From assembly GCF_003206615.1 (NCBI RefSeq), contig NZ_PZJW01000002.1:357803-421802 (forward strand): DNA of 64,000 nt. Reading direction: 5' to 3'. The position numbers and the translations under genes were made by a program. The notes under the pieces are model-generated. The model did not search any database. It saw nothing but the letters and a program-made list of their open reading frames with translations, and had not been told where the DNA came from. Shown here piece by piece: positions 1-64,000 of the stretch (position 1 is its first letter; the number at the start of each line of letters is the position of its first letter). The DNA is from Salinicola acroporae. GTDB taxonomy: Bacteria > Pseudomonadota > Gammaproteobacteria > Pseudomonadales > Halomonadaceae.

Positions 1-192
1 AGGTTCGCGGGTAACATTGTCGGCAGGCCGGCGTCTTTCTGAAGGGTCGATTAGCCGAGGTTCGATGATTCAGATCCCGATACTGCGGGGGCGCGGGGAA
101 CTCGGCGTGTTAGACTTTGTCATTAAACGCCCGGTGGTCAGAGCCTGGTTGGCGACGCCCTATTTCTTTTCCCGGATGGAGTCAGGCGCTCA

Positions 193-1755
193 ATGTCTTT
201 GGAAGAACTGCACCTCAATCTGCGCAACCTCACGCCCGAGGACTACCCGCAGCTCAAGCGACTGATGGATGCCGTCTACGACGACATCGGCGGCGCCTGG
301 TCGAAGCTCACGATCGACAAGCTGATCGGCGAGTTCGCCGACGGCCAGATCATCATCGAGGACGACGGCAAGATCGTCGGTGTCGCGCTGACGGTGCTGG
401 TCGACTACGACCGCTTCTCCAACCCGCACAAGTACGACGAATTGATCGGGCATCGCGAGATCATCCTCAACGACGCCAACGGCGACGCGCTCTACGGGCT
501 CGACGTCTTGATCGATCCGGCCTACCGCGGCTATCGCCTTGGCCGACGCCTCTACGAAGCCCGCAAGGACCTGTGCCGCTCGATGAACCTGCGCGCGATT
601 CTCGCCGGCGGCAGGATTCCCAATTACCACCAGCACGCCGACGAGATGACCCCCGCCGAGTACATCGATCGGGTCGCGCGCAAGGAGTTCTACGACCCGA
701 TCCTGTCGTTCCAGTTGGCCAACGATTTCCTGGTCAAGCGCCTGCTGACCAAGTATCTGCCCGAAGACGAGAAGTCGATGGGCTACGCCACCCTGCTCGA
801 ATGGAACAACATCCTCTATGAACCGGCCAGCCGGATCATAGAGACCCGCCGCACCCAGGTTCGCGTCGGCGCGGTGCAGTGGCAGATGCGCGAATTCGAC
901 TCGGTGGAAGCGGTGCTGCAGCAGGTCGAGTTCTACGTCGACGCGATCTCCGACTACCAGAGCGATTTCGCGGTCTTCCCGGAGCTGTTCAACACCCCGC
1001 TGATGGGGTTGACCGACCAGACCGATCAGGTCGCCGCGATCCAATTCCTGGCCGGCTTCACCGAGCGCTTCAAGACCGAGATCTCGCGCATGGCGATCTC
1101 CTACAACATCAACATCGTGGCCGGTTCGATGGTCGAGCTGGGCGAGGATGGCAAGCTCTACAACGTTGCCTACCTGTGCCACCGCGACGGCGAGATCGAT
1201 CGCCAGGCCAAGCTGCACATCACCCCACAGGAGCGGCGCGACTGGGTGGTCGAGGGCGGCGATGAGCTGCAGGTGTTCGAGACCGATGCCGGCCGTGTCG
1301 GCATCCTGATCTGCTACGACGTGGAGTTCCCGGAGCTGCCGCGGCTGCTGGCCGAGCAGGACATGGATATCCTGATCGTGCCGTTCTGGACCGATACCAA
1401 GAACAGCTACCTGCGGGTGCGCCACTGCGCCCAGGCCCGCGCGATCGAGAACGAGTGCTACGTGGTGGTCTGCGGCAGCGTCGGCAACGTGCCCTCGATC
1501 GAGAACCTGGACATCCAGTACGCCCAGTCATCGGTGTTCTCGCCGTCGGACTTCGCCTTCCCCCACGATGCGGTGCTGTCGGAAACCACGCCCAACACCG
1601 AAATGGTGATGTTCTCGGATCTCGACCTGACCAAGCTCAAGCTGGTGCGCTCCGAAGGCGCGGTGACCAACCTCAAGGATCGCCGTCTCGACCTGTTCGA
1701 TCTGCGCCTGCGCGACTGGTCGTGGAAATCCGGGGCGCGCCAGGAAGAGAACTGA
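193..1755 (+). CDS. GNAT acetyltransferase / carbon-nitrogen hydrolase fusion protein
   Basis: A 520-residue two-domain protein. Residues about 8-210 read as a GNAT N-acetyltransferase, with the acetyl-CoA loop region around YRGYRLGRRLYEARK. Residues about 220-495 read as a nitrilase-superfamily hydrolase whose Glu-Lys-Cys triad is visible: FPELF (Glu about 263), AKLHITPQ (Lys about 339) and ICYDVEFPEL (Cys about 374). Such fusions are annotated widely in proteobacteria, but the substrate is unknown; acyl transfer to an amine plus amide hydrolysis is the family-level expectation. The length is normal for the fusion. The next gene, mtfA, starts 3 bp after the stop, so the two are probably cotranscribed. 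The 192 bp upstream of the start hold no gene I can support. Confidence 0.9.
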   Translation: MSLEELHLNLRNLTPEDYPQLKRLMDAVYDDIGGAWSKLTIDKLIGEFADGQIIIEDDGKIVGVALTVLVDYDRFSNPHKYDELIGHREIILNDANGDALYGLDVLIDPAYRGYRLGRRLYEARKDLCRSMNLRAILAGGRIPNYHQHADEMTPAEYIDRVARKEFYDPILSFQLANDFLVKRLLTKYLPEDEKSMGYATLLEWNNILYEPASRIIETRRTQVRVGAVQWQMREFDSVEAVLQQVEFYVDAISDYQSDFAVFPELFNTPLMGLTDQTDQVAAIQFLAGFTERFKTEISRMAISYNINIVAGSMVELGEDGKLYNVAYLCHRDGEIDRQAKLHITPQERRDWVVEGGDELQVFETDAGRVGILICYDVEFPELPRLLAEQDMDILIVPFWTDTKNSYLRVRHCAQARAIENECYVVVCGSVGNVPSIENLDIQYAQSSVFSPSDFAFPHDAVLSETTPNTEMVMFSDLDLTKLKLVRSEGAVTNLKDRRLDLFDLRLRDWSWKSGARQEEN

Positions 1756-1758
1756 TCG

Positions 1759-2604
1759 ATGGGCTTGCGGAGTGGTTCGTGGAAAGCCTGGTGGGGCCGC
1801 CGGCGCGATGCCCGACAACGCTCGCGCCAGCCGTTCGACCCGGAGGCGTGGCGACCGATTCGCCACGGCCTGCCGCTGCTGGCCGATCTCGACGACGCCG
1901 CTGCCGAGCGTCTCGGTCCGCGCGCCTGGCAACTGCTGCAGAGCAAGCGCTGGGTAGCAGGTGACGGGGCCGAGATCGACGATGCCGCCCTGCTCGCCAT
2001 CGCCGCCCAGGCCAGCCTGCTCACCCTGGGCTGGTCGGATCGCGACGCCAGCGCCGCCTTCGACAACGTCACCGAGATCATCCTGCTGCCCGACGCCTTT
2101 CATCGCCACGTCGAGGAGATGGACGACTTCGGCGTGATGCACGAATACGTCGACGAGCGCGCCGGGGAAACCTCCTGGCGCGGCCCGGTGGTGCTGGCAA
2201 TTCCCGATGTCGCCGAAAGCGGCGACTACACCGGCTACAACGTCATCATTCACGAGTTCGCCCACAAGCTCGACCTGGGCAACTCGCAGGATGTCGACGG
2301 CTTTCCCCCGCTCGCCGCCAACAGTGATGTCACCACCCAGGAGTGGCATCGCGTCTTCACCGCGGTGTGGGACGATCTGCAGGCCCACCTCGCCCGCGAC
2401 GAACCCACCCCCATCGACGACTACGCCGCCACCCACCCCGGCGAATGCTTCGCGGTCTGCTGTGAACTCTTCTTCACCGCCCCGGATCAACTGGCCGCCG
2501 TCTATCCCGCCCTGCTCGACCTCCTGAACCGCTACTTCCGACAGGAACCGCTGGTGCGATTTGAGCGCCGTCAAGCGGCTGGGGCCGATCAGCCTCAGGA
2601 TTGA
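1759..2604 (+). CDS. mtfA: MtfA-type zinc peptidase (M90 family)
   Basis: A 281-residue cytosolic protein with the zinc-peptidase motif HEFAHKLD near residue 164 and a downstream glutamate in HPGECFAVCCELFF, as in the MtfA/M90 family. In E. coli MtfA binds the repressor Mlc (DgsA) and so relieves repression of glucose PTS genes; it also has aminopeptidase activity. Whether Mlc exists in this organism cannot be judged from the window. The length matches the family (about 265-280). It follows the GNAT-nitrilase gene by 3 bp, suggesting an operon. Identification of the family is firm; the regulatory role is by homology only. Confidence 0.9.
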   Translation: MGLRSGSWKAWWGRRRDARQRSRQPFDPEAWRPIRHGLPLLADLDDAAAERLGPRAWQLLQSKRWVAGDGAEIDDAALLAIAAQASLLTLGWSDRDASAAFDNVTEIILLPDAFHRHVEEMDDFGVMHEYVDERAGETSWRGPVVLAIPDVAESGDYTGYNVIIHEFAHKLDLGNSQDVDGFPPLAANSDVTTQEWHRVFTAVWDDLQAHLARDEPTPIDDYAATHPGECFAVCCELFFTAPDQLAAVYPALLDLLNRYFRQEPLVRFERRQAAGADQPQD

Positions 2605-2984
2605 TCCTTCACTACTCCCCGATGCTTATCGCCCCATATCAGTTACCGCGTCCTACTGACCATAACGCCCAAGCCAACCCTGACTAGAGAATTGGTCTTA
2701 GAGGCGTTACGCGGAGGAAACATTGGTACAGATACCAATCAGGCGGTGCGGCGAGAAAACGCGGCTAGGGGATTGGCATAAGAAGATCAAGGCGGCTTGC
2801 GACCCATTGCAGCAATTCGCGCTATTTAGCACGCCCTCGTAAAGCATACCTAGCACCAGAAAAAGGCACTTATCATTAAGTTAGCCATTGTGACCTGTAC
2901 GTATACAGAGGCTCGACTCAAAATTCGGCCAAGTGACCTGCCACGGTCACGATTCAGGCTCGAGCCCGAGCCATTGCCACTGGC
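2605..2984. other. Intergenic stretch without a supported gene
   Basis: About 380 bp between mtfA and the convergent methyltransferase gene. It is clearly less GC-rich than mtfA. I see short open stretches, but none has both a start codon with ribosome-binding site and a recognisable product. It marks the left edge of the low-GC accessory patch that runs to about 11.7 kb. Confidence 0.5.
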
Positions 2985-3659
2985 TCAGTCTCGTACACCC
3001 ACCCAGCCTTTGAACGTAAAAGCGGCAAAAAAGAGCTGCACCGCGCCGAAGCCGGCTTCTCGGAGCACCCCTTCGTCTTCCCACGGACTGAGGACGGGTA
3101 GGCGGGTCTTCATCGTCTCGATCCCCTGCTCGGCCTGCGATGGTGCCACGCCTCGAGAAATCAGGAGGTCGGCGTTGCGGCGTAGCCAGAGATCGGACTG
3201 GGCATCGTCGTTGGGGAAACTGTGATGCGCGACGACCAGCGGTGCACCAGATCGAAGAAGGCGGCCGAGTGAGCATAGCGTCCGTAATCGTTCATCACGC
3301 GCCAGGAAATGCAGCGTGAGAAGACAAACCGCGCCATCGAACGGCCCCTCGGGCGCATCGTCGATATAGCCTTCGTGAAGGGCAACCCGGTCCATCAGAT
3401 CGCCGACCGTCTCGCGTGCCTGGTCGAGCATCACCGACGACGGATCCACGCCGTCGAATCGCCAGCCCGGATAGCGCTCGGCCAGCGCGCGCAGCTCCAA
3501 ACCGCCGCCGGCCCCGAGCACCAGGATGCGACCCGATGCTGGCACGCGCTCGGCCAGCAAAAGCCCGGTCATCCGATGCAGGTCATGCAGCGCTGGTACG
3601 TGTTGCGTCACGCGCTCAGCATAGGTCGCGGCATCGCCGGGATGTTGTGGGATGGTCAT
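2985..3659 (-). CDS. Class I SAM-dependent methyltransferase
   Basis: A 224-residue Rossmann-fold methyltransferase. The SAM-binding motif I is ILVLGAGGGLELRAL (about residues 45-59), followed by the acidic strand FDGVDPSS and motif IV near FDGAVCLLTLHFL. The target is unknown. It starts at an ATG preceded by GGAGAG with a 7-nt spacer. It lies 17 bp downstream of the thioredoxin-reductase-like gene, which in turn overlaps an Rrf2 regulator, so the three form one operon (regulator, oxidoreductase, methyltransferase). The context suggests a role in a stress or detoxification response controlled by the Rrf2 protein; that is inference. Confidence 0.85.
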   Translation of the reverse strand: MTIPQHPGDAATYAERVTQHVPALHDLHRMTGLLLAERVPASGRILVLGAGGGLELRALAERYPGWRFDGVDPSSVMLDQARETVGDLMDRVALHEGYIDDAPEGPFDGAVCLLTLHFLARDERLRTLCSLGRLLRSGAPLVVAHHSFPNDDAQSDLWLRRNADLLISRGVAPSQAEQGIETMKTRLPVLSPWEDEGVLREAGFGAVQLFFAAFTFKGWVGVRD

Positions 3660-3676
3660 TTGTTGTCTCTCCGGTT

Positions 3677-4564
3677 TCAGGCGTCGGGCCAGACGAGCGA
3701 GAAATGCACCTGGGCCCCGGCCATCGCACCGCTGCCGATGGCCAGTGAGACCGAGTGTGGCATGTCGGTCACGTCACCGCAGGCATAGATACCGGGGATC
3801 GTGGTTTGTTGGGTGGCGTCGGTTCGGAGCATCGTGCCCAAGGGCGTTTCTTCCAGTTCGCAGCCGGCGCGAACTGGCGCATCGCTGACGGGCGAGACGG
3901 TCGTCGAGACGAACAGACCGACAAAAGAAAGCAGCCGGCCATCGACGAGACGAACATTGGCCTCGCCCTCAAGCCGTTCGATCGCCGTGTTTTCGATGGT
4001 GACCCCGCTCGCTTGCAGCGCGTCGCGCTTCGTATCGTTCAAGGCGGTCGCATCATTCGGGAGGAAAGTGATCGTGCCCCACTCGGTCAGCAGTTCGGCC
4101 TGGTGCGCGGACATCGGGCTACTGCCGAGAACCCCGATCGGCCCTTGGTCAAGCTCGTAGCCGTGGCAGTAGGGACAGTGGAAGACCGAACGGCCCCAGC
4201 GCGCCTCAATGCCCTCGATGGCCGGTAGCGTATCTCGAACGCCGGTGGCAAAAAGAATACGGCGACCCGGATGGATCTGACCACGACGCAGAGACACTTC
4301 GAAATTATCCCGGACTCCGCTGACCGATACCGCTTCGTCATCAACCCAAACCAGATCTGGATACATCGCCAGTTGCTCGCGTGACTCGACCACGATCTGG
4401 TTTGACGGTATACCGTCCCGGCCGAGAAATCCGTGCGTATGGCGGGCGAAACGATTGCGGCGCATACCGGCGTCGATGACGAGCACGCGCCGTCGCGCAC
4501 GCAGCAACTGTAACGCGGCCGCCATTCCGGCATAGCCGCCGCCGATGACGATGACATCATGCAT
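3677..4564 (-). CDS. Thioredoxin-reductase-like FAD/NAD(P)-dependent oxidoreductase
   Basis: A 295-residue flavoprotein: the FAD-binding motif IGGGYAGMAAAL is at the N-terminus, a redox pair CPYC is at residues 130-133, and the second FAD motif GIYACGDVTD is near the C-terminus. The layout is that of thioredoxin reductases, but the active-site pair reads CPYC rather than the CATC seen in E. coli TrxB. Two nearby ATGs compete as starts. An AAGGAG lies 10 nt before the one at 4564 but only 1 nt before the one at 4573, so 4564 is preferred. Its 5' end overlaps the Rrf2 gene by 8 bp, giving translational coupling. It probably reduces a disulfide partner or small molecule under Rrf2 control. Confidence 0.88.
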   Translation of the reverse strand: MHDVIVIGGGYAGMAAALQLLRARRRVLVIDAGMRRNRFARHTHGFLGRDGIPSNQIVVESREQLAMYPDLVWVDDEAVSVSGVRDNFEVSLRRGQIHPGRRILFATGVRDTLPAIEGIEARWGRSVFHCPYCHGYELDQGPIGVLGSSPMSAHQAELLTEWGTITFLPNDATALNDTKRDALQASGVTIENTAIERLEGEANVRLVDGRLLSFVGLFVSTTVSPVSDAPVRAGCELEETPLGTMLRTDATQQTTIPGIYACGDVTDMPHSVSLAIGSGAMAGAQVHFSLVWPDA

Positions 4565-5018
4565 CTTGTTCATGCTCCTTGTGATGTGAATTCCGAACCG
4601 TGTGCCGCCGAGCGAAGTCGTCGGCCAGATCGGCGAGTGTGACGTGCGCCATACGCTTGAGCAGGAGAGCTTGGACCTCGGCAAACGTTTCATCGAGTGC
4701 AGCATTGACCGACTGCTCCACGAGACAGTCGGGTGCTTCATGGCGATGGCCGATGGCGAAGACGTCCGGCTCGCCGAGCGCGTTATGCAAATCACGCAAT
4801 GTGATGGCGGCAAGGTCCGAGGCGATACGCCAGCCTCCCGCGTGACCCCGATCGGACACAACGATTCCGGCCCGACGCAGGAAGCCCATGGTGCGGCGTA
4901 CCACGACCGGGTTGGTATTCAGGCATCGGGCCAACTGCTCGGACGTCATCGGATCGTCGAGTTCGGCCATGTGCAGCAGTGCGTGGAGGACTGAGGAAAG
5001 GCGGCTATCTCTTTTCAT
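4557..5018 (-). CDS. Rrf2-family transcriptional regulator
   Basis: A 153-residue winged-helix regulator. The recognition region is TSEQLARCLNTNPVVVRR (about residues 24-41), followed by the typical wing segment GHAGGWRIA. It has only two cysteines and lacks the three-cysteine cluster-binding loop of IscR and NsrR, so an iron-sulfur cofactor is unlikely; YwnA/CymR-like members also lack it. The start at 5018 is chosen because the family begins at this point; an upstream in-frame ATG at 5054 would add 12 unusual residues. The start codon lies inside a perfect inverted repeat (5017-5037), pointing to autoregulation. It heads the three-gene operon that runs to 2985. Confidence 0.87.
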   Translation of the reverse strand: MKRDSRLSSVLHALLHMAELDDPMTSEQLARCLNTNPVVVRRTMGFLRRAGIVVSDRGHAGGWRIASDLAAITLRDLHNALGEPDVFAIGHRHEAPDCLVEQSVNAALDETFAEVQALLLKRMAHVTLADLADDFARRHTVRNSHHKEHEQDA

Positions 5019-5037
5019 GTAACCTATCATGTTACAT
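5017..5037. promoter_or_regulatory. Inverted repeat overlapping the Rrf2 start codon (probable operator)
   Basis: ATGTAAC - 7 nt - GTTACAT is a perfect 7-bp inverted repeat with centres 14 bp apart, overlapping the start codon of the Rrf2 gene. Its position makes it the likely autoregulatory binding site. The assignment to the Rrf2 protein is inference from position and symmetry. Confidence 0.6.
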
Positions 5038-5362
5038 ATAGGTTTATTATTCAAGACGGCAGTGGATTAGAGATCCATGCCGTTGAGAGACTCTTGAAAC
5101 CAGCCGCTCAAGATCAAGCTCTAGCGATCGTCGCGATAACACTAAACCTTGAAGACAAAGACGTCTAACAGGCCAAAAAAACGAATAACCGCGTTGATAT
5201 GTGCGCTAGTTCTGATGAACCCTATGCCAGCTCATGGCCGGAGGCAGCCGATAGCAAGAGACTGCTGCTGGCCGAAAGTTGCTGATAGTCAGGCCACCAA
5301 AATCGAAGCTAATGTTCGAAAATACGCTACCCAAGCAACCTGCCAGAAGTTTCACTGCTCAT

Positions 5363-5398
5363 CACTCCAGCCCCTTGGTGTATGAAGGGGCTGGGGTG
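5363..5398. terminator. Strong hairpin downstream of the NTF2-like gene
   Basis: CCAGCCCCTT (5367-5376) and AAGGGGCTGG (5385-5394) form a perfect 10-bp stem, extendable to 14 bp with one G-T pair, with an 8-nt loop. It starts 11 bp after the stop of the minus-strand gene at 5409. There is no T-run on either strand, so it may be a terminator of reduced strength or an RNA-stabilising hairpin. The rest of 5055-5362 holds no supported gene. Confidence 0.5.
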
Positions 5399-5408
5399 GT
5401 CAGTGTAA

Positions 5409-5885
5409 TTACAGGCCCAGCTCTGTCAGGCCTGGGTGATCATCAGGGCGGCGCCCCAGTGGCCAATGGAATTTGCGTTCGTCTTCCCTGATAGGCATGT
5501 CATTGATGCAGGCGAATCGACGGTGCATCAGACCATCTGCTTCAAATTCCCAGTTTTCGTTGCCGTAAGAACGGAACCAGTTGCCCGAATCATCGTGCCA
5601 TTCGTAGGCATAACGCACGGCGATGCGATTGTCGGTAAAAGCCCAGAGCTCTTTGATCAGACGATAATCCAGCTCTTTTTTCCATTTGCGCGTGAGGAAG
5701 CTTTTAGCTTCTTCGCGATTGGTAGCGAACTCGGTGCGGTTACGCCATTTGGTGTCCAGCGTATAGGCAAGCGAGACCTTCTCAGCATCGCGGCTGTTCC
5801 AGCCATCTTCAGCGAGTCGTACTTTTTCAACCGCGGTTTCGCGAGTGAAAGGAGGAAGTGGCGGGCGAGTTTGGGCATTAGACAT
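5409..5885 (-). CDS. NTF2-like protein, DUF1348 family
   Basis: A 158-residue protein of the SnoaL/NTF2-like DUF1348 family. Recognisable stretches are [17 protein letters not shown] near the N-terminus, [18 protein letters not shown]-type strands in the middle, and the ending [15 protein letters not shown]. Family members are small cone-shaped proteins whose function is mostly unknown. It begins 61 bp after the stop of the TetR gene on the same strand, so the two are probably one transcript with TetR controlling it. A hairpin follows the stop. Base composition is lower in GC than the flanking core genes. Confidence 0.85.
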
Positions 5886-5946
5886 GATGGTGTCTCCAAG
5901 TAAAGTGGATCGGTCAGTTGAGTTAGCGTATTTGAAGCTCAGGCCC

Positions 5947-6516
5947 TTAGCGCGAAGCCTGTTTTAGCAGCAACTGCGCGACTTCCCTTGCGCTGCCCGC
6001 GGCGCTGTAGTCGCCCATGACTCGTGCCATGGTAATTGCGCCTTCCACTAGTACCAGCAACTGTTTAGCTAACAGAAACGGCTGTTCGGTACTCAACTGC
6101 TCGGTTAATTCAAATATATAATCCAACAACTTTTTCTTATGCAGTTTTGCAATTTGGCGAACGGGATCATCTGGGTCACCAACTTCTCCGGCCGTATTGA
6201 TGAACGCACAACCACGGAACCCTTCTGACTCGAACCAGCCTTTGAGCACGGTGAACATATTCAGGATACGATCCTGCGGGGTACCCCCCTTGTCGCATTC
6301 AGTTCTGAACCAGTACATCCACCGTATATCCCGAACCTTCAGCACCGCTTCCGCCATGTCATCTTTGGTAATAAAGTAGCGATAAATACTTTTCCGAGAT
6401 ACTCCTGAGGTTTTCACTAGAAGGTCCATGCTTGTGGCGTAGATCCCATTCTGATAAATCAGCTGGTCGGCGGTCGCCAGGATCTTTTCACGGGTATCTG
6501 CAGGGGCTTTTTTCAC
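5947..6516 (-). CDS. TetR/AcrR-family transcriptional regulator
   Basis: A 189-residue repressor-type protein. The N-terminal helix-turn-helix is at residues about 10-55 ([17 protein letters not shown], then [19 protein letters not shown]). The ligand-binding half contains [18 protein letters not shown], a stretch common to one large TetR subfamily. A perfect 14-bp palindrome lies 38 bp upstream of the start (6554-6567) and is the likely operator. The gene is followed on the same strand by the NTF2-like gene, its presumed target. The effector is unknown. Confidence 0.88.
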
Positions 6517-6553
6517 GGGAAGACCAGTAGTCGGGAGCGTGTAGATCCATGGT

Positions 6554-6567
6554 AGAACGATCGTTCT
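6554..6567. promoter_or_regulatory. Palindrome upstream of tetR gene (probable TetR operator)
   Basis: AGAACGATCGTTCT is a perfect 14-bp palindrome 38 bp before the TetR start codon, in the position expected for an autoregulatory operator. Palindromes of this kind are typical of TetR-family sites; direct binding is inferred. Confidence 0.6.
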
Positions 6568-6854
6568 CCTCGATCAAGTATCACCTGAACAAATTTTCTA
6601 ACCTCATGGCACTGCGTTATGTCCCTCCTCTGGGGCAGACGAGGATGTGACAGTCAATTTCCTCATCGAAAGACATAGCAGGGGCGACCTCGGTTGAGCG
6701 AGCGTCGGATGCGCGTCCGCGTGAACAAGGGGGTTGAGCTAAGGATAAATGGGGGCATAGCTGCGTTAATCTCATAGCTCCGCATGTCTGCTCTTTGCCG
6801 AAAGCGGACCAACTAGCTATTTCACCTGATCAGACCATTCAAAAGGCTACCCAG
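6568..6854. other. Non-coding stretch, first part of the tetR-cbiX intergenic region
   Basis: The full gap from 6517 to 7002 is about 486 bp and low in GC. It contains the TetR palindrome at its left end and two GGGAAA-type palindromes near its right end (annotated separately). I see no gene in it. Confidence 0.4.
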
Positions 6855-6870
6855 TTTCCCAATAGGGAAA
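6855..6870. promoter_or_regulatory. Palindrome 1 upstream of cbiX-like gene
   Basis: TTTCCC-AATA-GGGAAA, a perfect 6-bp inverted repeat with a 4-nt centre. A second copy in opposite orientation lies 49 bp away (6903-6920). Two such sites in a promoter region suggest an operator pair. No gene for a matching repressor is adjacent. Confidence 0.5.
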
Positions 6871-6902
6871 ACCAGAGCGCCATAGGCCCACCGCTTCGCT
6901 AT

Positions 6903-6920
6903 TTTTCCCTATCGGGAAAA
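6903..6920. promoter_or_regulatory. Palindrome 2 upstream of cbiX-like gene
   Basis: TTTTCCC-TATC-GGGAAAA, a perfect 7-bp inverted repeat. Read on the minus strand its core is CCCGATAGGG, matching CCCAATAGGG of the first site except at one base. It lies 82 bp before the start of the cbiX-like gene. It resembles operators of HipB/Xre-type antitoxin regulators as I remember them, but no toxin-antitoxin pair is present. Confidence 0.5.
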
Positions 6921-7002
6921 CCCGGTTATGCTGGTTTCGTGTCGGCTCGTCTTGCCGCGAAAGGCTTGATTTGACACCCATCTGCGCCAGCTTTGAGGTC
7001 CC

Positions 7003-7887
7003 ATGCGAAAGATTCTGCTCGTTGACAACGGTTCCCTGCGCCCTGCCGCGACGCTCAACCTGCGTCGCCTTGCCGACGCCTTGAGCCAGGCCACGGGCGA
7101 GGCGGTCGAGGCCGCATCGCTGCTGCACTCGTTCAAGATTCCGCCCGAGCAGCTCGGCGGGCAGAAGGCCGTCTCGGTAGGGCCGCTGGCCGAACGATAT
7201 GCGGCCGAGGGCGTAACCGAGCTACTGATCCTGCCCTTCTTCTTCGGGCCCAGCCAGGCGCTGACCCGCTACCTGCCGGAGCGTCTGGCCGAGGTGCAGG
7301 CCAGCTACCCGCTGCTGTCGGTGAAGGTCGCCCCGCCACTGGTCGATACGCTGCTGGCACCGGATCTGCGCCTGGCGCAACTTCTCGCCGATAACGTGCG
7401 CGAGCGCATTAGCGGCCAGTCCCGGCCCAAGGTGGTGCTGGTCGATCACGGCAGCCCGATTCCGGAGGTCTCGGCGGTACGCAACTACCTGACCGGGCAA
7501 CTGAGCGCGCTGCTGGCCGATGAGGCCGAGTGTGTGACCTTTGCCTCCATGGAGCGCCGCGAGGGCGATGCCTATCGCTTCAACGAGCCGCTGCTGGAGG
7601 ATCTGCTGGCCTCCCCCGCCCTGGCCGAAGGTGACGTGATCCTCTCGATGCTGTTTCTTTCGCCGGGCCGGCACGCCGGTGAAGGCGGCGATATCGCCGA
7701 GATCTGCGCCCAGGCGATGTCTCGCGCCCCTGGCCTGAATGTCGTGACGACCCGGCTGGTGGGCGAGAACGACGCCATCCTGGAACTTCTCGCCACCCGC
7801 CTGCAGCAGGCGCTGGCCGGCGGGCCGCTGCTGATAGAGATGCCCGCGAGACAGGTCTCTACTTGCGCTCTCCGCCCCCACTCATGA
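7003..7887 (+). CDS. CbiX/SirB-like chelatase-domain protein with replaced C-terminus
   Basis: A 294-residue protein with two CbiX-like halves. The first begins LLVDNGSLRPAATL and has Asn where chelatases have His; the second has the canonical VDHGSPIPE (about residues 147-155) and a second metal-site motif LFLSPGRHAGEGGDI (about 214-228). Families of this type insert cobalt or iron into sirohydrochlorin, but many two-domain homologues are uncharacterised. The last ~15 residues (after EMPAR) differ completely from the end of a second partial copy at 11245-11549, although the preceding ~270 bp are roughly 90% identical. This copy therefore probably lost its native 3' end during a rearrangement and reads into acquired DNA before stopping. 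Confidence 0.8.
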   Translation: MRKILLVDNGSLRPAATLNLRRLADALSQATGEAVEAASLLHSFKIPPEQLGGQKAVSVGPLAERYAAEGVTELLILPFFFGPSQALTRYLPERLAEVQASYPLLSVKVAPPLVDTLLAPDLRLAQLLADNVRERISGQSRPKVVLVDHGSPIPEVSAVRNYLTGQLSALLADEAECVTFASMERREGDAYRFNEPLLEDLLASPALAEGDVILSMLFLSPGRHAGEGGDIAEICAQAMSRAPGLNVVTTRLVGENDAILELLATRLQQALAGGPLLIEMPARQVSTCALRPHS

Positions 7888-7929
7888 GTCTTGCCTAAAC
7901 GCCCCCCTTTGGCGACATCGCAGTCCAGA

Positions 7930-8220
7930 TCAGGAAGTCCCCTCGACAATGACAAAGGTTCCGGTAGCGGCTTCGGCACGCAGAACCTTGGCGGCCTGGT
8001 AGTCAGGGCTTTCATAGAACCGCTTGGCCTCGGAGAACGACTCGAACTCAAAGATCACATGTCGCTCATGGGCCTCGCCTTCGAGATTTTCATAAAGCCC
8101 CGACGCTGCAATGACCTTCGGGCTGAAACTCTTCATGGCGTCATCGGCGGCTTTTGCATAAGCGGCGTAGACCGTTGCATCCGTAATACTGACATGTCCG
8201 ATCAGATAACCTTTGGGCAT
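7930..8220 (-). CDS. DUF1330 domain protein
   Basis: A 96-residue small protein of the DUF1330 (dimeric alpha-beta barrel, EthD-like) family. It begins MPKGYLIGHVSI, contains ERHVIFEFESFSEAKRFY in the middle, and has the conserved SPDYQAAKVLR segment. Such proteins form ferredoxin-like dimers; few have known substrates. It lies 85 bp downstream of the aldo/keto reductase on the same strand and is probably the last gene of a flavodoxin / aldo-keto reductase / DUF1330 group controlled by the divergent LysR protein at 10193. This is part of the lower-GC patch. Confidence 0.85.
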   Translation of the reverse strand: MPKGYLIGHVSITDATVYAAYAKAADDAMKSFSPKVIAASGLYENLEGEAHERHVIFEFESFSEAKRFYESPDYQAAKVLRAEAATGTFVIVEGTS

Positions 8221-8305
8221 AGTAATATCTCTTTCGCTGCGGGTGTATTGCCTTCGATGCAGAGCGTGGTGATGCCTGACAATGTCGAAGGTACAGAAGC
8301 CGATG

Positions 8306-9361
8306 CTAGTTCGACGCGACAGGCGTAAAAGGTTGCGGGTACCTAGTCGCGTCCTGATGATCGATCATCCAACCGGGATACTCGGGAGGTAGCGCACTTA
8401 CGGCCTCAAGCCGGGCAAGCTCCTCCTCGGTGAGAACGACATCGACCGCGCCGAGATTATCTTCGAGCTGTCCGACTCGCTTGGCGCCGATAATGACACT
8501 GGTGACATGCGGCTTGGCGAGTAACCAGGCGAGCGCGGTCCGAGCGACCGAAATGCCCCGCGCGTCGGCGATCGCACGCATTTCGGCAACACACGGCCAG
8601 GCGCGATCAAGATTGACCGGGGGAAAATCGAAATGACTACGTCGTGAACCTTCTTCGGTGGGCGCCCCGGGGCCGAATTTTCCAGACAATAAACCGCCAG
8701 CCAGTGGCGACCAGACCAGCAGCCCCATTTGCTCCTCGGTCACGAGTGGCACCAGGTCACGTTCAACGTCACGCCCGGCGATCGAATAATAAGCCTGGAC
8801 CGTCTCGAAACGCGTGGCATGAAGTGCAGCACTCAACCCGAGCGCTTTACCGATCTTTCCAGCGCGCCAATTCGAGACGCCGACGTACCGAACCAGCCCC
8901 TGTCGGATGAGATCGTCGAGGGCATGCAGCGTTTCTTCGATTGGCGTGACAGGATCGCTGGCGTGAATCTGGTAAAGATCAATATGGTCCACCTGCAGCC
9001 GTTCCAGGCTTTGCTGCACCGAATCGATGATATGCCCGCGAGACGCCCCCTGTTGGTTGGGCTTCGGGCCCATCACACCGCCAGCCTTCGTCGCCAACAC
9101 GACGTCGCTACGGGGTACGCCGAGGTCTCTCAGCGCCTGCCCGACAACACGTTCAGATTGGCCAAAGGAGTAGATATCGGCGGTATCGATGAAGTTGACT
9201 CCCTCGGCCAGCGCGCGCTCGATCAACTGGTTCGCCTCGTTTTGCCTGACCGCACCGATCGACTTCCACATGCCGGCATCGGCGTTGCCGCCCAACGTCA
9301 TGGTGCCGAGGCACAGCTCGGATACATACAGGCCGGTGCGGCCCAGTTGCTTATACTTCAT
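8306..9361 (-). CDS. Aldo/keto reductase
   Basis: A 351-residue NADPH-dependent carbonyl reductase of the AKR superfamily. The catalytic tetrad is visible: Asp and Tyr in FIDTADIYSFGQSE, Lys in VLATKAG, and His in HIDLYQIHASD. The cofactor-binding end has VIIGAKRVGQLEDNL. The start at 9361 (MKYKQLGRTGLYVSE) fits the family; an upstream in-frame start at 9406 would add 15 residues with no homology look. GAGGG precedes the chosen ATG. The neighbours, a WrbA-like flavodoxin and a LysR regulator, suggest a role in electrophile or quinone detoxification. The exact aldehyde or ketone is unknown. Confidence 0.9.
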   Translation of the reverse strand: MKYKQLGRTGLYVSELCLGTMTLGGNADAGMWKSIGAVRQNEANQLIERALAEGVNFIDTADIYSFGQSERVVGQALRDLGVPRSDVVLATKAGGVMGPKPNQQGASRGHIIDSVQQSLERLQVDHIDLYQIHASDPVTPIEETLHALDDLIRQGLVRYVGVSNWRAGKIGKALGLSAALHATRFETVQAYYSIAGRDVERDLVPLVTEEQMGLLVWSPLAGGLLSGKFGPGAPTEEGSRRSHFDFPPVNLDRAWPCVAEMRAIADARGISVARTALAWLLAKPHVTSVIIGAKRVGQLEDNLGAVDVVLTEEELARLEAVSALPPEYPGWMIDHQDATRYPQPFTPVASN

Positions 9362-9485
9362 GATCTTTTCCCTCTGGATGGGCTGAACAAACACCCAAGA
9401 GCCCACTCTCTCTCTCGCAGCCCGCGCACTAGCCTTTTATGAAAAAAACCTGCGCTCGCCGACTTTTCAGACAGCGCCACGGATT

Positions 9486-10076
9486 TCAGTGGCTAGAGTA
9501 TTTTCCTGCCTTGAACTGCCCGGCGATCAGAGCGACGCGCGCGCCATAGCAGCGTGCCGTCTCGAGATCCCCAGGCGACATCTCTTGAGGTGACGCGTCG
9601 GCAGGCGTCTGCGCCATGGGCCCGATATAGGAGCCCATACGATTGAGATCATCTCGCTTCGAGGCCTTCACGTTGGCCGGTTTGATATCCATGCTGACCC
9701 AAATGCCGCCGTGCTGCCCGGCTAACAGAAAGAAGTATTCCAGCGTATTCAGCTTGTCGCCGTTGACACTGGCACTGTTAGTGAAGCCGCCGAAGATCTT
9801 GTTTTGCCACCGACCTTCGAACCACGGCTTCGATGAGGTATCCGCGAACTTCTTGAACTGCCAGCTTGGACCGCCCATATAGGTGGGGGAGCCAAACAAA
9901 ATCGCATCTGCCTCGGCCAGCGTATCCCAGGCTTTATCGTCGATGTTGCCGTCGGGATCGATCGCAACCAGCACGGCATCGGCGCCTTCAGCAATAGCTT
10001 TCGCCATACGCTCGGTATGTCCATAGCCAGAGTGGTAGACGACGACTGTGTTAGTCGATGGTGTTCGTTGCGTCAT
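9486..10076 (-). CDS. Flavodoxin-family (WrbA-like) NAD(P)H:quinone oxidoreductase
   Basis: A 196-residue FMN-binding protein. The phosphate-binding loop is YHSGYGHTERMAKAIAEG near the N-terminus, and a second FMN-contact segment is FGSPTYMGGPSWQFKKF. WrbA-like proteins reduce quinones by two electrons. Several ATGs are in frame (10112, 10091, 10076). GGAGAG lies 7 nt before the one at 10076, which is therefore chosen. It is divergent from the LysR gene at 10193 with 116 bp between them, and an aldo/keto reductase and DUF1330 gene follow on the same strand. Regulation by that LysR protein is likely by position. Confidence 0.88.
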   Translation of the reverse strand: MTQRTPSTNTVVVYHSGYGHTERMAKAIAEGADAVLVAIDPDGNIDDKAWDTLAEADAILFGSPTYMGGPSWQFKKFADTSSKPWFEGRWQNKIFGGFTNSASVNGDKLNTLEYFFLLAGQHGGIWVSMDIKPANVKASKRDDLNRMGSYIGPMAQTPADASPQEMSPGDLETARCYGARVALIAGQFKAGKYSSH

Positions 10077-10192
10077 GTCGGCTCTCTCCATTTCATCGTC
10101 CTTCAGGGACAATATGGAAAATGAATTTACTGTGTCGCCACGGAGTTATAAATTACGCGGAATAGAACGCACTGTTACACTTTTGGTGAACA

Positions 10193-11098
10193 ATGAAGAA
10201 TCTCGACGCCCTTTTGATCTTTTCCCGTGTCGCCGAAATGACGAGCTTCACTCGTGCCGCCGAGAGCCTGGGTATTCAAAAGGGGCGTGTTTCAACGGCG
10301 ATTCGTGAACTCGAGCGGGATGTCGGCGCGACTCTCCTGCATCGGACCACGCGGCGGGTCCAACTGACTGAAGAGGGACGCGCCTTCTATTCACGTGCAC
10401 GCGACCTGCTGGCCGAAGTACAAGAATTACAGTCAATGTTCGCAGATCAAGCGGGGCTTCTACGGGGGAGACTGCGGGTCGACATGCCAACCGAATTGGC
10501 GCAAAGCGTCGTGATACCCGCATTACCTCAACTGATGGAAACGCACCCCGAGTTGGAACTGGAACTTTCCAGCACGGACCGGCGTGTCGATCTCGTCGAG
10601 GAAGGATTCGATTGCGTGATCCGCCTGGGCCCGATCATCGATGAGACGCTGGTGGCTCGGCCACTTGGCAAGCTGCGCATGATCAATGCTGCGAGCCCTG
10701 GCTATCTCGCGGACTACGGCATGCCAAACACGCTCGATGACCTGCAAAGCCAGGGTCATCGGATGATTCACTATACCCAAACGCTCGGTACCCGGCTTGC
10801 CGGATGGGAATATCCGGACGGCTCCAGCTATGCGACGCTTACGCTGCCAAGCGCGATACACGTCAATAGTGTGCAGACCTATCACGCGGCTGGACTGGCG
10901 GGGATGGGATTGATCCAGGCGGGATATTTGTCGCTCGCGCATCACATCCAACGGGGTGCGCTAATAGAGGTTCTGCCAGATCTGCGCCCCGAGCCTCTCG
11001 CCGCGTCGCTCGTCGTGGCCCATCGGCGTAATCTGTCGCAGCGCGTCAGAGTCTTCATGCATTGGATCGAGACAGTGCTGAAACCCTACTTCGATTGA
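10193..11098 (+). CDS. LysR-family transcriptional regulator
   Basis: A 301-residue regulator: N-terminal winged helix at residues about 3-62 (FTRAAESLGIQKGRVSTAIR, then LLHRTTRRVQLTEEG), with the effector-binding domain following. The sequence places it in the CrgA-type branch (RGRLRVDMPTE, then FDCVIRLGP). It is transcribed away from the flavodoxin / aldo-keto reductase / DUF1330 group, the usual arrangement for a LysR protein and its targets. The start ATG has only a weak ribosome-binding site (GGTGA, 5 nt). The inducer is unknown; a quinone or aldehyde would fit the neighbours. Confidence 0.9.
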   Translation: MKNLDALLIFSRVAEMTSFTRAAESLGIQKGRVSTAIRELERDVGATLLHRTTRRVQLTEEGRAFYSRARDLLAEVQELQSMFADQAGLLRGRLRVDMPTELAQSVVIPALPQLMETHPELELELSSTDRRVDLVEEGFDCVIRLGPIIDETLVARPLGKLRMINAASPGYLADYGMPNTLDDLQSQGHRMIHYTQTLGTRLAGWEYPDGSSYATLTLPSAIHVNSVQTYHAAGLAGMGLIQAGYLSLAHHIQRGALIEVLPDLRPEPLAASLVVAHRRNLSQRVRVFMHWIETVLKPYFD

Positions 11099-11168
11099 CC
11101 GCCAGCTATCGTGACCCAACCAGCAGTAACATATCGACGCCGATCACTCTCATGACAAGGCCAACTTC

Positions 11169-11549
11169 ATGAGCGACCTTCGCGGCGACACCATCCCCCG
11201 CCCCAGCGCAGAGATGCGCCGGATCATGTTCGATACGCCGTGGGACGGCGCCTATCGCTTCAACGAGCCGCTGCTGGAGACGTTGCTGGCTTCGCCGGCC
11301 CTGGCCGACGGCGACGTGATCCTCTCGATGCTGTTTCTTTCGCCGGGCCGAGACGCCGGTGAAGGCGGCGATATCGCCGAGATCTGCGCCCAGGCGATGT
11401 CTCGCGCCCCTGGCCTGAACGTCGTGACGACCCGGCTGGTGGGCGAGAACGATGCCATCCTGGAACTCCTCGCCACCCGCCTGCAGCAGGCGCTGGCCGG
11501 TGGGCCGCTATTGATGGAACTGCCGGCGATCAGCACAAAGGACGACTGA
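11169..11549 (+). pseudogene. Chimeric ORF: LtaE-like N-terminus fused in frame to CbiX-like C-terminus
   Basis: A 126-codon open frame. Residues 1-23 (from MSDLRGDT through FDTPW) match the start of L-threonine aldolase, whose intact gene begins at 14392. Similarity to that gene extends about 15 nt upstream of the ATG (AAGGCCAA in both). From residue 27 (AYRFNEPLLE) to about 118 it matches the C-terminal third of the CbiX-like protein at 7003, at roughly 90% DNA identity over about 270 bp. Both parts stay in frame. The metal-site His of the CbiX part is replaced by Asp (GRDAGEGGDI). It cannot be an active aldolase (no lysine domain) or chelatase. It is best read as a recombination relic; expression as a small protein is possible but unproven. 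Confidence 0.8.
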
Positions 11550-11589
11550 CCCGCACCTCGGCTGGGGAAGGAGTGTTTGCCGCAGTTCT

Positions 11590-11709
11590 CTACTTCATCG
11601 CCGCCAACACGCGCTCGAACTCCTCCCGCTAGGCCTTGGCATATTGCGCCGGATCGGTGGGGAACCGCCCTAGCTCTACCGCGAAATCGAAGAAGCGCCG
11701 AGCCGGTAG
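11590..11709 (-). pseudogene. Degenerate 3' fragment of the hypothetical gene found intact at 13576-13920
   Basis: On the minus strand this reads LPARRFFDFAVELGRFPTD, PAQYAKA, a TAG stop, then REEFERVLAAMK and a stop. It aligns with the last 40 residues of the intact gene (LPAQGFFDLAVDLGRFPAE ... WRQEVERVLVAMA); the TAG sits at the intact copy's conserved tryptophan codon (TGG). Upstream similarity ends abruptly. Together with the chimeric ORF 40 bp to the left it forms a mosaic scar of three local genes. It is not translated as a functional protein. Confidence 0.8.
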
Positions 11710-11779
11710 TGTTTTTGCGAGTCATTGGATGGCGCCCGATGTAAGCATCCAACTTTTGTCCGTAAGCAGTCCAAGGTCG

Positions 11780-12721
11780 TCACTGACCCTGATCCTGTGA
11801 CGACTGATCTGATTTCGCTTCTAGCGGCTTTATGTCATTGGCGTACCGCGTCGGCGGCGTGCCAACGTGGCGCGTGAAGGCAACGCTGAAGGTGCTCGCC
11901 GAACTGTAGCCAACCCGCTCGGCAACATCGGCGATACGACTCTGATCGTTTCTCAACATTCGCTTGGCCAGCGCCATGCGCCAGGCGAGCAGATACGCCA
12001 TCGGCGCAAGGCCGACCGTCTGCTTGAAGCGCTCGAAGAAAGCCGACCGTGACAACGCCGCCTGCCGCGCCAATTCTGCCACCGTCCACGCGTGTGTCGG
12101 CTCGGCGTGCATGGCGCGTATCGCGTTCGCCAGGCGATTATCGGCGAGCCCGAGCACCAGGCCGGGCGAGGCCGCTGTTTCTCCGGTGACTCGCAGCGCT
12201 TCGATCATCAATACTTCCAGCAGCCGCGACAGCACCATATCGCGCGCCGGCCGATCGGCGCGCGACTCTTCGCTGACAAGCTTGACCAGCATCGCCAGTC
12301 GCCGCTGATCGCGAATATGCACGCGTTGCGGCAACAGCGAGACCAGCAACGCCGCGTCGGGCGATTCGAAATGACAATGGCCGATCAGCATGCGCACATC
12401 GGGCGCCGCATCCGCCGCGCCGAGCCGGAATACGCCGTCGCCGATGGCGACCGGCCAGTTCTCGACATCGAGTGGCGGTGGCGGATGACTGGACGCGACG
12501 ATGTCCTGCGCCGATGGGGCCAGCAGGAAATCACCGGCAGTGAGATGGATCGGTTCCCCGGCACCGGGGGAGGAGAGGCACTCGCCTTCCAGCACGACGC
12601 AATAGAACAAGTCGCCCGGATCACTGCGGCGCACGCGCCAAGGCCCGCAACCGACGATCAGCTTGGAAAACCGCATGCTGGGCTGCAGCAGGGAAACCAC
12701 CTCGGCCAACGGATCGATCAT
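11780..12721 (-). CDS. AraC-family transcriptional regulator with cupin sensor domain
   Basis: A 313-residue protein: an N-terminal cupin-type domain (residues about 1-190; GDLFYCVVLEGEC, AGDFLLAPSAQD) followed by two helix-turn-helix units of the AraC type (about 205-300; TVAELARQAALSRSAFFERF and IADVAERVGYSSASTFSVAF). It is close to the AraC/cupin_6 subfamily often found divergent to an oxidoreductase. Here the divergent gene is a short-chain dehydrogenase starting 100 bp away, which is its likely target. The ATG at 12721 has GAGAG with a 7-nt spacer. Confidence 0.9.
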   Translation of the reverse strand: MIDPLAEVVSLLQPSMRFSKLIVGCGPWRVRRSDPGDLFYCVVLEGECLSSPGAGEPIHLTAGDFLLAPSAQDIVASSHPPPPLDVENWPVAIGDGVFRLGAADAAPDVRMLIGHCHFESPDAALLVSLLPQRVHIRDQRRLAMLVKLVSEESRADRPARDMVLSRLLEVLMIEALRVTGETAASPGLVLGLADNRLANAIRAMHAEPTHAWTVAELARQAALSRSAFFERFKQTVGLAPMAYLLAWRMALAKRMLRNDQSRIADVAERVGYSSASTFSVAFTRHVGTPPTRYANDIKPLEAKSDQSSQDQGQ

Positions 12722-12821
12722 GATCGGACTCTCGCCAATGAAATTTGGATTATGGATTGTAGTGAGTGCGGTCAGTGACGCCTATCGTGTGTGGCTCAAT
12801 GTTCGGATCAAAGGAGTTCCC

Positions 12822-13586
12822 ATGAAGACGGTTCTGATCACGGGTTGTTCGTCCGGTTTCGGCTTGGAGATCGCGCGGTATTTTCTCGAGCGCGACTGGC
12901 ATGTCATCGCCACCATGCGCACGCCGCGCGCGGATGTATTACCGACCTCCGATCGTCTACGCGTGCTTGCACTCGACGTGACCGATCCCGCCAGCATAGC
13001 CGCGGCCGTCGACGCCGCCGGCCCGATCGACGTACTGGTCAACAATGCCGGCGTGGGCGCGGCCGCACCGTTCGAGCTCACCGACCCGGACCTGGCACGT
13101 GCGCTGTTCGAGACCAACACCATCGGTACCATGGCGATGACCCAAGCCTTCCTGCCGCAATTTCGTGCTCGGGGCGCCGGCACCATCATCAATGTGACCT
13201 CGAGCGTCACGCTCAAGGCATTGCCGCTGCTATCGATGTATACGGCCAGCAAGGCCGCGGTGAATGCGTTCTCGGCGTCATTGGCTATCGAACTTGCACC
13301 GTTCGGCATCGGTGTGCGCGTGGTGCTGCCGGGCCGTTCGCCCGAGACGCAGTTCGGTGACAACGCGCATCGTCACGGGCTGGAGAGTGCTGACTACGCG
13401 GATCTGATTCAGCAGACGATCGCCCGGATCAGCGACGAATCGGGCCCGGTCACCTATGCGCGGGATGTAGCCGAGGCGGTCTGGCGTGCGGCAACCGATC
13501 CGGCCGCGCCGATGCGCATTCCCGCAGGTGCAGACGCCCTTGAATGGGCGCGGGAAGCTGGCCTCCCAACGACTCCTACGCCATAG
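12822..13586 (+). CDS. Short-chain dehydrogenase/reductase (SDR)
   Basis: A 254-residue classical SDR. The nucleotide-binding motif is ITGCSSGFGLEIA at residues about 6-18, VLVNNAG is near 80, the catalytic serine lies in NVTSSVT, and the Tyr-Lys pair is YTASKAA. The start at 12822 has AAGGAG with a 5-nt spacer; longer upstream in-frame starts would overlap the AraC gene. The final residues run 11 bp into the convergent hypothetical gene at 13576. It is most likely regulated by the divergent AraC protein. The substrate is unknown. Confidence 0.9.
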   Translation: MKTVLITGCSSGFGLEIARYFLERDWHVIATMRTPRADVLPTSDRLRVLALDVTDPASIAAAVDAAGPIDVLVNNAGVGAAAPFELTDPDLARALFETNTIGTMAMTQAFLPQFRARGAGTIINVTSSVTLKALPLLSMYTASKAAVNAFSASLAIELAPFGIGVRVVLPGRSPETQFGDNAHRHGLESADYADLIQQTIARISDESGPVTYARDVAEAVWRAATDPAAPMRIPAGADALEWAREAGLPTTPTP

Positions 13587-13920
13587 CCACCAGCACGCGC
13601 TCGACCTCCTGCCGCCAGACCTCGGCCTGCCGTGACGGCTCGGCGGGAAATCGCCCCAGATCCACCGCGAGATCGAAGAAACCCTGCGCCGGGAGCCCTT
13701 CCCCACGGCGGCTGACGACCATTGCGGCGATAAAGGGCCGGCCATGCTGGGCATCCTCGCGCATCGTGCTCTCCAGTGCCTGGGCGACACGCTGGATGGT
13801 GCGCGGCGGTTGCAGGGCCAATGCCTCGGCGAGTTGCTGGTAGGTCAGCGGCAGAGTCTGGCGAGGCGCCGTCTCTAGCAGCTGGCGAACCTGCGCGGGC
13901 AGGAGTTGAGCGTCGGTCAT
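13576..13920 (-). CDS. Conserved hypothetical protein with a GLPAxGFF motif
   Basis: A 114-residue soluble protein of no family I can name. The N-terminal half (PLTYQQLAEALALQPPRTIQ) looks like a winged-helix or helix-turn-helix segment; the second half carries GRPFIAAMVVSRRGEGLPA and GFFDLAVDLGRFP. The start at 13920 lies 5 bp after the stop of the YciI gene, so the pair is cotranscribed. A broken 3' copy exists at 11590-11709, which shows that the conserved part of the family includes the LPAxxFFDxAxxLGRFP block. The function is unknown; a small DNA-binding protein is possible. Confidence 0.7.
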   Translation of the reverse strand: MTDAQLLPAQVRQLLETAPRQTLPLTYQQLAEALALQPPRTIQRVAQALESTMREDAQHGRPFIAAMVVSRRGEGLPAQGFFDLAVDLGRFPAEPSRQAEVWRQEVERVLVAMA

Positions 13921-13925
13921 GGTTC

Positions 13926-14222
13926 TCAGGCGTTCGGATCGAAGAGTTTCACTTCGCGAATGTCGACGCGCTCCCACACCCGCCCGGTCATATAGGGCTC
14001 GCTCTCGAGCCAGGCATCCAACGCCTGCCGGTCGCTGAAGCAGAAGTGGGCATTGGAGCCGATCATCCTGCCTTCATCATTCAGGATCGCACCGCCGCTG
14101 AGAAACTTTCCCTGTTTGGCCAGTTCACGAACCCCTGCCAGATGCGCATCGCGACTGGCCAGCCGGCGATCGAGCGCCTCGGCGTCGGTATAGTCATAGG
14201 CCACCACGGCGTACTGTTTCAT
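13926..14222 (-). CDS. YciI-family protein
   Basis: A 98-residue dimeric alpha-beta barrel protein of the YciI family. Key features are the start MKQYAVVAYDYTDAEALDRR, the conserved His in RDAHLAGVRELAKQGK, and SGGAILNDEGRMIGS. Family members resemble muconolactone isomerase-like folds and are thought to bind small molecules; no activity is established here. It is the first gene of a two-gene unit with the hypothetical at 13576, and is divergent from ltaE. Confidence 0.88.
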   Translation of the reverse strand: MKQYAVVAYDYTDAEALDRRLASRDAHLAGVRELAKQGKFLSGGAILNDEGRMIGSNAHFCFSDRQALDAWLESEPYMTGRVWERVDIREVKLFDPNA

Positions 14223-14391
14223 GCGCCTCTCCTGTCGTTTAGACGTTCTCGAAGATGATCTGCATCATGCGTCAGCCCTCCTGACGAGACAAATCGGCAC
14301 TGGCGATGACAATCCTGGGTTCCGCAACGCGCCATCATTGCCGCTACAATCCTTCAACCACTCAAGTCCCCCGCGCAAAAGGCCAAATGCC

Positions 14392-15405
14392 ATGATCGAT
14401 CTCCGCAGCGATACCGTCACCCGCCCCAGCGAGGCGATGCGCCAGGTGATGTTCGACGCCCCGCTGGGTGACGACGTCTGGGGCGACGACCCGAGCGTGG
14501 CGCGCCTGGAAGCCTATACTGCCGAGCGCACCGGCAAGGCGGCAGCACTGTTCTTCCCTTCCGGCACCCAGAGCAATCTGGTGGCGCTGTTGAGCCACTG
14601 CCAGCGCGGCGACGAGTACATCGTCGGCCAGCAGGCTCACACCTATCGCATGGAGGGCGGTGGCGCCGCGGTGCTGGGCGGTATCCAGCCGCAGCCGATC
14701 GAGAACGAGGCCGATGGCACCTTGCCGCTGAAGAAGATCGAGGCCGCCGTCAAACCGATCGATCCACACTTCGCGCGCACGCGCCTGCTGACGCTGGAGA
14801 ACACCTTCCACGGCCAGGTCCTGGACGCCGGCTATGTCGAAGCGGCCACGTCCCTGGCCAGGCGCTTCGGCCTGGCGACTCACTTGGACGGGGCGCGAAT
14901 CGGCAATGCGGCGGCGGCGACCGGTGCCAGCCTGAAATCGCTGTGCTCGCCCTTCGATACGATCTCGATCTGCTGCTCGAAAGGGTTGGGGGCTCCGGCG
15001 GGATCGGTACTGGTCGGGGCTGCCGATTTCATCGAGACGGCGCGGCGCTGGCGCAAGGTGGTCGGCGGCGGCATGCGTCAGGTCGGCATGCTGGCGGCGG
15101 CGTGCGAATACGCGCTGGCGCATCAGCTCGCGCCGCTGGTGGAAGACCACGCCAAGGCCGAGCGTCTGGCGGCGGGCCTGGCGGAGATCGACGGCATCAC
15201 GGTGACCGCACAGGCCACCAACATGGTGTTCGTCGAATTCACTCGCGCGGCGCTCGACCCGGCCGACCTGCACGCCTGGCTGAAAGCGCGCGACATTCTG
15301 GTCGGCGCGCTCTACGCGCCGCGCTTCGTCACCCACCGCGATGTCTCGATGGCCGATATCGACCGCGTCGTCGACGTGGTTGGCGAGTATTTCAGACGCG
15401 GCTGA
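14392..15405 (+). CDS. ltaE: Low-specificity L-threonine aldolase
   Basis: A 337-residue fold-type I PLP enzyme that cleaves L-threonine or L-allo-threonine to glycine and acetaldehyde in the cytosol. The N-terminus MIDLRSDTVTRPSEAM and the GDDVWGDDPSV loop are diagnostic. The Schiff-base lysine is in CCSKGLGAPAGSVLVG (about residue 200). The length is normal. The start at 14392 is fixed by homology; the reading frame is open upstream to 14221 but that part overlaps the YciI promoter region. A partial, diverged copy of its first 23 codons sits in the chimeric ORF at 11169. Confidence 0.93.
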   Translation: MIDLRSDTVTRPSEAMRQVMFDAPLGDDVWGDDPSVARLEAYTAERTGKAAALFFPSGTQSNLVALLSHCQRGDEYIVGQQAHTYRMEGGGAAVLGGIQPQPIENEADGTLPLKKIEAAVKPIDPHFARTRLLTLENTFHGQVLDAGYVEAATSLARRFGLATHLDGARIGNAAAATGASLKSLCSPFDTISICCSKGLGAPAGSVLVGAADFIETARRWRKVVGGGMRQVGMLAAACEYALAHQLAPLVEDHAKAERLAAGLAEIDGITVTAQATNMVFVEFTRAALDPADLHAWLKARDILVGALYAPRFVTHRDVSMADIDRVVDVVGEYFRRG

Positions 15406-15415
15406 GGCGGTTCGC

Positions 15416-15856
15416 TCAGTTGAGCTGAGTCGACGAGGAGGAGCTGGGGCGAGTCGGTGTCGACGGCGAGCTGGCGCCGCCGCCGGGGGCATCCTGAGCG
15501 CCGCCATCGCCGGCCGGGGCACTGGGGTCGCAGTTCCGCCGCGCGGTGGAGAGGGTCGAGCCGCCATCGTTGCCGTGGCAGATCGAGCCGCCACCGCTGG
15601 GCCGCTGTTCTCGCGTTTCCCGCGGATAGGTCAGTCCGGGGCTGACGTGGACATCCAGGCGCTTGGGCACGTAGTCGGCGCGTCCGTCACGGTCGTTGTC
15701 CGGCAGCCTGACGCGGTGGCCGGTCTGGGGATCGACGACGGAGACGCCATCGGCGACGACGGGAGCGCTGACCAGCGTCGCGCTGGCCACGATCAGCGCG
15801 AGACAGGTCGCGATCAGCGTGTTGCGGCGCTTGGCGGGCGTGAAGAGCGTGCGCAT
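15416..15856 (-). CDS. Small secreted hypothetical protein
   Basis: A 146-residue protein with a clear Sec signal: basic start MRTLFTPAKRRNTL, a hydrophobic stretch (IATCLALIVASATL), and a likely cleavage after APVVA. The mature part has a short DNDRDGRADYVP segment that could be a single calcium-binding (dockerin or thrombospondin-3-like) loop, two cysteines, and a low-complexity Ser/Pro/Gly tail. GGAGGT precedes the ATG with a 5-nt spacer, supporting this start. It converges on ltaE with 10 bp between the stops. No function can be assigned. Confidence 0.75.
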   Translation of the reverse strand: MRTLFTPAKRRNTLIATCLALIVASATLVSAPVVADGVSVVDPQTGHRVRLPDNDRDGRADYVPKRLDVHVSPGLTYPRETREQRPSGGGSICHGNDGGSTLSTARRNCDPSAPAGDGGAQDAPGGGASSPSTPTRPSSSSSTQLN

Positions 15857-15924
15857 GGTCCACCTCCGGTGAGAATCTGCTGCGTCAGCATAGTGTAGCG
15901 CCCGCCGCGATTCCGGGCGCGGAT

Positions 15925-16800
15925 TCACGGCGGGGACTCGCTGGTCTGGGAGAGCCACTCCCACAGCGCCGCCGCCGCCGGCCGCAGCTGCCGACGGCTG
16001 GGCCGGACCAGCCAGAAGGCTTCGTCGGTCGGCATGTCGAGTTCGAACGGTGCCACCAGATCGCGGCTGGCCTCGAGCAGGCGGCGATGCGACAGCGCGA
16101 TACCGCCGCCGTAGGAGGCCAGGGCCAGCGTGGTCACGTGGGTATCGCAGATCATCGCCTGGCACCGGTGCTCGAGGCCGGCGAACCCCGCTTCCACCAG
16201 CCAGCGCGGCCAGCCGGCGGCGAATCCCGCCGCGTGCAGCAGCGTCTTGCCGGCGAGATCCTCGGGCGTCTCCAGTTCCGCCGCCAGCGCGGCCGAGCAG
16301 ACCGGCAGCAACCGCTCTTCGCCCAGGCACTCCGCCGTCACGTCGTTCCAGTCGCCATGGCCGTAGCGAATCTCCAGATCCGCCCCTTCGGCGCCGAAAT
16401 CGTCCGCCCAGATCGCACTGACCAGGCGCAGGGTGATCTCTGGGTGCATCCGCTGGAAGTGGATCAGCCTCGGCGCCAGCCAGGTCTGCTGCATGGCCGG
16501 CGTGGCGCGCAGCGTGACTGGTGCCCCCGGACTGGGACCGAAGACTTCCGAAGTGCCTTCGGCAAGACGGGTGAAGGCACCCTGCACGCTGGGCAACCAC
16601 GCCTGTCCGGCGGGGGTCAGCGCCAGGCTGCGGGGATAGCGCACGAACAGCGACTGCCCGACGCGATCCTCCAGCAGCCGGATGCGCTGGCTGATCGCCG
16701 ACTGGGTGACACCGAGCTCCCGCCCCGCCTCGGTGAAGCTCAGCGTTCGCGCTGCCGCCTCGAACGCCTGCAACCACAGTACCGGGGGAAGTTCGGACAT
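15925..16800 (-). CDS. LysR-family regulator, GcvA-like
   Basis: A 291-residue regulator with the GcvA-type N-terminus LQAFEAAARTLSFTEAGREL, then GVTQSAISQRIRLLED, and the effector domain after residue about 90. The start at 16800 has AGGAA close upstream; the longer in-frame extension to 16971 would cover the whole promoter region. It is divergent from the gamma-butyrobetaine dioxygenase gene across 218 bp that contain an inverted repeat (16867-16894). It is the likely regulator of the carnitine-type module that follows; the effector might be gamma-butyrobetaine or carnitine, by inference. Confidence 0.9.
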   Translation of the reverse strand: MSELPPVLWLQAFEAAARTLSFTEAGRELGVTQSAISQRIRLLEDRVGQSLFVRYPRSLALTPAGQAWLPSVQGAFTRLAEGTSEVFGPSPGAPVTLRATPAMQQTWLAPRLIHFQRMHPEITLRLVSAIWADDFGAEGADLEIRYGHGDWNDVTAECLGEERLLPVCSAALAAELETPEDLAGKTLLHAAGFAAGWPRWLVEAGFAGLEHRCQAMICDTHVTTLALASYGGGIALSHRRLLEASRDLVAPFELDMPTDEAFWLVRPSRRQLRPAAAALWEWLSQTSESPP

Positions 16801-16866
16801 CTCGTTTCCTGAAAGCGTCTTGCGGAAGGGGGCTGGCTGCAATCGCGTTACCGAAATCAGCCGTTG

Positions 16867-16894
16867 GGCTAATAGACAAAGCCGGTCATTAGCC
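16867..16894. promoter_or_regulatory. Inverted repeat between LysR and BBOX genes (candidate operator)
   Basis: GGCTAAT - 14 nt - ATTAGCC, a perfect 7-bp inverted repeat with half-site centres 21 bp apart (two helical turns), placed 67 bp before the LysR start. A second perfect palindrome, GCCAAGCTTGGC (16892-16903), abuts it. The spacing suits a dimeric LysR protein; binding is inferred. Confidence 0.5.
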
Positions 16895-17018
16895 AAGCTT
16901 GGCCTTAGCGTCCAGATTAATCGTTTGTCATGGCCTGAAGCAATCCGCATCCTAGTGAAACGCAATAACACACGTTACTAACGAAGATGGCCGCGACAGC
17001 CATCGAGGAAGTGCCCTT

Positions 17019-18260
17019 TTGTCATCCGCTCTTTTGTCATCCGGAGGCGCCTTCAACGACGCTCTGACTGCTCGTCAGGGCCAGACGCCCATCGATATGG
17101 CCGAACTGCGCCGCTATCGCCAGGGCGGTGGCGCGCCGGCCGCCACGCTGGATAGCGTGACGCGCCAGGCACGTCGCCTGACGCTGACCTGGTCCGACGG
17201 CCGTACCGGCCAGTTTCCGATGATGTGGCTGCGTGACCACTGCGCCTGCGACCAGTGCCGCCACCCGCTGACCCGTGAGCGCCTTTACAAGCTGCTGGAC
17301 GACCCTCTGTGGGAGCGCTTCGACGGCGATGACGCGCTGGCCTCTTTCGAGTTCGGTGCCAATGCACTGACGCTGACCTGGCAGGATGGCCACGTGTCGC
17401 GCTTCGATGCCGGCTGGCTCTATCAGCGCTGCCCCGGACAGGAACTCGCCACGCTGCTGCCGACACCGACGCCGTGGCCGACGCGCTTCACGCCGAGCCA
17501 CGTCAGCCATGCCGACTTCGTCGATGGCAGCGACGGCCGCAGCCGCTGGGCCAACGCCCTGCTGCGTGACGGTCTGGTCATGCTCGACCAGGGGCCGTGC
17601 GAGCTGGAGGAAGTCTCACGCATCGCCGAGAGCATCGGCCCGATGCGCTCGACCAACTTCGGCGGCCGGTTCGACGTGCGCTCGGTCCCCAATCCGAACA
17701 ATGCCGCCTATACGGCGATCGGCCTCGAACTGCACACCGACCTGCCCAACTGGCGCCAACCGCCGGATATCCAGTTGCTCTACTGCCTGGAGAACGACGC
17801 CGAGGGCGGCGAGTCCAGCTTTGCCGACGGCTTCGCCGCCGCCGAGACCCTGCGGGCGGAAAATCCCGAGGCCTTCCGGGTACTGTCGGAAACGCCCATC
17901 GACTTCCGCTTCCAGGACGACGGCCACGATATCGCCGTGCGCGAGCCGGTGATCGATCTGGATGGCGAAGGCCGCCCCCGCGAGATCCGCTTCAACAACT
18001 GGATTCGCGACACCTTGAGCCTGCCGTCGGATCAAATCGAGGCGTGGTATGACGCCTATCGTGCGTTGTGGCAGATTCTGCGTCGCCCCGAGGGCCGGGT
18101 GGAACTGACGCTGGAACCCGGTCAGATGGTCGCCTTCGACAACCGCCGCGTGCTGCACGGCCGCAACGCCTTCGACCCCAATACCGGCAAGCGCCATCTC
18201 CAGGGCACCTATCTCGACCTGGACATGCTGCAATCACATCTGCGCGTGCTGTCGAGATGA
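17019..18260 (+). CDS. Gamma-butyrobetaine dioxygenase (BBOX-type, 2-oxoglutarate/Fe(II))
   Basis: A 413-residue protein that should hydroxylate gamma-butyrobetaine to L-carnitine using 2-oxoglutarate and O2. The N-terminal DUF971-like domain keeps the zinc cysteines in LRDHCACDQC (Cys75, 77, 80). The C-terminal double-stranded beta-helix domain has the iron ligands His and Asp in LHTDLPNW and a distal His in VLHGRNAF. The neighbouring stretch QPPDIQLLYCLENDAEGGES is very like animal BBOX1. The family includes trimethyllysine dioxygenase and other TauD-like enzymes, so the substrate is likely but not certain. A carnitine/betaine-binding protein gene follows at 18392 and a LysR gene lies divergent upstream. 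Confidence 0.88.
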   Translation: MSSALLSSGGAFNDALTARQGQTPIDMAELRRYRQGGGAPAATLDSVTRQARRLTLTWSDGRTGQFPMMWLRDHCACDQCRHPLTRERLYKLLDDPLWERFDGDDALASFEFGANALTLTWQDGHVSRFDAGWLYQRCPGQELATLLPTPTPWPTRFTPSHVSHADFVDGSDGRSRWANALLRDGLVMLDQGPCELEEVSRIAESIGPMRSTNFGGRFDVRSVPNPNNAAYTAIGLELHTDLPNWRQPPDIQLLYCLENDAEGGESSFADGFAAAETLRAENPEAFRVLSETPIDFRFQDDGHDIAVREPVIDLDGEGRPREIRFNNWIRDTLSLPSDQIEAWYDAYRALWQILRRPEGRVELTLEPGQMVAFDNRRVLHGRNAFDPNTGKRHLQGTYLDLDMLQSHLRVLSR

Positions 18261-18283
18261 ACCCCACGGCACGGCGTTGATAC

Positions 18284-18321
18284 GAGCCGCCCGACGTCAT
18301 CACTGCATGACCGGGCGGCTC
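18284..18321 (+). other. Intercistronic hairpin between BBOX and binding-protein genes
   Basis: GAGCCGCCCG (18284-18293) and CGGGCGGCTC (18312-18321) form a perfect 10-bp stem with an 18-nt loop and no T-run. It lies between two genes of one probable operon and may stabilise the upstream message or attenuate transcription. Confidence 0.55.
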
Positions 18322-18391
18322 TTCCGCGTGTATCCCCGGGACATTCTGGCCAGGGGACATACGCCCACTAGGGAACGACAGGAGACAACAA

Positions 18392-19351
18392 ATGAAACGA
18401 CCGCAGACGATTTCCGCCCTGACGCTGACCACCGGTTTGATGATGAGTGCCGGCGTGATGCTGGCCGGCACGGGTTCGGCAGTGGCGGCTGACGAAGCCA
18501 TCAACTTCGGCGTCCCGTCCTGGCCCGGGATCACCGTGAAGACCGAGATCGCCCGCCAGTTGCTGGCGCCGCTGGGCTATCAGGGCAAGGCCCAGGAGAT
18601 AGGTCTGCAGGTGATCTATCAGGGGCTGGACTCCGGCGACGTGGACGTCTTCCTGGGCGCCTGGCTGCCAGCCCAGAACCCGATGCTGGAGCCACTGGAA
18701 GCCGATGGCAGTATCACCCGCCTGGCCACCAACGTGACCGGCGCACAGATGACGCTGGCGGTGCCGGACTATGTCTACGACAGCGGGGTCACCTCCTTCG
18801 CCGATCTCGACGCCCATCGCGACGAGTTCAACGGCGAGATCTACGGGTTCGGTGCCGGCTCCGCCGCCAGCGAAATCCTCAACAAGGCGATCGAGGACGA
18901 TACCTGGGGCCTGGGGGACTGGACCCTGGTCGACACCAGCACCGTCGGCATGCTGAGCGCCGCCAAGAGCCACATTGCCAACGAGGAACCCATCGTCTGG
19001 GTCGGCTGGACACCGCACTGGATGAACCTCGAGCTGCCGATGCACTACCTCAGTGACTCGAAGAACCTGTTCGGCGAGGGCAACGGTGCCAGCGACGTGC
19101 GCACGCTGATGGCAAGCGACTACGCCGAGGCCAACCCGAATCTGGTGACCTTCTTCGACCAGTTCTCGTTTTCCGCCGAGGAGCAGAGCTGGATGATCAA
19201 GCAGTACGGTCAGGAGGAGAAGCCGATGGAAGAGGTCGCCACGACCTGGATCGAGGACCATCCGGATCGCATCGAGGCCATGATGGAGGGTGTCACGACC
19301 CGCGGGGGCGAGCCGGCCTGGGACGCGGTGCGGGAAAAATTCTCGTTGTAG
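18392..19351 (+). CDS. ProX/CaiX-like periplasmic betaine/carnitine-binding protein
   Basis: A 319-residue periplasmic binding protein with a Sec signal peptide (MKRPQTISALTLTTGLMMSAG to about residue 33, AVAADEA). The mature part starts INFGVPSWPGITVKTEIA and has PIVWVGWTPHWMN, with the clustered tryptophans used to bind quaternary ammonium groups. No permease or ATPase gene is adjacent, so it is an orphan. Pseudomonas CaiX, which delivers carnitine to a shared CbcWV transporter, has the same arrangement. Next to a gamma-butyrobetaine dioxygenase, carnitine or gamma-butyrobetaine is the likely ligand. ProX-type glycine betaine binding cannot be ruled out. Confidence 0.88.
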   Translation: MKRPQTISALTLTTGLMMSAGVMLAGTGSAVAADEAINFGVPSWPGITVKTEIARQLLAPLGYQGKAQEIGLQVIYQGLDSGDVDVFLGAWLPAQNPMLEPLEADGSITRLATNVTGAQMTLAVPDYVYDSGVTSFADLDAHRDEFNGEIYGFGAGSAASEILNKAIEDDTWGLGDWTLVDTSTVGMLSAAKSHIANEEPIVWVGWTPHWMNLELPMHYLSDSKNLFGEGNGASDVRTLMASDYAEANPNLVTFFDQFSFSAEEQSWMIKQYGQEEKPMEEVATTWIEDHPDRIEAMMEGVTTRGGEPAWDAVREKFSL

Positions 19352-19495
19352 ATCAGGACCTCGGGGAGCGCCGTCGTGCCATGGGCTGACATGGCAAAAA
19401 ACCGTTACAAATTCGTGGCGATTTTTTTGTCTTCGCCCGGAACTAATGGAACAGGGCCGACTCTGAGTAGGTGTTCCCTTGAATGATCCCTTACT

Positions 19496-19525
19496 TGCCC
19501 ACCATCCCCTGGTGGGCATTTTTTT
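19496..19525 (+). terminator. Rho-independent terminator
   Basis: TGCCCACCA (19496-19504), a 5-nt loop, TGGTGGGCA (19510-19518), then seven T residues. A textbook intrinsic terminator on the plus strand, 144 bp after the CaiX-like stop; it closes the BBOX / binding-protein transcript. Confidence 0.85.
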
Positions 19526-19640
19526 GCCCTGCCATTCCTGGCGTCCACCCTTTGTGTCGTCGCTGGCGCGACGCAAAAATCTTCCCCGACATTTCCTGTC
19601 CGGCTGTCTGGCATTGGCCCCTGGCGCCGTGTCCTTCCGA

Positions 19641-20555
19641 TCAAGGCAGCGGCGGCACTCGCCCCGCCATCTCGGCCATCATGAAATCGACGAACTGCCG
19701 AATCCGGGCACTGTCCCTAGCCCGTTCGGCATAGAGCAGGTGGAAATCCGCCCGGATCCCCCGCCACTGCGGCAGCACCTGCGTCAGCTCGCCACTTGCC
19801 AGATGCTCGTGAACGTCCCACCAGGAGCGTAACAATACCCCGTGGCCATCGAGCGCCATGCGCGTCATCGCCTCGGCATCGTTGCTCGCCAGCCGGCCAT
19901 GGACACGAATGGCACGCCGGGCGCGGGTGTCATCGGCAGCCTCGAACCGCCATAGCGAGTAATCGGTATCATTCTCCCGCACGATCAGGCAGCGGTGGTG
20001 AGCCAGGTCCTCCAGTCGTTCGAGCCTGGGCGCGCTCGCCAGATAACCGGGTGCGGCACAGAGTATCCGGCGATTGGCTAGCAACCGCCTGGCGATCCAG
20101 CGCGACGCCGGGGGCTCGCCCACCCGAATGTTGATGTCGAATCCCTGCTCGTCGAGGCCGACCGGAAAGCTGGTCAGCTCCAGCAGCAGTTCCAGTTGAG
20201 GGTGACGCGAGGCAAAGCGCGAGATCAGCGGTGCCACATGACGCCGGCCAAAGCCGAAGGTGGCGTTGATTCTCAGTCGCCCAGAGAGCACGGCGCCCTG
20301 GTCCCGCAGCGAATTTTCCAGATCGCCCAGGTCATCGAGGATCATCGCTCCGCGCTGCAGATAGCGCTCACCCTCCGCTGTCAGCGATAACCGGCGCGTC
20401 GTTCGCGCCGCCAGCGACACGCCGAGGCGTCGCTCGAGCTGTTGCAGCCGCTTGCTGACCGCCGAGAGTGACAGCCCCAGCTCCCGGGCCGCGCCGGTCA
20501 AGCTGCCGGCCTGCGCGACCCGCTGAAAGAAGGCCAGATCATCGACCGCGGACAT
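19641..20555 (-). CDS. LysR-family regulator, CrgA-like
   Basis: A 304-residue regulator with the winged helix at residues about 3-60 (GSLTGAARELGLSLSAVSKR, then AARTTRRLSLTAEG) and the usual effector domain. GGAG lies 6 nt before the ATG at 20555; a GTG at 20567 would add four residues and is less well supported. It is divergent from the dehalogenase-like hydrolase and tartrate dehydrogenase genes, with a perfect 7-bp inverted repeat in the 114-bp intergenic region. It is the probable regulator of those two genes. Confidence 0.9.
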   Translation of the reverse strand: MSAVDDLAFFQRVAQAGSLTGAARELGLSLSAVSKRLQQLERRLGVSLAARTTRRLSLTAEGERYLQRGAMILDDLGDLENSLRDQGAVLSGRLRINATFGFGRRHVAPLISRFASRHPQLELLLELTSFPVGLDEQGFDINIRVGEPPASRWIARRLLANRRILCAAPGYLASAPRLERLEDLAHHRCLIVRENDTDYSLWRFEAADDTRARRAIRVHGRLASNDAEAMTRMALDGHGVLLRSWWDVHEHLASGELTQVLPQWRGIRADFHLLYAERARDSARIRQFVDFMMAEMAGRVPPLP

Positions 20556-20595
20556 CGAATTCTCCACTTGAACGCAACAGTGGTTTCGATCTTAA

Positions 20596-20615
20596 CCGGA
20601 TTATCCCGAATCCGG
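20596..20615. promoter_or_regulatory. Inverted repeat between LysR and hydrolase genes (candidate operator)
   Basis: CCGGATT - 6 nt - AATCCGG, a perfect 7-bp inverted repeat located 40 bp from the LysR start and 54 bp from the hydrolase start. Its position between divergent genes makes it the best candidate operator for the LysR protein. Confidence 0.55.
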
Positions 20616-20669
20616 CAGCGTCTACACTGATCTCGGCGACCCCACGAACCCAGGAGCGAGGCCAGGCCG

Positions 20670-21551
20670 ATGTTCGAAGGATTTCGCGAATTCGATATCG
20701 AGGTAGAACCGAACATCGCCATTCATGGCGTGATCGGGGGCGCAGGCCCGGCGCTGCTGTTGCTTCATGGCCATCCGCAGACCCATGTCATCTGGCATCT
20801 TCTCGCCCCCAGACTCGCCGAGCACTACACCGTGGTCGCGAACGACCTGCGCGGCTATGGGGATTCCGGCAAGCCGGAGGGAGACGAACAGCACCTCAAC
20901 TACAGCAAGCGCCGGATGGCACATGATCAGGTCGCGGTCATGCGGGCGCTGGGGTTCGAGCGGTTCTTCCTCTGCGGGCACGATCGCGGCGGACGAGTCG
21001 CACACCGACTTGCGCTGGATCACGCCGATCGGGTGATCAAGCTGGTGGTGCTGGATATCGCGCCAACGTTGGCGATGTACGAAGCCACCGATCTCGTTTT
21101 CGCCACGGCCTACTGGCATTGGTTCTTCCTGATTCAACCCCGGCCGCTGCCGGAATCCTGGATCGAAGCCGCACCCGGCGATTATGTCACCCGGATCATG
21201 GGGGGCCGCCATGCGGGGCTAGGCCCGTTCGCCCCACGCGCTATTGCCGAGTATCAACGCTGCCTGGCGCTCCCGGGGGCAGCCCATGGCCTGTGCGAGG
21301 ACTATCGGGCCTCCCGCACCATCGACCTGGAGCACGATCGCGCCGACCGCGATGCCGGCCGGCATCTTCAGGTTCCGCTGGCGGTGTGGTGGGGCGAGCA
21401 CGGCGTGATCGAGCGCTGCTTCGATGCCGTAGGCGAATGGCGGGCGGTTTCCAGTCACGGCGTCGAGGGTGGCGCCCTGCCCTGTGGCCATTATCTTCCC
21501 GAGGAAGCGCCGGATGCGCTCTTCCAGCAACTCACCCACTTCATGAGGTAA
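20670..21551 (+). CDS. Haloacetate/fluoroacetate dehalogenase-like alpha/beta hydrolase
   Basis: A 293-residue alpha/beta hydrolase. The nucleophile Asp sits in CGHDRGGRVAHRLALDH; the pair of arginines (D-R-G-G-R) is what fluoroacetate dehalogenase uses to hold the substrate carboxylate. The halide-pocket His-Trp is present in AYWHWFF, the acid Asp in VLDIAPT, and the catalytic His in CGHYLPEE near the C-terminus. Together these place it with DehH1/FAc-DEX rather than with generic epoxide hydrolases. The usual reaction is haloacetate to glycolate. It is followed after 7 bp by a tartrate dehydrogenase gene, so the natural substrate may be a halogenated or epoxidised dicarboxylate; that is inference. 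Confidence 0.85.
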   Translation: MFEGFREFDIEVEPNIAIHGVIGGAGPALLLLHGHPQTHVIWHLLAPRLAEHYTVVANDLRGYGDSGKPEGDEQHLNYSKRRMAHDQVAVMRALGFERFFLCGHDRGGRVAHRLALDHADRVIKLVVLDIAPTLAMYEATDLVFATAYWHWFFLIQPRPLPESWIEAAPGDYVTRIMGGRHAGLGPFAPRAIAEYQRCLALPGAAHGLCEDYRASRTIDLEHDRADRDAGRHLQVPLAVWWGEHGVIERCFDAVGEWRAVSSHGVEGGALPCGHYLPEEAPDALFQQLTHFMR

Positions 21552-21558
21552 GCCAGTC

Positions 21559-22653
21559 ATGGCTCAAAACGCTGTTAAAGCCAATACCCACAAGATCGCC
21601 GTCATCGCCGGCGACGGCATCGGCACCGAGGTGGTTCCGGAGGGGCTGCGCGCGCTGGAGGCAGCCGCCAGACGCTTTGATATCCGCCTCGAGTTCGAGC
21701 ACTTCGAATTCGGCAGCTGCGACTACTATCTCGAGCACGGCAAGATGCTGCCGGATGACTGGTTCGAGACGCTCTCCGGTTTCGATGCCATTTTCTACGG
21801 CGCGGTAGGCTGGCCGGACAAGGTGCCGGACCACATTTCGCTATGGGGCTCCCTGCTGCAGTTCCGGCGCCACTTCGATCAGTACATCAACCTCCGGCCC
21901 TGTCGCCTGATGCCAGGGATCAAGAGCCCGCTGGCCGACCGCGAGCCCGGTGACATCGACTTCTACGTGGTGCGGGAAAATACCGAGGGTGAGTATTCGA
22001 GCATCGGTGGCAAGATCTTCGAAGGCACCGATCGTGAGACGGTCATGCAGGAGACCGTGATGACACGCACCGGGGTCGATCGGGTGCTGAAATACGCTTT
22101 CGAGCTGGCGCAGAGTCGACCGCGCCGGAAACTCACCTCCGCGACCAAGTCCAACGGCATCTCGATCACCATGCCGTATTGGGACGAGCGGGTGAAAGCG
22201 ACGGCCGGGAAGTATCCTAACGTCAGCGTCGATCAGTTCCACATCGACATCCTGACCGCCAATTTCGTGCTCCACCCGGACTGGTTCGATGTCGTCGTTG
22301 CCAGCAACCTGTTCGGCGACATTCTCTCCGACCTCGGCCCCGCCTGCACCGGCACTATCGGTGTCGCGCCCTCGGCGAATATCAATCCCGAGGGCAAGTT
22401 CCCGAGCCTGTTCGAACCGGTCCACGGCAGCGCCCCGGACATTGCCGGCAAGGGTATCGCCAACCCGATCGGCCAGATCTGGTGTGGCGCGATGATGCTA
22501 GAGCACCTGGGCTACAAGGAGGCGGGCGATGCGATGGTCAGCGCGATCGAGCAAGTCCTGGCCAGTGATGACAAATCGGCGCTCACGCCAGACCTGAAAG
22601 GGAAAGGCACAACCCGAAGCCTCGGCGAGAAGATCGCCGCAGCGATTGGCTGA
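21559..22653 (+). CDS. Tartrate dehydrogenase / D-malate dehydrogenase family protein
   Basis: A 364-residue beta-decarboxylating dehydrogenase of the isopropylmalate/isocitrate family. It starts with the NAD-binding IAVIAGDGIGTEVVPEG. The active-site block includes the YVVRENTEGEYSSIGG loop (Tyr region), the Lys in TSATKSNGISITMP, and metal-binding Asp residues in NLFGDILSDLG. The FYGAVGWPDKVPDHISLWG stretch is characteristic of the tartrate dehydrogenase/decarboxylase TtuC and D-malate enzyme DmlA rather than LeuB. It oxidises tartrate or D-malate with NAD+ in the cytosol. It is cotranscribed with the upstream hydrolase and probably controlled by the divergent LysR. Confidence 0.9.
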   Translation: MAQNAVKANTHKIAVIAGDGIGTEVVPEGLRALEAAARRFDIRLEFEHFEFGSCDYYLEHGKMLPDDWFETLSGFDAIFYGAVGWPDKVPDHISLWGSLLQFRRHFDQYINLRPCRLMPGIKSPLADREPGDIDFYVVRENTEGEYSSIGGKIFEGTDRETVMQETVMTRTGVDRVLKYAFELAQSRPRRKLTSATKSNGISITMPYWDERVKATAGKYPNVSVDQFHIDILTANFVLHPDWFDVVVASNLFGDILSDLGPACTGTIGVAPSANINPEGKFPSLFEPVHGSAPDIAGKGIANPIGQIWCGAMMLEHLGYKEAGDAMVSAIEQVLASDDKSALTPDLKGKGTTRSLGEKIAAAIG

Positions 22654-22657
22654 AGCA

Positions 22658-22694
22658 TGACAGGCGGCGGCGATTCGGGTCGTCGCCGCTGTCA
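22658..22694. terminator. Hairpin between convergent genes
   Basis: TGACAG/CTGTCA and CGGCG/CGCCG arms, with a one-base bulge and a G-T pair, close a 6-nt loop just after the tartrate dehydrogenase stop. No T-run on either strand. It probably serves as a bidirectional terminator between this gene and the convergent acyltransferase at 22729. Confidence 0.5.
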
Positions 22695-22728
22695 ATGATG
22701 ACATCGCTGTGATCGACGGCAGCAAGCC

Positions 22729-23535
22729 TCAGTTCAATATCTTGCACAGCGTTCCGGTACCCAAAATGCCAGGAACGCTGCCCTTCTCCATGATTTGTCG
22801 TGACAAGTCCTTCTGGATCGAGCGATACAAGGGAAGAATCGAGCTTCGCATGCCATACTCGGCATGTCGCTGATCGATATAAAATGCCGCCCGCTCACCC
22901 CGAAAATGGATTGGCTGGGATACCTGGGAAAAGCGAATCCCCGACCTCGCCAGTAACCTCTGGAAACGATTTTCCATCATCGCAAGAACGTGAAAGCGTC
23001 CTATCAGCCCGGTAAATGCCGTAGCACATAAAAAAAGGCTAACGCCAATCATCGGGAAAAAGCGCCTTTCCTGCTGTGAGAAAACGAACTCCCCAAACCC
23101 ATCCACCGCCGCTTCTTCAACCCTGCTGGACCGAAAATAGCTCGGGATCGCCACGCGAGATATCTCGCAAAGATCCTCGGACCGGACCTTGGAGTCGAGC
23201 TTTATAGCGACCCCGTGTTCACGACAATGTTCCTCGATTGGTAGACCATAGCCACCCTCATCCCAGTTATCGGGAAACACGATTCTCATACATCCTGCGG
23301 AGAGTCCTGTCGCCCGGTGCTCAATCAGGCAATGGAGAGATCGACCATCGAACTCGTCCCGTTCGATCCGGTTCTTCGCGTCAATAGGCTCATAACCCAG
23401 CTCTTCACAATAAACTTTGTGCCTGAGGGAAAAAACCCGCGAGCGGTCACTTTCGGACGCGGCAAAGACGACACTAAAAAGATCAAAAAAATCATTCTCC
23501 ACTCCAGCCCCCTTATCCCTTATAAAATTCTGCAT
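22729..23535 (-). CDS. FeeM / autoinducer-synthase-like N-acyltransferase
   Basis: A 268-residue protein of the GNAT-related family that includes FeeM N-acyl amino acid synthases and the PEP-CTERM/exosortase-associated acyltransferases, a cousin of LuxI-type synthases. Diagnostic stretches are VFSLRHKVYCEELGYEP, LIEHRATGLSAGCMRIVFP and CEISRVAIPSYFRSS. No exosortase or PEP-CTERM gene is present here. Its start overlaps the end of the GGDEF-EAL gene by 23 bp, so it is translationally coupled and the last gene of a four-gene minus-strand operon. It probably transfers an acyl group from acyl-ACP to an amino acid, giving a lipid signal or surfactant. The product is unknown. The GC content is clearly lower than in neighbouring genes. 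Confidence 0.8.
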   Translation of the reverse strand: MQNFIRDKGAGVENDFFDLFSVVFAASESDRSRVFSLRHKVYCEELGYEPIDAKNRIERDEFDGRSLHCLIEHRATGLSAGCMRIVFPDNWDEGGYGLPIEEHCREHGVAIKLDSKVRSEDLCEISRVAIPSYFRSSRVEEAAVDGFGEFVFSQQERRFFPMIGVSLFLCATAFTGLIGRFHVLAMMENRFQRLLARSGIRFSQVSQPIHFRGERAAFYIDQRHAEYGMRSSILPLYRSIQKDLSRQIMEKGSVPGILGTGTLCKILN

Positions 23536-26338
23536 CCGCTATCGTGGTGGGCCTTCCCAGATAAAACCCCTGAACGTAGTCAACACCATATCCACGAAGG
23601 TACGGCAACAGCTCAGACCTATCGACAAACTCCGCGACAGTTTTCTTGCCCATCCCCTTAGCGATATCCACGATGGCCTTGACTATCAACTGGCTTTCTT
23701 CGCTCTCGGGAAGCTTTTGAATAAACGAACCATCTATTTTTATATAGTCGGCAGGAAACTGACCCAGATAGTGAAAACTGCTAAAACCAACACCAAAATC
23801 ATCCAACGCCACCTTGCAACCTAAAGCCCGGATGCTCTCCAATACACATCTCGCTGAGGCAAAATCGGTCACGGCTGCAGTCTCGGTGACCTCGATGATG
23901 ATCCGGGCAGGATCAACCGCATGACGCGAGAACTCATGCTTCATGAAATCAGTCAAGTCACCGTCATGCAAAGACTGTCCTGATAAATTGATAGCCAAAT
24001 TGGCCGTGGTGTCGGCAAGCGTAGACATCAAGCGAATGCCATTCGATAACACCCATTTGTCGACCGCAACGATTTGCCCACTCTGCTCGGCGACCGGTAT
24101 GAAAATACCGGGAGACAAGTTTTCACCGTTGGCATCTCTTAGCCGGAGTAGAACCTCATAGTGTTGGACGTCGAAATCGAACAAACGAAAAATTGGCTGG
24201 ACCATGAGTTCAAAATCGTCATTGAGTAGCGCATTGCGGATCATCTCTACCCAATAAACGCGCTGTTTTATCTCCTCCCGTCCCTGCTGCTCGGGAGACA
24301 GGAGATACCAACGCTGCGCTGCATCGACTTTCGCCTGGTACATCGCATAATCGGCGTTGGCCATCAGTTCATCGGGAAAAGCCCCGTTAGCCGGATAGAG
24401 CGCAATACCAATGCTGGCGCTGGCGCGATGGATACGACCCTCGACATGCAGAGTCTTCTGTTCCAGATGGTCCGCAATTCGCTGAGCCATATCGACAGCA
24501 CTCTGTTGGGATGCATGCTCGAGGAGAATAGCGAACTCGTCCCCTCCCAAACGCGCCACGACATTACCCCGCCCCAGTTCCGACAAGGCCGCTGCGACTG
24601 ACCGTAGCAACTGATCGCCCGATTGATGTCCGCTAGTCTCGTTAACTTCCTTGAAGCGGTCCAGATCAAGATAAAGAACTGCGCCAAACGAGCTGGGTGT
24701 AACGGCGCGAGACAAGGCTTCTTCAAAAAACCGTCGATTGTAAAGCTCGGTCAGAGAATCTCGACTGGCCAACCAGAGCAGTCTCGTTTCTGCCAGCTTT
24801 CGCTCGGTAATATCCACCCCGACAGAAATGAGCTCCTGATGGGAACCACGATCTTCTGTCTCCAGGGGAGTGTGATACCAGACGATGGTTCTGATCTCGC
24901 CATCCCCCGAGACTAACTTGCTTTCCTGTTGACCACCACCATCAAAAAATTCATCAATATTAACCAGGTCTGCCGCAAAGACATCCTGGAATTTATTATC
25001 AGACAGCTGATCAGACGACTGTCCTGTTAGCCATTCGCAAAACCGGTTGGTCAAGGTGATATGACCATTTCGGTTATGAATTACGATTAAAACTTGAGCG
25101 GTATTGAAAAGGCCTGACACGAAGTCACGTTCTCTTGCCAGCTCCTTCACACGGTTTTCCAGCTCGACTCCCCGAAGGTTTATCTCTTGCTCCATACCCT
25201 CAAGTTTGGTTTCCAGTTCGATTGCCGTGCCCTCCAGAACGTCAAGCTCATCCAGGAAGAAGGCCTTCGTTGGCGGCATCGAATCTCGCATCACGTCGTA
25301 TCGTCGCTGTGCTAACAAGGGAAGCTTTCGACTAATTATTCTTAGCCTATCCATTCGATTCTTCAACATGCTGAACAGAATCACTTCCGAAGCCAACCAA
25401 CCCAGCAGTGCAATCAAAAGAACCATACGCGTAGTGCTGGAAATCGAATTTATCTGAGCCGTAACATCCGATACCAGCAAGAAATATCCGGATTTTTCGC
25501 CCACTTGCTGATTGTCTTTATCGATGGGGATCGCAATGACTTCAAAGACCTTGTTATCCTCGGTATATCGAGCGACCTTTCCATCAACCTCGGAGAACGT
25601 TATACCGCCAGCGATGGATTTAAGCAGCGGCCAGCTAGTATCTTCATGTGTCAAGGCAATCAAATTCGCATTCCAGCTTTCCAAAAACCTGTCATTGGCA
25701 AATCTGGTCAACCCCGAGGCAGTAACTAACAGCGCAACTTCGCTACCGGAGCTTCTTTGCATATAGCGAGTCACATCGGCAAGCGAACGGGAAACCATGA
25801 TGACGCCGGCGTCCATGCCTTCTGCCAGCACAGGAACAGCCACATATTGGCGACACTCTCGGTAGCAGGCTAGCCTCTTCATTGGCTTTTCTTCTTTGAT
25901 CACCTGTCCAAGCCATTCGGCATCTACAGCGGCTTGACTATCAGGCTGTCCCTGCCCTAGTGTTATTACACTTTTAGTATCGCTATCGTAGACACTGACG
26001 TCATCGAGTCCGGCATCTAACTGGAGCGTGGGCCACTGAGGTGATAAAGCCGATTCTATGTCCGAGGCGTCGCCCTCAAGTAAGGCATGACTCAGGCTGG
26101 GGGAAGATGCCAATAGGCTAGCTATTTGCCGCATGGCATCCGCCGAACTTTGTAAAGTCAGGGATACTTCATACCGCTGGCGATCATAGAACGATTTTTG
26201 AGATTGACTAAATTGCTGTACCAAGGCGTGATTGCTCACCCATGCAACAAGGCTTGCCAATGCCAGCAGCAAAAAGCTAGTAAATACCAACGCCCTCCAT
26301 TTTAGACTAATCCGAAAAACATTCTTTCGATTGTGCAT
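23513..26338 (-). CDS. Membrane-bound PAS-GGDEF-EAL c-di-GMP protein
   Basis: A 941-residue receptor in the inner membrane. Transmembrane helices near residues 14-36 and 303-325 bracket a ~265-residue periplasmic sensor with a Cys-containing segment CYRECRQYVAVPV. A PAS domain follows at about 405-515. The GGDEF domain (about 525-680) has an intact RLGGDEFAIL. The EAL domain (about 695-935) has EVLLRL in place of EALLR but keeps the catalytic Glu, Asn (INLSGQSL), Glu (EVTETAA), Asp pair (DDFGVGFSSF), Lys (IKIDGSF) and QGFYLGRP. Both cyclase and phosphodiesterase activity are thus possible. It follows the porin gene by 24 bp and overlaps the acyltransferase gene. The periplasmic ligand is probably linked to the upstream PstS-like protein. 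Confidence 0.9.
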   Translation of the reverse strand: MHNRKNVFRISLKWRALVFTSFLLLALASLVAWVSNHALVQQFSQSQKSFYDRQRYEVSLTLQSSADAMRQIASLLASSPSLSHALLEGDASDIESALSPQWPTLQLDAGLDDVSVYDSDTKSVITLGQGQPDSQAAVDAEWLGQVIKEEKPMKRLACYRECRQYVAVPVLAEGMDAGVIMVSRSLADVTRYMQRSSGSEVALLVTASGLTRFANDRFLESWNANLIALTHEDTSWPLLKSIAGGITFSEVDGKVARYTEDNKVFEVIAIPIDKDNQQVGEKSGYFLLVSDVTAQINSISSTTRMVLLIALLGWLASEVILFSMLKNRMDRLRIISRKLPLLAQRRYDVMRDSMPPTKAFFLDELDVLEGTAIELETKLEGMEQEINLRGVELENRVKELARERDFVSGLFNTAQVLIVIHNRNGHITLTNRFCEWLTGQSSDQLSDNKFQDVFAADLVNIDEFFDGGGQQESKLVSGDGEIRTIVWYHTPLETEDRGSHQELISVGVDITERKLAETRLLWLASRDSLTELYNRRFFEEALSRAVTPSSFGAVLYLDLDRFKEVNETSGHQSGDQLLRSVAAALSELGRGNVVARLGGDEFAILLEHASQQSAVDMAQRIADHLEQKTLHVEGRIHRASASIGIALYPANGAFPDELMANADYAMYQAKVDAAQRWYLLSPEQQGREEIKQRVYWVEMIRNALLNDDFELMVQPIFRLFDFDVQHYEVLLRLRDANGENLSPGIFIPVAEQSGQIVAVDKWVLSNGIRLMSTLADTTANLAINLSGQSLHDGDLTDFMKHEFSRHAVDPARIIIEVTETAAVTDFASARCVLESIRALGCKVALDDFGVGFSSFHYLGQFPADYIKIDGSFIQKLPESEESQLIVKAIVDIAKGMGKKTVAEFVDRSELLPYLRGYGVDYVQGFYLGRPTTIADAEFYKG

Positions 26339-26362
26339 TTAACCGGCCTTAAATTGGCGTCA

Positions 26363-27556
26363 TTAGAAAAAATAGGAAGCCTGGAATAGCAACATATTCC
26401 AATATTTATCCTGCTTTTCAGACGCCCCCTCACCAACCACAGGCACCCATCCCGTGCCTTCAATATGATGTAGCTCTGACGACAGAAGAAACCTGGGATA
26501 AACTTGCCACTGAAGACCGGTTGTCCAATCCTTTGCATATCGAGAAAACGCAGGCCGACGGGACTGTTCCGCGAAACTAGCCCCCCTTCTATCATCACGG
26601 TCCACGACGTACGAGTCATACCTCACGATCCAGTCCCAGTCGACATTCAGCCTTCTTGAATATTGGACATACCAGCTTTCACCGGTAATATTGTAGTTAT
26701 AAGGATCTGAGAATTTTTCTGTTTTCAGATTTCTCAGCGCATATTCGGTCGTAAAGGACCAGTTTTCTTGATTATATTGAAAAGAAAAAATCCACGGCAC
26801 GAAGAGGAAGTCACCATTTCCCGGCGCTTCTTCCGCGGAGTCGAACTTGGCTTTGACCCTAGCGTTTGTCAGCGCCAGAACGATGGCACCGCCACCGTAC
26901 TCATATCTTGCTTGGCCAATGTAGGAAGTTTCTCCAGAAAAGTCCCCCAAGCCGTTACTGCCTAATAACGATCCTGCCACTTGGCTATCGAACCTGGGGT
27001 TTCCGACGCCGACCTGGAGCCTGACTACGCTGTTGTCCATGCGCCGCTCAACGTAGCCCATGACGCCGTCAGAACTTAACGCCGGCTTTCTAGTGCGATC
27101 AAAGTATATAGACTGTGGCAGCAGTATACTGGGGCGGGTGATCGCCACGTCTCGGGCCTGATTGTATAGTCCGAACGGGTTCTTGAATCGTCCAAACTGC
27201 ACGCCAACTGTATTTTGGTTATCAGTCAGAAACTGATAGTCCACCACGCCATAATCAAGCTCGGGGTCATTCAGTTCGCCATCATCTCCGGCTTGCCTAG
27301 CCAGCATTTGACCCGCCACCAACACGTTGTTTAGCGGTCGAAAAGAGGCGTTCAAGCCTAGTTCGGTGTACTCCCAGCTTCCACCACCCTCGCTACTGGG
27401 TCCGAAGAAATCATTATGGTCGGTCACGATGAGTGCTTGACTCATGAAGCCATGAACCTGGAAGGTGTCCGACATTTCCACGGCGTGGGCGTTGGCCGCG
27501 AGCATCAGGGATATCGCTGCTTGAGTTGCGATTGAGAGCGGTTTCAGTTTATTCAA
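26363..27556 (-). CDS. Outer-membrane beta-barrel (porin-like) protein
   Basis: A 397-residue outer-membrane protein: signal peptide MNKLKPLSIATQAAISLMLA ending at NAHA, then alternating beta strands and a C-terminal aromatic residue (FQASYFF) as required for BAM-dependent insertion. The strands GVQFGRFKNPFGLYNQARD and YVQYSRRLNVDWDWIVRYD are typical of porins annotated in marine gammaproteobacteria. The start is a TTG inside the last codons of the PstS-like gene (8-bp overlap). No strong ribosome-binding site is visible, which fits translational coupling. The substrate is unknown. It is the second gene of the four-gene signalling operon. Confidence 0.85.
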   Translation of the reverse strand: MNKLKPLSIATQAAISLMLAANAHAVEMSDTFQVHGFMSQALIVTDHNDFFGPSSEGGGSWEYTELGLNASFRPLNNVLVAGQMLARQAGDDGELNDPELDYGVVDYQFLTDNQNTVGVQFGRFKNPFGLYNQARDVAITRPSILLPQSIYFDRTRKPALSSDGVMGYVERRMDNSVVRLQVGVGNPRFDSQVAGSLLGSNGLGDFSGETSYIGQARYEYGGGAIVLALTNARVKAKFDSAEEAPGNGDFLFVPWIFSFQYNQENWSFTTEYALRNLKTEKFSDPYNYNITGESWYVQYSRRLNVDWDWIVRYDSYVVDRDDRRGASFAEQSRRPAFSRYAKDWTTGLQWQVYPRFLLSSELHHIEGTGWVPVVGEGASEKQDKYWNMLLFQASYFF

Positions 27557-27977
27557 TGTCGAGCACCCGAACCTGGTCCGTCAGGCTTGATTGTTTGATG
27601 TATCCGACACTGCCGGGCGTGGAGGCGACCTCCTCGATCATTTCAGCTTCGCTGGCGACCTCGTTGGGGGCCTGCCCGGTACCGGAAAATACGGCACGGT
27701 CCCAGGCGAGTCGAAGTTGATGCGGATAGACACCCAAGATTTTCTTGGAAAAATCCTCGTGAATCGGGTTGTCGTCCGGCAGGACGAAGACGTGCACGGC
27801 CTGCCCATCGGGGAAAGTTCTCTGTCGCATCGCGAAAATGGCTCTCAATGTCTCTAGCGGCAGAGAGGCCTGCATTACCGTCCTGTTGGCGATAACGACG
27901 GTTGCTGGCTCGTCTCCGAAACTATTCACGGATAACAGAGAGAGCAGCAGCACACAGCCGGTCAGTGTCCGCCGCAT
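27549..27977 (-). CDS. PstS-like periplasmic substrate-binding domain protein
   Basis: A 142-residue secreted protein with a signal peptide (MRRTLTGCVLLLSLLSVNSFG). The mature part has the small PstS-like fold seen in proteins annotated as phosphate ABC transporter substrate-binding: VVIANRTVMQASLPLETLRA, IFAMRQRTFPDG, and PGSVGYIKQ. At 142 residues it is about half the size of a full PstS, and no permease or ATPase gene is near. It heads an operon with a porin, a membrane c-di-GMP protein and an acyltransferase. It more likely serves as a periplasmic sensor partner than as a transporter component. Confidence 0.78.
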   Translation of the reverse strand: MRRTLTGCVLLLSLLSVNSFGDEPATVVIANRTVMQASLPLETLRAIFAMRQRTFPDGQAVHVFVLPDDNPIHEDFSKKILGVYPHQLRLAWDRAVFSGTGQAPNEVASEAEMIEEVASTPGSVGYIKQSSLTDQVRVLDIE

Positions 27978-28386
27978 GCGTCACGACTCCCCGACATGTC
28001 TGCTTCCGCCATGATGTTTGTCAAAGACACACCCCGACCCGAAATCGATTGCATTTCAGAGACATCTACGACCCGGTCTTTTTCATCGCCCAGCATCGCA
28101 GGTTGGAGTGCCTGATAGTCTCGGAATAACTCTGGGAACGGCGGCCATCTTATGGATTAGGCTACCGGCTTTCTCTTTCAGCATCGTTGCTGTCCCCTAC
28201 TACCGCATTATTATGCGCTGCCCTGGACACTGCCTGGCGTGGCCAGAAAGGCAGCCTTGACTTCGCCCGCCAATCCGCAGAGCTTCCATCACAGCATACT
28301 CATATTGCCGTGACTCGCCCAGCGACCAGGCCGATCGTGGAGCGTTGTGAAGCGCTGTCGGGAGGTGATGACTGATGGCGGGAATC
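27978..28386. other. Intergenic region upstream of the PstS-like operon
   Basis: About 409 bp with no supported gene. It must contain the promoter of the four-gene minus-strand operon ending at 22729, but I cannot single out a convincing -35/-10 pair. It also marks the right edge of the lower-GC segment. Confidence 0.4.
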
Positions 28387-29553
28387 TCAGGGAACCCTGC
28401 GTAGCCGGCTCATATTCATCTGGCGAATGTCCGTAATGCCAAGCAGCGCCATGTTCCGCGCGATCTCCTCCTGCATCAGATGGATCGCATGGCTGGTGCC
28501 CGCTTCTCCGGCGTAGGCGGCGGCATAATTGAAAGGACGACCGAAGAAGACGAAGCGGGCCCCCAGCGCCAGTGCCTTCAACACATCGGTACCGCGTCGG
28601 AAACCGCTATCGATCATCACAGGAAGGTCGCCCACGGCCTCGATGACCTCGGGGAGCGCGCGCAAGGGAGCGATGGTGCCGTCCAGTTGTCTGCCGCCAT
28701 GGTTGGAAACGATGATGGCATCCACGCCCTGCGTCTTGGCACGCTGGGCATCCTCGGGGTGCAGGATGCCCTTGACCACGAGGTTTCCCGGCCATCGCTC
28801 CCGCACCAGGGCAAGATAGTTCCAGTCGAGGTGCGAGCGCCCCGAGAAGTCGCGATTGACGTGACGCGAGATGACCGGGATGCCCCGGGTCGCGTGATTG
28901 TTCTCGAAGTGCGGAATGCCGTGGTGACGGAGCGTTTTGTAGAACGTCTCGTAGAGCCAGCGTGGCTTGACCAAGCCATCCAGTGCCAGTCGAAGAGTCG
29001 GGCGAATCGGGGACGAGAAGCCGCTGCGCCGGTTGTTGTCGGGATTGGGCGGAACGGGGTAGTCCACGGTGATGACCAGATTGCGAAAGCCGGCGCGCTC
29101 GACCCGAGCGATCAGCGCCTCGATGCCAGGCTCGTCTCCCGGCAGATAGGCTTGGAACCAGTCGCACCCCTCGACCGCAGCCACCTCTTCCATGGGAATC
29201 AGTGACGAACCGCTCATGACCATCGGCACATTGGCCCTTGCCGCCGCCCGAGCGAGCGCTAGATCCCCCCGGTAAGCGGATAGCGCACTGATCCCCATGG
29301 GGGCGATACCGAACGGCGCCGCGTAGTGTCGCCCCAGCAGTTCTGTCTCCAGGGAGACGCATGAGACATCGATCAGCGCTCGCGGCAGGAAACAGTAATC
29401 GTCAAAGGCCGCGCGGTTGGCGGCCAGGCTCTTGCCCTCCTCAGCGGCGTTGGCGACGTATCCGTGGATCGGCCGGGGAAGATGGCGTTTGCCGGCACGT
29501 TCGAGGTCCAGGAAGTTGCGAATACGGGACAGGCGGCGTTGTTGGCGCGTCAC
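28387..29553 (-). CDS. FMN-dependent alpha-hydroxy-acid oxidizing protein
   Basis: A 388-residue TIM-barrel flavoprotein of the lactate dehydrogenase (LldD)/glycolate oxidase family, oxidising an alpha-hydroxy acid to the keto acid. Active-site elements are visible: FQAYLPGD (Gln, Tyr), VKGILHPEDA (Lys), SNHGGRQLDG (catalytic His and Arg), and the FMN phosphate site DSGFRRGTDVLKALALGA. The start is GTG with AAGGA 6 nt upstream. It is the last gene of the operon tctC-tctB-tctA-enolase-family-DHDPS-family. In this context the substrate may be a sugar-acid breakdown product such as a 2-hydroxy acid, by inference. Confidence 0.88.
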   Translation of the reverse strand: MTRQQRRLSRIRNFLDLERAGKRHLPRPIHGYVANAAEEGKSLAANRAAFDDYCFLPRALIDVSCVSLETELLGRHYAAPFGIAPMGISALSAYRGDLALARAAARANVPMVMSGSSLIPMEEVAAVEGCDWFQAYLPGDEPGIEALIARVERAGFRNLVITVDYPVPPNPDNNRRSGFSSPIRPTLRLALDGLVKPRWLYETFYKTLRHHGIPHFENNHATRGIPVISRHVNRDFSGRSHLDWNYLALVRERWPGNLVVKGILHPEDAQRAKTQGVDAIIVSNHGGRQLDGTIAPLRALPEVIEAVGDLPVMIDSGFRRGTDVLKALALGARFVFFGRPFNYAAAYAGEAGTSHAIHLMQEEIARNMALLGITDIRQMNMSRLRRVP

Positions 29554-29630
29554 GAAGGATCCTTACGCGTTGAGCAGAGAGTTCGAGATTACGGCGGCGA
29601 CGCCGGCGATGTCGACGCCGATAGCGATCG

Positions 29631-30551
29631 TCACCCGACCAGCCCCGGCATCACAAAATCGACCCGCTTCAGGGCCGTCAGCAGTTTGTCGCGCTGGCTC
29701 TCGTCGAGCGAGACCAGCGGCGGTCGCAGCCGGTCCCAGCCGGAATCGTCGCTGAAATGGGCGGTGGCGGCCTTGAGGGCCGGGATCATCGGCACGCTTT
29801 CGAAGATATCGCGAATCTCGTTCAGCGCCTGCTGGCGCGCATCGGCATCGTCGCCCTGCCAACTGCCGCCCAGCGCTGAGATCGCGCGAGGATTGACGTT
29901 GGCGGTGGCACTAATGCAACCGACGCCGCCGGCCCGCAGCGTGGGCAGTAGGAAGCGCTCGCTGCCCGCGTAGACTCTAAATCCTTGGGTTCCGAAGGCA
30001 TCGATGACGGCCTGGGTGTTGGCCCAGTCACCCGAACTATCCTTGATCCCTGCCACGGCCTCGGGGTAGCGCTTCAGCAGTCGCTCGATCAGCCCCAGGC
30101 CAATCGGAACCTGCGCCACCGGCGGAATATGGTAGAGGTAGAGACGAAGCCGCTCGTCGCCAACGCGCTCGATCACCTCGCAATAGAACCGGAACAGCCC
30201 CTCTTCCGAGACGCCCTTGTAGTAGAACGGCGGCAACATCAGCACGCCCCCCACCCCCTGGCTCACCGCATGTCGCGTCAGGACCACGCTATCGGGTATC
30301 GAGCAGCAGCCGGTGCCCGGCATCAGCCGGGTCGTGTCGATCCCTGCCGCGACCAGGTGATCGAGCAGCTCGAGTCGCTCCTGCACCGACAGCGAGTTGG
30401 CCTCGGAGTTGGTGCCGAAGATCGCCAGGCCGACATCGTTGCTCAACAGCCAGCGACAGTGCTCGACGAAGCGCGCCGCATCCGGCGAGAGGTCATCGCG
30501 AAATGGCGTGATGACTGGCGAAAGTACGGTACCGCAGGGCGCATTCGGCAT
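29631..30551 (-). CDS. Dihydrodipicolinate-synthase-family lyase/aldolase
   Basis: A 306-residue TIM-barrel enzyme of the DapA/NanA family. The Schiff-base lysine is in AGIKDSSGD (about residue 173) and the catalytic tyrosine in YLYHIPPVAQ. The loop GTNSEANSLS replaces the GTTGE of DapA. Outside lysine synthesis this family includes 2-keto-3-deoxy-sugar-acid aldolases and 5-dehydro-4-deoxyglucarate dehydratase. Next to an enolase-superfamily sugar-acid enzyme and an IlvD/EDD dehydratase, a keto-deoxy-sugar-acid aldolase or dehydratase is the most likely role. It starts 62 bp after the enolase-family gene. Confidence 0.87.
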   Translation of the reverse strand: MPNAPCGTVLSPVITPFRDDLSPDAARFVEHCRWLLSNDVGLAIFGTNSEANSLSVQERLELLDHLVAAGIDTTRLMPGTGCCSIPDSVVLTRHAVSQGVGGVLMLPPFYYKGVSEEGLFRFYCEVIERVGDERLRLYLYHIPPVAQVPIGLGLIERLLKRYPEAVAGIKDSSGDWANTQAVIDAFGTQGFRVYAGSERFLLPTLRAGGVGCISATANVNPRAISALGGSWQGDDADARQQALNEIRDIFESVPMIPALKAATAHFSDDSGWDRLRPPLVSLDESQRDKLLTALKRVDFVMPGLVG

Positions 30552-30613
30552 GAGCGCAGACCTCTGGCAGACAGGGTGATTAGAGAGTGATGGTGACGAT
30601 AGGCCGGGTCGAC

Positions 30614-31732
30614 TCAGGACCAGGGCTCGACGGCGTAGCGCGACAAGGCGGCTTCGTCGAAATCGAATCCCAGCCCCGGCGCTCGTGGCAGATGCAGGCG
30701 CCCGTCACCGAAGGTCAACTGGGTATCGATCAATCTACGGAAGTTAAGCACTTGGTCGTCGGCAAAGAATTCGACGAAAGGCGCATTCGGCGTCGAGCCG
30801 ACCAGATGGACGTGAAGGTCATGGAACCAGTGGGGGCAGATCTCCACGCCGTAACTGGCCGCAGTGGCCGCGATCCGCCGGAATTCGGTGATTCCGCCAC
30901 AGACCGCCGCGTCGGTCTGCAGGATCATCGCCGCTTCCTTGTCCAGTAGCTCCTTGAAGCGCCAGCGACCGGCCTCGATTTCGCCCGTCGCCACCGGAAT
31001 AGGCGTGCGCTCGGCCAGGCGGCGGTGGTTGTCGATGTCGTCCGGGCTGAACGGCTCCTCGATCCAATAGGGGGAGTAGGGCTCAGCCATTCGCGCAAAT
31101 GCCAGGGCCGAAGGGAGATCCTGCCAGGCGTTGTTGGCATCCATCATCAACAGCACGTCGGGGCCGATGGCTTCTCGAACGGCGGCCAGGCGCGCCTCCT
31201 CGCCAGCCAGATCCTCGCGCCCCACCTTCATCTTGACCGCCCGGAAGCCCATCTCGACGTAGCCGGTCATCTCCTCCGCCAGCTTGGCCGGCGTCTTGCC
31301 GTCCAGGTAATAACCGCCGCTGGCGTAGGCCGCCACACTCTGTTCGTCACTGGCGCCGAGAAACTGGTAGAGGGGCAGGCCGGCGGCGCGGGCGTTACGG
31401 TCCCACAACGCCACGTCGAGGATGCTCAACGCCCGCATCACCGAGCCGGCGCGGCCATGCAACAGGCTCTCATACATCTCCTGCCATAGCCCCTCGACGC
31501 GATGAGCGTCCTGCCCCATTACTACCGGCTTGAGCAGGTCGCGCACCGCCTGCGTCACCAGGTGGCCGGCATTGTTGCCGCCATAGCAGAAGCCGATGCC
31601 ACTGATACCGTCGTCCCCGGTCACCTTGACCAGGGCGTAGTCCCGCTTAAGGACTTGCCGGTTGGAGAAGCTGGTCGGGTTGTCCAGCGCGACATTGACC
31701 GTTCGCGCCTGTACCTCGGTAATTCTGGTCAT
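30614..31732 (-). CDS. Mandelate racemase / muconate lactonizing enzyme family protein
   Basis: A 372-residue enolase-superfamily enzyme. The base motif KxK is in FRAVKMKVG. The three metal ligands appear in LLMMDANNAW (Asp), YWIEEPF (Glu) and VATGEIEAG (Glu). A later His-rich block CPHWFHDLHVHLVGS holds the second catalytic side. Enzymes with this set racemise or dehydrate sugar acids. The flanking TctABC transporter, DHDPS-family enzyme and regulated IlvD/EDD dehydratase point to an aldonate or aldarate. The start and length fit the family, and 29 bp separate it from tctA. Confidence 0.87.
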   Translation of the reverse strand: MTRITEVQARTVNVALDNPTSFSNRQVLKRDYALVKVTGDDGISGIGFCYGGNNAGHLVTQAVRDLLKPVVMGQDAHRVEGLWQEMYESLLHGRAGSVMRALSILDVALWDRNARAAGLPLYQFLGASDEQSVAAYASGGYYLDGKTPAKLAEEMTGYVEMGFRAVKMKVGREDLAGEEARLAAVREAIGPDVLLMMDANNAWQDLPSALAFARMAEPYSPYWIEEPFSPDDIDNHRRLAERTPIPVATGEIEAGRWRFKELLDKEAAMILQTDAAVCGGITEFRRIAATAASYGVEICPHWFHDLHVHLVGSTPNAPFVEFFADDQVLNFRRLIDTQLTFGDGRLHLPRAPGLGFDFDEAALSRYAVEPWS

Positions 31733-31761
31733 CGCTCACTCTCCGAATGTTTGGGATGGCA

Positions 31762-33270
31762 TCAATCGGGTTTCAGGCGACGCTTGAACGGCACGCGCAG
31801 CCAGCGGAAGAAAGGTGTCGCCTGCAGGATCGAGAGCAGCGCGAGGATCAGCAGGACGGTGGCGATCGGACTCTCCAGGAACACACCGAAACTGTCATTG
31901 CCGATCAGCATCGACTGCTGGAAGCTGGTCTCCATCACCGGCCCCAGGATCAGACCGATCACCATCGGGGCCGGCGAGACGCCCGCCTTGCTCATCCAGT
32001 AGCCGAACAGGCCGAAGCCCAGCATCAGTCCGACATCGAACAGACTGTTGTTGATGGCGAAGGCGCCGATGATGCAGAGCGTCAGAATGGCGCAGGCGAT
32101 GAAGCCATCGGGAATCCGGGTCACCGACACGCTCATCTTGGTGAACGCCAGCCCCACCACCAGCAGCGCGATATTGGCGAGGATCACCGCCCAGATCAGG
32201 GTGTAGGTGACATCGCCGTAGTCGGTGAGCAGATTGGGGCCCGGCAAAATGCCCTGCACCATTAGCGCGCCGAGCAGGATCGCGGTGGAGGAACTTCCCG
32301 GAATGCCAAGGGCGATGGTGGGAATCAGCGCACCACCGACGACCGCGTTGTTGGCCGCCTCCGGCGCGGCAACCCCGGCGATCTCGCCCTTGCCGAAACG
32401 GCTCTTGTCCCTGGCGAAGCGCTTGGCCTCGTTGTAGGCAAACCAGCTCGCGGTATCGCCGCCGGTCCCCGGAATCAGGCCCACGACGATGCCAATGCCG
32501 CTGGAGCGCAGGATGTTGGGCATCAGTTGCTTGATGGTGCGCCAGCGCGGCATCAACCGGTCGGTGATACGGCTCGCGACCTTGCCGCCCCGATGGGAAT
32601 TCTCGATCAGCGTCAACGCCTGGGGCACCGAGAACAGGCCGATCAATGCCACCGTGAAGTCGATTCCGGCAAACAGATTGATCTGGCCAAACGTCATGCG
32701 TGGCGTGCCGGTCGTCAGGTCCATCCCGACCGTACTGAGCAGCAGTCCCAGCCCACCGGAGAGCAGACCGCTGATCACCGACCCCTGAGCCAGCGAGCCG
32801 ATGATGGTAATGCCCAGCACGGCGATGGCGAACAGCTCCACCGGGCCGAACTCAAGCACCAGGGTGCCGAGCAGCGGGGCTGCGGTCAGCAGCGCAATGC
32901 CGCTCATCAGCCCGCCGAAGAAGGAGGCGAACAGCGAGATCCCCAGCGCCTGTCCAGCCTTGCCCTGCTGCGACAGCGGGAAGCCGTCGAGCACGGTCGC
33001 CGCCGCCGATGGCGTGCCCGGCGTACGCAGCAGGATCGCGGCGATGGAGCCACCGTAGGAGGCCCCGACGTAGAGCGAGGCCAGCATGCTCAGCCCGGTC
33101 GCCGGATCGAAGCTGAACGTCAGCGGCAGCAGCAGGGCCAGCGCCATCGTTGCCGATAGCCCAGGCATCGCCCCGACGAATAGCCCCAGCAGGGTGCCAC
33201 CCAGAATGCAGGCGATGTTGTTGACGCTGATCACGTTGGTCAGCCCGATCATCACCAGTGAGGAATCCAT
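31762..33270 (-). CDS. tctA: Tripartite tricarboxylate transporter, large permease TctA
   Basis: A 502-residue inner-membrane protein with about 11-12 hydrophobic helices. The TctA signature GLIPGTGGDTASWFAYNEAK and the N-terminal GTLLGLFVGAMPGLSATMAL repeat are present. It forms the secondary carrier with TctB and receives substrate from TctC. The substrate is probably the sugar acid degraded by the downstream genes rather than citrate; that is inference from context. It lies between tctB and the enolase-family gene in one minus-strand operon. Confidence 0.92.
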   Translation of the reverse strand: MDSSLVMIGLTNVISVNNIACILGGTLLGLFVGAMPGLSATMALALLLPLTFSFDPATGLSMLASLYVGASYGGSIAAILLRTPGTPSAAATVLDGFPLSQQGKAGQALGISLFASFFGGLMSGIALLTAAPLLGTLVLEFGPVELFAIAVLGITIIGSLAQGSVISGLLSGGLGLLLSTVGMDLTTGTPRMTFGQINLFAGIDFTVALIGLFSVPQALTLIENSHRGGKVASRITDRLMPRWRTIKQLMPNILRSSGIGIVVGLIPGTGGDTASWFAYNEAKRFARDKSRFGKGEIAGVAAPEAANNAVVGGALIPTIALGIPGSSSTAILLGALMVQGILPGPNLLTDYGDVTYTLIWAVILANIALLVVGLAFTKMSVSVTRIPDGFIACAILTLCIIGAFAINNSLFDVGLMLGFGLFGYWMSKAGVSPAPMVIGLILGPVMETSFQQSMLIGNDSFGVFLESPIATVLLILALLSILQATPFFRWLRVPFKRRLKPD

Positions 33271-33328
33271 GCGTGTCTACTCTCCTGTGCCCGAACCGAG
33301 CGTCGTGGCCACCCGCTTCGGCCAGGGT

Positions 33329-33808
33329 TTAAAGGAAGCTCGGCAGCAGCGGAATCGGCAGCCCCAGGAACTGCACGAACACCAGACAGACCATCGCGAT
33401 CAACAGCGCCCCGGCGATCACCGCGAAGGTCCACTTCACGGTGCGCAGAATCGACAGCGACAGGGCCAAGAACAGCGCCGTGGCCAGCACGTAGCCCAGC
33501 GTCGTCATCATGGCGACATATCCCACCGCCAGCAGGAAGATGACAGCGACCGCCATCCAGCGCCGAGGCGGCGGCGGCGCGTCGTCCGGCGCCATGGCGG
33601 ATGCCTCGGTGGCGGGCTCGCGAAGGGCCGGTCCCTGGCGTCGCAGGCGCAGCTCACTGGCCACCATCGCCAGCGACATGAGCGCCACGGCCACGGCGTA
33701 GATCATCGGCATCTCGGCGGCGGCGCGGGGGTATTGGCTGGCGTCGAGGAAGAAGACGCCAGCCACGACGAGGCCGAATACTCCCAGCAGCAGACGACTG
33801 ACGTTCAT
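33329..33808 (-). CDS. tctB: Tripartite tricarboxylate transporter, small permease TctB
   Basis: A 159-residue protein with four hydrophobic segments (LLLGVFGLVVAGVFFLDA, YAVAVALMSLAMVASE, a pair around VIFLLAVGYVAMMTTLGYVL, and FAVIAGALLIAMVCLVFV), the usual TctB arrangement. The start at 33808 (MNVSRLLL) has GGAGG with a 5-nt spacer; a longer start at 33844 overlaps the end of tctC. The middle loop is Arg/Pro-rich and cytoplasmic. Confidence 0.88.
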   Translation of the reverse strand: MNVSRLLLGVFGLVVAGVFFLDASQYPRAAAEMPMIYAVAVALMSLAMVASELRLRRQGPALREPATEASAMAPDDAPPPPRRWMAVAVIFLLAVGYVAMMTTLGYVLATALFLALSLSILRTVKWTFAVIAGALLIAMVCLVFVQFLGLPIPLLPSFL

Positions 33809-33840
33809 GGCGCCCTCCTCCTCGGCAACTCGCCGGTCGC

Positions 33841-34821
33841 TCAACGGCCGACCTGATCCTTGACCGAGTCCCAGATTTCCCGATAGTCGCTCTCCATCTT
33901 GTCGATCATGGCGCGGTAGTCGTCACCGGTGACGACATCGAGATTCATGGCGCGCTTTTCCGCCTGGGCCTGGAAGTCGGGGTCCTTGGCCAGGGTCTGG
34001 AACGCTTCGATCAGCTGCTGCCGGGCCTCTGCCGGGATATCCGCCGGCGCGCTGTAACCGCGCGAGGAGCCCGCCACCACGTCGACGCCCTTCTCCTTCA
34101 TGGTGGGGACGTCGGGCAGACTGGTCAGACGCTTCTCGGCGAACACCGCCAGCGCCCTCAGGTTGCCGGACTCGACCTGACCGTAGACGTTGCCCACGTT
34201 GTTGAAGCTGGCGTCGATCTTGCCGCCCATGGCCGCCGTCGCGGAGGGGCCATCACCCTGGAACGGCACCTTCTTGAACGACAACCCCTTGGCCTGCTCG
34301 AGCAGGATGGTGGTGAAGAAGTCATCGCCACCGACGCCGGAATTGCCGATGGTCACGGTGCCCGGGCTCTGCTCGGCGGCCGCGAACAGATCCTCGATGG
34401 TCTGGTAGGGGCTGTCCGCACTGACGACGACGATGCCCGGATCGGTCACCACGTTGGCGATCGGGGTCATCTCATCGGTCTTGTAGGTGATGGCATCGTT
34501 CATGATGTAGTTGGTCATCAGCATCGGCGTGTTGGTGATGCTGATGGTGCTGCCGTCGTTGGGCGACTGCTTGGCCAGACGCGTCCACGCGACGGCCCCG
34601 GTGGCACCAGGCATGTATTCGTTGACGAAATCGACACCGAGGATCTCGCTCAGCCGTGGCTGTACCAGCTGAGCCAGGGCGTCACTGCCGCCTCCCGGCT
34701 TGAATCCCTGCAATACGGTGATCTCGTCGCCTCCCACGTAATCGGCGGCTTGCGCCAGGGGAGACAGACTGATGGCCACGGCGGCGATCGTCAGCCAATG
34801 GCGGAGGGGTTTGGCGTGCAT
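33841..34821 (-). CDS. tctC: Tripartite tricarboxylate transporter substrate-binding protein TctC
   Basis: A 326-residue periplasmic binding protein with signal peptide MHAKPLRHWLTIAAVAISLS ending at LAQA. The mature part shows the Bug/TctC features: VLQGFKPGGGSDALAQLVQP near the N-terminus, FVNEYMPGATGAVAW, and VTIGNSGVGGDDFFTT. The first gene of the catabolic operon, it is divergent from the GntR gene. A palindrome with GTCAATA/TATTGAC half-sites lies 104 bp upstream of its start. It probably binds the sugar acid. Confidence 0.9.
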   Translation of the reverse strand: MHAKPLRHWLTIAAVAISLSPLAQAADYVGGDEITVLQGFKPGGGSDALAQLVQPRLSEILGVDFVNEYMPGATGAVAWTRLAKQSPNDGSTISITNTPMLMTNYIMNDAITYKTDEMTPIANVVTDPGIVVVSADSPYQTIEDLFAAAEQSPGTVTIGNSGVGGDDFFTTILLEQAKGLSFKKVPFQGDGPSATAAMGGKIDASFNNVGNVYGQVESGNLRALAVFAEKRLTSLPDVPTMKEKGVDVVAGSSRGYSAPADIPAEARQQLIEAFQTLAKDPDFQAQAEKRAMNLDVVTGDDYRAMIDKMESDYREIWDSVKDQVGR

Positions 34822-34924
34822 GGTCGATTCCTCTCTGACGGAGTCAATTTGTCGTTGTCGTACCTACGCTTCGTGTTGCCGGCTTGTCGTGCCAGAAAGA
34901 ACGTATTAATTTATCGATCAAATT

Positions 34925-34939
34925 GTCAATAATATTGAC
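34925..34939. promoter_or_regulatory. Palindromic operator between tctC and gntR
   Basis: GTCAATAATATTGAC, a 15-bp perfect palindrome centred on one base. The same half-sites (GTCAATA and TATTGAC) occur upstream of the IlvD/EDD gene at 37684-37710. Placed between the divergent GntR regulator and its likely target operon, it is the best candidate for the GntR binding site. The rest of the 329-bp region (34822-35150) holds no gene. Confidence 0.7.
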
Positions 34940-35150
34940 GCCAATAGCGACTAAAGCAGTAACATCCTGCAAAATGACGCCAAAGGCCGAAAAAGCAGGG
35001 TCATCTTCGAAGTCGGCATGGCAGAATCGATTCTGCAGCCAGCCGTGGAGCGGGACTGTCACCCCAGCACGGGCGCTTGCTCCGCCCCCTGCCCGCTGCG
35101 GACAATGGCCGACCGAGTGACGCGAACTTCATCGTGACGGGAACACATTC

Positions 35151-35879
35151 ATGCCAAAGCGAGACACCGCCAAACCGACCTCCGCCGCCCCCGGCCATCG
35201 TCTCGCCGATGAACACGCGGAACCCCCGGTCGAGGGGGTGCGCGTCGCCGATATCGTTTCGGCCATCGAAGAGGATATCGTGCTGAATCGCGCGCATCCG
35301 AAGGAGAGACTGGTCGAGGAAGACCTGATGCAGCGCTTCGCCGGCAAGCGCCACGTGGTGCGCCAGGCGTTGTTTCAGCTCGAGAACGCCGGCCTGGTGG
35401 AACGGATCAAGAATCGCGGGGCCTTCGTCAAGTCCTATACACCCGAAGAGGTGGAGGGAATCTACGTCATGCGCGAGCTCCTGGAGGAGGCCGCCGCGGA
35501 TCGTATCCCGATGCCGGCGCCGCCTTCGCTGATCGAGGCCCTGACCGACATACAGGCTCGGCACAGCGCCGCGGTGGAGAGCGGCGACCTGCGCGCGGTG
35601 TTTCACCACAACATCGCCTTCCACCGCACCCTGTTCGCGGCCTGCGGCAACGACTACCTCGCCGACACGATCAACGAGTTCGCCCAGAAGGCCCACGCCA
35701 TCCGCTTCATCGGCACCACCGACCGTGAAGCCATCCTGCTGGCCCGGGACGAGCATCTGGCCATGATCGACGCGCTCGAGCGCCAGGATCGCGCCGAGCT
35801 ACACCGACTCTGCTACCGGCATCTCCAGCCCTCCAAGGAGCGTTACCTGCATCTCTATCGGATTCGGGAAGGCGGCTGA
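35151..35879 (+). CDS. GntR-family (FCD-domain) transcriptional regulator
   Basis: A 242-residue regulator: winged helix at residues about 35-100 (LVEEDLMQRFAGKRHVVRQAL, then VERIKNRGAFVKSY), then an all-helical FCD domain with the metal/ligand histidines in HHNIAFHRTLFAACGN, RDEHLAMIDAL and CYRHLQ. FCD-type GntR proteins usually respond to organic or sugar acids. It is divergent from tctC and convergent with the IlvD/EDD gene; both catabolic promoters carry GTCAATA half-sites, so it probably represses the whole locus until the substrate appears. Confidence 0.9.
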   Translation: MPKRDTAKPTSAAPGHRLADEHAEPPVEGVRVADIVSAIEEDIVLNRAHPKERLVEEDLMQRFAGKRHVVRQALFQLENAGLVERIKNRGAFVKSYTPEEVEGIYVMRELLEEAAADRIPMPAPPSLIEALTDIQARHSAAVESGDLRAVFHHNIAFHRTLFAACGNDYLADTINEFAQKAHAIRFIGTTDREAILLARDEHLAMIDALERQDRAELHRLCYRHLQPSKERYLHLYRIREGG

Positions 35880-35883
35880 CAAG

Positions 35884-35915
35884 AGTGATGGCGGGCCTCG
35901 AGGCCCGCCATCACT
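35884..35915. terminator. Bidirectional hairpin between gntR and IlvD/EDD gene
   Basis: A perfect 14-bp stem (AGTGATGGCGGGCC / GGCCCGCCATCACT) around a TCGA loop. It begins 5 bp after the GntR stop and overlaps the stop codon of the convergent dehydratase gene (35911-35913). No T-run, but the stem is very stable and serves both directions. Confidence 0.65.
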
Positions 35916-37671
35916 TCGGCACCCGGCGCTGGATGGTCGGCGGCCGCAGGAAGGCGAAATCACAGCCTTGGTCCGCTTGGGTGATCTGCTCGAGAAACAG
36001 CTTGCGATAGCCCCGCTCGGCGGTCAGCGCGACTGGCCGCCAGCCCTCCCGGCGCCGGGCCAGTTCCGCCTCGTCGACCAGCAGCTCGAGGCGCCGTTCA
36101 CTGACGCTCAGGCGAATCCGGTCGCCGTTCTCGACCAGCGCCAGCGGCCCGCCGAGGGCGGCTTCCGGCGTCACGTGCAACACGATCGAGCCCGCCGCCG
36201 TGCCGCTCATGCGACCGTCGGAGATTCGCAGCATGTCGCGCACGCCCTGCCGGGCCAGCTTGCGCGGAATCGGCAAATACCCGGCTTCGGGCATTCCCGG
36301 CGCACCCACCGGGCCGATACGCTTGAGCACGAGAACATCCTCCGCCGTCACGTCCAGCGTCGGATCGTCGATTCGCGCGGCCATGTCCTCGGCATCCTCG
36401 AACACCACCGCACGCCCCTCATGCTCCATCAGTCGGGCATCGGCGGCCGACTGCTTGATGATCGCGCCACCGGGCGCCAGGTTGCCACGCACGAACGCGA
36501 TCCCGCCGGCGGGGTAGAGCGGCGCGTCGAAGCGATGCACCACCCGCTGCTCGAACGCCGGCGCGGCGTCGATCTCCTCCCCCAGCGTGCGACCGGTCAC
36601 GGTCATGGCATCCAGATGCAGCAGCGGCTTCAGCTCGCGCAGCACGGTGGGCAGTCCGCCGGCACGATGCAGATCTTCCATGTAGTGCTGGCCCGACGGC
36701 TTGAGATCGACCAGCACCGGCGTCTCGCGGCTCATGCGGTCGAAGGCGGCCAGATCGATATCGATACCCATGCGCCCGGCGATCGCGGTCAGGTGGATGA
36801 TGCCGTTGGTCGAACCTCCGATCGCCAGCAACACGCGCAGCGCATTCTCGAACGCCTTCTCGGTCAGTATCTTGTCCGGTGTCACGCCCGCCCGCGCGTT
36901 GATCACGGCCTGGCGGCCGGTCGCCTCGGCGACACGCATGCGATCCGCAGTCACTGCCGGCGGCGAGGCACTGCCGGGCAGAGCGACCCCCAGCGCCTCG
37001 CTGATACACGCCATGGTGCTGGCCGTCCCCATGACCGAGCAGGTGCCGACACTGCCGACCAGCTTGGCGTTGACCTCTTCGATCTCCTGGTCGTCGATCT
37101 CTTGGCCGCGATACATGCCCCAGTAGCGACGACAGTCGGTGCAGGCCCCCACCCGGACGCCGCGGTGACCGCTGGTCAGCATGGCGCCGGTGACCAGCTC
37201 GAGCATCGGCAGGTTGGCGGAAGCCGCCCCCATCAATTGGGCGGGGACGGTCTTGTCGCACCCGCCGATGAGGACCACCGAATCCATTGGCTGGGCACGA
37301 ATCATCTCTTCCGTGTCCATCGACATCAGGTTGCGCAGATACATGCTGGTCGGCGTGGAAAAGCTCTCGGCTATCGAGATGGTCGGAAATTCGATCGGCA
37401 ACCCGCCCTCCAGCATCACCCCACGCTTGACCGCCTCGATCAGTTGCGGGGCATTGCCATGGCAGGGGTTGTAGCCGCTGCCGGTATTGACGATGCCGAC
37501 GATGGTACGATTGAGCGCATCGTCGCTGTAGCCGGCTCCCTTGATGAACGCCTTGCGCAGGAATAGCGAGAAACCGGCATCGCCGTAGTTGACCAGGCCC
37601 TGGTTGAGCCCTGTCTGGCGCACCTCGTCCGGATTGTCATGCCGCTTGTCGCTAGCTGAGTTGGTCGTCAT
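35911..37671 (-). CDS. IlvD/EDD-family sugar-acid dehydratase
   Basis: A 586-residue dehydratase. The three iron-sulfur cysteines are in SGYNPCHGN, IGGCDKTVPAQ and GTCSVMGTASTMA, and the C-terminal half has SDGRMSGTAAGSIVLHV. Compared with biosynthetic IlvD in the same window (54488), the middle cysteine lacks the MPGC extension and the third block differs; this pattern matches aldonate (arabinonate, xylonate, gluconate) dehydratases. The start at 37671 has GAGGG upstream; the open frame continues to 37797 through the operator. It is transcribed separately from the tct operon but shares its operator half-sites. It probably makes the 2-keto-3-deoxy acid used by the DHDPS-family enzyme. Confidence 0.88.
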   Translation of the reverse strand: MTTNSASDKRHDNPDEVRQTGLNQGLVNYGDAGFSLFLRKAFIKGAGYSDDALNRTIVGIVNTGSGYNPCHGNAPQLIEAVKRGVMLEGGLPIEFPTISIAESFSTPTSMYLRNLMSMDTEEMIRAQPMDSVVLIGGCDKTVPAQLMGAASANLPMLELVTGAMLTSGHRGVRVGACTDCRRYWGMYRGQEIDDQEIEEVNAKLVGSVGTCSVMGTASTMACISEALGVALPGSASPPAVTADRMRVAEATGRQAVINARAGVTPDKILTEKAFENALRVLLAIGGSTNGIIHLTAIAGRMGIDIDLAAFDRMSRETPVLVDLKPSGQHYMEDLHRAGGLPTVLRELKPLLHLDAMTVTGRTLGEEIDAAPAFEQRVVHRFDAPLYPAGGIAFVRGNLAPGGAIIKQSAADARLMEHEGRAVVFEDAEDMAARIDDPTLDVTAEDVLVLKRIGPVGAPGMPEAGYLPIPRKLARQGVRDMLRISDGRMSGTAAGSIVLHVTPEAALGGPLALVENGDRIRLSVSERRLELLVDEAELARRREGWRPVALTAERGYRKLFLEQITQADQGCDFAFLRPPTIQRRVPK

Positions 37672-37683
37672 GGCACCCTCATC

Positions 37684-37710
37684 GTCAATATTATTAATAA
37701 TATTATTGAC
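37684..37710. promoter_or_regulatory. AT-rich operator upstream of IlvD/EDD gene
   Basis: Half-sites GTCAATA (37684-37690) and TATTGAC (37704-37710) flank a 13-nt AT-only centre (TTATTAATAATAT). The same half-sites meet with a 1-nt centre upstream of tctC (34925-34939); the 12-bp difference in spacing is close to one helical turn. It lies 13 bp before the start codon, so binding would block transcription or initiation. A probable GntR site. Confidence 0.65.
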
Positions 37711-37874
37711 ACAGGTAATCACAGTTGGCGCGGCAATGACATCCGACTTAAGCCGCAGCCTCCCCGTGACAGGACCGTGAACCGGATTTAGCAGCAACGA
37801 CCCTTATCGCCTAACCTTGTGGCGAGCGGCGGCCACGAACCGCTGCCGATACCCGCAAGGACCGCGACACAAGG

Positions 37875-38324
37875 ATGAAGACGATGACGCTTTTCGAAGA
37901 CCTGCGTGAGAGCCACGACAAGCAGCGCCGCCTGCTGGACCTGCTGGTCAAGACCCATGGCGACAGTGAAGGCCGCGACGAGCTGTTCAAACGGCTGCGC
38001 GCCGAACTCGAGAACCATGCCGCCGCCGAAGAGCGGGCGCTCTATATTCCGATGATGGAATACGACATGACCCAGGAGAAGGCGCGGCACAGCGTTGCCG
38101 AACATCACGAGATCGACGAGTTGCTGGAAACGCTGGAAGCCACCGAATACGACTCGCCGGGCTGGCTGGCCAGTGCCAAGAAACTCCAGCACCTGGTTAC
38201 GCACCACCTCGACGAAGAGGAACAGGAAGTGTTCCAGTTGGCGGGGCGGGCGCTGGACGACTCGAAGAAGGCCGATCTGGCCAAGACCTACCGCCATGAG
38301 ATGGAGAGCCGGGAAGCCAGCTGA
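37875..38324 (+). CDS. Hemerythrin HHE-domain protein
   Basis: A 149-residue helical protein with the hemerythrin-like pattern of metal-binding residues: His in LRESHDKQRR, LENHAAAEERALY (His, Glu), AEHHEIDELLE, and VTHHLDEEEQEVF. Such proteins bind a di-iron centre that senses or stores O2, NO or iron. It starts at an ATG with a GGA-type ribosome-binding site upstream. It stands alone between the sugar-acid locus and blc and is followed by a GC-rich hairpin. The exact role is unknown. Confidence 0.9.
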   Translation: MKTMTLFEDLRESHDKQRRLLDLLVKTHGDSEGRDELFKRLRAELENHAAAEERALYIPMMEYDMTQEKARHSVAEHHEIDELLETLEATEYDSPGWLASAKKLQHLVTHHLDEEEQEVFQLAGRALDDSKKADLAKTYRHEMESREAS

Positions 38325-38339
38325 ATGGCGAACATCCGT

Positions 38340-38363
38340 CGACCGCTCCGACCGGAGCGGTCG
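38340..38363. terminator. Hairpin after hemerythrin gene
   Basis: GACCGCTCC (38341-38349) and GGAGCGGTC (38354-38362) close a 4-nt loop, and the flanking C-G pair makes 10 bp. No T-run follows. It lies 15 bp after the hemerythrin stop and is a likely terminator. Confidence 0.55.
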
Positions 38364-38451
38364 TCACGCTAGTCGCCGGGATCCGGCAGCGGAGGTGCAA
38401 CTTTTTCCTGTCGGAAAACTCTCAGCAACAGCCATAAAAGGAAGGATCCTC

Positions 38452-39036
38452 ATGTTGCTGCCCTCGAGACTCCCGCGATATCCGCGACTGACTTGGCTCG
38501 CCCCTTTCACTTTGCTCGCGGGTTGCACGGGCGTCCCCGAAGGTACGCAACCCGTCGGTGACTTTCAGCTAGACCAGTATCTAGGCCAGTGGTACGAAAT
38601 CGCCCGGCTCGACCACGGCTTCGAGGAAGGCCTGGAGTGCGTCACCGCGGAGTACACTCGCCGCGCCGACGGCGACATCCGCGTCGTCAATCGTGGCTAC
38701 GACCCTGCCAAGGGCAGTTGGGAAAGCGCCGAGGGGCACGCCAGCTTCGCCGGGGACCCCAGCGTCGGCCATCTGAAGGTCAGCTTCTTCGGTCCTTTCT
38801 ACGCAGGCTACAGCGTGCTGGCGCTGGACGAAAGTTATCAACATGCTCTCGTCGCCGGCCCGGACCGGGACTACCTGTGGATACTTTCACGGGATCCGAC
38901 GCTGGACGAGCCCACCTATACGGCGCTGATCTCGCAGGCCCGCCAGCTCGAGTTTCCGGTCGACGAGCTGATTCAGGTCACCCAGGATCCGGATGCCTGC
39001 CCGCGAGCCGGCGGTTCGGGAAAACCACGGGCTTGA
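38452..39036 (+). CDS. blc: Bacterial lipocalin (Blc-like lipoprotein)
   Basis: A 194-residue outer-membrane lipoprotein. The lipobox LLAGC (Cys about residue 25) follows a hydrophobic signal. The lipocalin hallmark GQWYEIARLDHGFE starts at about residue 43, with YTRRADGDIRVVNRGYD and GPDRDYLWILSRDPTLD after it, as in E. coli Blc, which binds lysophospholipids. The start at 38452 has AAGGAAGG upstream. In E. coli blc is a stationary-phase gene; nothing here shows its regulation. The length is a little over the family norm (about 177), the extra being a C-terminal tail. Confidence 0.9.
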   Translation: MLLPSRLPRYPRLTWLAPFTLLAGCTGVPEGTQPVGDFQLDQYLGQWYEIARLDHGFEEGLECVTAEYTRRADGDIRVVNRGYDPAKGSWESAEGHASFAGDPSVGHLKVSFFGPFYAGYSVLALDESYQHALVAGPDRDYLWILSRDPTLDEPTYTALISQARQLEFPVDELIQVTQDPDACPRAGGSGKPRA

Positions 39037-39135
39037 GCCTGCCGCTCGTGCTTTGGTCGACATCCCGGCGCCTCCGGCGGTCATTGCCGAAAGACGTTCT
39101 ATAGTGGGTACAACCATTTTCATCTGGAGCCCGCC

Positions 39136-40167
39136 ATGCCCCTCGATCGTCGACAGCTTCTGCGTAACTCTGCCCTGATCGGCGTCTCTGCCGCATTCTC
39201 GCCCGGCCTGTTGGCCCAGACCACCCAAGCCCCGCCCACTCGCTATCCCGACGAGGCATGGCAGGTGCTGGACGACCGCTTCAAGCCTTATTACTTGTTC
39301 AACACCCCGCTCGAGCGCCACTGGTCCGGCGGACTATGGCTCGAGGGTCCCGCCTGGAACGCGGTCGGCCGCTACGCAGTCTTCAGCGATATTCCCCGCG
39401 CCCGGCAGATGCGTTGGGACGAGATGACCGGCCAGGTCAGCGTGTTGCGCGAAGGCGTGGGTCACTCCAACGGCAATGCGTTCGACCACCACGGCCGCCT
39501 GGTCGCCTGCGAGCACTCACCGGCAAGGGTCGTGCGCTACGAATGGGATGGCACCACCACCGTGCTGGCGAGCCGCTACCAGGGCAAGCGGTTGAACGCC
39601 CCCAACGACCTGGTAATCCTGCCCAACGATGGGGTGATCTTTACCGATCCCGGCTACGGCGCCCACGTCGACTACGAGGGCGAGAAGCGCGCGCTGGAGA
39701 TCAAGCCGGCGATCTACTATGTCGATGACACGCTGGACACCCCCAAGCTGCTGAGCGACGAACTGGGCAAACCCAACGGTATCGCCCTGTCCGGCGATGG
39801 CCGGACACTCTATGCCAGTGATACCGCTCCCTCCCATTTTCCCGACCGCCCGGCAACGGTGTCGCGCTGGGCGCTCTCCCAGGACGGCCAGTCGCTCAGC
39901 AACCGCGAAACCCTGGTGTCGAGCAAGGATGCCGAGACCTACGATGGCATCACCCTGGATCAGGACGACAACCTGTGGGCAGCGACATCCGGCGGCAAGG
40001 GCCACGACGGCGTCTCGATCTTCTCTCCCAACGGGGACCGTATCGGCCGGATCCTGCTGCCGGAAGTGTGCGCCAATCTCTGCTTCGTCGGCGAACACCG
40101 CAACCGGCTGCTGATGGCGGCGAGCCGTTCCATCTATACCCTCTACACCGGGACCCGCGGCGTATGA
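39136..40167 (+). CDS. SMP-30/gluconolactonase-family protein with Tat-like signal
   Basis: A 343-residue six-bladed propeller of the SMP-30/gluconolactonase (LRE) family. The N-terminus LDRRQLLRNSALIGVSAAF has twin arginines followed by a hydrophobic stretch and looks like a Tat signal. Metal-site segments include LWLEGPAWNAVGR (Glu), RLNAPNDLVILPNDGVIFTD (Asn, Asp) and KPNGIALSGDGRTLYASD. It should hydrolyse a sugar lactone in the periplasm. The sugar-acid locus at 28-38 kb would be a logical partner, but the gene is not in that operon. GGAG lies 6 nt before the ATG. Confidence 0.88.
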   Translation: MPLDRRQLLRNSALIGVSAAFSPGLLAQTTQAPPTRYPDEAWQVLDDRFKPYYLFNTPLERHWSGGLWLEGPAWNAVGRYAVFSDIPRARQMRWDEMTGQVSVLREGVGHSNGNAFDHHGRLVACEHSPARVVRYEWDGTTTVLASRYQGKRLNAPNDLVILPNDGVIFTDPGYGAHVDYEGEKRALEIKPAIYYVDDTLDTPKLLSDELGKPNGIALSGDGRTLYASDTAPSHFPDRPATVSRWALSQDGQSLSNRETLVSSKDAETYDGITLDQDDNLWAATSGGKGHDGVSIFSPNGDRIGRILLPEVCANLCFVGEHRNRLLMAASRSIYTLYTGTRGV

Positions 40168-40396
40168 ATGCCAGCGTCGTCGCTGAATCCGGTGCCGCTG
40201 GCTTTCAAGATCAGGCCGCGTTTTTTCAGCGTATCGACGAGGCCGCTTGCCGGGCCCCACGATCGGGGTAAGCTGGACGTTCCCTGACAACAGCCGAGAA
40301 TCGGCATGAACCCGATCCAACCTCTGTTCGCGCCGACCTCCTCCTCTCCCGGTTGCCGGGAGAGTTCGCACAGCGCCTCGATGCCCCGAGATATCC

Positions 40397-41392
40397 ATGC
40401 TCGATGACTGGCTCTCGGCAACGCTCGACGGCAGCGTCGCCGGTCGACCCGCCAGTGGCCGGCTACCTGGCGGTCGTTACCGGCTCCATGGCGAGGGGAT
40501 TCTCGAACTGGTACCGGATGTGGCCGCTTCCGATGCGCGCAGCGTGGTGATTTCCGCGGGCATCCACGGCAACGAGACCGCGCCCATCGAGCTGGTCGGC
40601 GAACTGCTCGCCGCGCTGGAGGCCGGGCGCGTCGCGCTGGGTGCGCCGCTGCTGGTCATCCTTGGCAACATTCCCTCGATTCGCGCGCAGACCCGTTTCG
40701 TCACCACCAATCTCAACCGCCTGTTCCGGCGTGGGCTCGACCAGGAGGGAGAGGAGCCTGAGCGAGCGCGGGCGTTGATGCATGCGGTCGACAGCTTCTT
40801 CGCGCGCCATCATCATTGCCCGCTGCATCTCGACCTGCACACCGCCATACGCGACAGTCGCTATCCGCGCTTCGCCGTGGAGCCCTATACGGAAGGAGAG
40901 GCAGGGACCCAGCCTCGTTCGGCGTGGCGGGCGCTGGCGGCAGCCGGCATGCAGGCCGTACTGCTGCAGCATCGACATAGCTGGACCTTCTCCCACTACT
41001 CGCGCCACTACCACGCTGCCGAGGCCTATACGCTGGAACTCGGCAAGGTACGTCCATTCGGCGCCAACGACCTCGATGCCTTGGATGGCATGCGGAGTTG
41101 GCTCGCCACACTGGCGCAGGGCGTTCCGCCGGCCGGTGGCGACGTGGCCGACCTCCGGTTCTTCCAGGTCGCCTTCGAGCTAATGCGTACGAGCGACGCC
41201 TTCCGACTCACGTTCGCCGAGGACGTCGCCAACTTCAGCGAGTTCGCGGTGGGAGAAAGGCTGGCCGAGGACGAGAAGGCAGGCCCCTTCGTGGTGGAAG
41301 AGGCGCCGCTATCGGTGGTCTTTCCCAATGCCCAAGTCGAGCTCGGTGCGCGCGCGGTGCTGTTGGTTCGACCCTGCGATGTTCCCGGCTAG
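40397..41392 (+). CDS. astE: Succinylglutamate desuccinylase
   Basis: A 331-residue M14-type zinc deacylase that performs the last step of the AST arginine pathway, N-succinylglutamate to glutamate and succinate. Zinc ligands appear in SAGIHGNETAPIEL (His, Glu) and LHLDLHTAIRDS (His). TRFVTTNLNRLFRRG and the later YTLELGKVRPFG are typical of AstE. The other ast genes are not in the window. A basic amino-acid ABC transporter follows downstream, which supports an arginine theme. Confidence 0.9.
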   Translation: MLDDWLSATLDGSVAGRPASGRLPGGRYRLHGEGILELVPDVAASDARSVVISAGIHGNETAPIELVGELLAALEAGRVALGAPLLVILGNIPSIRAQTRFVTTNLNRLFRRGLDQEGEEPERARALMHAVDSFFARHHHCPLHLDLHTAIRDSRYPRFAVEPYTEGEAGTQPRSAWRALAAAGMQAVLLQHRHSWTFSHYSRHYHAAEAYTLELGKVRPFGANDLDALDGMRSWLATLAQGVPPAGGDVADLRFFQVAFELMRTSDAFRLTFAEDVANFSEFAVGERLAEDEKAGPFVVEEAPLSVVFPNAQVELGARAVLLVRPCDVPG

Positions 41393-41490
41393 ACCTGGCG
41401 GCGACAGCATCGACGACCGCGATCGCCGACTCGCCCACGACGATTTTCGATTCGCTAAACAATGACAACACCATTCAGGAGTTTTCCAAA

Positions 41491-41571
41491 ATGAACAAAG
41501 ACTTACACTTCGATCACCTACCCCTGCCCCGCCCCCGTCGACGCTCCGACCTGGCGTTATCTGGAACCTAA
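41491..41571 (+). CDS. Possible 26-codon leader ORF before the amino-acid transporter
   Basis: An ATG with CAGGAG 9 nt upstream opens a 26-residue frame, MNKDLHFDHLPLPRPRRRSD plus LALSGT. It carries two His and a run of Arg residues (RPRRR) in the leader of a basic amino-acid transporter, which would suit an arginine-responsive leader peptide. The next frame stays open past the stop and reads VDAPTWRYLEPNGETARIAA, so it could instead be the start of a frameshifted small gene. Both readings are inference; either or neither may be real. The whole 41393-41713 gap has no other gene. Confidence 0.3.
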   Translation: MNKDLHFDHLPLPRPRRRSDLALSGT

Positions 41572-41589
41572 CGGCGAAACTGCTAGAAT
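41561..41589 (+). promoter_or_regulatory. Candidate extended -10 promoter for the amino-acid transporter operon
   Basis: TGCTAGAAT (41581-41589) is an extended -10 element, with a weak -35 (CTGGAA, 41561-41566) 17 bp upstream. It lies 125 bp before the transporter ATPase start. CGGCGA/TCGCCG arms followed by CATTTTTC overlap it and could alternatively form a small attenuator hairpin. Confidence 0.4.
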
Positions 41590-41713
41590 CGCCGCATTTT
41601 TCGCCGGGGAGTCGGCGTCGCCAACGCCATCGACGATGGCACGGTCGACAGCAAGACGGGCCATCTGACGCCGTGCCGCTTCCCGCCAGCCAACCCACTC
41701 GGTGGACAACATC

Positions 41714-42484
41714 ATGGCCGCGACCCCCATTCCCCTGGAAGCGAAGGGCATCAAGAAGCGCTTCGGCGATCACGAGGTACTCAAGGGGATCTCTCTCCAG
41801 GCACAGAAAGGCGACGTCATCACGCTGATCGGTGCTTCCGGTTCCGGGAAAAGCACGTTCCTGCGCTGCATGAACCTGCTGGAACAGCCCGACGAAGGCG
41901 AACTGATCGTTCACAACGAGACCATCGGTTTCCGCGCCACCAAGCACGGCCGCGAGCCCGCCGACTGGAAGCAGGTCGAGCGCATTCGCGCCAAGCTCTC
42001 GATGGTGTTTCAGAACTTCAACCTGTGGTCGCACATGACCCTGCTCGAGAACGTTATCGAGGCGCCGGTCAACGTGTTGAAGAAGCCCAAGAAACAGGCG
42101 ATCGAAGAGGCCCGCGCCCTGCTCGACCGCGTCGGCCTGCTGGAGCGCGCCGACTACTTTCCAACCCAGATGTCCGGCGGCCAGCAGCAGCGCGGCGCCA
42201 TCGCCCGGGCACTGGCGATGGACCCGGAGGTCATGCTGTTCGACGAACCGACCTCGGCGCTCGATCCGGAACTGGTCGGTGACGTCCTCAAGGTCATGCG
42301 CGATCTCGCCGACGAGGGCCGCACCATGATTCTGGTGACCCACGAGATCGCCTTCGCCCGGGATGTCTCCAGCCAGGTGATCTACCTGCACCAGGGCGTG
42401 GTCGAAGAGGTCGGCGCCCCGGCCGATGTCCTCGACAACCCGCGCTCCGAGCGCCTGCGCCAGTTCCTGGCGCCCAAGCACTGA
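41714..42484 (+). CDS. Basic/polar amino-acid ABC transporter ATPase (HisP/AotP-like)
   Basis: A 256-residue ABC ATPase. Walker A is GASGSGKSTFL, the signature is MSGGQQQRGAIARAL, Walker B is VMLFDEPTSALDPEL, and the switch His is in TMILVTHEIAF. FQNFNLWSHMTLLENVIEAP marks the polar amino-acid (HisP/GlnQ) group; LWSHMT is typical of HisP/ArgT-type systems. The ATG at 41714 has GGTGG 8 nt upstream; a GTG at 41702 is possible. It energises the two permeases that follow at once. Confidence 0.93.
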   Translation: MAATPIPLEAKGIKKRFGDHEVLKGISLQAQKGDVITLIGASGSGKSTFLRCMNLLEQPDEGELIVHNETIGFRATKHGREPADWKQVERIRAKLSMVFQNFNLWSHMTLLENVIEAPVNVLKKPKKQAIEEARALLDRVGLLERADYFPTQMSGGQQQRGAIARALAMDPEVMLFDEPTSALDPELVGDVLKVMRDLADEGRTMILVTHEIAFARDVSSQVIYLHQGVVEEVGAPADVLDNPRSERLRQFLAPKH

Positions 42485-42497
42485 GGCGGAAACCATC

Positions 42498-43214
42498 ATG
42501 ATCGACCTGCAAGGCTACGGCCCGCGGCTGCTTGAGGGGGCGCTGGTTACCGTCGAACTGGCGGTGCTATCGCTGATACTGGCAGTCGTCCTGGGGTTGT
42601 TGACCGCCAGCGCCAAGCTGTCGCGCAACCGTCTGATCCACGGCATCGGCACGCTCTACACCACGCTGGTGCGCGGCGTGCCGGATCTGGTGCTGATGAT
42701 GCTGCTGTTCTACGGCGGGCAGATCGGGATCAACATGCTCACCGACCAGCTCTACTACGCCTTCGACATCGACATCTTCATCAACGTCGACGCCTTCGTG
42801 GCGGGTGTCATCACCATCGGCCTGATCTTTGGGGCCTACATGGGCGAAACCTTCCGCGGCGCCTTCCAGTCAGTGGAAGAGGGACAGATGGAAGCCGCGC
42901 GAGCCTACGGCATGAGTCCGCTGCTCGCCTTCCGCCGTGTCCGGTTTCCACTGATGATGCGCCATGCCCTGCCGGGGATCGGCAACAACTGGATGGTGCT
43001 GCTCAAGACCACTGCGCTGGTCTCGATCATCGGCCTGACCGACATGGTGCGGGTCGCCGCCGAGGCGACCAAGGCGACCCATGAGCCGTTCTTGTTCATG
43101 CTGCCGGTGGCGGGAATCTACCTGCTCATCGCTTCGCTCTCGGAGTGGGGCTTCGCCAAGCTCAGCAAGCGCTACAGCACCGGTTTCGGGGAGGCCAGCG
43201 AATGGACCAACTGA
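42498..43214 (+). CDS. Amino-acid ABC transporter permease (HisQ-like)
   Basis: A 238-residue inner-membrane permease with about five helices. It opens GPRLLEGALVTVELAVLSL, with the conserved entry segment YTTLVRGVPDLVLMMLLFYGG. The ATPase-coupling EAA loop is EEGQMEAARAYGMSPLLAFR. It starts 13 bp after the ATPase stop and overlaps the second permease by 13 bp. It forms the heterodimeric channel with the HisM-like protein for histidine, lysine, arginine or ornithine. Confidence 0.92.
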   Translation: MIDLQGYGPRLLEGALVTVELAVLSLILAVVLGLLTASAKLSRNRLIHGIGTLYTTLVRGVPDLVLMMLLFYGGQIGINMLTDQLYYAFDIDIFINVDAFVAGVITIGLIFGAYMGETFRGAFQSVEEGQMEAARAYGMSPLLAFRRVRFPLMMRHALPGIGNNWMVLLKTTALVSIIGLTDMVRVAAEATKATHEPFLFMLPVAGIYLLIASLSEWGFAKLSKRYSTGFGEASEWTN

Positions 43215-43933
43215 ACGCCTGGTTCACCCAACTGCTCGCGGGCAACGCGATCTTCACCGCCAATACCCTGGGCTTCTACTGGAACGGTCTGGTCACCACG
43301 GTGCAGCTGGTGTTCCTGTGTCTGCTGCTGGGCATCGTGCTGGCGGTACCGCTGGCGATCGGCCGCGGCTCCAAGCGGTGGTGGATCAAATGGCCGATAT
43401 ACGCCTACACCTACGTCTTCCGCGGCACCCCGCTGCTGATCCAGCTCTATCTGGTCTACTACGGCGTGGTGTTCTTCAATGGCATTCAGGACACCATCTT
43501 CTGGGAGGTGTTCAAGGACGCCTTCTACCCGGCGCTGATGGCGTTCACGCTGAACACCGCGGCCTACACCACCGAGATCTTCCGTGGCGCGATCAAGAAC
43601 ACCGCCAAGGGCGAGATCGAGGCGGCACGTGCCTACGGCATGTCCAAGGGCCTGATGATGCGTCGTATCATCCTGCCCAGCGCCTTCCGCCGCGCGCTGC
43701 CGGCCTACGGCAACGAGGTGATCTTCATGCTCCACGCCAGCGCCGTGGCAAGCGTGGTGACGATCATGGACCTGACCGGGGCGGCCTACTACGTCTACGC
43801 ACGCTTCTATGCCCCCTTCCCGGCCTTCATCTTCGTCGCCCTGATCTATCTGTGCCTGACCTTCAGTATCATGTTCGTTTTCCGCCGGCTGGAAAAACGC
43901 CTGCTGGCCCACCTGCGACCGCGGGGCGCCTGA
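43202..43933 (+). CDS. Amino-acid ABC transporter permease (HisM-like)
   Basis: A 243-residue inner-membrane permease. It has the segment YTYVFRGTPLLIQLYLVYYG typical of HisM/ArtM and the EAA loop KGEIEAARAYGMSKGLMMR. The ATG at 43202 overlaps the end of the HisQ-like gene by 13 bp, so translation is coupled. The binding-protein gene follows after 46 bp. Confidence 0.92.
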   Translation: MDQLNAWFTQLLAGNAIFTANTLGFYWNGLVTTVQLVFLCLLLGIVLAVPLAIGRGSKRWWIKWPIYAYTYVFRGTPLLIQLYLVYYGVVFFNGIQDTIFWEVFKDAFYPALMAFTLNTAAYTTEIFRGAIKNTAKGEIEAARAYGMSKGLMMRRIILPSAFRRALPAYGNEVIFMLHASAVASVVTIMDLTGAAYYVYARFYAPFPAFIFVALIYLCLTFSIMFVFRRLEKRLLAHLRPRGA

Positions 43934-43979
43934 CGGCCCGATTCCCGATCATCAACCACCAATCACAAGAGAGTCGAAT

Positions 43980-44801
43980 ATGAACAAGTGGATCACCAGC
44001 GCCCTGCTCGCCGGCGCACTCGTCTCCGGCCAGTTCCTCGGCCAGGCCATGGCGCAGGACGACAAGGACACCGTTCGCCTGGGCATCGACGTGCCCTACG
44101 AACCGTTCGTCATGCGCGATGCCGACGGCAAGCTCGAGGGCTTCGAGATCGACCTCGGCAACGAGCTGTGCGCTCGCGCCAATCTCGAGTGCAGCTGGGT
44201 CGAACAGAGCTGGGACGGCATCATTCCCGGCCTGCTGGCACGCAAGTACGACGCGATTCTCTCCTCGATGGCGATCACCCCGGAGCGCGAGCGCCAGGTG
44301 ATGTTCTCGCTGCCCTACTACAACACGCCGAGCGTGTGGATCACCGCCCGGGATCGCGATATCGACATCGACGACAAGGCTTCGCTCAAGGGCCTCTCGG
44401 TGGGCGTGCAGCGCGGCACCATTCGCGACGTCTACGTCACTCAGGAGTACGGTGACGTCCTCGACATCCACCGCTACGGCTCCTCTCAGGAGGTGGTCAA
44501 CGATCTCAAGTCCGGCCGACTCGATCTGACGTTCGAGGATTTTCCGATCGCCAACGACGCCATCGATTTCCGCCAGGAAGACAGCCCTTACAAGCAGCTC
44601 GGTGACAGCATCAAGACGCCGACGTCGATCTTCGGCAAGGGTGCCGCCATGGCGTTCCGCCAGCGCGACAAGGCGCTGGCCGCCAAGTTCGACAAGGCGA
44701 TCTGCGAAGTGTACGCCGACGGTACCTTCGACAAGCTGATGGGTGAGTACTTCGACTACGACCTCTCGGTCCGACCCAGCGAAGCCGACTGCGCCCAGTA
44801 A
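43980..44801 (+). CDS. Periplasmic basic amino-acid-binding protein 1 (ArgT/HisJ/AotJ-like)
   Basis: A 273-residue binding protein with a signal peptide (MNKWITSALLAGALVSGQFL, ending near AMAQ). The mature part carries IDVPYEPFVMRDADGKLEGF, the cysteine pair LCARANLECSW seen in HisJ/ArgT, and WDGIIPGLLARKYDAILSSM. The ligand carboxylate-binding Arg is near PERERQVMFS. The ligand is probably arginine, lysine, ornithine or histidine. AGAGAG lies 6 nt before the ATG. A close paralogue is encoded at 46151. Confidence 0.92.
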   Translation: MNKWITSALLAGALVSGQFLGQAMAQDDKDTVRLGIDVPYEPFVMRDADGKLEGFEIDLGNELCARANLECSWVEQSWDGIIPGLLARKYDAILSSMAITPERERQVMFSLPYYNTPSVWITARDRDIDIDDKASLKGLSVGVQRGTIRDVYVTQEYGDVLDIHRYGSSQEVVNDLKSGRLDLTFEDFPIANDAIDFRQEDSPYKQLGDSIKTPTSIFGKGAAMAFRQRDKALAAKFDKAICEVYADGTFDKLMGEYFDYDLSVRPSEADCAQ

Positions 44802-44868
44802 CCCAGCCCCGCCCGGTCGTTGCCGCGCCAGCGACCGGACCTATCGATTCTCGAGCCGAGGAAGCGTC

Positions 44869-45987
44869 GTGGAACATCGGAAACACCCATTGATCAGCCC
44901 GGTGCCGGGCACCGAGCGACAGATCGACAGCTTTCACTACGGCCCGGCAGACGCCGAGCGCCACCTGTACATTCAGGGTGCCCTGCACGCCGACGAACTG
45001 CCCGGCATGTTGGTGGCCTGGACCCTGAAACAGCGCCTGGCCGAACTCGAAGCTCAGGGCCTGCTGGCCTGCCGCGTCACCCTCGTCCCGGTAGCCAACC
45101 CGGTCGGCCTGGACCAGCAACTGATGGACACGCCGCTGGGCCGCTATGACTTCGAGAGTCTGACCAACTTCAATCGCCGCTACGCCAACGTTGCCGACGA
45201 GATCGCCGATGGTCTGGACGCCGCGCTGGACGACGACATCGCCCACAATCGCGACCTGATCCGCGACCGGTTCGAGGCCGCGCTCGATGCAATGACGCCG
45301 ACGACGACGCTGGAGTCGATGCGACTGACCCTGCAGCGGCTGGCCTGCCATGCCGACTTCGTGCTCGACCTGCATTGCGATTTCGATGCGGTGGAACATC
45401 TCTATACCACCCCGGCGGCATGGCCGGTGTTCGAGCCACTGGCACGCTACTTCGGCGCCAAGGCGAGCATGCTGGCGACCGACTCCGGCGGACAGTCGTT
45501 CGACGAGTGCTTCACGCTGGTTTGGGAACGGCTTCGGCAGACCTTCGGCGACCGTTTCCCGCTCGATTACGGCTGCCAGTCGGTAACCCTGGAGCTGCGC
45601 GGACAGCGAGACGTCGATCACGACCTCGCCGCTCACGACGCTCAGGCGATCATCGACTGGCTCCGCCACCTGGGACTCGTCGCCGGCGAGGCGCCACCCC
45701 TGCCCGAGCTGGCCTATCCCGCCACCGAACTGGCGGCAATGGACTTCCTGCACGCCCCGATCGGGGGGCTGTTGGTGTTCCACGCCAAGCCGGGAACGAC
45801 CGTCGAGGCGGGGCAGCTCATCGCCGAGATCATCGACCCGATCAGCGATCGCGTCGAGCCGGTCCGCGCGCCGCAGGCGGGCATGTTCTACGCTCGCAGC
45901 CAGCGCCGCATGGCCACGGCCGGCATGATCGTCGCCGATATCGCCGGCCACCACAGTCACCGCAGCGGCTACCTGCTGGCGCCGTGA
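44869..45987 (+). CDS. AstE/aspartoacylase-family zinc deacylase
   Basis: A 372-residue M14-type protein. Zinc ligands are in IQGALHADELPGMLVAW (His, Glu) and LDLHCDFDAVEHLY (His). The C-terminal third (GGLLVFHAKPGTTVEAGQLI to APQAGMFYARS) resembles a biotinyl/lipoyl-type beta barrel, as in other members of the succinylglutamate desuccinylase/aspartoacylase family. The start is GTG with GAGGAAG upstream. It lies between two basic amino-acid-binding proteins, so it probably deacylates an N-acylated basic amino acid or ectoine-like derivative taken up by the transporter. The substrate is not known. Confidence 0.87.
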   Translation: MEHRKHPLISPVPGTERQIDSFHYGPADAERHLYIQGALHADELPGMLVAWTLKQRLAELEAQGLLACRVTLVPVANPVGLDQQLMDTPLGRYDFESLTNFNRRYANVADEIADGLDAALDDDIAHNRDLIRDRFEAALDAMTPTTTLESMRLTLQRLACHADFVLDLHCDFDAVEHLYTTPAAWPVFEPLARYFGAKASMLATDSGGQSFDECFTLVWERLRQTFGDRFPLDYGCQSVTLELRGQRDVDHDLAAHDAQAIIDWLRHLGLVAGEAPPLPELAYPATELAAMDFLHAPIGGLLVFHAKPGTTVEAGQLIAEIIDPISDRVEPVRAPQAGMFYARSQRRMATAGMIVADIAGHHSHRSGYLLAP

Positions 45988-46150
45988 ATCAGGCGTTGAT
46001 CGCGGTGATATTCAACCGTGTAAGCTTTCGTTATGCTGCGGTTGTCATCCATCGGATGTCGTGGATCGTTCGCCGCCCACGAAGCGCCGGACGAACCGGG
46101 ACCGAGTCGCAACACACAAGAACACACGCATCACGAGAGAGAAGCGATCC

Positions 46151-46921
46151 ATGAAAAAACTGCTGACCACCAGCCTGCTTGGCGCCGCGCTGATCGCGGG
46201 CGTCGTCCAGGCCCAGGACACCGAACAGCTGCGTATCGGTGTCGACGTTCCCTACGAGCCGATGGAATATCGCACCCCGGACGGTGAACTGACCGGCTTC
46301 GACATCGAGCTCGGCAACGCCATGTGCGCGCAGATCAACGCCGACTGCGAGTGGGTCGTCCAGGCCTGGGACGGTATCATCCCCGGCCTGCTGGCACGCA
46401 AGTACGACGCCATCATGTCGTCGATGACGATCAACGACGAGCGCCGCCAGACCGTGCTCTTCTCCGATCCGTACATCAAGCCGCCCTCCGCCTGGTTCGC
46501 GGCTGCCGACAGCGGTATCGAAACCACCTACCCCGAGTCGCTCAAGGGCAAGACCATCGGTGTCCAGCGCGGCACGCTGCAGGACAACTACGTCACCGAC
46601 ATGTACGGCGACGTGGCCAACATCAGCCGCTACACCACCGCCGACGACCTGGTGCTGGACATGGATGCCGGACGCGTCGACATCGCCTTCCTCGACTTCC
46701 CGGTGGGCAAGTCCACGCTGCTGGACAGCAAGGATGGCGACTACGTCACCGTCGGCGACATGATCAGCGAGCCGGCAAAATACTTCGGCGAAGGCTTCGG
46801 TATTGCCTTCCGTCCCCGCGACAAGGAGCTCGCCGAGCGCTTCGACGACGCCCTGGCCACGCTGAAGGACAACGGCACCTACCAGAAGATCTACGACAAG
46901 TATTTCAAGACCCAGCAGTAG
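46151..46921 (+). CDS. Periplasmic basic amino-acid-binding protein 2
   Basis: A 256-residue binding protein with signal peptide MKKLLTTSLLGAALIAGVVQ ending at AQ. It is clearly paralogous to the protein at 43980: GVDVPYEPMEYRTPDGELTG, AWDGIIPGLLARKYDAIMSS and IGVQRGTLQDNYVTDMYGD align directly. No permease follows; it probably feeds the HisPQM-like transporter encoded upstream, giving it a second ligand range. A strong hairpin follows the stop. Confidence 0.92.
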   Translation: MKKLLTTSLLGAALIAGVVQAQDTEQLRIGVDVPYEPMEYRTPDGELTGFDIELGNAMCAQINADCEWVVQAWDGIIPGLLARKYDAIMSSMTINDERRQTVLFSDPYIKPPSAWFAAADSGIETTYPESLKGKTIGVQRGTLQDNYVTDMYGDVANISRYTTADDLVLDMDAGRVDIAFLDFPVGKSTLLDSKDGDYVTVGDMISEPAKYFGEGFGIAFRPRDKELAERFDDALATLKDNGTYQKIYDKYFKTQQ

Positions 46922-46960
46922 AAGGTCGACGGCGGGCGTCCCACGCCCGACTCTCGAACG

Positions 46961-46990
46961 CAAGGCCCCGGTTCCTGGATCGGGGCCTTG
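46961..46990 (+). terminator. Terminator after amino-acid transporter cluster
   Basis: CAAGGCCCCG (46961-46970) and CGGGGCCTTG (46981-46990) form a perfect 10-bp stem with a 10-nt loop, followed by TCGTTTCT. The short T-run is moderate, but the stem is strong and placed 40 bp after the stop. Confidence 0.75.
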
Positions 46991-47051
46991 TCGTTTCTGC
47001 CAGTCAACGCGATCGGCTTCCCTGCCGTAACGCGACCGCCGCCTCGACGCT

Positions 47052-48533
47052 CTAGCTCGTCGCCTCGCGTTGCGCCATCGCGAACTCCTCCTCCGGCGAC
47101 AGGATCAGCCGATGACGACCGACCAGCGCGAAATAGGTGATCGCGACGGCGAACCACACGATGACGCCGAGGATGCCGACCCGGTAGGTGGAATCGCTCA
47201 ACTGGAAAAACAGTGTGACCAGCGCGATGACGATGGTGATCCAGGCGCCGGGCACCCCGAAAGGACTGCGATAGGGGCGTGGGATGTCGGCGCGATTCTT
47301 GCGCAGCAGGATGAACGAGGCAGCCTGGGCGATGTAGGAGCACATGGCGCCGAACACCGCCATGTTGAGCAAGGTGCCGCCGATCACCGCCGACCCCTGG
47401 TCGATCCCCAGGCCGATGAACAGTGTCAGCATGATGACCAACCCCAGGCAGGCACCGGCAATCATCGCTACGTGCGGCGTCTTGCGGGTGCCGTGGGTGA
47501 CCGACAGCCAGGTCGGAAAGTAGCCGGCACGCGACAGCGAGTAGATCTGACGCCCCTGGGCAAAGATGATGGTGTGGAAGCTGGAGATCAGTCCGATGAT
47601 CGCTACCAGCGCCAGGATCTTGGCCAGGCCGCTGCCGTAGATGGCGGCGAAACCGTCCAGCAGCGGCTCACCGCTCTGGCCGAGGGCGTAGGCCCCGACG
47701 CCGACCAGTGAAGGGTTGAGGAAAAGCACCATCGAGGCGGAGACGATCAGGGTGATCATGCCCAGGATGATGCCCTTGGGCATGTCTCGCGTGGGATCGA
47801 CCGACTCCTCCGCCGCCAGTGGCAACTGCTCGATCGCCAGGAACAGCCACACCGCGAAAGGCATCGCCGCCAGCGCGCCGCCGAGGCCCATCGGCAACAA
47901 CGGTCCGCCGCCGCCCTCCAGCAGTTCACCGTCGCTACCGATATTGAGCGCCCAGGTGGAGAAGTCGATGTTGGGAATCGCCGATACCCAGAACACGATC
48001 AGCACCGCCAGCGCCATCAGCGTCACCGTCAAGGTCACCTTGAACGACAGTTCCACGCCCACGATGTTGAGTCCCACGAACAGGATATAGCCTATCACCC
48101 ACCATAGCGGCTGCACCGCCGCTGGCGTCTCGAAGATGCTGCCCAGATAGGAGCCGATGAAAAAGACGATGACCGCCGGCGTCAGGATGTACTCGACGTT
48201 CTCGCACAGACCGGTGATGAAGCCACCCCAGGGTCCCATCGAAGAGCGCGCGAAGGAGTATGCCGCTCCCGTGTGGGGTAACGCCGGGGACATCTCGGCG
48301 ATACAGAATGTCAGCCCCAGATACATGATCGCAATCAACGCGGTCGCGATCGCCATGCCGCCCCAGCCGCCAATGGAAAGCCCCAGATTCCAGCCGGAGT
48401 AGTGACCGGAAATGACCGCGCCGACGCCCAGCGCCCATAGCGACCAGGGGCCGGCATATCGGCTCAGTCCGCGCTGTTCGAAGTAACTGGCGTCTTCCTG
48501 CCGGTATTGAATGTTGGAGTGTTGCTGTTTCAT
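47052..48533 (-). CDS. APC-family permease, ethanolamine-permease type
   Basis: A 493-residue membrane protein with about 12 helices of the amino acid-polyamine-organocation superfamily. LWALGVGAVISGHYSGWNLG near the N-terminus and LPLAAEESVDPTRDMPKG in the middle are characteristic of the ethanolamine permease subgroup. No ethanolamine ammonia-lyase gene is nearby, so the substrate could be ethanolamine or an amino acid. The start at 48533 (MKQQHSNIQY) fits the family and has AGAGG upstream. It converges with the transporter cluster terminator. Confidence 0.87.
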   Translation of the reverse strand: MKQQHSNIQYRQEDASYFEQRGLSRYAGPWSLWALGVGAVISGHYSGWNLGLSIGGWGGMAIATALIAIMYLGLTFCIAEMSPALPHTGAAYSFARSSMGPWGGFITGLCENVEYILTPAVIVFFIGSYLGSIFETPAAVQPLWWVIGYILFVGLNIVGVELSFKVTLTVTLMALAVLIVFWVSAIPNIDFSTWALNIGSDGELLEGGGGPLLPMGLGGALAAMPFAVWLFLAIEQLPLAAEESVDPTRDMPKGIILGMITLIVSASMVLFLNPSLVGVGAYALGQSGEPLLDGFAAIYGSGLAKILALVAIIGLISSFHTIIFAQGRQIYSLSRAGYFPTWLSVTHGTRKTPHVAMIAGACLGLVIMLTLFIGLGIDQGSAVIGGTLLNMAVFGAMCSYIAQAASFILLRKNRADIPRPYRSPFGVPGAWITIVIALVTLFFQLSDSTYRVGILGVIVWFAVAITYFALVGRHRLILSPEEEFAMAQREATS

Positions 48534-48945
48534 ATCCGCCTCTCGCCACTGTCGTTGTCCTTGTTGTCGTCGGTGCAGGGCGGTGAAACCGGCCGCTGCA
48601 TCCCGCATCCCGCTTCCCCTCGAGGTGCGAGGAGACCTTGCGCTTTCAGAAATACTGCAGACCCCACGGGTCCGCAAACCCCTTGGCGCGGATGGAACAG
48701 TGTCCAGGAAAATGTGACGAGGAGAACCGTCTCGCGCGGTGGAAAATCACCGCAACAATCACCGGGAACCGCTACGTAAGGCAGCAATTGTTTACCGTTC
48801 TGATGTGGAGAGTGGCACTGGCTATCCGTATCGTGCTGAGTAACGCTAGGTCTACCAGAGACAGACGGCGCCCTCGAAGGCGTCGCATAAAAAGGACGAT
48901 TGCCCATCATTGGAGGCTATCGCCACCGAGTCGCAGGGGGATTCC
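48534..48945. other. Intergenic region between APC permease and small membrane protein
   Basis: About 412 bp with divergent promoters expected for the permease (minus) and the small membrane protein (plus). Several short frames are open, but none has convincing coding character. I see no clear operator. Confidence 0.4.
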
Positions 48946-49311
48946 ATGGAGTCATGGTTCAATACAACCTCGGGAGAGATCCTCTTTTGGCTGGCGCTCT
49001 GCTCGCTCGCCGTGATCTTTCGACACCGCATGCCGGGCTGGTGGGCACTGTCGCTTCGACCGGATAGCGGCGGCGGCGCGGAAGCCGCCGTCCAGGTGGC
49101 CGCTCACCCCGTCACGGGCAAGCTCCAGGTCTATCATCTCTCGCGCTGGTTCGACGCGGTCCTGATCGATCCGGCGAATCCTCCGCTGCGCGATGGCGAG
49201 ACCGTCTACCTGATACGCTGGGAGTCGCGCCAGGCCTGGGTCAGCCGTGTGCGCAGCCACACCCCGGCCCCGCGCCAAAAGCACAAGCGCTGGCAATGGA
49301 GCCTTCATTAG
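48946..49311 (+). CDS. Small hypothetical protein with N-terminal membrane helix
   Basis: A 121-residue protein of unknown family. One hydrophobic segment (EILFWLALCSLAVIF, about residues 11-25) probably anchors it in the membrane; the rest is soluble, with VYHLSRWFDAVLIDPANPPL and a basic C-terminal tail (RQKHKRWQWSLH). The ATG at 48946 is preferred because AGGGGG lies 5 nt upstream; an upstream in-frame start at 48910 lacks that. No function can be assigned. Confidence 0.65.
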   Translation: MESWFNTTSGEILFWLALCSLAVIFRHRMPGWWALSLRPDSGGGAEAAVQVAAHPVTGKLQVYHLSRWFDAVLIDPANPPLRDGETVYLIRWESRQAWVSRVRSHTPAPRQKHKRWQWSLH

Positions 49312-49436
49312 GCGTTGCCCATAAGCCGCTCGTGCCAAGCCATCCGGCGTCGATCAGCAGGTGGCCCGCCGAACGTCCCACACCAGCCCAACCTTCGCCT
49401 GGATAGAGTCAAAGAGACCGACCCTCGAGATCCCCA

Positions 49437-50537
49437 TCAGGTCGCCGATGGCTTGGCGAACCGCGCGACCAGCCTCGCCATCCCCGGCCCGACCAATACG
49501 ACCGTGAACAGCCTTAGCGTCTGCAACGCGACCACCAACCCCACATCCGCATGGGTATCGATCGCGATGATCGTCATCGAATCGAGACCGCCGGGACTCG
49601 TGCCCAGATAAGCGGTGATGAAAGTGGTATGCATCAGCAGCGTCATCAGCCAGGCAGAAACGGCACATAGCGCAATCAGCACCAGCGAAGCGAAAATCAT
49701 CTTGCCGAGCGCGCGCGCAATGTTGTGGACCGTCTCCCGGTCGAAGCGCAATCCCACGTAGGCGCCGATCACGCCGTACGCGAGTTCGAGGAGCGGCTGG
49801 GGCAGCACGATGGTGATGAGACCGCTCAGGCTCAACACACTGCCCAGCACTACCGGCCCGAGCAACGCGCCCGCGGGCAACCGCCGGTCGAATAACCACA
49901 CCCCGCCGACGACGACCGCGAGCGTGGCAACGAAGCTGCCCAGCTCTCCCAGGCTGGCAGGCAGGTTGGCAGCGTGCCCCTTGCCGGCGCTATCCGTCAC
50001 ACCAAAGTAGTGGCTGACCAGCGCCCCCACCAGCACGACGCAGACCACGCGCACGTACTGCATCGCCGCCACGATCCGCGGATCGGCATCGCTCTCCTCG
50101 GCCATCGCGACCATCGCCGCGGCGGCTCCCGGCGTCGTGCCCCAGGCCGCCGTCGAGCCGGGCAAGCCACCATAACGCACCAGCCCTATGCCCACCCCCA
50201 GGCTCAGCAGCAGCGTGATCGCCGTGGCGACCAGCATCACCGGCCAGGCATCGAGGATCTTGAACAGGACCGACAGGGTCAGCGTCTGGGCGATCAGCAC
50301 GCCGATCACGCCCTGGCTCAGCTTGAAACCGGTGCGAGGCAACTTCAGGCCACCGACCAGCACTCCGTAGGCAATCGATACCGCCATCGGGCCGATGAAC
50401 CCGCCGGCCGGCATATGCACCGCACTCAACGACCGGTTGGCAATGACGCAGCCGAGCACGAGCAGCAGCCATCGCAACCACGTCGGGGGGCGGAAGCGAG
50501 ATGAGGGCTTGCGGGGCACGGGGGGATCAGCGGGCAA
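49437..50537 (-). CDS. AbrB-family membrane protein
   Basis: A 366-residue protein with about 9-10 helices of the AbrB family (Pfam AbrB / "putative ammonia monooxygenase"), unrelated to the Bacillus AbrB DNA-binding protein. The duplicated motif is visible: LPGSTAAWGTTPGAAAAMVA and later YLGTSPGGLDSMTIIAIDT. Family members are thought to be transporters; few are characterised. The start is uncertain: a TTG at 50537 has CGGAG 7 nt upstream and is chosen; the frame is open to a TTG at 50603. Confidence 0.85.
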   Translation of the reverse strand: MPADPPVPRKPSSRFRPPTWLRWLLLVLGCVIANRSLSAVHMPAGGFIGPMAVSIAYGVLVGGLKLPRTGFKLSQGVIGVLIAQTLTLSVLFKILDAWPVMLVATAITLLLSLGVGIGLVRYGGLPGSTAAWGTTPGAAAAMVAMAEESDADPRIVAAMQYVRVVCVVLVGALVSHYFGVTDSAGKGHAANLPASLGELGSFVATLAVVVGGVWLFDRRLPAGALLGPVVLGSVLSLSGLITIVLPQPLLELAYGVIGAYVGLRFDRETVHNIARALGKMIFASLVLIALCAVSAWLMTLLMHTTFITAYLGTSPGGLDSMTIIAIDTHADVGLVVALQTLRLFTVVLVGPGMARLVARFAKPSAT

Positions 50538-50709
50538 GTTCGAACTCCGATAAAAGGCTAATGATATCAACTTTGACCAAATCGCGGCATCGTTTGTCGA
50601 CAATCTTTGGTTTCAAACTGTCAGCGACGCGTCACCGCTCACGCCGGCCCGGAAGGCTGCTACAGTCAATGAATTAGACGCGATGCCAGCCCCTGCCATG
50701 GAGACCGAC

Positions 50710-51924
50710 ATGCTTCGAAATCTCGTGACCTTCCCCGGTGCCGCACTGTTGTTGTCACTTGGCGGTGAAGCCTTCGCTGCAGAGCCGGTGCGGAGCGGCG
50801 CGCCCAATGCGCCGGATCAGACCCCGGCCTTCGACGGCCAGACCCGCGCGCCGGCACTCGATGACGATGTCACGCTCACGGCAACGCCGGTAGCGGAGGG
50901 TCTGGCCCATCCATGGGGCCTGGCATTTGTCGACAACGACATGGCACTGGTGACCGAGCGCGCCGGGCGACTGCGTGCCGTCGACCTGCATGCCGGGACG
51001 CTGTCCGCGCCAATCGAGGGCCTGCCGGAGATCGATGCCCGCGGCCAGGGGGGCTTGCTCGACGTGGTGCTCGACCCGGAGTTTGCCAGCAACCGACGAA
51101 TCTACTTCAGCTACGCCGAGCCCAGGGGCGACGGTGAGAACGGCACCTCGGTCGCCCGTGGCGTCCTGAGCCAGGACCACGCCCGGCTGAGCGACGTCGA
51201 AGTCATCTTTCGCCAGACGCCGGCCTGGAGCTCCACCAAGCACTTCGGTTCCACGCTGACCTGGGACGACCAGAATCGACTCTACGTGACCCTGGGCGAA
51301 CGCTCGCTACCCGAACCCCGCCAACTGGCCCAGGATTTGGACACGCATCTGGGCAAGGTGGTGCGGATCCACGCCGACGGCTCGATTCCCGACGACAACC
51401 CGTTCGCCGACGGCGATGGCGGTCTGCCCGAGATCTGGTCGTACGGCCATCGCAACGTGCAGGGCGCGGCGCTGAACCCCGCCACCGGTGAACTCTGGAC
51501 CATCGAACACGGGCCCAAGGGCGGCGACGAACTCAACGTCCCCGAAGCCGGCAACAACTACGGCTGGCCCGTCATCACCTATGGCGAGGATTACAGCGGC
51601 GCGCCAATCGGTGAAGGCGTGACCGCCAGGGAGGGAATGGAGCAGCCGATCTACTACTGGGATCCGGTGATCGCGCCCGGCGACATGACGTTCTACCAGG
51701 GTGGTCGCTTCCCAGGCTGGGAGGGAGATCTCGTCATCGCGTCGCTATCGCCGGGCGGGCTGGTGAGACTGACACTCGACGGCAAGCGCGTCAGTGGCGA
51801 ACAGCGTCTGCTGGAGCAACTGGGGCGCGTGCGCGATGTCGCGGAGGGCCCCGACGGCGCGCTCTGGGTGCTGACGGACTCGAGCAACGGCGCGCTGGTC
51901 CGGATCACCCCGGACGGCGAGTGA
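50710..51924 (+). CDS. PQQ-dependent sugar dehydrogenase (YliI/Asd-like), periplasmic
   Basis: A 404-residue secreted beta-propeller with signal peptide MLRNLVTFPGAALLLSLGG ending near AFAA. The soluble aldose sugar dehydrogenase features are present: EGLAHPWGLAFVDNDMALVT, GGLLDVVLDPEFASNRRIYF, the catalytic-site region SSTKHFGSTLTWDDQNRLY, and EIWSYGHRNVQGAALNP with IEHGPKGGDELN. It oxidises aldoses to lactones with PQQ in the periplasm. PQQ synthesis genes are not in the window. GGAG lies 6 nt before the ATG at 50710; a start at 50683 is possible but would spoil the signal peptide. Confidence 0.9.
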   Translation: MLRNLVTFPGAALLLSLGGEAFAAEPVRSGAPNAPDQTPAFDGQTRAPALDDDVTLTATPVAEGLAHPWGLAFVDNDMALVTERAGRLRAVDLHAGTLSAPIEGLPEIDARGQGGLLDVVLDPEFASNRRIYFSYAEPRGDGENGTSVARGVLSQDHARLSDVEVIFRQTPAWSSTKHFGSTLTWDDQNRLYVTLGERSLPEPRQLAQDLDTHLGKVVRIHADGSIPDDNPFADGDGGLPEIWSYGHRNVQGAALNPATGELWTIEHGPKGGDELNVPEAGNNYGWPVITYGEDYSGAPIGEGVTAREGMEQPIYYWDPVIAPGDMTFYQGGRFPGWEGDLVIASLSPGGLVRLTLDGKRVSGEQRLLEQLGRVRDVAEGPDGALWVLTDSSNGALVRITPDGE

Positions 51925-51933
51925 TTGCCGGGC

Positions 51934-52428
51934 TCAAGGAGGCAGGTGGAGGATCGCGCCACGAATACCGTCGGCGTCGATCCACAGTTTGCCCAGCGTG
52001 ATCGGCAGGCTGAATCGGCGCTTGCCCGCTGCGCCGGGGTTGAACCATAGCCTCCGCTCGCCGCCCTCTCCCCGCCACTCGTTGCGCGGCTTGTGCGAGT
52101 GGCCGTGCAGCACGGACTCGCACGCCATCCGCTCGTCGACGTCCGCCACATCATGGACCAGTTGCAGGGGCCGGCCGTTGATCACCAGCAGGCGGTGTGA
52201 CGGCAGTGTCGAACACACCCCCTCCCGGTCGATGTTGCCGCGTACGCTATAGACCGGCGCCAGCTCGGCCAGACGTTCGAGAATAGCCGGATCGCCGACG
52301 TCACCCAGATGAATCAACGGGCGACAATCCGCCAGCAGCGCCAGGGCCTGGTCCCGCAGCAACCCGTGGGTATCCGAGATGACCCCGACCGGAGACGTCG
52401 TCTCGACAATGTCCGCGGTGAGGCTCAC
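51934..52428 (-). CDS. YfcE-like metallophosphoesterase
   Basis: A 164-residue calcineurin-like phosphoesterase. Metal ligands are visible in order: VGVISDTHG, IHLGDVGDP, VRGNID and VLHGHSHKP. The small size and motif spacing match YfcE/MJ0936-type phosphodiesterases. The start is a GTG at 52428 with AGGAG 7 nt upstream; a longer GTG start at 52467 would lie in the terminator hairpin of the upstream gene. It converges with the PQQ dehydrogenase gene, with only 9 bp between the stops. The physiological substrate is unknown. Confidence 0.87.
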   Translation of the reverse strand: MSLTADIVETTSPVGVISDTHGLLRDQALALLADCRPLIHLGDVGDPAILERLAELAPVYSVRGNIDREGVCSTLPSHRLLVINGRPLQLVHDVADVDERMACESVLHGHSHKPRNEWRGEGGERRLWFNPGAAGKRRFSLPITLGKLWIDADGIRGAILHLPP

Positions 52429-52470
52429 CGATGATCTCCTGATGAAACGGTCGAGGAGTGCAGACACAAA

Positions 52471-52488
52471 CGGCCCCGAGGGGCCGTC
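52471..52488 (-). terminator. Hairpin terminator after the secreted hypothetical gene
   Basis: ACGGCCC-CGAG-GGGCCGT, a perfect 7-bp stem with a 4-nt loop, 22 bp after the stop of the minus-strand gene at 52511. On the minus strand it is followed by TTGTGTCT. A modest T-run makes it a probable terminator. Confidence 0.6.
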
Positions 52489-52510
52489 TGAAGCGTTGCA
52501 CGAGTCCGCC

Positions 52511-52945
52511 TCATGATTTGACGCTGGTCGACTTGCCCATGCCCTCGTAAGTCATGTTGCCATCGGCATCGATCTGGCAGGTCAGGTTGTATTTCGCATT
52601 GCCCTCGCCGAGCAGATCGACTCGCAGCTCGAAGGTATCTCCCCTCTCGAGCTCATCGGCGTCGTAGTCCTTGGCGTTGTTCTCGTAGATCGAATTGCCT
52701 CGAAATTTCTCGCTACCTTCGTCTTTTTGCAGGGCGAGATCGAGACACGCCTTGGCGAGTTTGGGGGCTCCCTCCGCCTGCGTCTCGGTTTCATGGGCCG
52801 GCTCCTGCTCGTTGGTCTGCGCCCCCTCCTGCTTGTTCACGTTGGGCTGATCGCTCGTCTTGTCCTGCGCCACGGCGCCACCGGCGAACATCGCCGTGCT
52901 CAGTACCAGGCCCAGCCCGGCATTCCTCATCCATTGGGTCGCCAT
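52511..52945 (-). CDS. Secreted hypothetical protein
   Basis: A 144-residue protein with signal peptide MATQWMRNAGLGLVLSTAMF ending at AVAQ. A charged linker rich in Gln, Glu and Thr follows (NKQEGAQTNEQEPAHET), then a small domain with two cysteines (KACLDLAL and YNLTCQIDADGNMTYEGMG). The Cys pair may form a disulfide. No family recognised. GGGAGAGG precedes the ATG at 52945. It is followed by a hairpin terminator and is probably monocistronic. Confidence 0.75.
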   Translation of the reverse strand: MATQWMRNAGLGLVLSTAMFAGGAVAQDKTSDQPNVNKQEGAQTNEQEPAHETETQAEGAPKLAKACLDLALQKDEGSEKFRGNSIYENNAKDYDADELERGDTFELRVDLLGEGNAKYNLTCQIDADGNMTYEGMGKSTSVKS

Positions 52946-53042
52946 TGCACCTCTCCCTGTTGTGCCATTTGCCCTCGCAGTATAGGAGAGCCTCGCGATC
53001 TGCAAAGTCATCGACGCCGAGACCGCGATAGGCAGTAACTCC

Positions 53043-54224
53043 TCACCCCCAGAGACGTCGGCTGGCGATCGCCGCACCTTCGCTCAGCGCCTTGAGCTTG
53101 GCCCAGGCCACGTCCTGGGCGACGAACTCGTAGCTGGCGAAGGTGCCGAAACCACAGTCCGTGCCGGCCACGACACGCTCGCGATCGCCGATGGCATCGA
53201 CCGAGGCGCAGATGCGATTGGCCACCACCTCGGGGTGTTCGAGATAGTTGGTGGTGACGTCGATCACCCCCGGCATCAGCAGCATATGATCCGGCAGCGG
53301 ATGGGTCTTGAACGAGACCGTCTCGTGCTCGTGACGCGGATTGCCCAGCGGGATGCTCAACGCCCCCACCTTGGCCCGGTAGAGGATCGGCAGCAGCTCG
53401 GCCACCGGCACGTCATCCTGGTGCGGGCCCTGCCAGTTGCCCCAGCAGACGTGCAGGCGAACCTTGTCCGCCGGAATGTTCTCCAGCGCCAGGTTGATCG
53501 CCTCGACGTGCAACTCGACGCGTTCGAGAAACGTGCCCAGGTCGGCGTCGCCGAACAGGATCACGCGTTCCATGGCCAGGTCCGGGGCATCCAGCTGCAG
53601 CACGTGTCCTGCCGCCACGATCGCTTCGTACTCCCGCTTCAGCTCGCGGGCGACGGCGAGCACGTAGTCGCGGTCGGTGGGATAGTCGGGGTTGTCCTGG
53701 GCGCGCAGCATGGTGGTGGTGACCACGCCGGGAGAGGCCGCGGTCATGAAAGTCTCCAGCGGTGCCGGCTTGCCGGCAAGCGCCGCCGAAAACGAGGCCA
53801 GCTCCGCCTTGACCCCGGCCAGTGTCGGATCGTAGTGCACCGCACGCTGGGCCAGCGGTGTGTTCCACACCTTGGCCAGATCCTCGGAGACACCGATCTG
53901 GCGCGCCATGTGTTCGGCGTAGCCGGGGAACTTCTGGATATCCAGCGTCGGCTTGCGCCGACCCTCGCCGCCGAAGCCGCTCATGCGCTCGGTCACGTAG
54001 GTCGAGAAGCCCACTCGCGGCGCCTCGCCGTTGTTGATGCTGTCGAGTCCCGCCTCGAGCTGGGCGCCGATCACGCCGTCGAGACAGCGCGCGACCTCAG
54101 CCTCGAACGCTGCGCTATCCACCGGCTTGCCCTGCTCCCGCAGCACCAGCATGCGCGACAGCGCCGGGGTGCGCGGCAGGCTGCCGGTATGAGTGGTGAT
54201 GATGCGGTCGCGACTGGCTTGCAT
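53043..54224 (-). CDS. Cobalamin-independent methionine-synthase-like (MetE C-terminal) protein
   Basis: A 393-residue single TIM barrel like the C-terminal catalytic domain of MetE. Zinc ligands appear as His and Cys in RLHVCWGNWQG and as Cys in VAGTDCGFGTFAS. The N-terminus RIITTHTGSLPRTPALSRM is typical of the family of standalone MetE-C proteins (also related to epoxyalkane:CoM transferase). These proteins use a folate or cobalamin-protein methyl donor or act on thiol substrates. The substrate is not identifiable here. AGGGAA lies 5 nt before the ATG. Confidence 0.87.
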   Translation of the reverse strand: MQASRDRIITTHTGSLPRTPALSRMLVLREQGKPVDSAAFEAEVARCLDGVIGAQLEAGLDSINNGEAPRVGFSTYVTERMSGFGGEGRRKPTLDIQKFPGYAEHMARQIGVSEDLAKVWNTPLAQRAVHYDPTLAGVKAELASFSAALAGKPAPLETFMTAASPGVVTTTMLRAQDNPDYPTDRDYVLAVARELKREYEAIVAAGHVLQLDAPDLAMERVILFGDADLGTFLERVELHVEAINLALENIPADKVRLHVCWGNWQGPHQDDVPVAELLPILYRAKVGALSIPLGNPRHEHETVSFKTHPLPDHMLLMPGVIDVTTNYLEHPEVVANRICASVDAIGDRERVVAGTDCGFGTFASYEFVAQDVAWAKLKALSEGAAIASRRLWG

Positions 54225-54412
54225 GGCAATTCCCTGGCGTTATAGAACGGTTCGGCGGTGGCGAGCGGATCGGCTGGCATGGCGCCACCGAAGAGGCAGG
54301 CCGCCAGGATACCCAAGCCAGAGACGCAATAGACGTGCAGCCGCATGAAAGTTGTGCAGCTCGATCATGAACCGGGCTCATGACTCGCTCCAGCAGTCGC
54401 CTAGCCACGAAA

Positions 54413-54441
54413 AACGCCCCGAGGAAGAACCTCGGGGCGTT
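54413..54441 (-). terminator. Strong Rho-independent terminator of ilvD
   Basis: AACGCCCCGAGG and CCTCGGGGCGTT form a perfect 12-bp stem with a 5-nt loop. On the minus strand it is followed by a T-run (GTTTTTC). It lies 46 bp after the ilvD stop. Confidence 0.85.
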
Positions 54442-54487
54442 CATTCTGCGGAGGCGACCGCGCCAGCCGCCTCAATCGTCCAGCACC

Positions 54488-56197
54488 TCAGTCCTCGAGT
54501 GCTTCGGGCAGGTCGGTGACCGCGCCTTTCGATGCGGAACTGACCGTCTTGGCGTACTTGGCCAGCGTCCCGCGGGTGTATCGCGGTGCCGGACGCTGCC
54601 AGGCCGCGCGACGCCGCTCCATCTCGGCATCGTCGATATGCACGGTCATAACATCGTTCTCGGCGTCGATGGTGATCTCGTCGCCATCCTCGACCAGGCC
54701 GATCGGCCCGCCAACGAACGCTTCCGGCGTGATATGGCCGACCACGAAGCCGTGGCTGCCGCCGGAGAAGCGGCCGTCGGTGATCAACGCCACCTTGTCG
54801 CCCAGGCCGCGGCCCATGATCGCGGAGGTGGGCGTCAGCATCTCGCGCATGCCCGGGCCACCCTTGGGTCCTTCGTAGCGGATGACTACGACATCGCCGG
54901 CGACCACGGTCAGGTCGTTGATGCGTGCCTGGGCCTCCTCCTCGGAATTGAAGACGCGCGCGCGACCGGTGAAGCGAGTGCCTTCCTTGCCGGTGATCTT
55001 GGCCACGGCACCTTCCGGCGCCAGATTGCCGTAGAGAATCCGCAGGTGGCTGCTCGCCTTGACCGGCTTGTCCAGCGGTTTGATGATCTGCTGGTCGACC
55101 GGATACGGCGCCACGTCCGCCAGGTTCTCGGCCAGTGTCTTGCCGGTGACGGTAACGCAGTCGCCGTGGAGCATGCCCGCATCCAGCAGGACCTTCATCA
55201 GCGGCTGGATGCCGCCGATCGCCACCAGCTCGCTCATCATGTAGTGGCCGCTGGGACGCACGTCGGCGAGCACCGGCACCCGCTTGCCGATTTCGGTGAA
55301 ATCGTCCAGCGTGAGCTCGACGCCGACGGTGTTGGCGATCGCCAGCAGGTGCAGCACCGCATTGGTGGAGCCGCCGAGGGCAATGACCACGGTGATGGCG
55401 TTCTCGAACGCCTTGCGGGTCATGATGTCGGAAGGCTTGAGATCCAGCTCGAGCAGCTTGAGCACGGCCTCGCCGGCGGCGCGGCAGTCGTCGTGCTTGG
55501 TCTGGGAGACCGCCTCCTGGGCTGACGAGTTGGGCAGGCTCATGCCCATGGCCTCGATTGCCGAGGCCATGGTGTTGGCGGTATACATGCCACCGCAGGA
55601 GCCCGGCCCCGGAATCGCGGTCTCCTCGATCTGCTTGACCTCGATCAGCGACTTGTTGCCCTGGGAGTAGGCCCCCATCGCCTCGAACACCGAGACGATA
55701 TCGGTATGGCCTGCGCCCGGCTGGATGGTGCCGCCGTAGACGAAGATGCTGGGCCGATCGAGACGCGCCAGCCCGATCATGCAGCCCGGCATGTTCTTGT
55801 CGCAGCCGCCGATCGCGACCACGCCATCGAAGCCCTCGCAACCGGAGACGGCTTCGATGGAATCCGCGATGATCTCCCGCGAGGCCATCGAGTACTTCAT
55901 GCCCTCGGTGCCGTTGGCGATGCCATCGGAGATGGTGATGGTATTGAAGATCACGCCCTTGCCGCCGGCAGCGTCGGCACCGTCGCTGGCCGCTTCCGCC
56001 AGCACGTTGATATGGCTGTTGCACGGCGTCACCCGGCTCCAGGTCGAGGCGATGCCCACCTGCGGTTTCTTGAAGTCCTCGTCGGTGAAGCCCACCGCGC
56101 GCAGCATGGCACGACTGGCGGCCTTGCCGGGGCCATCGACCACGTTGGCGGAGTGGCGGCGACGGTGATCGGTATTTTCCGGGTAATCCTGACTCAT
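54488..56197 (-). CDS. ilvD: Dihydroxy-acid dehydratase
   Basis: A 569-residue enzyme for the third step of valine and isoleucine synthesis (2,3-dihydroxy-isovalerate to 2-keto-isovalerate). The iron-sulfur cysteines are in [19 protein letters not shown] and [14 protein letters not shown], and [20 protein letters not shown] holds the catalytic Ser and Mg2+ region. The length fits the biosynthetic (not sugar-acid) branch, in contrast to the IlvD/EDD protein at 35911. The ATG at 56197 has AGGAG 6 nt upstream. It ends at a strong terminator. Confidence 0.95.
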
Positions 56198-56547
56198 CAA
56201 GCGCTCCTGTATTTCGGCTGTTCGCCTCGAGGGCGGTCTGGCTGCCTCGTCGGGCGAAGGTTGAGCGACACATGCCGGCTGAAACGATGCCTCGAAAGAT
56301 GACGGTCGGCAGGCGTCGAGGTGTCACGGTCACATGACAATGCTCGGACGCGATGGCTCTTGTGAAGCGGCTCTCGTGAAGCGAATCGGACGCGCCCGAT
56401 GCAGAAAGGGTGGCCCATTGTAACGGCACCGAGCGCGCGCGGACATCCGACGATGGCGGAAATCGCGCGTCTCTCGAGGGCGGCCATCCGTGCAATACTG
56501 GCCGGCATCACGTCTGCCGTCTTCACCGCACGCCGAGCGAGCCCGCC
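56198..56547. other. Intergenic region between ilvD and LysR gene
   Basis: About 350 bp between divergent genes. The LysR reading frame is open back to 56410, but that part lacks homology character and a ribosome-binding site. No clear operator found. Confidence 0.4.
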
Positions 56548-57447
56548 ATGTTCGACTTCAAGGAAATCGAAGCCTTCGTCTGGATCGTACGCCTGGGATC
56601 GTTCCGCCTTGCCGCACAGCACCTGCACCTGACCCAGCCTTCCATCTCGGATCGTATTGCCCGGCTCGAGGAGTTCGTCGGCGGGCCACTGCTGGATCGC
56701 GCCCAGCGCCCGATCCAACCTACGCCCAAGGGTCGACAGTTCTACCGCCACGCACAGCACATGCTGGAGACGCGCCAGGAAGCGATGGCGATGCTCGAGG
56801 CCAACAACCCGTTCCAGGGCGTCCTGCGCCTCGGCGTGGTCGAAACCATCGCCCACAGTTGGTTGCCGGCGTTCATCGCCGAACTCGCCAACCGCTTCCC
56901 CGACATGACGCTGCAGCTCGAAGTGGACGGCACGCCGGGACTCGCCAACCGGCTGCTCAATCGCCAGATCGACATGGCCTTCACGCTGGGACCGGTCGAT
57001 GCCCAGGACATCCTCAGTCGGCCGCTATGCCACTATGCCACGGGCCTGATCGCCACTCCGCAGTTGGGCTTCTCGGCCCAGACGTTCACCCTGGAAGCGC
57101 TGGCGCGTACCGGCACGCCCTTGATCACCTTCGCCAGCGACAGCCGCCCCTACCGGGAGCTGCAGTCGCTTTTGCATCAGCAGCGCCTGGAGCGGATCAA
57201 GCTGCACTGCTCCGGCTCGGTCTGGACCATCGTACGCCTGGCGCTGGATGGTATCGGCGTCGGTGCCATCCCGCCCCGCATCGTCGAGCAGGAGATCGCC
57301 CGCGGCGAGCTCATCACCCTGCCCTGTGATCTGCCTCGGCTCGACTTCGCGGCCTCCTGGCCGCAGCACATCGACAAGGCGCTGGCCGATGGTGTCATCG
57401 ACCTGGCGATCGAACTCGGGCAACGGGATCAGCGCGAGCACGCCTGA
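56548..57447 (+). CDS. LysR-family transcriptional regulator
   Basis: A 299-residue regulator: winged helix at residues about 3-62 (FVWIVRLGSFRLAAQHLHLT, then QPSISDRIARLEEF), and an effector domain with LRLGVVETIAHSWLP. It lies on the same strand and 178 bp ahead of a seven-gene catabolic operon (57626 to beyond 64000), which it probably controls. The start at 56548 is chosen because the LysR fold begins here; the frame is open upstream without homology. Confidence 0.9.
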   Translation: MFDFKEIEAFVWIVRLGSFRLAAQHLHLTQPSISDRIARLEEFVGGPLLDRAQRPIQPTPKGRQFYRHAQHMLETRQEAMAMLEANNPFQGVLRLGVVETIAHSWLPAFIAELANRFPDMTLQLEVDGTPGLANRLLNRQIDMAFTLGPVDAQDILSRPLCHYATGLIATPQLGFSAQTFTLEALARTGTPLITFASDSRPYRELQSLLHQQRLERIKLHCSGSVWTIVRLALDGIGVGAIPPRIVEQEIARGELITLPCDLPRLDFAASWPQHIDKALADGVIDLAIELGQRDQREHA

Positions 57448-57625
57448 CGCTGCCAGGGCGTTGCCGATGGTCTCATGATGGAGGGCGTTATCGATGAACC
57501 TGGCGTTGAAAGGTTTTACCGATGAATAAGAATCATAAAAATCGATTGGATTGATGCGTCGTGAACCCATAGCGTGGGATGTCATAAGGCGCCACCCGGT
57601 TCTGCCGGCCAAGGCTGCCACGACA

Positions 57626-58441
57626 ATGACAACCAGGATCGACAACATGCTCTCTCTCGACGCCACCGTCTCTCCGGCCGAGGCGCGCGCCGCCATCCGC
57701 CGCGGTGACTGGCCCACCACCACCACCGGTATCGCCAACGGTTTCGCCCAGGCCAACCTGGTCATCATTCCCGAAACCTACGCTGCCGACTTCCTGCGCT
57801 TCTGCCTGGCCAATCGCGCCGCCTGTCCGGTGCTCGACGTCAGCGAACCGGGCAGCTTCCATCCGCAGGCCCTGGGAGAGGCGATCGACCTGCGCACCGA
57901 CGTGCCGCGCTACCGCGTCTACGAACATGGCGAACTGGTCGACGAGCCAGCCGACCTCGTCTCCCGCTGGCGCGACGACCTGGTCACCTTCTCGATCGGC
58001 TGCTCGTTCTCGTTCGAGGAGTCGCTGATCGCCGAGGGCGTGCCGGTTCGCCATATGGCCGCGCGCACCATCGTGCCAATGTACCGGACCCGCATTCCGC
58101 TGATCCCCGCTGGCCCGTTCCACGGCAGCTACGTCGTGTCGATGCGCGCCATGTCACCGGCCGAGGCCATCCGCGCCGTGCAGATCACCACCGACATGCC
58201 CAGCGTTCATGGCGCGCCCCTGCATCTGGCGCGACCGGAGTTGATCGGCATCGACGATATCCACCAGCCGGACTTCGGCGATGCTCCGGTGATGGAAACC
58301 GGCGACATCCCGGTATTCTGGGCCTGCGGGGTGACACCGCAGATCGCGCTGATGAATGCGAAACTACCCTTCGCCATGGCCCACGCACCGGGTCACATGC
58401 TGATCACCGACATTCCCAACTATCGCCTGAAGTATCGGTAG
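57626..58441 (+). CDS. DUF1445 family putative hydro-lyase
   Basis: A 271-residue protein of the DUF1445 ("putative hydro-lyase", YcsI) family. GIANGFAQANLVIIPETYAA near the N-terminus, SIGCSFSFEESLIAEG in the middle, and PVFWACGVTPQIALMNAKLP at the C-terminal third are diagnostic. The vertebrate D-glutamate cyclase contains a related domain, but the reaction of the bacterial proteins is largely untested. Two starts are plausible: 57626 (used here) and 57647 (AGGA 8 nt upstream). It is the first gene of the TRAP/amidase operon. Confidence 0.85.
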   Translation: MTTRIDNMLSLDATVSPAEARAAIRRGDWPTTTTGIANGFAQANLVIIPETYAADFLRFCLANRAACPVLDVSEPGSFHPQALGEAIDLRTDVPRYRVYEHGELVDEPADLVSRWRDDLVTFSIGCSFSFEESLIAEGVPVRHMAARTIVPMYRTRIPLIPAGPFHGSYVVSMRAMSPAEAIRAVQITTDMPSVHGAPLHLARPELIGIDDIHQPDFGDAPVMETGDIPVFWACGVTPQIALMNAKLPFAMAHAPGHMLITDIPNYRLKYR

Positions 58442-58515
58442 CGGCGATATCGCGGTAGTCGCGCCGCTCGCGCCTGCCGAAGACTCGTAAAACAACCTCA
58501 ACAAGCGAGACTCCC

Positions 58516-59562
58516 ATGAAGAAGACACTGCTTGGCCTCACGCTCTCCGCCCTGACTGCCGGCCTTGTCCAGGGCGCCGCCGCCGATACCAGCCTCAACG
58601 TCGTCGGTACCTGGAGCGCAGTCTCCCTGCACAAGAACTTCGAGAAGCCGTTCTGGACCGAGACCCTGCCCAAGGCGAGCGATGGCCAGATCCAGGTCCA
58701 GATGACGACCTTCGATCAGATGGGTATCGAAGGCAGTGATGTCTTCACCTACCTGAAGAACGGCCTGTTCAATGTCGGCATGACCTTCTCCGACTACGTC
58801 GGCGGCGAAGCGCCGGCACTGGAAGGGCTCGACCTGCCGATGATGACCACCGACCCCGAGAAGGCTCGTGAGGTCAGCGAGGCGTTCATGCCGATCGCCG
58901 AGAAGACAATGCAGTCTCACTACAATGCGCATGTGCTGGCGATCGCGCCCAACACGCCGCAGGTGGTGTTCTGCAACACGCCGATCAAGGGCCTCGGCGA
59001 TCTGCAGGGCAAGAAGGTCCGCGCCAGTGGCCGCACCACGGCGGAGTTCCTCTCCGCCATCGGCGCCCAGAGCACGGTCATGGCCTTCAATGAAGTGCCT
59101 GGTTCGCTCGAGCGCGGGGTGATCGACTGTGCCGTGACGGGCTCGCTGTCCGGCTACAACTCCGGCTGGCAGGACGTCGCCGACTACCTTTTGCCGCTGC
59201 CGATCGGTGGCTGGGACACGGTGATTACTGCGGTCAGCAACGACACCTGGAACTCGCTGGATGACCAGACCAAGCAGACCATCGAGGACCAGATCGAACC
59301 CGGCTTCATCGATCCGGTGTGGAACAACCTGGCCAAGGACGAGCAGCAGGGCATCGCCTGCCTGACCGGCAATGGCGAGTGCGAGCACGGCAATCCGGGC
59401 GACATGACCCTGGTCGAGGTGACCGATGCCGACCGCGAGCGCGCCCACCAGGCGCTGGTCAGTGCCGTCCTGCCGAGCTGGGCCTCGCGGATCGATGATG
59501 AGACGATCTCGCTGTGGAACGAGAACGTCGCGCCGCTCGTCGCACTCCCCATCGTCAAGTAA
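58516..59562 (+). CDS. dctP: TRAP transporter substrate-binding protein DctP
   Basis: A 348-residue periplasmic protein with signal peptide MKKTLLGLTLSALTAGLVQG ending near AAA. The carboxylate-binding Arg of the family is in KVRASGRTTAEFLSAIGAQ. SLERGVIDCAVTGSLSGYNS and a disulfide-like pair in GIACLTGNGECEHG follow. It delivers an organic acid to DctQM. The ligand is unknown; the operon suggests an amide- or ureide-containing acid. A large hairpin separates it from dctQ. Confidence 0.92.
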   Translation: MKKTLLGLTLSALTAGLVQGAAADTSLNVVGTWSAVSLHKNFEKPFWTETLPKASDGQIQVQMTTFDQMGIEGSDVFTYLKNGLFNVGMTFSDYVGGEAPALEGLDLPMMTTDPEKAREVSEAFMPIAEKTMQSHYNAHVLAIAPNTPQVVFCNTPIKGLGDLQGKKVRASGRTTAEFLSAIGAQSTVMAFNEVPGSLERGVIDCAVTGSLSGYNSGWQDVADYLLPLPIGGWDTVITAVSNDTWNSLDDQTKQTIEDQIEPGFIDPVWNNLAKDEQQGIACLTGNGECEHGNPGDMTLVEVTDADRERAHQALVSAVLPSWASRIDDETISLWNENVAPLVALPIVK

Positions 59563-59606
59563 ACGGGCAACAGGGTCGAGCACGCCGGTGCTCGGCCCTT
59601 GCCCGT
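59563..59606 (+). other. Long intercistronic hairpin between dctP and dctQ
   Basis: ACGGGCAA (59563-59570) pairs with TTGCCCGT (59599-59606), and CGAGCAC with GTGCTCG around a GCCG loop, giving roughly 18 bp with a small bulge. It lies immediately after the dctP stop. Such elements often stabilise the binding-protein message and lower downstream expression, giving more DctP than permease. Confidence 0.75.
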
Positions 59607-59621
59607 CGGCAGGTATCCAAC

Positions 59622-60245
59622 ATGCTCGCTCTCGTCTCTCTGTTCGACGCGCTCGTGGGCGCCGTCCGCCTCGTCTCGCGCTGGGCCGCTCGACTCATCG
59701 GCCTGCTGCTGCTGGCCGTCGTGGTGATGGTCATCATGGAGGTCGTCAGCCGCAAACTGCTGGGCCGCTCCTTCGAAGGCGTCCAGGAATATGCCGGTTA
59801 TGTCCTCGCCGTTCTCTCGGCCTGGGGGCTTTCGCACACGCTGGTCGAACGTGCCCATATCCGCATCGATGTCGGCTACTCGAAGCTGCCGATCGCCGCC
59901 CGGGCAGCGCTCGACCTGCTCTCGATACTCGCCGTCAATCTGGTCGGCTGGATGATTGTCATCCACGCCTGGCCGGTGTTCTCGGGATCACTCTCCAACC
60001 ACACCACCGCCAACACGCCGCTGTCGACGCCGCTGTGGATACCGCAACTGGTCTGGGTGCTGGGCTACACCTGGTTTGCCGTGTCGGCGGCGGTGCTTGC
60101 GATTCGCGCCCTGCTGGCGGCGGCCGGCGGCGATAGCGCCACGATTCGCACGCTGATCGGCATGGGCCACGACGCCGATCAGCTCGAGGCCGATTCGCTC
60201 GAGGTCCGCGTGCACGACAACGCCGCAACCGGAGGGAAATCCTGA
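59622..60245 (+). CDS. dctQ: TRAP transporter small permease DctQ
   Basis: A 207-residue inner-membrane protein with four helices (AARLIGLLLLAVVVMVIMEV; the segment VLAVLSAWGLSHTL; LAVNLVGWMIVIHAWPVF; VWVLGYTWFAVSAAVLAI), the usual DctQ topology, and FEGVQEYAGY as the conserved first loop. The stop overlaps the dctM start by one base (TGATG), giving coupled translation. The start ATG is at 59622, just after the intercistronic hairpin. Confidence 0.9.
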   Translation: MLALVSLFDALVGAVRLVSRWAARLIGLLLLAVVVMVIMEVVSRKLLGRSFEGVQEYAGYVLAVLSAWGLSHTLVERAHIRIDVGYSKLPIAARAALDLLSILAVNLVGWMIVIHAWPVFSGSLSNHTTANTPLSTPLWIPQLVWVLGYTWFAVSAAVLAIRALLAAAGGDSATIRTLIGMGHDADQLEADSLEVRVHDNAATGGKS

Positions 60246-61525
60246 TGCTTGCCTATCTCTCCATCGGAATTCTGGCGCTGCTGCTGACCGGCATCCCGGT
60301 CGCCATCACGCTGTTCCTGCTCGCCTTCGGTATCGATCAATTCTTCTCGTTCTTCCCGCTGATGCGGGCGCTGGGCCAGAACCTGTGGTCGGCGGCGGAC
60401 TCTTTTCTGCTGATCGCGATTCCGTTGTTCGTGCTGATGGGTGAGATCATCGTCCGCGCGGGGATCGCCGAACGCGCCTATCGCGCCATGGATCACTGGC
60501 TCTCCTGGCTGCCCGGCGGCCTGCTGCATGCCAACGTGATGACCTCGATGCTGTTCTCCGCGACCTCGGGCTCCTCCGTGGCCACCGCGGCCACGATCTC
60601 CACCGTGGCGCTGCCGCAGGGCGACAAGCTCGGCTATCACCCACGGCTTTTTTGCGGCAGCATCGCCGCCGGCGGCACGCTGGGCATTCTGATTCCGCCG
60701 TCGATCAACCTGATCGTCTATGGCTTCCTCACCGAGACCTCGATCCCCAAGCTGTTCGTGGCCGGGCTGCTGCCGGGGCTGTTGCTGACCGGCCTGTTCA
60801 TGCTGACGGCGATCCTGTTCTGCGCTTTCAAGCCATCGCTGGGTGGGCCACGCAGTCGCTCGAGCTGGCCGGAGCGGTTGCGCCATCTGAAGTTCCTGCT
60901 GCCGCTGCTGATCCTGTTCGTCGCCATCGTCGGCTCGATCTACACCGGCTGGGCCACGCCCACCGAAGCCGCCGCCATCGGCGTGGTGGTCGCGCTGATG
61001 CTCGCGGCGTTCAATCGGCGACTGGACTGGCGCATGCTGACCGAAGCGCTCGACAATACCGTGCGCACCACCTCGATGATCCTGTTCATCATGCTGGCAG
61101 CCTCGTTTCTCAACTTCGCGCTCGCCTCGGCCGGTCTCTCCAACCAACTGACGCAACTGCTGACGCAACTGGACCTGTCGCCGATGGCACTGCTGCTCTG
61201 CGTGCTGGCGCTGCTGGTGGTTCTCGGTTTCTTCATCGAGACGCTATCGATGATGGTGATCACGCTGCCGATCATCGCGCCCCTGCTGTTCGCCGCGGGC
61301 TTCGACAAGGTGTGGTTCGGCGTGGTGATGATCCTGTTCGTCGAGATGGCGCTGATCACTCCTCCGGTCGGCCTCAACCTCTACATCGTGCAGGCAGCCC
61401 GGCGCGGCAAGCCGTTCTCCGACGTGATCGTCGGCACGCTGCCGTTCATCGCCGCCATGGTGGTGATGGCCGTGCTGCTGATTCTGTTCCCCGGCATCGC
61501 CCTATGGCTGCCGAACTCGCTCTGA
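60245..61525 (+). CDS. dctM: TRAP transporter large permease DctM
   Basis: A 426-residue inner-membrane carrier with about 12 helices. SATSGSSVATAATISTVALP and GTLGILIPPSINLIVYG mark the first half; FIETLSMMVITLPIIAPLLF and LITPPVGLNLYIVQAA mark the second. Together with DctPQ it imports an organic acid using a sodium or proton gradient. Sodium coupling would suit a halophile. Confidence 0.93.
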   Translation: MLAYLSIGILALLLTGIPVAITLFLLAFGIDQFFSFFPLMRALGQNLWSAADSFLLIAIPLFVLMGEIIVRAGIAERAYRAMDHWLSWLPGGLLHANVMTSMLFSATSGSSVATAATISTVALPQGDKLGYHPRLFCGSIAAGGTLGILIPPSINLIVYGFLTETSIPKLFVAGLLPGLLLTGLFMLTAILFCAFKPSLGGPRSRSSWPERLRHLKFLLPLLILFVAIVGSIYTGWATPTEAAAIGVVVALMLAAFNRRLDWRMLTEALDNTVRTTSMILFIMLAASFLNFALASAGLSNQLTQLLTQLDLSPMALLLCVLALLVVLGFFIETLSMMVITLPIIAPLLFAAGFDKVWFGVVMILFVEMALITPPVGLNLYIVQAARRGKPFSDVIVGTLPFIAAMVVMAVLLILFPGIALWLPNSL

Positions 61526-61628
61526 TCCGCCGCGTCGTCGAGGCGCCGCGTTATCGCTACGCCGTGCCATCGATGACCCGCGGCAGCCGACGCCAATGGC
61601 CGCTCCAACGACAACTCAGGAACCGCTC

Positions 61629-62312
61629 ATGCTGACTTTCGATACCCCCGAAGACACGCTCACCGTCACACCCGAACGGCTGGCGATCGCCGGCTGGGCA
61701 GGCCGCGATCAGGCGAACGTGCAACATCATATCGACGAACTGGCCGCCATCGGCGTCAAGCCGCCCTCCAGCGTGCCGCTTTTTTATCGGGCCAGTGCGC
61801 AACTGCTGACCCAGGCTGAAAACGTCGAGATGCTCGGCGGCGACGGCTCCGGCGAAGCCGAGGTCTGCCTCGTCAGCGACAGCGCTGGCCGGCTGTGGGT
61901 GACGCTCGCCTCCGACCACACCGACCGTAAACTCGAGGCGGTCGGTGTCGCCGAATCCAAGCAGCTCTGCGCCAAGCCGGTCGCCCGACAGGCCTGGCCG
62001 CTAGCGGCCATCCGCGAGCATTGGGATGCGCTGGAACTGGCCAGCGAGATCGAAGAGAACGGCCAGGTCGTCACCTATCAGCAGGGCACGCTGGCCGAGC
62101 TGCTGGATATCGAGACGCTACTGGCCAAGCTGCCCGCCGCACTCAAGCAGGGCGAATCGCTGGCCCCCAACACGCTGCTGCTGTGCGGCACGGTGCCAGC
62201 CATCGGCGGTATCCGCCCCAGCCCGCGCTTCTCGATGACGCTCACCGACCCCGTGCTGAACCGCCGCCTGAGCCATAGCTACACCGTCATCGAGCTCGAG
62301 GTCGCGCAATGA
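61629..62312 (+). CDS. DUF2848 family protein
   Basis: A 227-residue protein of the DUF2848 family, distantly like fumarylacetoacetate hydrolases. VPLFYRASAQLLTQAENVEM and the C-terminal LLLCGTVPAIGGIRPSPRFS with TLTDPVLNRRLSHSYTV are characteristic. No activity has been firmly assigned to the family, as far as I know. It is followed by the amidase gene with a 4-bp overlap (ATGA), and in many genomes the two travel together. AGGAA precedes the ATG. Confidence 0.85.
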   Translation: MLTFDTPEDTLTVTPERLAIAGWAGRDQANVQHHIDELAAIGVKPPSSVPLFYRASAQLLTQAENVEMLGGDGSGEAEVCLVSDSAGRLWVTLASDHTDRKLEAVGVAESKQLCAKPVARQAWPLAAIREHWDALELASEIEENGQVVTYQQGTLAELLDIETLLAKLPAALKQGESLAPNTLLLCGTVPAIGGIRPSPRFSMTLTDPVLNRRLSHSYTVIELEVAQ

Positions 62313-63700
62313 GCTCGCCCGAGACGTCACAAGATGACGCACGCGCGTTCTGGGATCGCCCTGCCGGCCAACGCCGGCTGCACGACTGGCAGGCGGCCAT
62401 CGACAGCGGCGACTTCACCCCCACCCAGGCACTGGAGGCACTGATCGAGCGGGCACGGTCACGGGCCGAGGTCACCGCCACGACCTATATCGAATTCGAT
62501 GCCGACAAGCTGCGGGACCGGTTGGCGCGGGTCGATCCCACCCAACCCCTGGCGGGTGTGCCGATCAGCATCAAGGATCTGTTCGATGTCCAAGGCGAGG
62601 TGACCCAGGCCGCCTCCCGCGTGCTGGGTGACAACCCGCCAGCCAGTCGCGATGCGCCGGCGGTCCAGCGTCTGCGACGCGCCGGGGCGCTGCTGACCGG
62701 GCGCACCAACATGAGCGAGTTCGCATTCTCGGGGCTCGGCCTCAACCAACACTACGGCACGCCCCCCAATCCGTTCGATGGCGAACGCGTCACCGGCGGT
62801 TCGACCTCGGGTGGCGCCGCCTCGGTCGCCTTCGGCCTCGCCGCCGCCACGCTGGGCAGCGATACCGGCGGTTCGCTCAGGATCCCGGCGGCGTTCTGCG
62901 GTCTGACCGGCTTCAAGCCGAGCCAGGCCTGCGTGCCCGGTGAAGGGGCCTATCCGCTGGCACCGAGTCTCGACTGCGTGGGTCCGATCGCGCCCAGCGT
63001 CGCGTGCTGCGCCAGCCTCTGGTCGATTCTGGCCGAGAGGCCGCTACCGGCGCTGGATGCCACGCCGCGACCGCTGCGGTTGGCAGTGGCAGCAGGCGGC
63101 CTGCTGAGCGAACTGGACGACGCCGTGGGTGACGGCTTCGAGGCCGCGATCGCGGTACTCGAGGCCCAGGGGTGCCATATCGAGCGAGTGTCGTTCACCG
63201 CGATCGACGCGGCGCTGGCCATCAACCAGCAGGGTGGCCTGGTGGTACCGGAAGCGGCCGCGCTGCATCGCGAGCAGCTCGCCCGCGCCGAAGCCGACTA
63301 CGACCCCTTGATCGCCGAACGCCTGAAGGGCGGCCGGGACATCAGCGCCGCGGACTACCTGCAGCGCCTGTGGCCAAGAGCGGGCTGGCAGCAACGCTTT
63401 GAACAGGAGATGACCGGCTTCGATGCGGTGCTGCTGCCCACCGTCGCCACGCTGCCCCCGAGACGGGCCGCGCTCGAGAACGATGCCGCCGCCTTCCAGC
63501 GCGCCAACCGGCTGGCGCTGCGCAATACCAGCGTCTTCAACTATCTCGACGCGGCCTCGATCTCGCTGCCCTACGTCGCGACCGGCGCCGAGCTTCCCAT
63601 CGGCCTGATGCTATCGCGCCCCCAGGGCGACGATACCATGCTGTTGCAGCATGCCTGCGTGGTGGAAGCGATGCTGCAAGACACCGATCAATCCCGCTGA
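62309..63700 (+). CDS. Amidase (amidase-signature family)
   Basis: A 463-residue amide hydrolase. The Ser-cisSer-Lys triad is visible: Lys in VPISIKDLFDV (about residue 90), the cis-Ser in GGSTSGGAAS, and the nucleophile Ser in GSDTGGSLRIPAAF. The length fits AtzE/GatA-like amidases, but no GatB/C partner is present, so a small-molecule amide is the likely substrate. It sits between DUF2848 and a ureidoglycolate-lyase-like gene in the TRAP operon, suggesting removal of ammonia from an amide or ureide acid. Confidence 0.92.
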   Translation: MSSPETSQDDARAFWDRPAGQRRLHDWQAAIDSGDFTPTQALEALIERARSRAEVTATTYIEFDADKLRDRLARVDPTQPLAGVPISIKDLFDVQGEVTQAASRVLGDNPPASRDAPAVQRLRRAGALLTGRTNMSEFAFSGLGLNQHYGTPPNPFDGERVTGGSTSGGAASVAFGLAAATLGSDTGGSLRIPAAFCGLTGFKPSQACVPGEGAYPLAPSLDCVGPIAPSVACCASLWSILAERPLPALDATPRPLRLAVAAGGLLSELDDAVGDGFEAAIAVLEAQGCHIERVSFTAIDAALAINQQGGLVVPEAAALHREQLARAEADYDPLIAERLKGGRDISAADYLQRLWPRAGWQQRFEQEMTGFDAVLLPTVATLPPRRAALENDAAAFQRANRLALRNTSVFNYLDAASISLPYVATGAELPIGLMLSRPQGDDTMLLQHACVVEAMLQDTDQSR

Positions 63701-63709
63701 GGAGAGCGC

Positions 63710-64000
63710 GTGGACATCAAGACGCTACCGATCGACGCACTCTCGCCGACGTCATTCGCCCCTTATGGCGATGTGATGGGGTGGCCCGCCGATCTTGCCG
63801 AAGGCGAGCCGGGATATCGTTCTGCAGCCAGCGATTTCGTCCACCAGCTCAGCTTCGACACCGGCATCGATGGCGGTCCCGCTGAAGTGCTCTGGGTGCA
63901 CTATCGCGATAACTCATCGCGCATCGACAAGCTGGAGATGCATCGGCTGACCCATCAGGCCGTCGTGCCGATCCACGGCGGCGATCTCGTGCAGATCGTC
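63710..64000 (+). CDS. Ureidoglycolate-lyase-like protein (partial, runs off the window)
   Basis: Starts at a GTG with GGAG 5 nt upstream, 9 bp after the amidase stop, and is open for 97 codons to the window edge. The N-terminus IKTLPIDALSPTSFAPYGDV and the block KLEMHRLTHQAVVPIHGGD match the AllA ureidoglycolate lyase family, which splits ureidoglycolate into glyoxylate and urea. The cut-off prevents a check of the C-terminal half. As the last visible gene of the operon it suggests that the pathway ends in a ureido or glyoxylate-type compound. Confidence 0.8.
   Translation, partial: MDIKTLPIDALSPTSFAPYGDVMGWPADLAEGEPGYRSAASDFVHQLSFDTGIDGGPAEVLWVHYRDNSSRIDKLEMHRLTHQAVVPIHGGDLVQIV

Follow-up and report, generated by a model that had tools for sequence, protein, structure and literature searches.

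Matched alleles of an acyltransferase and a porin-like protein in a conserved Halomonadaceae operon with a GGDEF-EAL gene

Described systems and the locus compared

In the agr locus of staphylococci and the comQXPA locus of Bacillus, a divergent block of alleles lies inside conserved flanks, and the signal maker and its partner are matched; in both, the signal is a peptide and the receptor a kinase. N-acyl amino acid synthases, or PEP-CTERM/exosortase-associated acyltransferases (TIGR03694), were reportedly the subject of work by Craig, Cherry and Brady in 2011. As described in PMC4897644, characterized synthases produce surface-active N-acyl tyrosines, and an enzyme is linked to c-di-GMP by a fused PilZ domain, and PMC9762135 describes a Neisseria enzyme of the TIGR03694 type that produces N-3-hydroxyacyl ornithines and lysines. 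In the NspS-MbaA circuit of Vibrio cholerae, as described in PMC8079147, the gene for a periplasmic binding protein lies directly upstream of that for a GGDEF-EAL protein, which has an EVL motif and sits in the inner membrane, and the circuit is proposed to read "self" and "other" small molecules via c-di-GMP.

Here, we analyzed a 64,000-nucleotide stretch of Salinicola acroporae DNA (the window), which contains an operon of four genes for a PstS-like protein, a putative porin, a membrane GGDEF-EAL protein, and a TIGR03694 acyltransferase (Table 1). The likeness to NspS-MbaA is one of gene adjacency and motif, and docking as in that circuit is only putative here. NspS is a polyamine-binding protein, whereas gene 1 of our operon encodes a protein that resembles a single PstS-type lobe; moreover, no porin is described there for the circuit, and polyamines are not acyltransferase products (PMC8079147). 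In contrast to the enzyme with the fused PilZ domain (PMC4897644), the acyltransferase is accompanied by a separate receptor-like gene, and it differs from the exosortase-associated TIGR03694 enzymes in sharing an operon with genes for a putative porin, a PstS-like protein, and a GGDEF-EAL protein. A sequence-only reading of this DNA had stated that no system of this makeup is known to be described, in agreement with what we found in the open-access literature.

Table 1. Features of the operon in the window
Feature	Position in window	Strand	Description
pstS-like gene	27549..27977	-	142 aa, signal-like N-terminus, operon gene 1
Porin-like outer-membrane barrel gene (putative)	26363..27556	-	397 aa, TTG start, 8-bp pstS overlap
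Porin variable segment, residues 161-340	26537..27076	-	changes jointly with acyltransferase
Membrane GGDEF-EAL gene	23513..26338	-	941 aa
Acyltransferase gene, TIGR03694	22729..23502	-	from likely GTG start
Acyltransferase longest ORF	22729..23535	-	ATG at 23535
Intergenic stretch upstream of operon	27978..28386	-	409 bp, expected promoter location

Operon conservation and the four proteins

The four ORFs named in the sequence-only reading are all present on the minus strand at the coordinates it had given. Among the 141 Halomonadaceae loci read, window included, 139 have all four genes in one order and on one strand (80/81 and 59/60 loci in two sets), and the two exceptional loci are truncated by contig ends. 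The idea of a four-gene system thus passes the gene-neighborhood check, and we consider it almost certain that the operon is one functional unit. Among 275 Halomonadaceae genomes, the acyltransferase is present in 165, the porin in 167, and both in 163 (lists matched by eye); a scan of genome contigs found only three named Salinicola loci. The operon is thus spread over many salt-loving bacteria. The GC content of the operon is 0.509 versus 0.635 in the remainder of the window, and the low GC content pointed out previously extends to the family: 38 of 40 Halomonadaceae loci have an operon that is poorer in GC than its flanks, and the mean difference is 6 points. The earlier interpretation is partly supported: the operon is conserved as a unit, but its proposed route from ligand to c-di-GMP to lipid is less likely than another one (see below), and the 23-bp overlap of the last two genes is questionable.

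That overlap is probably a start-call artifact. An alternative GTG at window position 23502 is preceded by AAGGGGG and leaves a 10-bp gap to the GGDEF-EAL gene; the earliest start codon in the acyltransferase frame of L032 is the counterpart of this GTG, and in L033 and L034 a start codon is available upstream in this frame. For the porin gene, a TTG start inside pstS had been proposed. This TTG, eight bases short of the pstS end, occurs in 11 of 15 loci (all 11 of the same genus and 0 of the 4 others); because it also falls within conserved pstS codons, initiation of the porin there is only likely. In the upstream intergenic stretch, no Rfam family was matched, the one sub-threshold hit being elsewhere; no riboswitch or other known RNA was found upstream of the operon. 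Consensus scanning of the same stretch gave no convincing promoter, and the counts from promoter and terminator scans resemble those in shuffled sequence. The operon contains no inner-membrane exporter gene, no transporter genes, and no surface-modification gene.

The PstS-like protein scores 13.2 bits against Pfam PBP_like_2 (cut-off 27), over approximately residues 95-188 of the 267-position model, and PDB chains of PstS match it by profile over one lobe (E 1e-4). Its sequence resembles that of a single lobe in periplasmic binding proteins of the PstS type; identity as a full PstS was rejected, as it has neither two lobes nor the family score. The proposed PstS-type resemblance is thus retained, while sensing of phosphate is doubtful with only one lobe. 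Plasmid kin of the protein carry the annotation "phosphate-binding proteins".

The porin-like protein matches no profile in Pfam, NCBIfam, or PDB. It has no hydrophobic 19-mer and ends in FF, and it is on these grounds that we use the putative label "porin". Among the family loci compared, its middle varies, and its ends are conserved.

The GGDEF-EAL protein has hydrophobic stretches at residues ~10-40 and 303-326 and contains a dCache_3 domain (62-295), a PAS_4-like domain (413-514), a GGDEF domain (524-672), and an EAL domain with an EVL motif (698-930). The GGDEF motif is intact in 60 of 61 sequences and the EAL residues are present in 59 of 61, the remaining two being without the domain. 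The best match among solved structures is 5xgb (E 6e-84, residues 466-932), and the likeness to RbdA (PA0861) of Pseudomonas aeruginosa is confined to the end of the PAS domain and the GGDEF and EAL part matched by this structure.

The acyltransferase scores 170.3 bits against TIGR03694 (curated cut-off 111.95). R38, E58, D60, D63, R84, E124, S126, and R127 (numbering from the ATG), which we take to be the catalytic residues of the LuxI/N-acyl-amino-acid-synthase type, are invariant in 52 of 52 linked acyltransferases. The enzyme shares family membership and catalytic residues with N-acyl amino acid synthases, and its product is probably a fatty-acylated amino acid. Pfam Autoind_synth is over its cut-off but as two partial stretches, and AHL synthases in PDB match only distantly; membership in the LuxI AHL synthases was rejected (NF010408, 18 bits versus a cut-off of 292). 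The enzyme had been assigned to an exosortase-linked family, with exosortases themselves absent. Both points agree with our data: no exosortase is over cut-off in any of the 275 Halomonadaceae genomes, so that an exosortase association was rejected for this family; the window's own genome has no match, and the single weak hit among Halomonadaceae is in G172. However, of 9 genomes that were tested and have a linked acyltransferase, 4 do contain an exosortase.

Matching of acyltransferase and porin alleles

For comparisons, all of which are between species, we used 136 loci, i.e., the 141 loci minus L047, L250, L269, L290, and L309, which are cut or short. At an identity of 62.5%, these loci contain ~54 acyl types. 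A GGDEF-EAL identity of 0.88 or more is reached by 127 locus pairs, and their acyltransferases are different in 58 and the same in 69, with 0 intermediate, i.e., the distribution is bimodal. In the acyl-different pairs, the mean identity of porin residues 161-340 falls by 0.22 to 0.44 per comparison window, whereas that of the other porin parts, the PstS-like protein, and most of the GGDEF-EAL protein falls by no more than 0.10. The final ~21 residues of the GGDEF-EAL protein also change with the acyltransferase, as expected from a breakpoint beside its gene. Using independent pairs at the same threshold, selected by a greedy procedure that happened not to pick the discordant L261 pairs, the porin segment differs in 12 of 12 acyl-swapped and 0 of 26 acyl-kept pairs (Fisher 4e-10); at a threshold of 0.80, these numbers are 17/17 and 0/36. 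The prediction, fixed beforehand, that the porin segment follows the acyltransferase was true in 71 of 75 new pairs. L243/L261 and L261/L283 are clear exceptions, in which the porin segment is kept and the acyl allele is different; L237/L266 and L266/L276 are borderline.

The partial rank correlation between the acyltransferase and the porin segment is 0.55, while those between the acyltransferase and the other four gene parts range from -0.05 to 0.05. A match between the whole sensor and the acyltransferase had a partial correlation of 0.68 given recA in 27 genomes (G120 was dropped with recA in another frame, and recA is cut in G189 and G237); this idea was abandoned because the correlation vanished once the porin segment was added (0.08 with 80 loci and 0.05 with 136 loci). 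The nearest partner of the acyltransferase is therefore one porin segment and not, as a pairing of acyltransferase and receptor would have it, the receptor; the sensor domain does not track the acyl type once the other parts are held constant, so that the receptor is unlikely to be a direct reader of the product.

The alleles in swapped pairs remain within TIGR03694 (26/26 match, E up to 0.001). In Salinicola, a block from approximately porin residue 86 to the end of the acyltransferase is replaced between near-identical flanks. In other genera, both neighbors are exchanged, and the intervening 2.8-kb gene is unexchanged except for its last residues. Thus, the locus has matched divergent alleles inside conserved flanks as in a locus of signal specificity types; unlike in agr and comQXPA, the matched partners are an acyltransferase and part of a putative outer-membrane barrel. 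We regard this allelic matching as the main new result, and comparison of the alleles makes it highly probable that the porin and the acyltransferase are co-specific.

Occurrence in other families and possible functions

The pstS-like/porin pair, mostly together with the GGDEF-EAL gene, recurs in other families, and the two genes adjoin in 27 of 27 other-family places. The porin was matched in 32 genomes from other families, of which we examined 26, leaving out G357, G413, G465, G466, G471, and G621; 20 acyl-centered regions from other families were hand-picked. The acyltransferase adjoins the core in 10 of the 26 genomes, often in a different order, and the core is without it in 16. A Halomonadaceae-like core in G497 (L160) is likewise without the acyltransferase; therefore, the acyl arm is not obligatory.

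Because the closest partner of the acyltransferase is the porin segment, the route suggested by the sequence-only reading, from an outside ligand to c-di-GMP to a lipid product, is less likely than a lipid that is handled by the porin and reported by the c-di-GMP arm. We suggest that the acyltransferase acylates an amino acid or an amine with a fatty acid, its allele determining the type of product. Porin residues 161-340 would be the matched outer-membrane partner that recognizes the N-acyl amide or passes it, by export or import. The PstS-like lobe and the conserved porin ends may relay the porin's state, or a ligand admitted by the porin, to the periplasmic dCache domain, and the dCache-GGDEF-EAL enzyme would then cause c-di-GMP to rise or fall. 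In this way, the own type of N-acyl amide, from self or kin, would be recognized and surface life tied to this recognition, much as in quorum sensing when one locus has a number of specificity types. As a whole, this self-signal reading is plausible, and we hold it tentatively. Should the match hold chemically, an outer-membrane protein would be the specificity partner of a self-made lipid, such lipids would be linked to c-di-GMP, the natural acyl types would be available to read specificity determinants, and annotated but unexplained short "phosphate-binding proteins" beside porins would have a role.

Export or self-protection would account for the porin/acyltransferase match as well as for a sensor that does not track the acyl type: the product would be a bioactive N-acyl amide, i.e., a surfactant, an antibiotic, or a surface coating, for which the porin is a dedicated exit or a tolerance factor, with c-di-GMP setting the timing only. 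The surface-active N-acyl tyrosines made by known N-acyl amino acid synthases, as described in PMC4897644, fit this idea. However, 16 of the 26 genomes have the core but lack the enzyme, so that the porin needs some use apart from the lipid, and the operon lacks an inner-membrane exporter gene; we consider this explanation rather unlikely. Variation of the porin because phages, predators, or antibodies target it at the cell surface is improbable. A variable barrel middle with constant ends does resemble surface diversification, as does allele replacement amid near-identical flanks, and the enzyme might alter the surroundings of the porin such that both change jointly; nevertheless, such targeting alone gives no reason to expect each porin type to pair with one type of an intracellular enzyme that remains within TIGR03694, and a surface-modification gene is missing from the operon.

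The weak similarity to PstS, the annotation of the plasmid kin, and weak matches of ornithine acyltransferase models to 10 of 26 alleles agree with nutrient sensing, in which the PstS-like protein would bind phosphate or a similar ion entering via the porin, the GGDEF-EAL protein would report it, and the acyltransferase would make a phosphorus-free aminolipid that saves phosphate. Yet a single lobe cannot by itself form a clam-shell phosphate site, the operon is without transporter genes, and a constant nutrient gives no reason for acyl types to number in the dozens and to match porin types, making this proposal quite improbable. Linkage, by which neighboring genes recombine as blocks and carry distant alleles along with no functional match, agrees with the Salinicola block that spans the porin through the acyltransferase and with L261 as one case of reassortment of the two segments but is very improbable, as the middle gene in other genera stays while both neighbors are exchanged in 12 of 12 independent cases.

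Returning to recognition of a self-made lipid, the acyltransferase has become linked to the core repeatedly. A single clade of linked acyltransferases (p-AU 2.4e-5) and a single clade of acyl-linked porins (p-AU 3.1e-4) were both rejected and, with them, one origin of the linkage. It is possible, though less than probable, that the locus represents a new design of self-recognition with dozens of types in one family, in which the acyltransferase would write a lipid amide, the porin segment would read or pass it, and a common receptor would act on c-di-GMP, the acyltransferase having been recruited several times to a wider core. The locus would then be akin to a quorum-sensing locus, with an outer-membrane barrel as the specificity partner. 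One family has two genomes in which the place of the acyltransferase is taken by a dialkylresorcinol-type synthase.

Gene content and conservation of the operon

All four open reading frames (ORFs) claimed for the operon are present in the window and are transcribed in the order pstS-like, porin-like, GGDEF-EAL, and acyltransferase. The probable start codon of the acyltransferase is GTG 23502 rather than ATG 23535, and, therefore, a gap of 10 bp is likely instead of the proposed 23-bp overlap with the GGDEF-EAL gene. Against TIGR03694, the acyltransferase reaches 170 bits (cut-off, 112), and the superfamily catalytic residues are retained in 52/52 linked relatives. The GGDEF-EAL protein has a dCache_3 domain (the sensor) flanked by two hydrophobic stretches and followed by PAS-like, GGDEF, and EAL domains; its nearest solved structure is PA0861/RbdA. 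Among 61 relatives, the GGDEF motif is intact in 60, and the EAL residues are kept in 59, the other two having no EAL domain. The PstS-like protein is a single lobe. No curated family model searched matched the porin-like protein, a putative porin based on its N-terminus, terminal FF, and absence of hydrophobic stretches.

Among 275 Halomonadaceae genomes, 165 contain an acyltransferase homologue and 167 the porin. Comparing the two lists by eye, both are present in 163 genomes and neither in 106, while two (G031 and G190) have only the acyltransferase and four (G089, G221, G242, and G243) only the porin. The four genes are conserved together outside the window, being co-oriented and in unchanged order in 80/81 (window included) and 59/60 fully read loci; contig ends cut both exceptions (L047 and L290). 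The absence of exosortase noted in the sequence-only reading extends to the family, with 0/275 genomes above the exosortase cut-off. The whole set also occurs on a Halomonas record listed as a plasmid (L156).

Features and their coordinates
Feature	Record	Coordinates	Remark
pstS-like gene	window, minus strand	27549-27977
porin-like gene	window, minus strand	26363-27556
GGDEF-EAL gene	window, minus strand	23513-26338
acyltransferase gene	window, minus strand	22729-23535
direct repeat	window	7563-7849 and 11243-11529	287 bp, 92% identity
ORF with first repeat copy	window	7003-7887
another GC-poor region	window	5001-7000	GC 0.51
ORF in GC-poor region	window	5409-5885
ORF in GC-poor region	window	5947-6516	TetR-like, by eye
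four-gene set	L156, Halomonas sp. PA16-9	6797-12276	1.83-Mb record
short 'phosphate-binding' gene	L157, Alteromonas plasmid	5950-7527	adjoins type IV CRISPR locus
short 'phosphate-binding' gene	L158, Pseudoalteromonas plasmid	5902-7516	adjoins annotated porin
short 'phosphate-binding' gene	L159, Caballeronia plasmid	5911-9661	adjoins EAL gene
pstS-porin-GGDEF-EAL core	L160 (G497, family f108)	4238-8920	no acyltransferase
pstS-like/porin pair with ketosynthase	L175 (G495, family f106)	6147-10160	617 bits
pstS-like/porin pair with ketosynthase	L178 (G378, family f106)	7196-11474	563 bits

Matching of porin segment and acyltransferase

Among the first 80 loci, 52 close pairs were defined by a GGDEF-EAL identity of ≥0.88. 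Acyltransferase identity in these pairs fell into two classes, ≤0.50 (17 acyl-different pairs) or ≥0.73 (35 acyl-same pairs), with whole-porin identities of ≤0.795 and ≥0.843, respectively. PstS-like identity (0.88 and 0.90) and sensor identity (0.89 and 0.90) were alike in the two classes. The matched part of the porin was mapped to residues 161-340; between this segment and the acyltransferase, the partial rank correlation was 0.51, which was equalled in 0/500 permutations.

In Salinicola, the operon has a constant position and constant flanking genes, but two divergent versions of it exist. Between G187 (L049) and G189 (L051), the downstream neighbour (99%) and PstS-like protein (96%) are near-identical, whereas the porin (56%), sensor (40%), and acyltransferase (33%) diverge; DNA identity drops from ~0.9 to ~0.55 some 260 bases inside the porin ORF and is back to ~0.95 past the acyltransferase end. 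More telling than this block is the exchange in two other genera, in which the porin middle and acyltransferase differ and the intervening GGDEF-EAL gene is mostly unchanged.

The matching prediction, recorded before any analysis of 60 further loci, held in 71/75 new pairs (37/41 acyl-different and 34/34 acyl-same). Two failures involve L261 (L243/L261 and L261/L283), which has a different acyltransferase and the same porin segment; the other two (L237/L266 and L266/L276) are borderline. With the limit loosened to 0.80 (232 pairs), the prediction held in 133/139 and 77/78 pairs, with 15 in between. Among independent pairs sharing no branch on the GGDEF-EAL tree, selected by a greedy choice that did not include the discordant L261 pairs, the porin segment differed in 12/12 acyl-different versus 0/26 acyl-same pairs (limit 0.88) and in 17/17 versus 0/36 (limit 0.80). 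The swapped alleles all belong to TIGR03694 (26/26 at E up to 0.001). Across all 127 pairs, besides the porin segment, only the GGDEF-EAL end (from residue 921), which adjoins the acyltransferase gene, changes with the acyltransferase. The PstS-like protein covaries with the porin ends (partial 0.52), which is compatible with a relay and also with simple adjacency.

Porin and acyltransferase stay matched around an unchanged gene, a pattern that points to selection for their fit. What most simply joins an acyltransferase and an outer-membrane barrel would be the enzyme's product. As the sensor does not track acyltransferase type, we do not claim that it binds this product.

Operon parts in other families

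In 369 sampled genomes of the class, the porin was detected in 32 from other families (35 counting three family members). Neighbourhoods were fetched for 26 of the 32 (27 places). pstS adjoins the porin at 27/27 places, and a dCache-type GGDEF protein adjoins them at 21; of the remaining six, two stop at a contig end and four (L175, L176, L178, and L179) have none. A TIGR03694-type acyltransferase lies beside pstS/porin in 10/26 genomes, in varied gene orders, including divergent ones. Exosortase is present in 4/9 genomes with a linked versus 25/29 with an unlinked acyltransferase (38 genomes tested; Fisher 0.02).

A single clade was rejected for all linked acyltransferases (p-AU 2.4e-5; 70 rows, quick tree) and for all acyltransferase-linked porins (p-AU 3.1e-4; 48 rows). 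The trees require at least four (acyltransferase) and six (porin) linkage changes; as some branches are long, the origins can be counted only approximately.

The porin of the L160 core nests within the Halomonadaceae branch (98*), and by this placement, the core was probably transferred from Halomonadaceae. At L175 and L178, the pstS-like/porin pair adjoins a StlD/DarB-type ketosynthase (cut-off, 450 bits) and a candidate DarA-like gene rather than a GGDEF-EAL gene and acyltransferase. The second gene, for which the family model library gave no match, presumably resembles DarA of dialkylresorcinol synthesis. Related short 'phosphate-binding' genes were observed on three plasmids.

Known systems and other window features

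In agreement with the claim that no such system is described, searches of an open-access library, which does not extend to subscription papers, yielded no account of these genes as a set. The individual parts are of known kinds. A Neisseria member of the acyltransferase family produces N-3-hydroxyacyl ornithines and lysines (PMC9762135), and N-acyl tyrosine synthases with a fused c-di-GMP-binding domain are known (PMC4897644). The c-di-GMP arm is like NspS-MbaA, in which a periplasmic binding protein and an adjacent GGDEF-EAL protein are proposed to read self-made and foreign polyamines (PMC8079147). The matched porin/acyltransferase pair together with a c-di-GMP arm appears to be new.

Elsewhere, the window contains another GC-poor region and a direct repeat, the first copy of which lies inside an ORF; thus, the second copy, 3.7 kb away, duplicates part of that gene.
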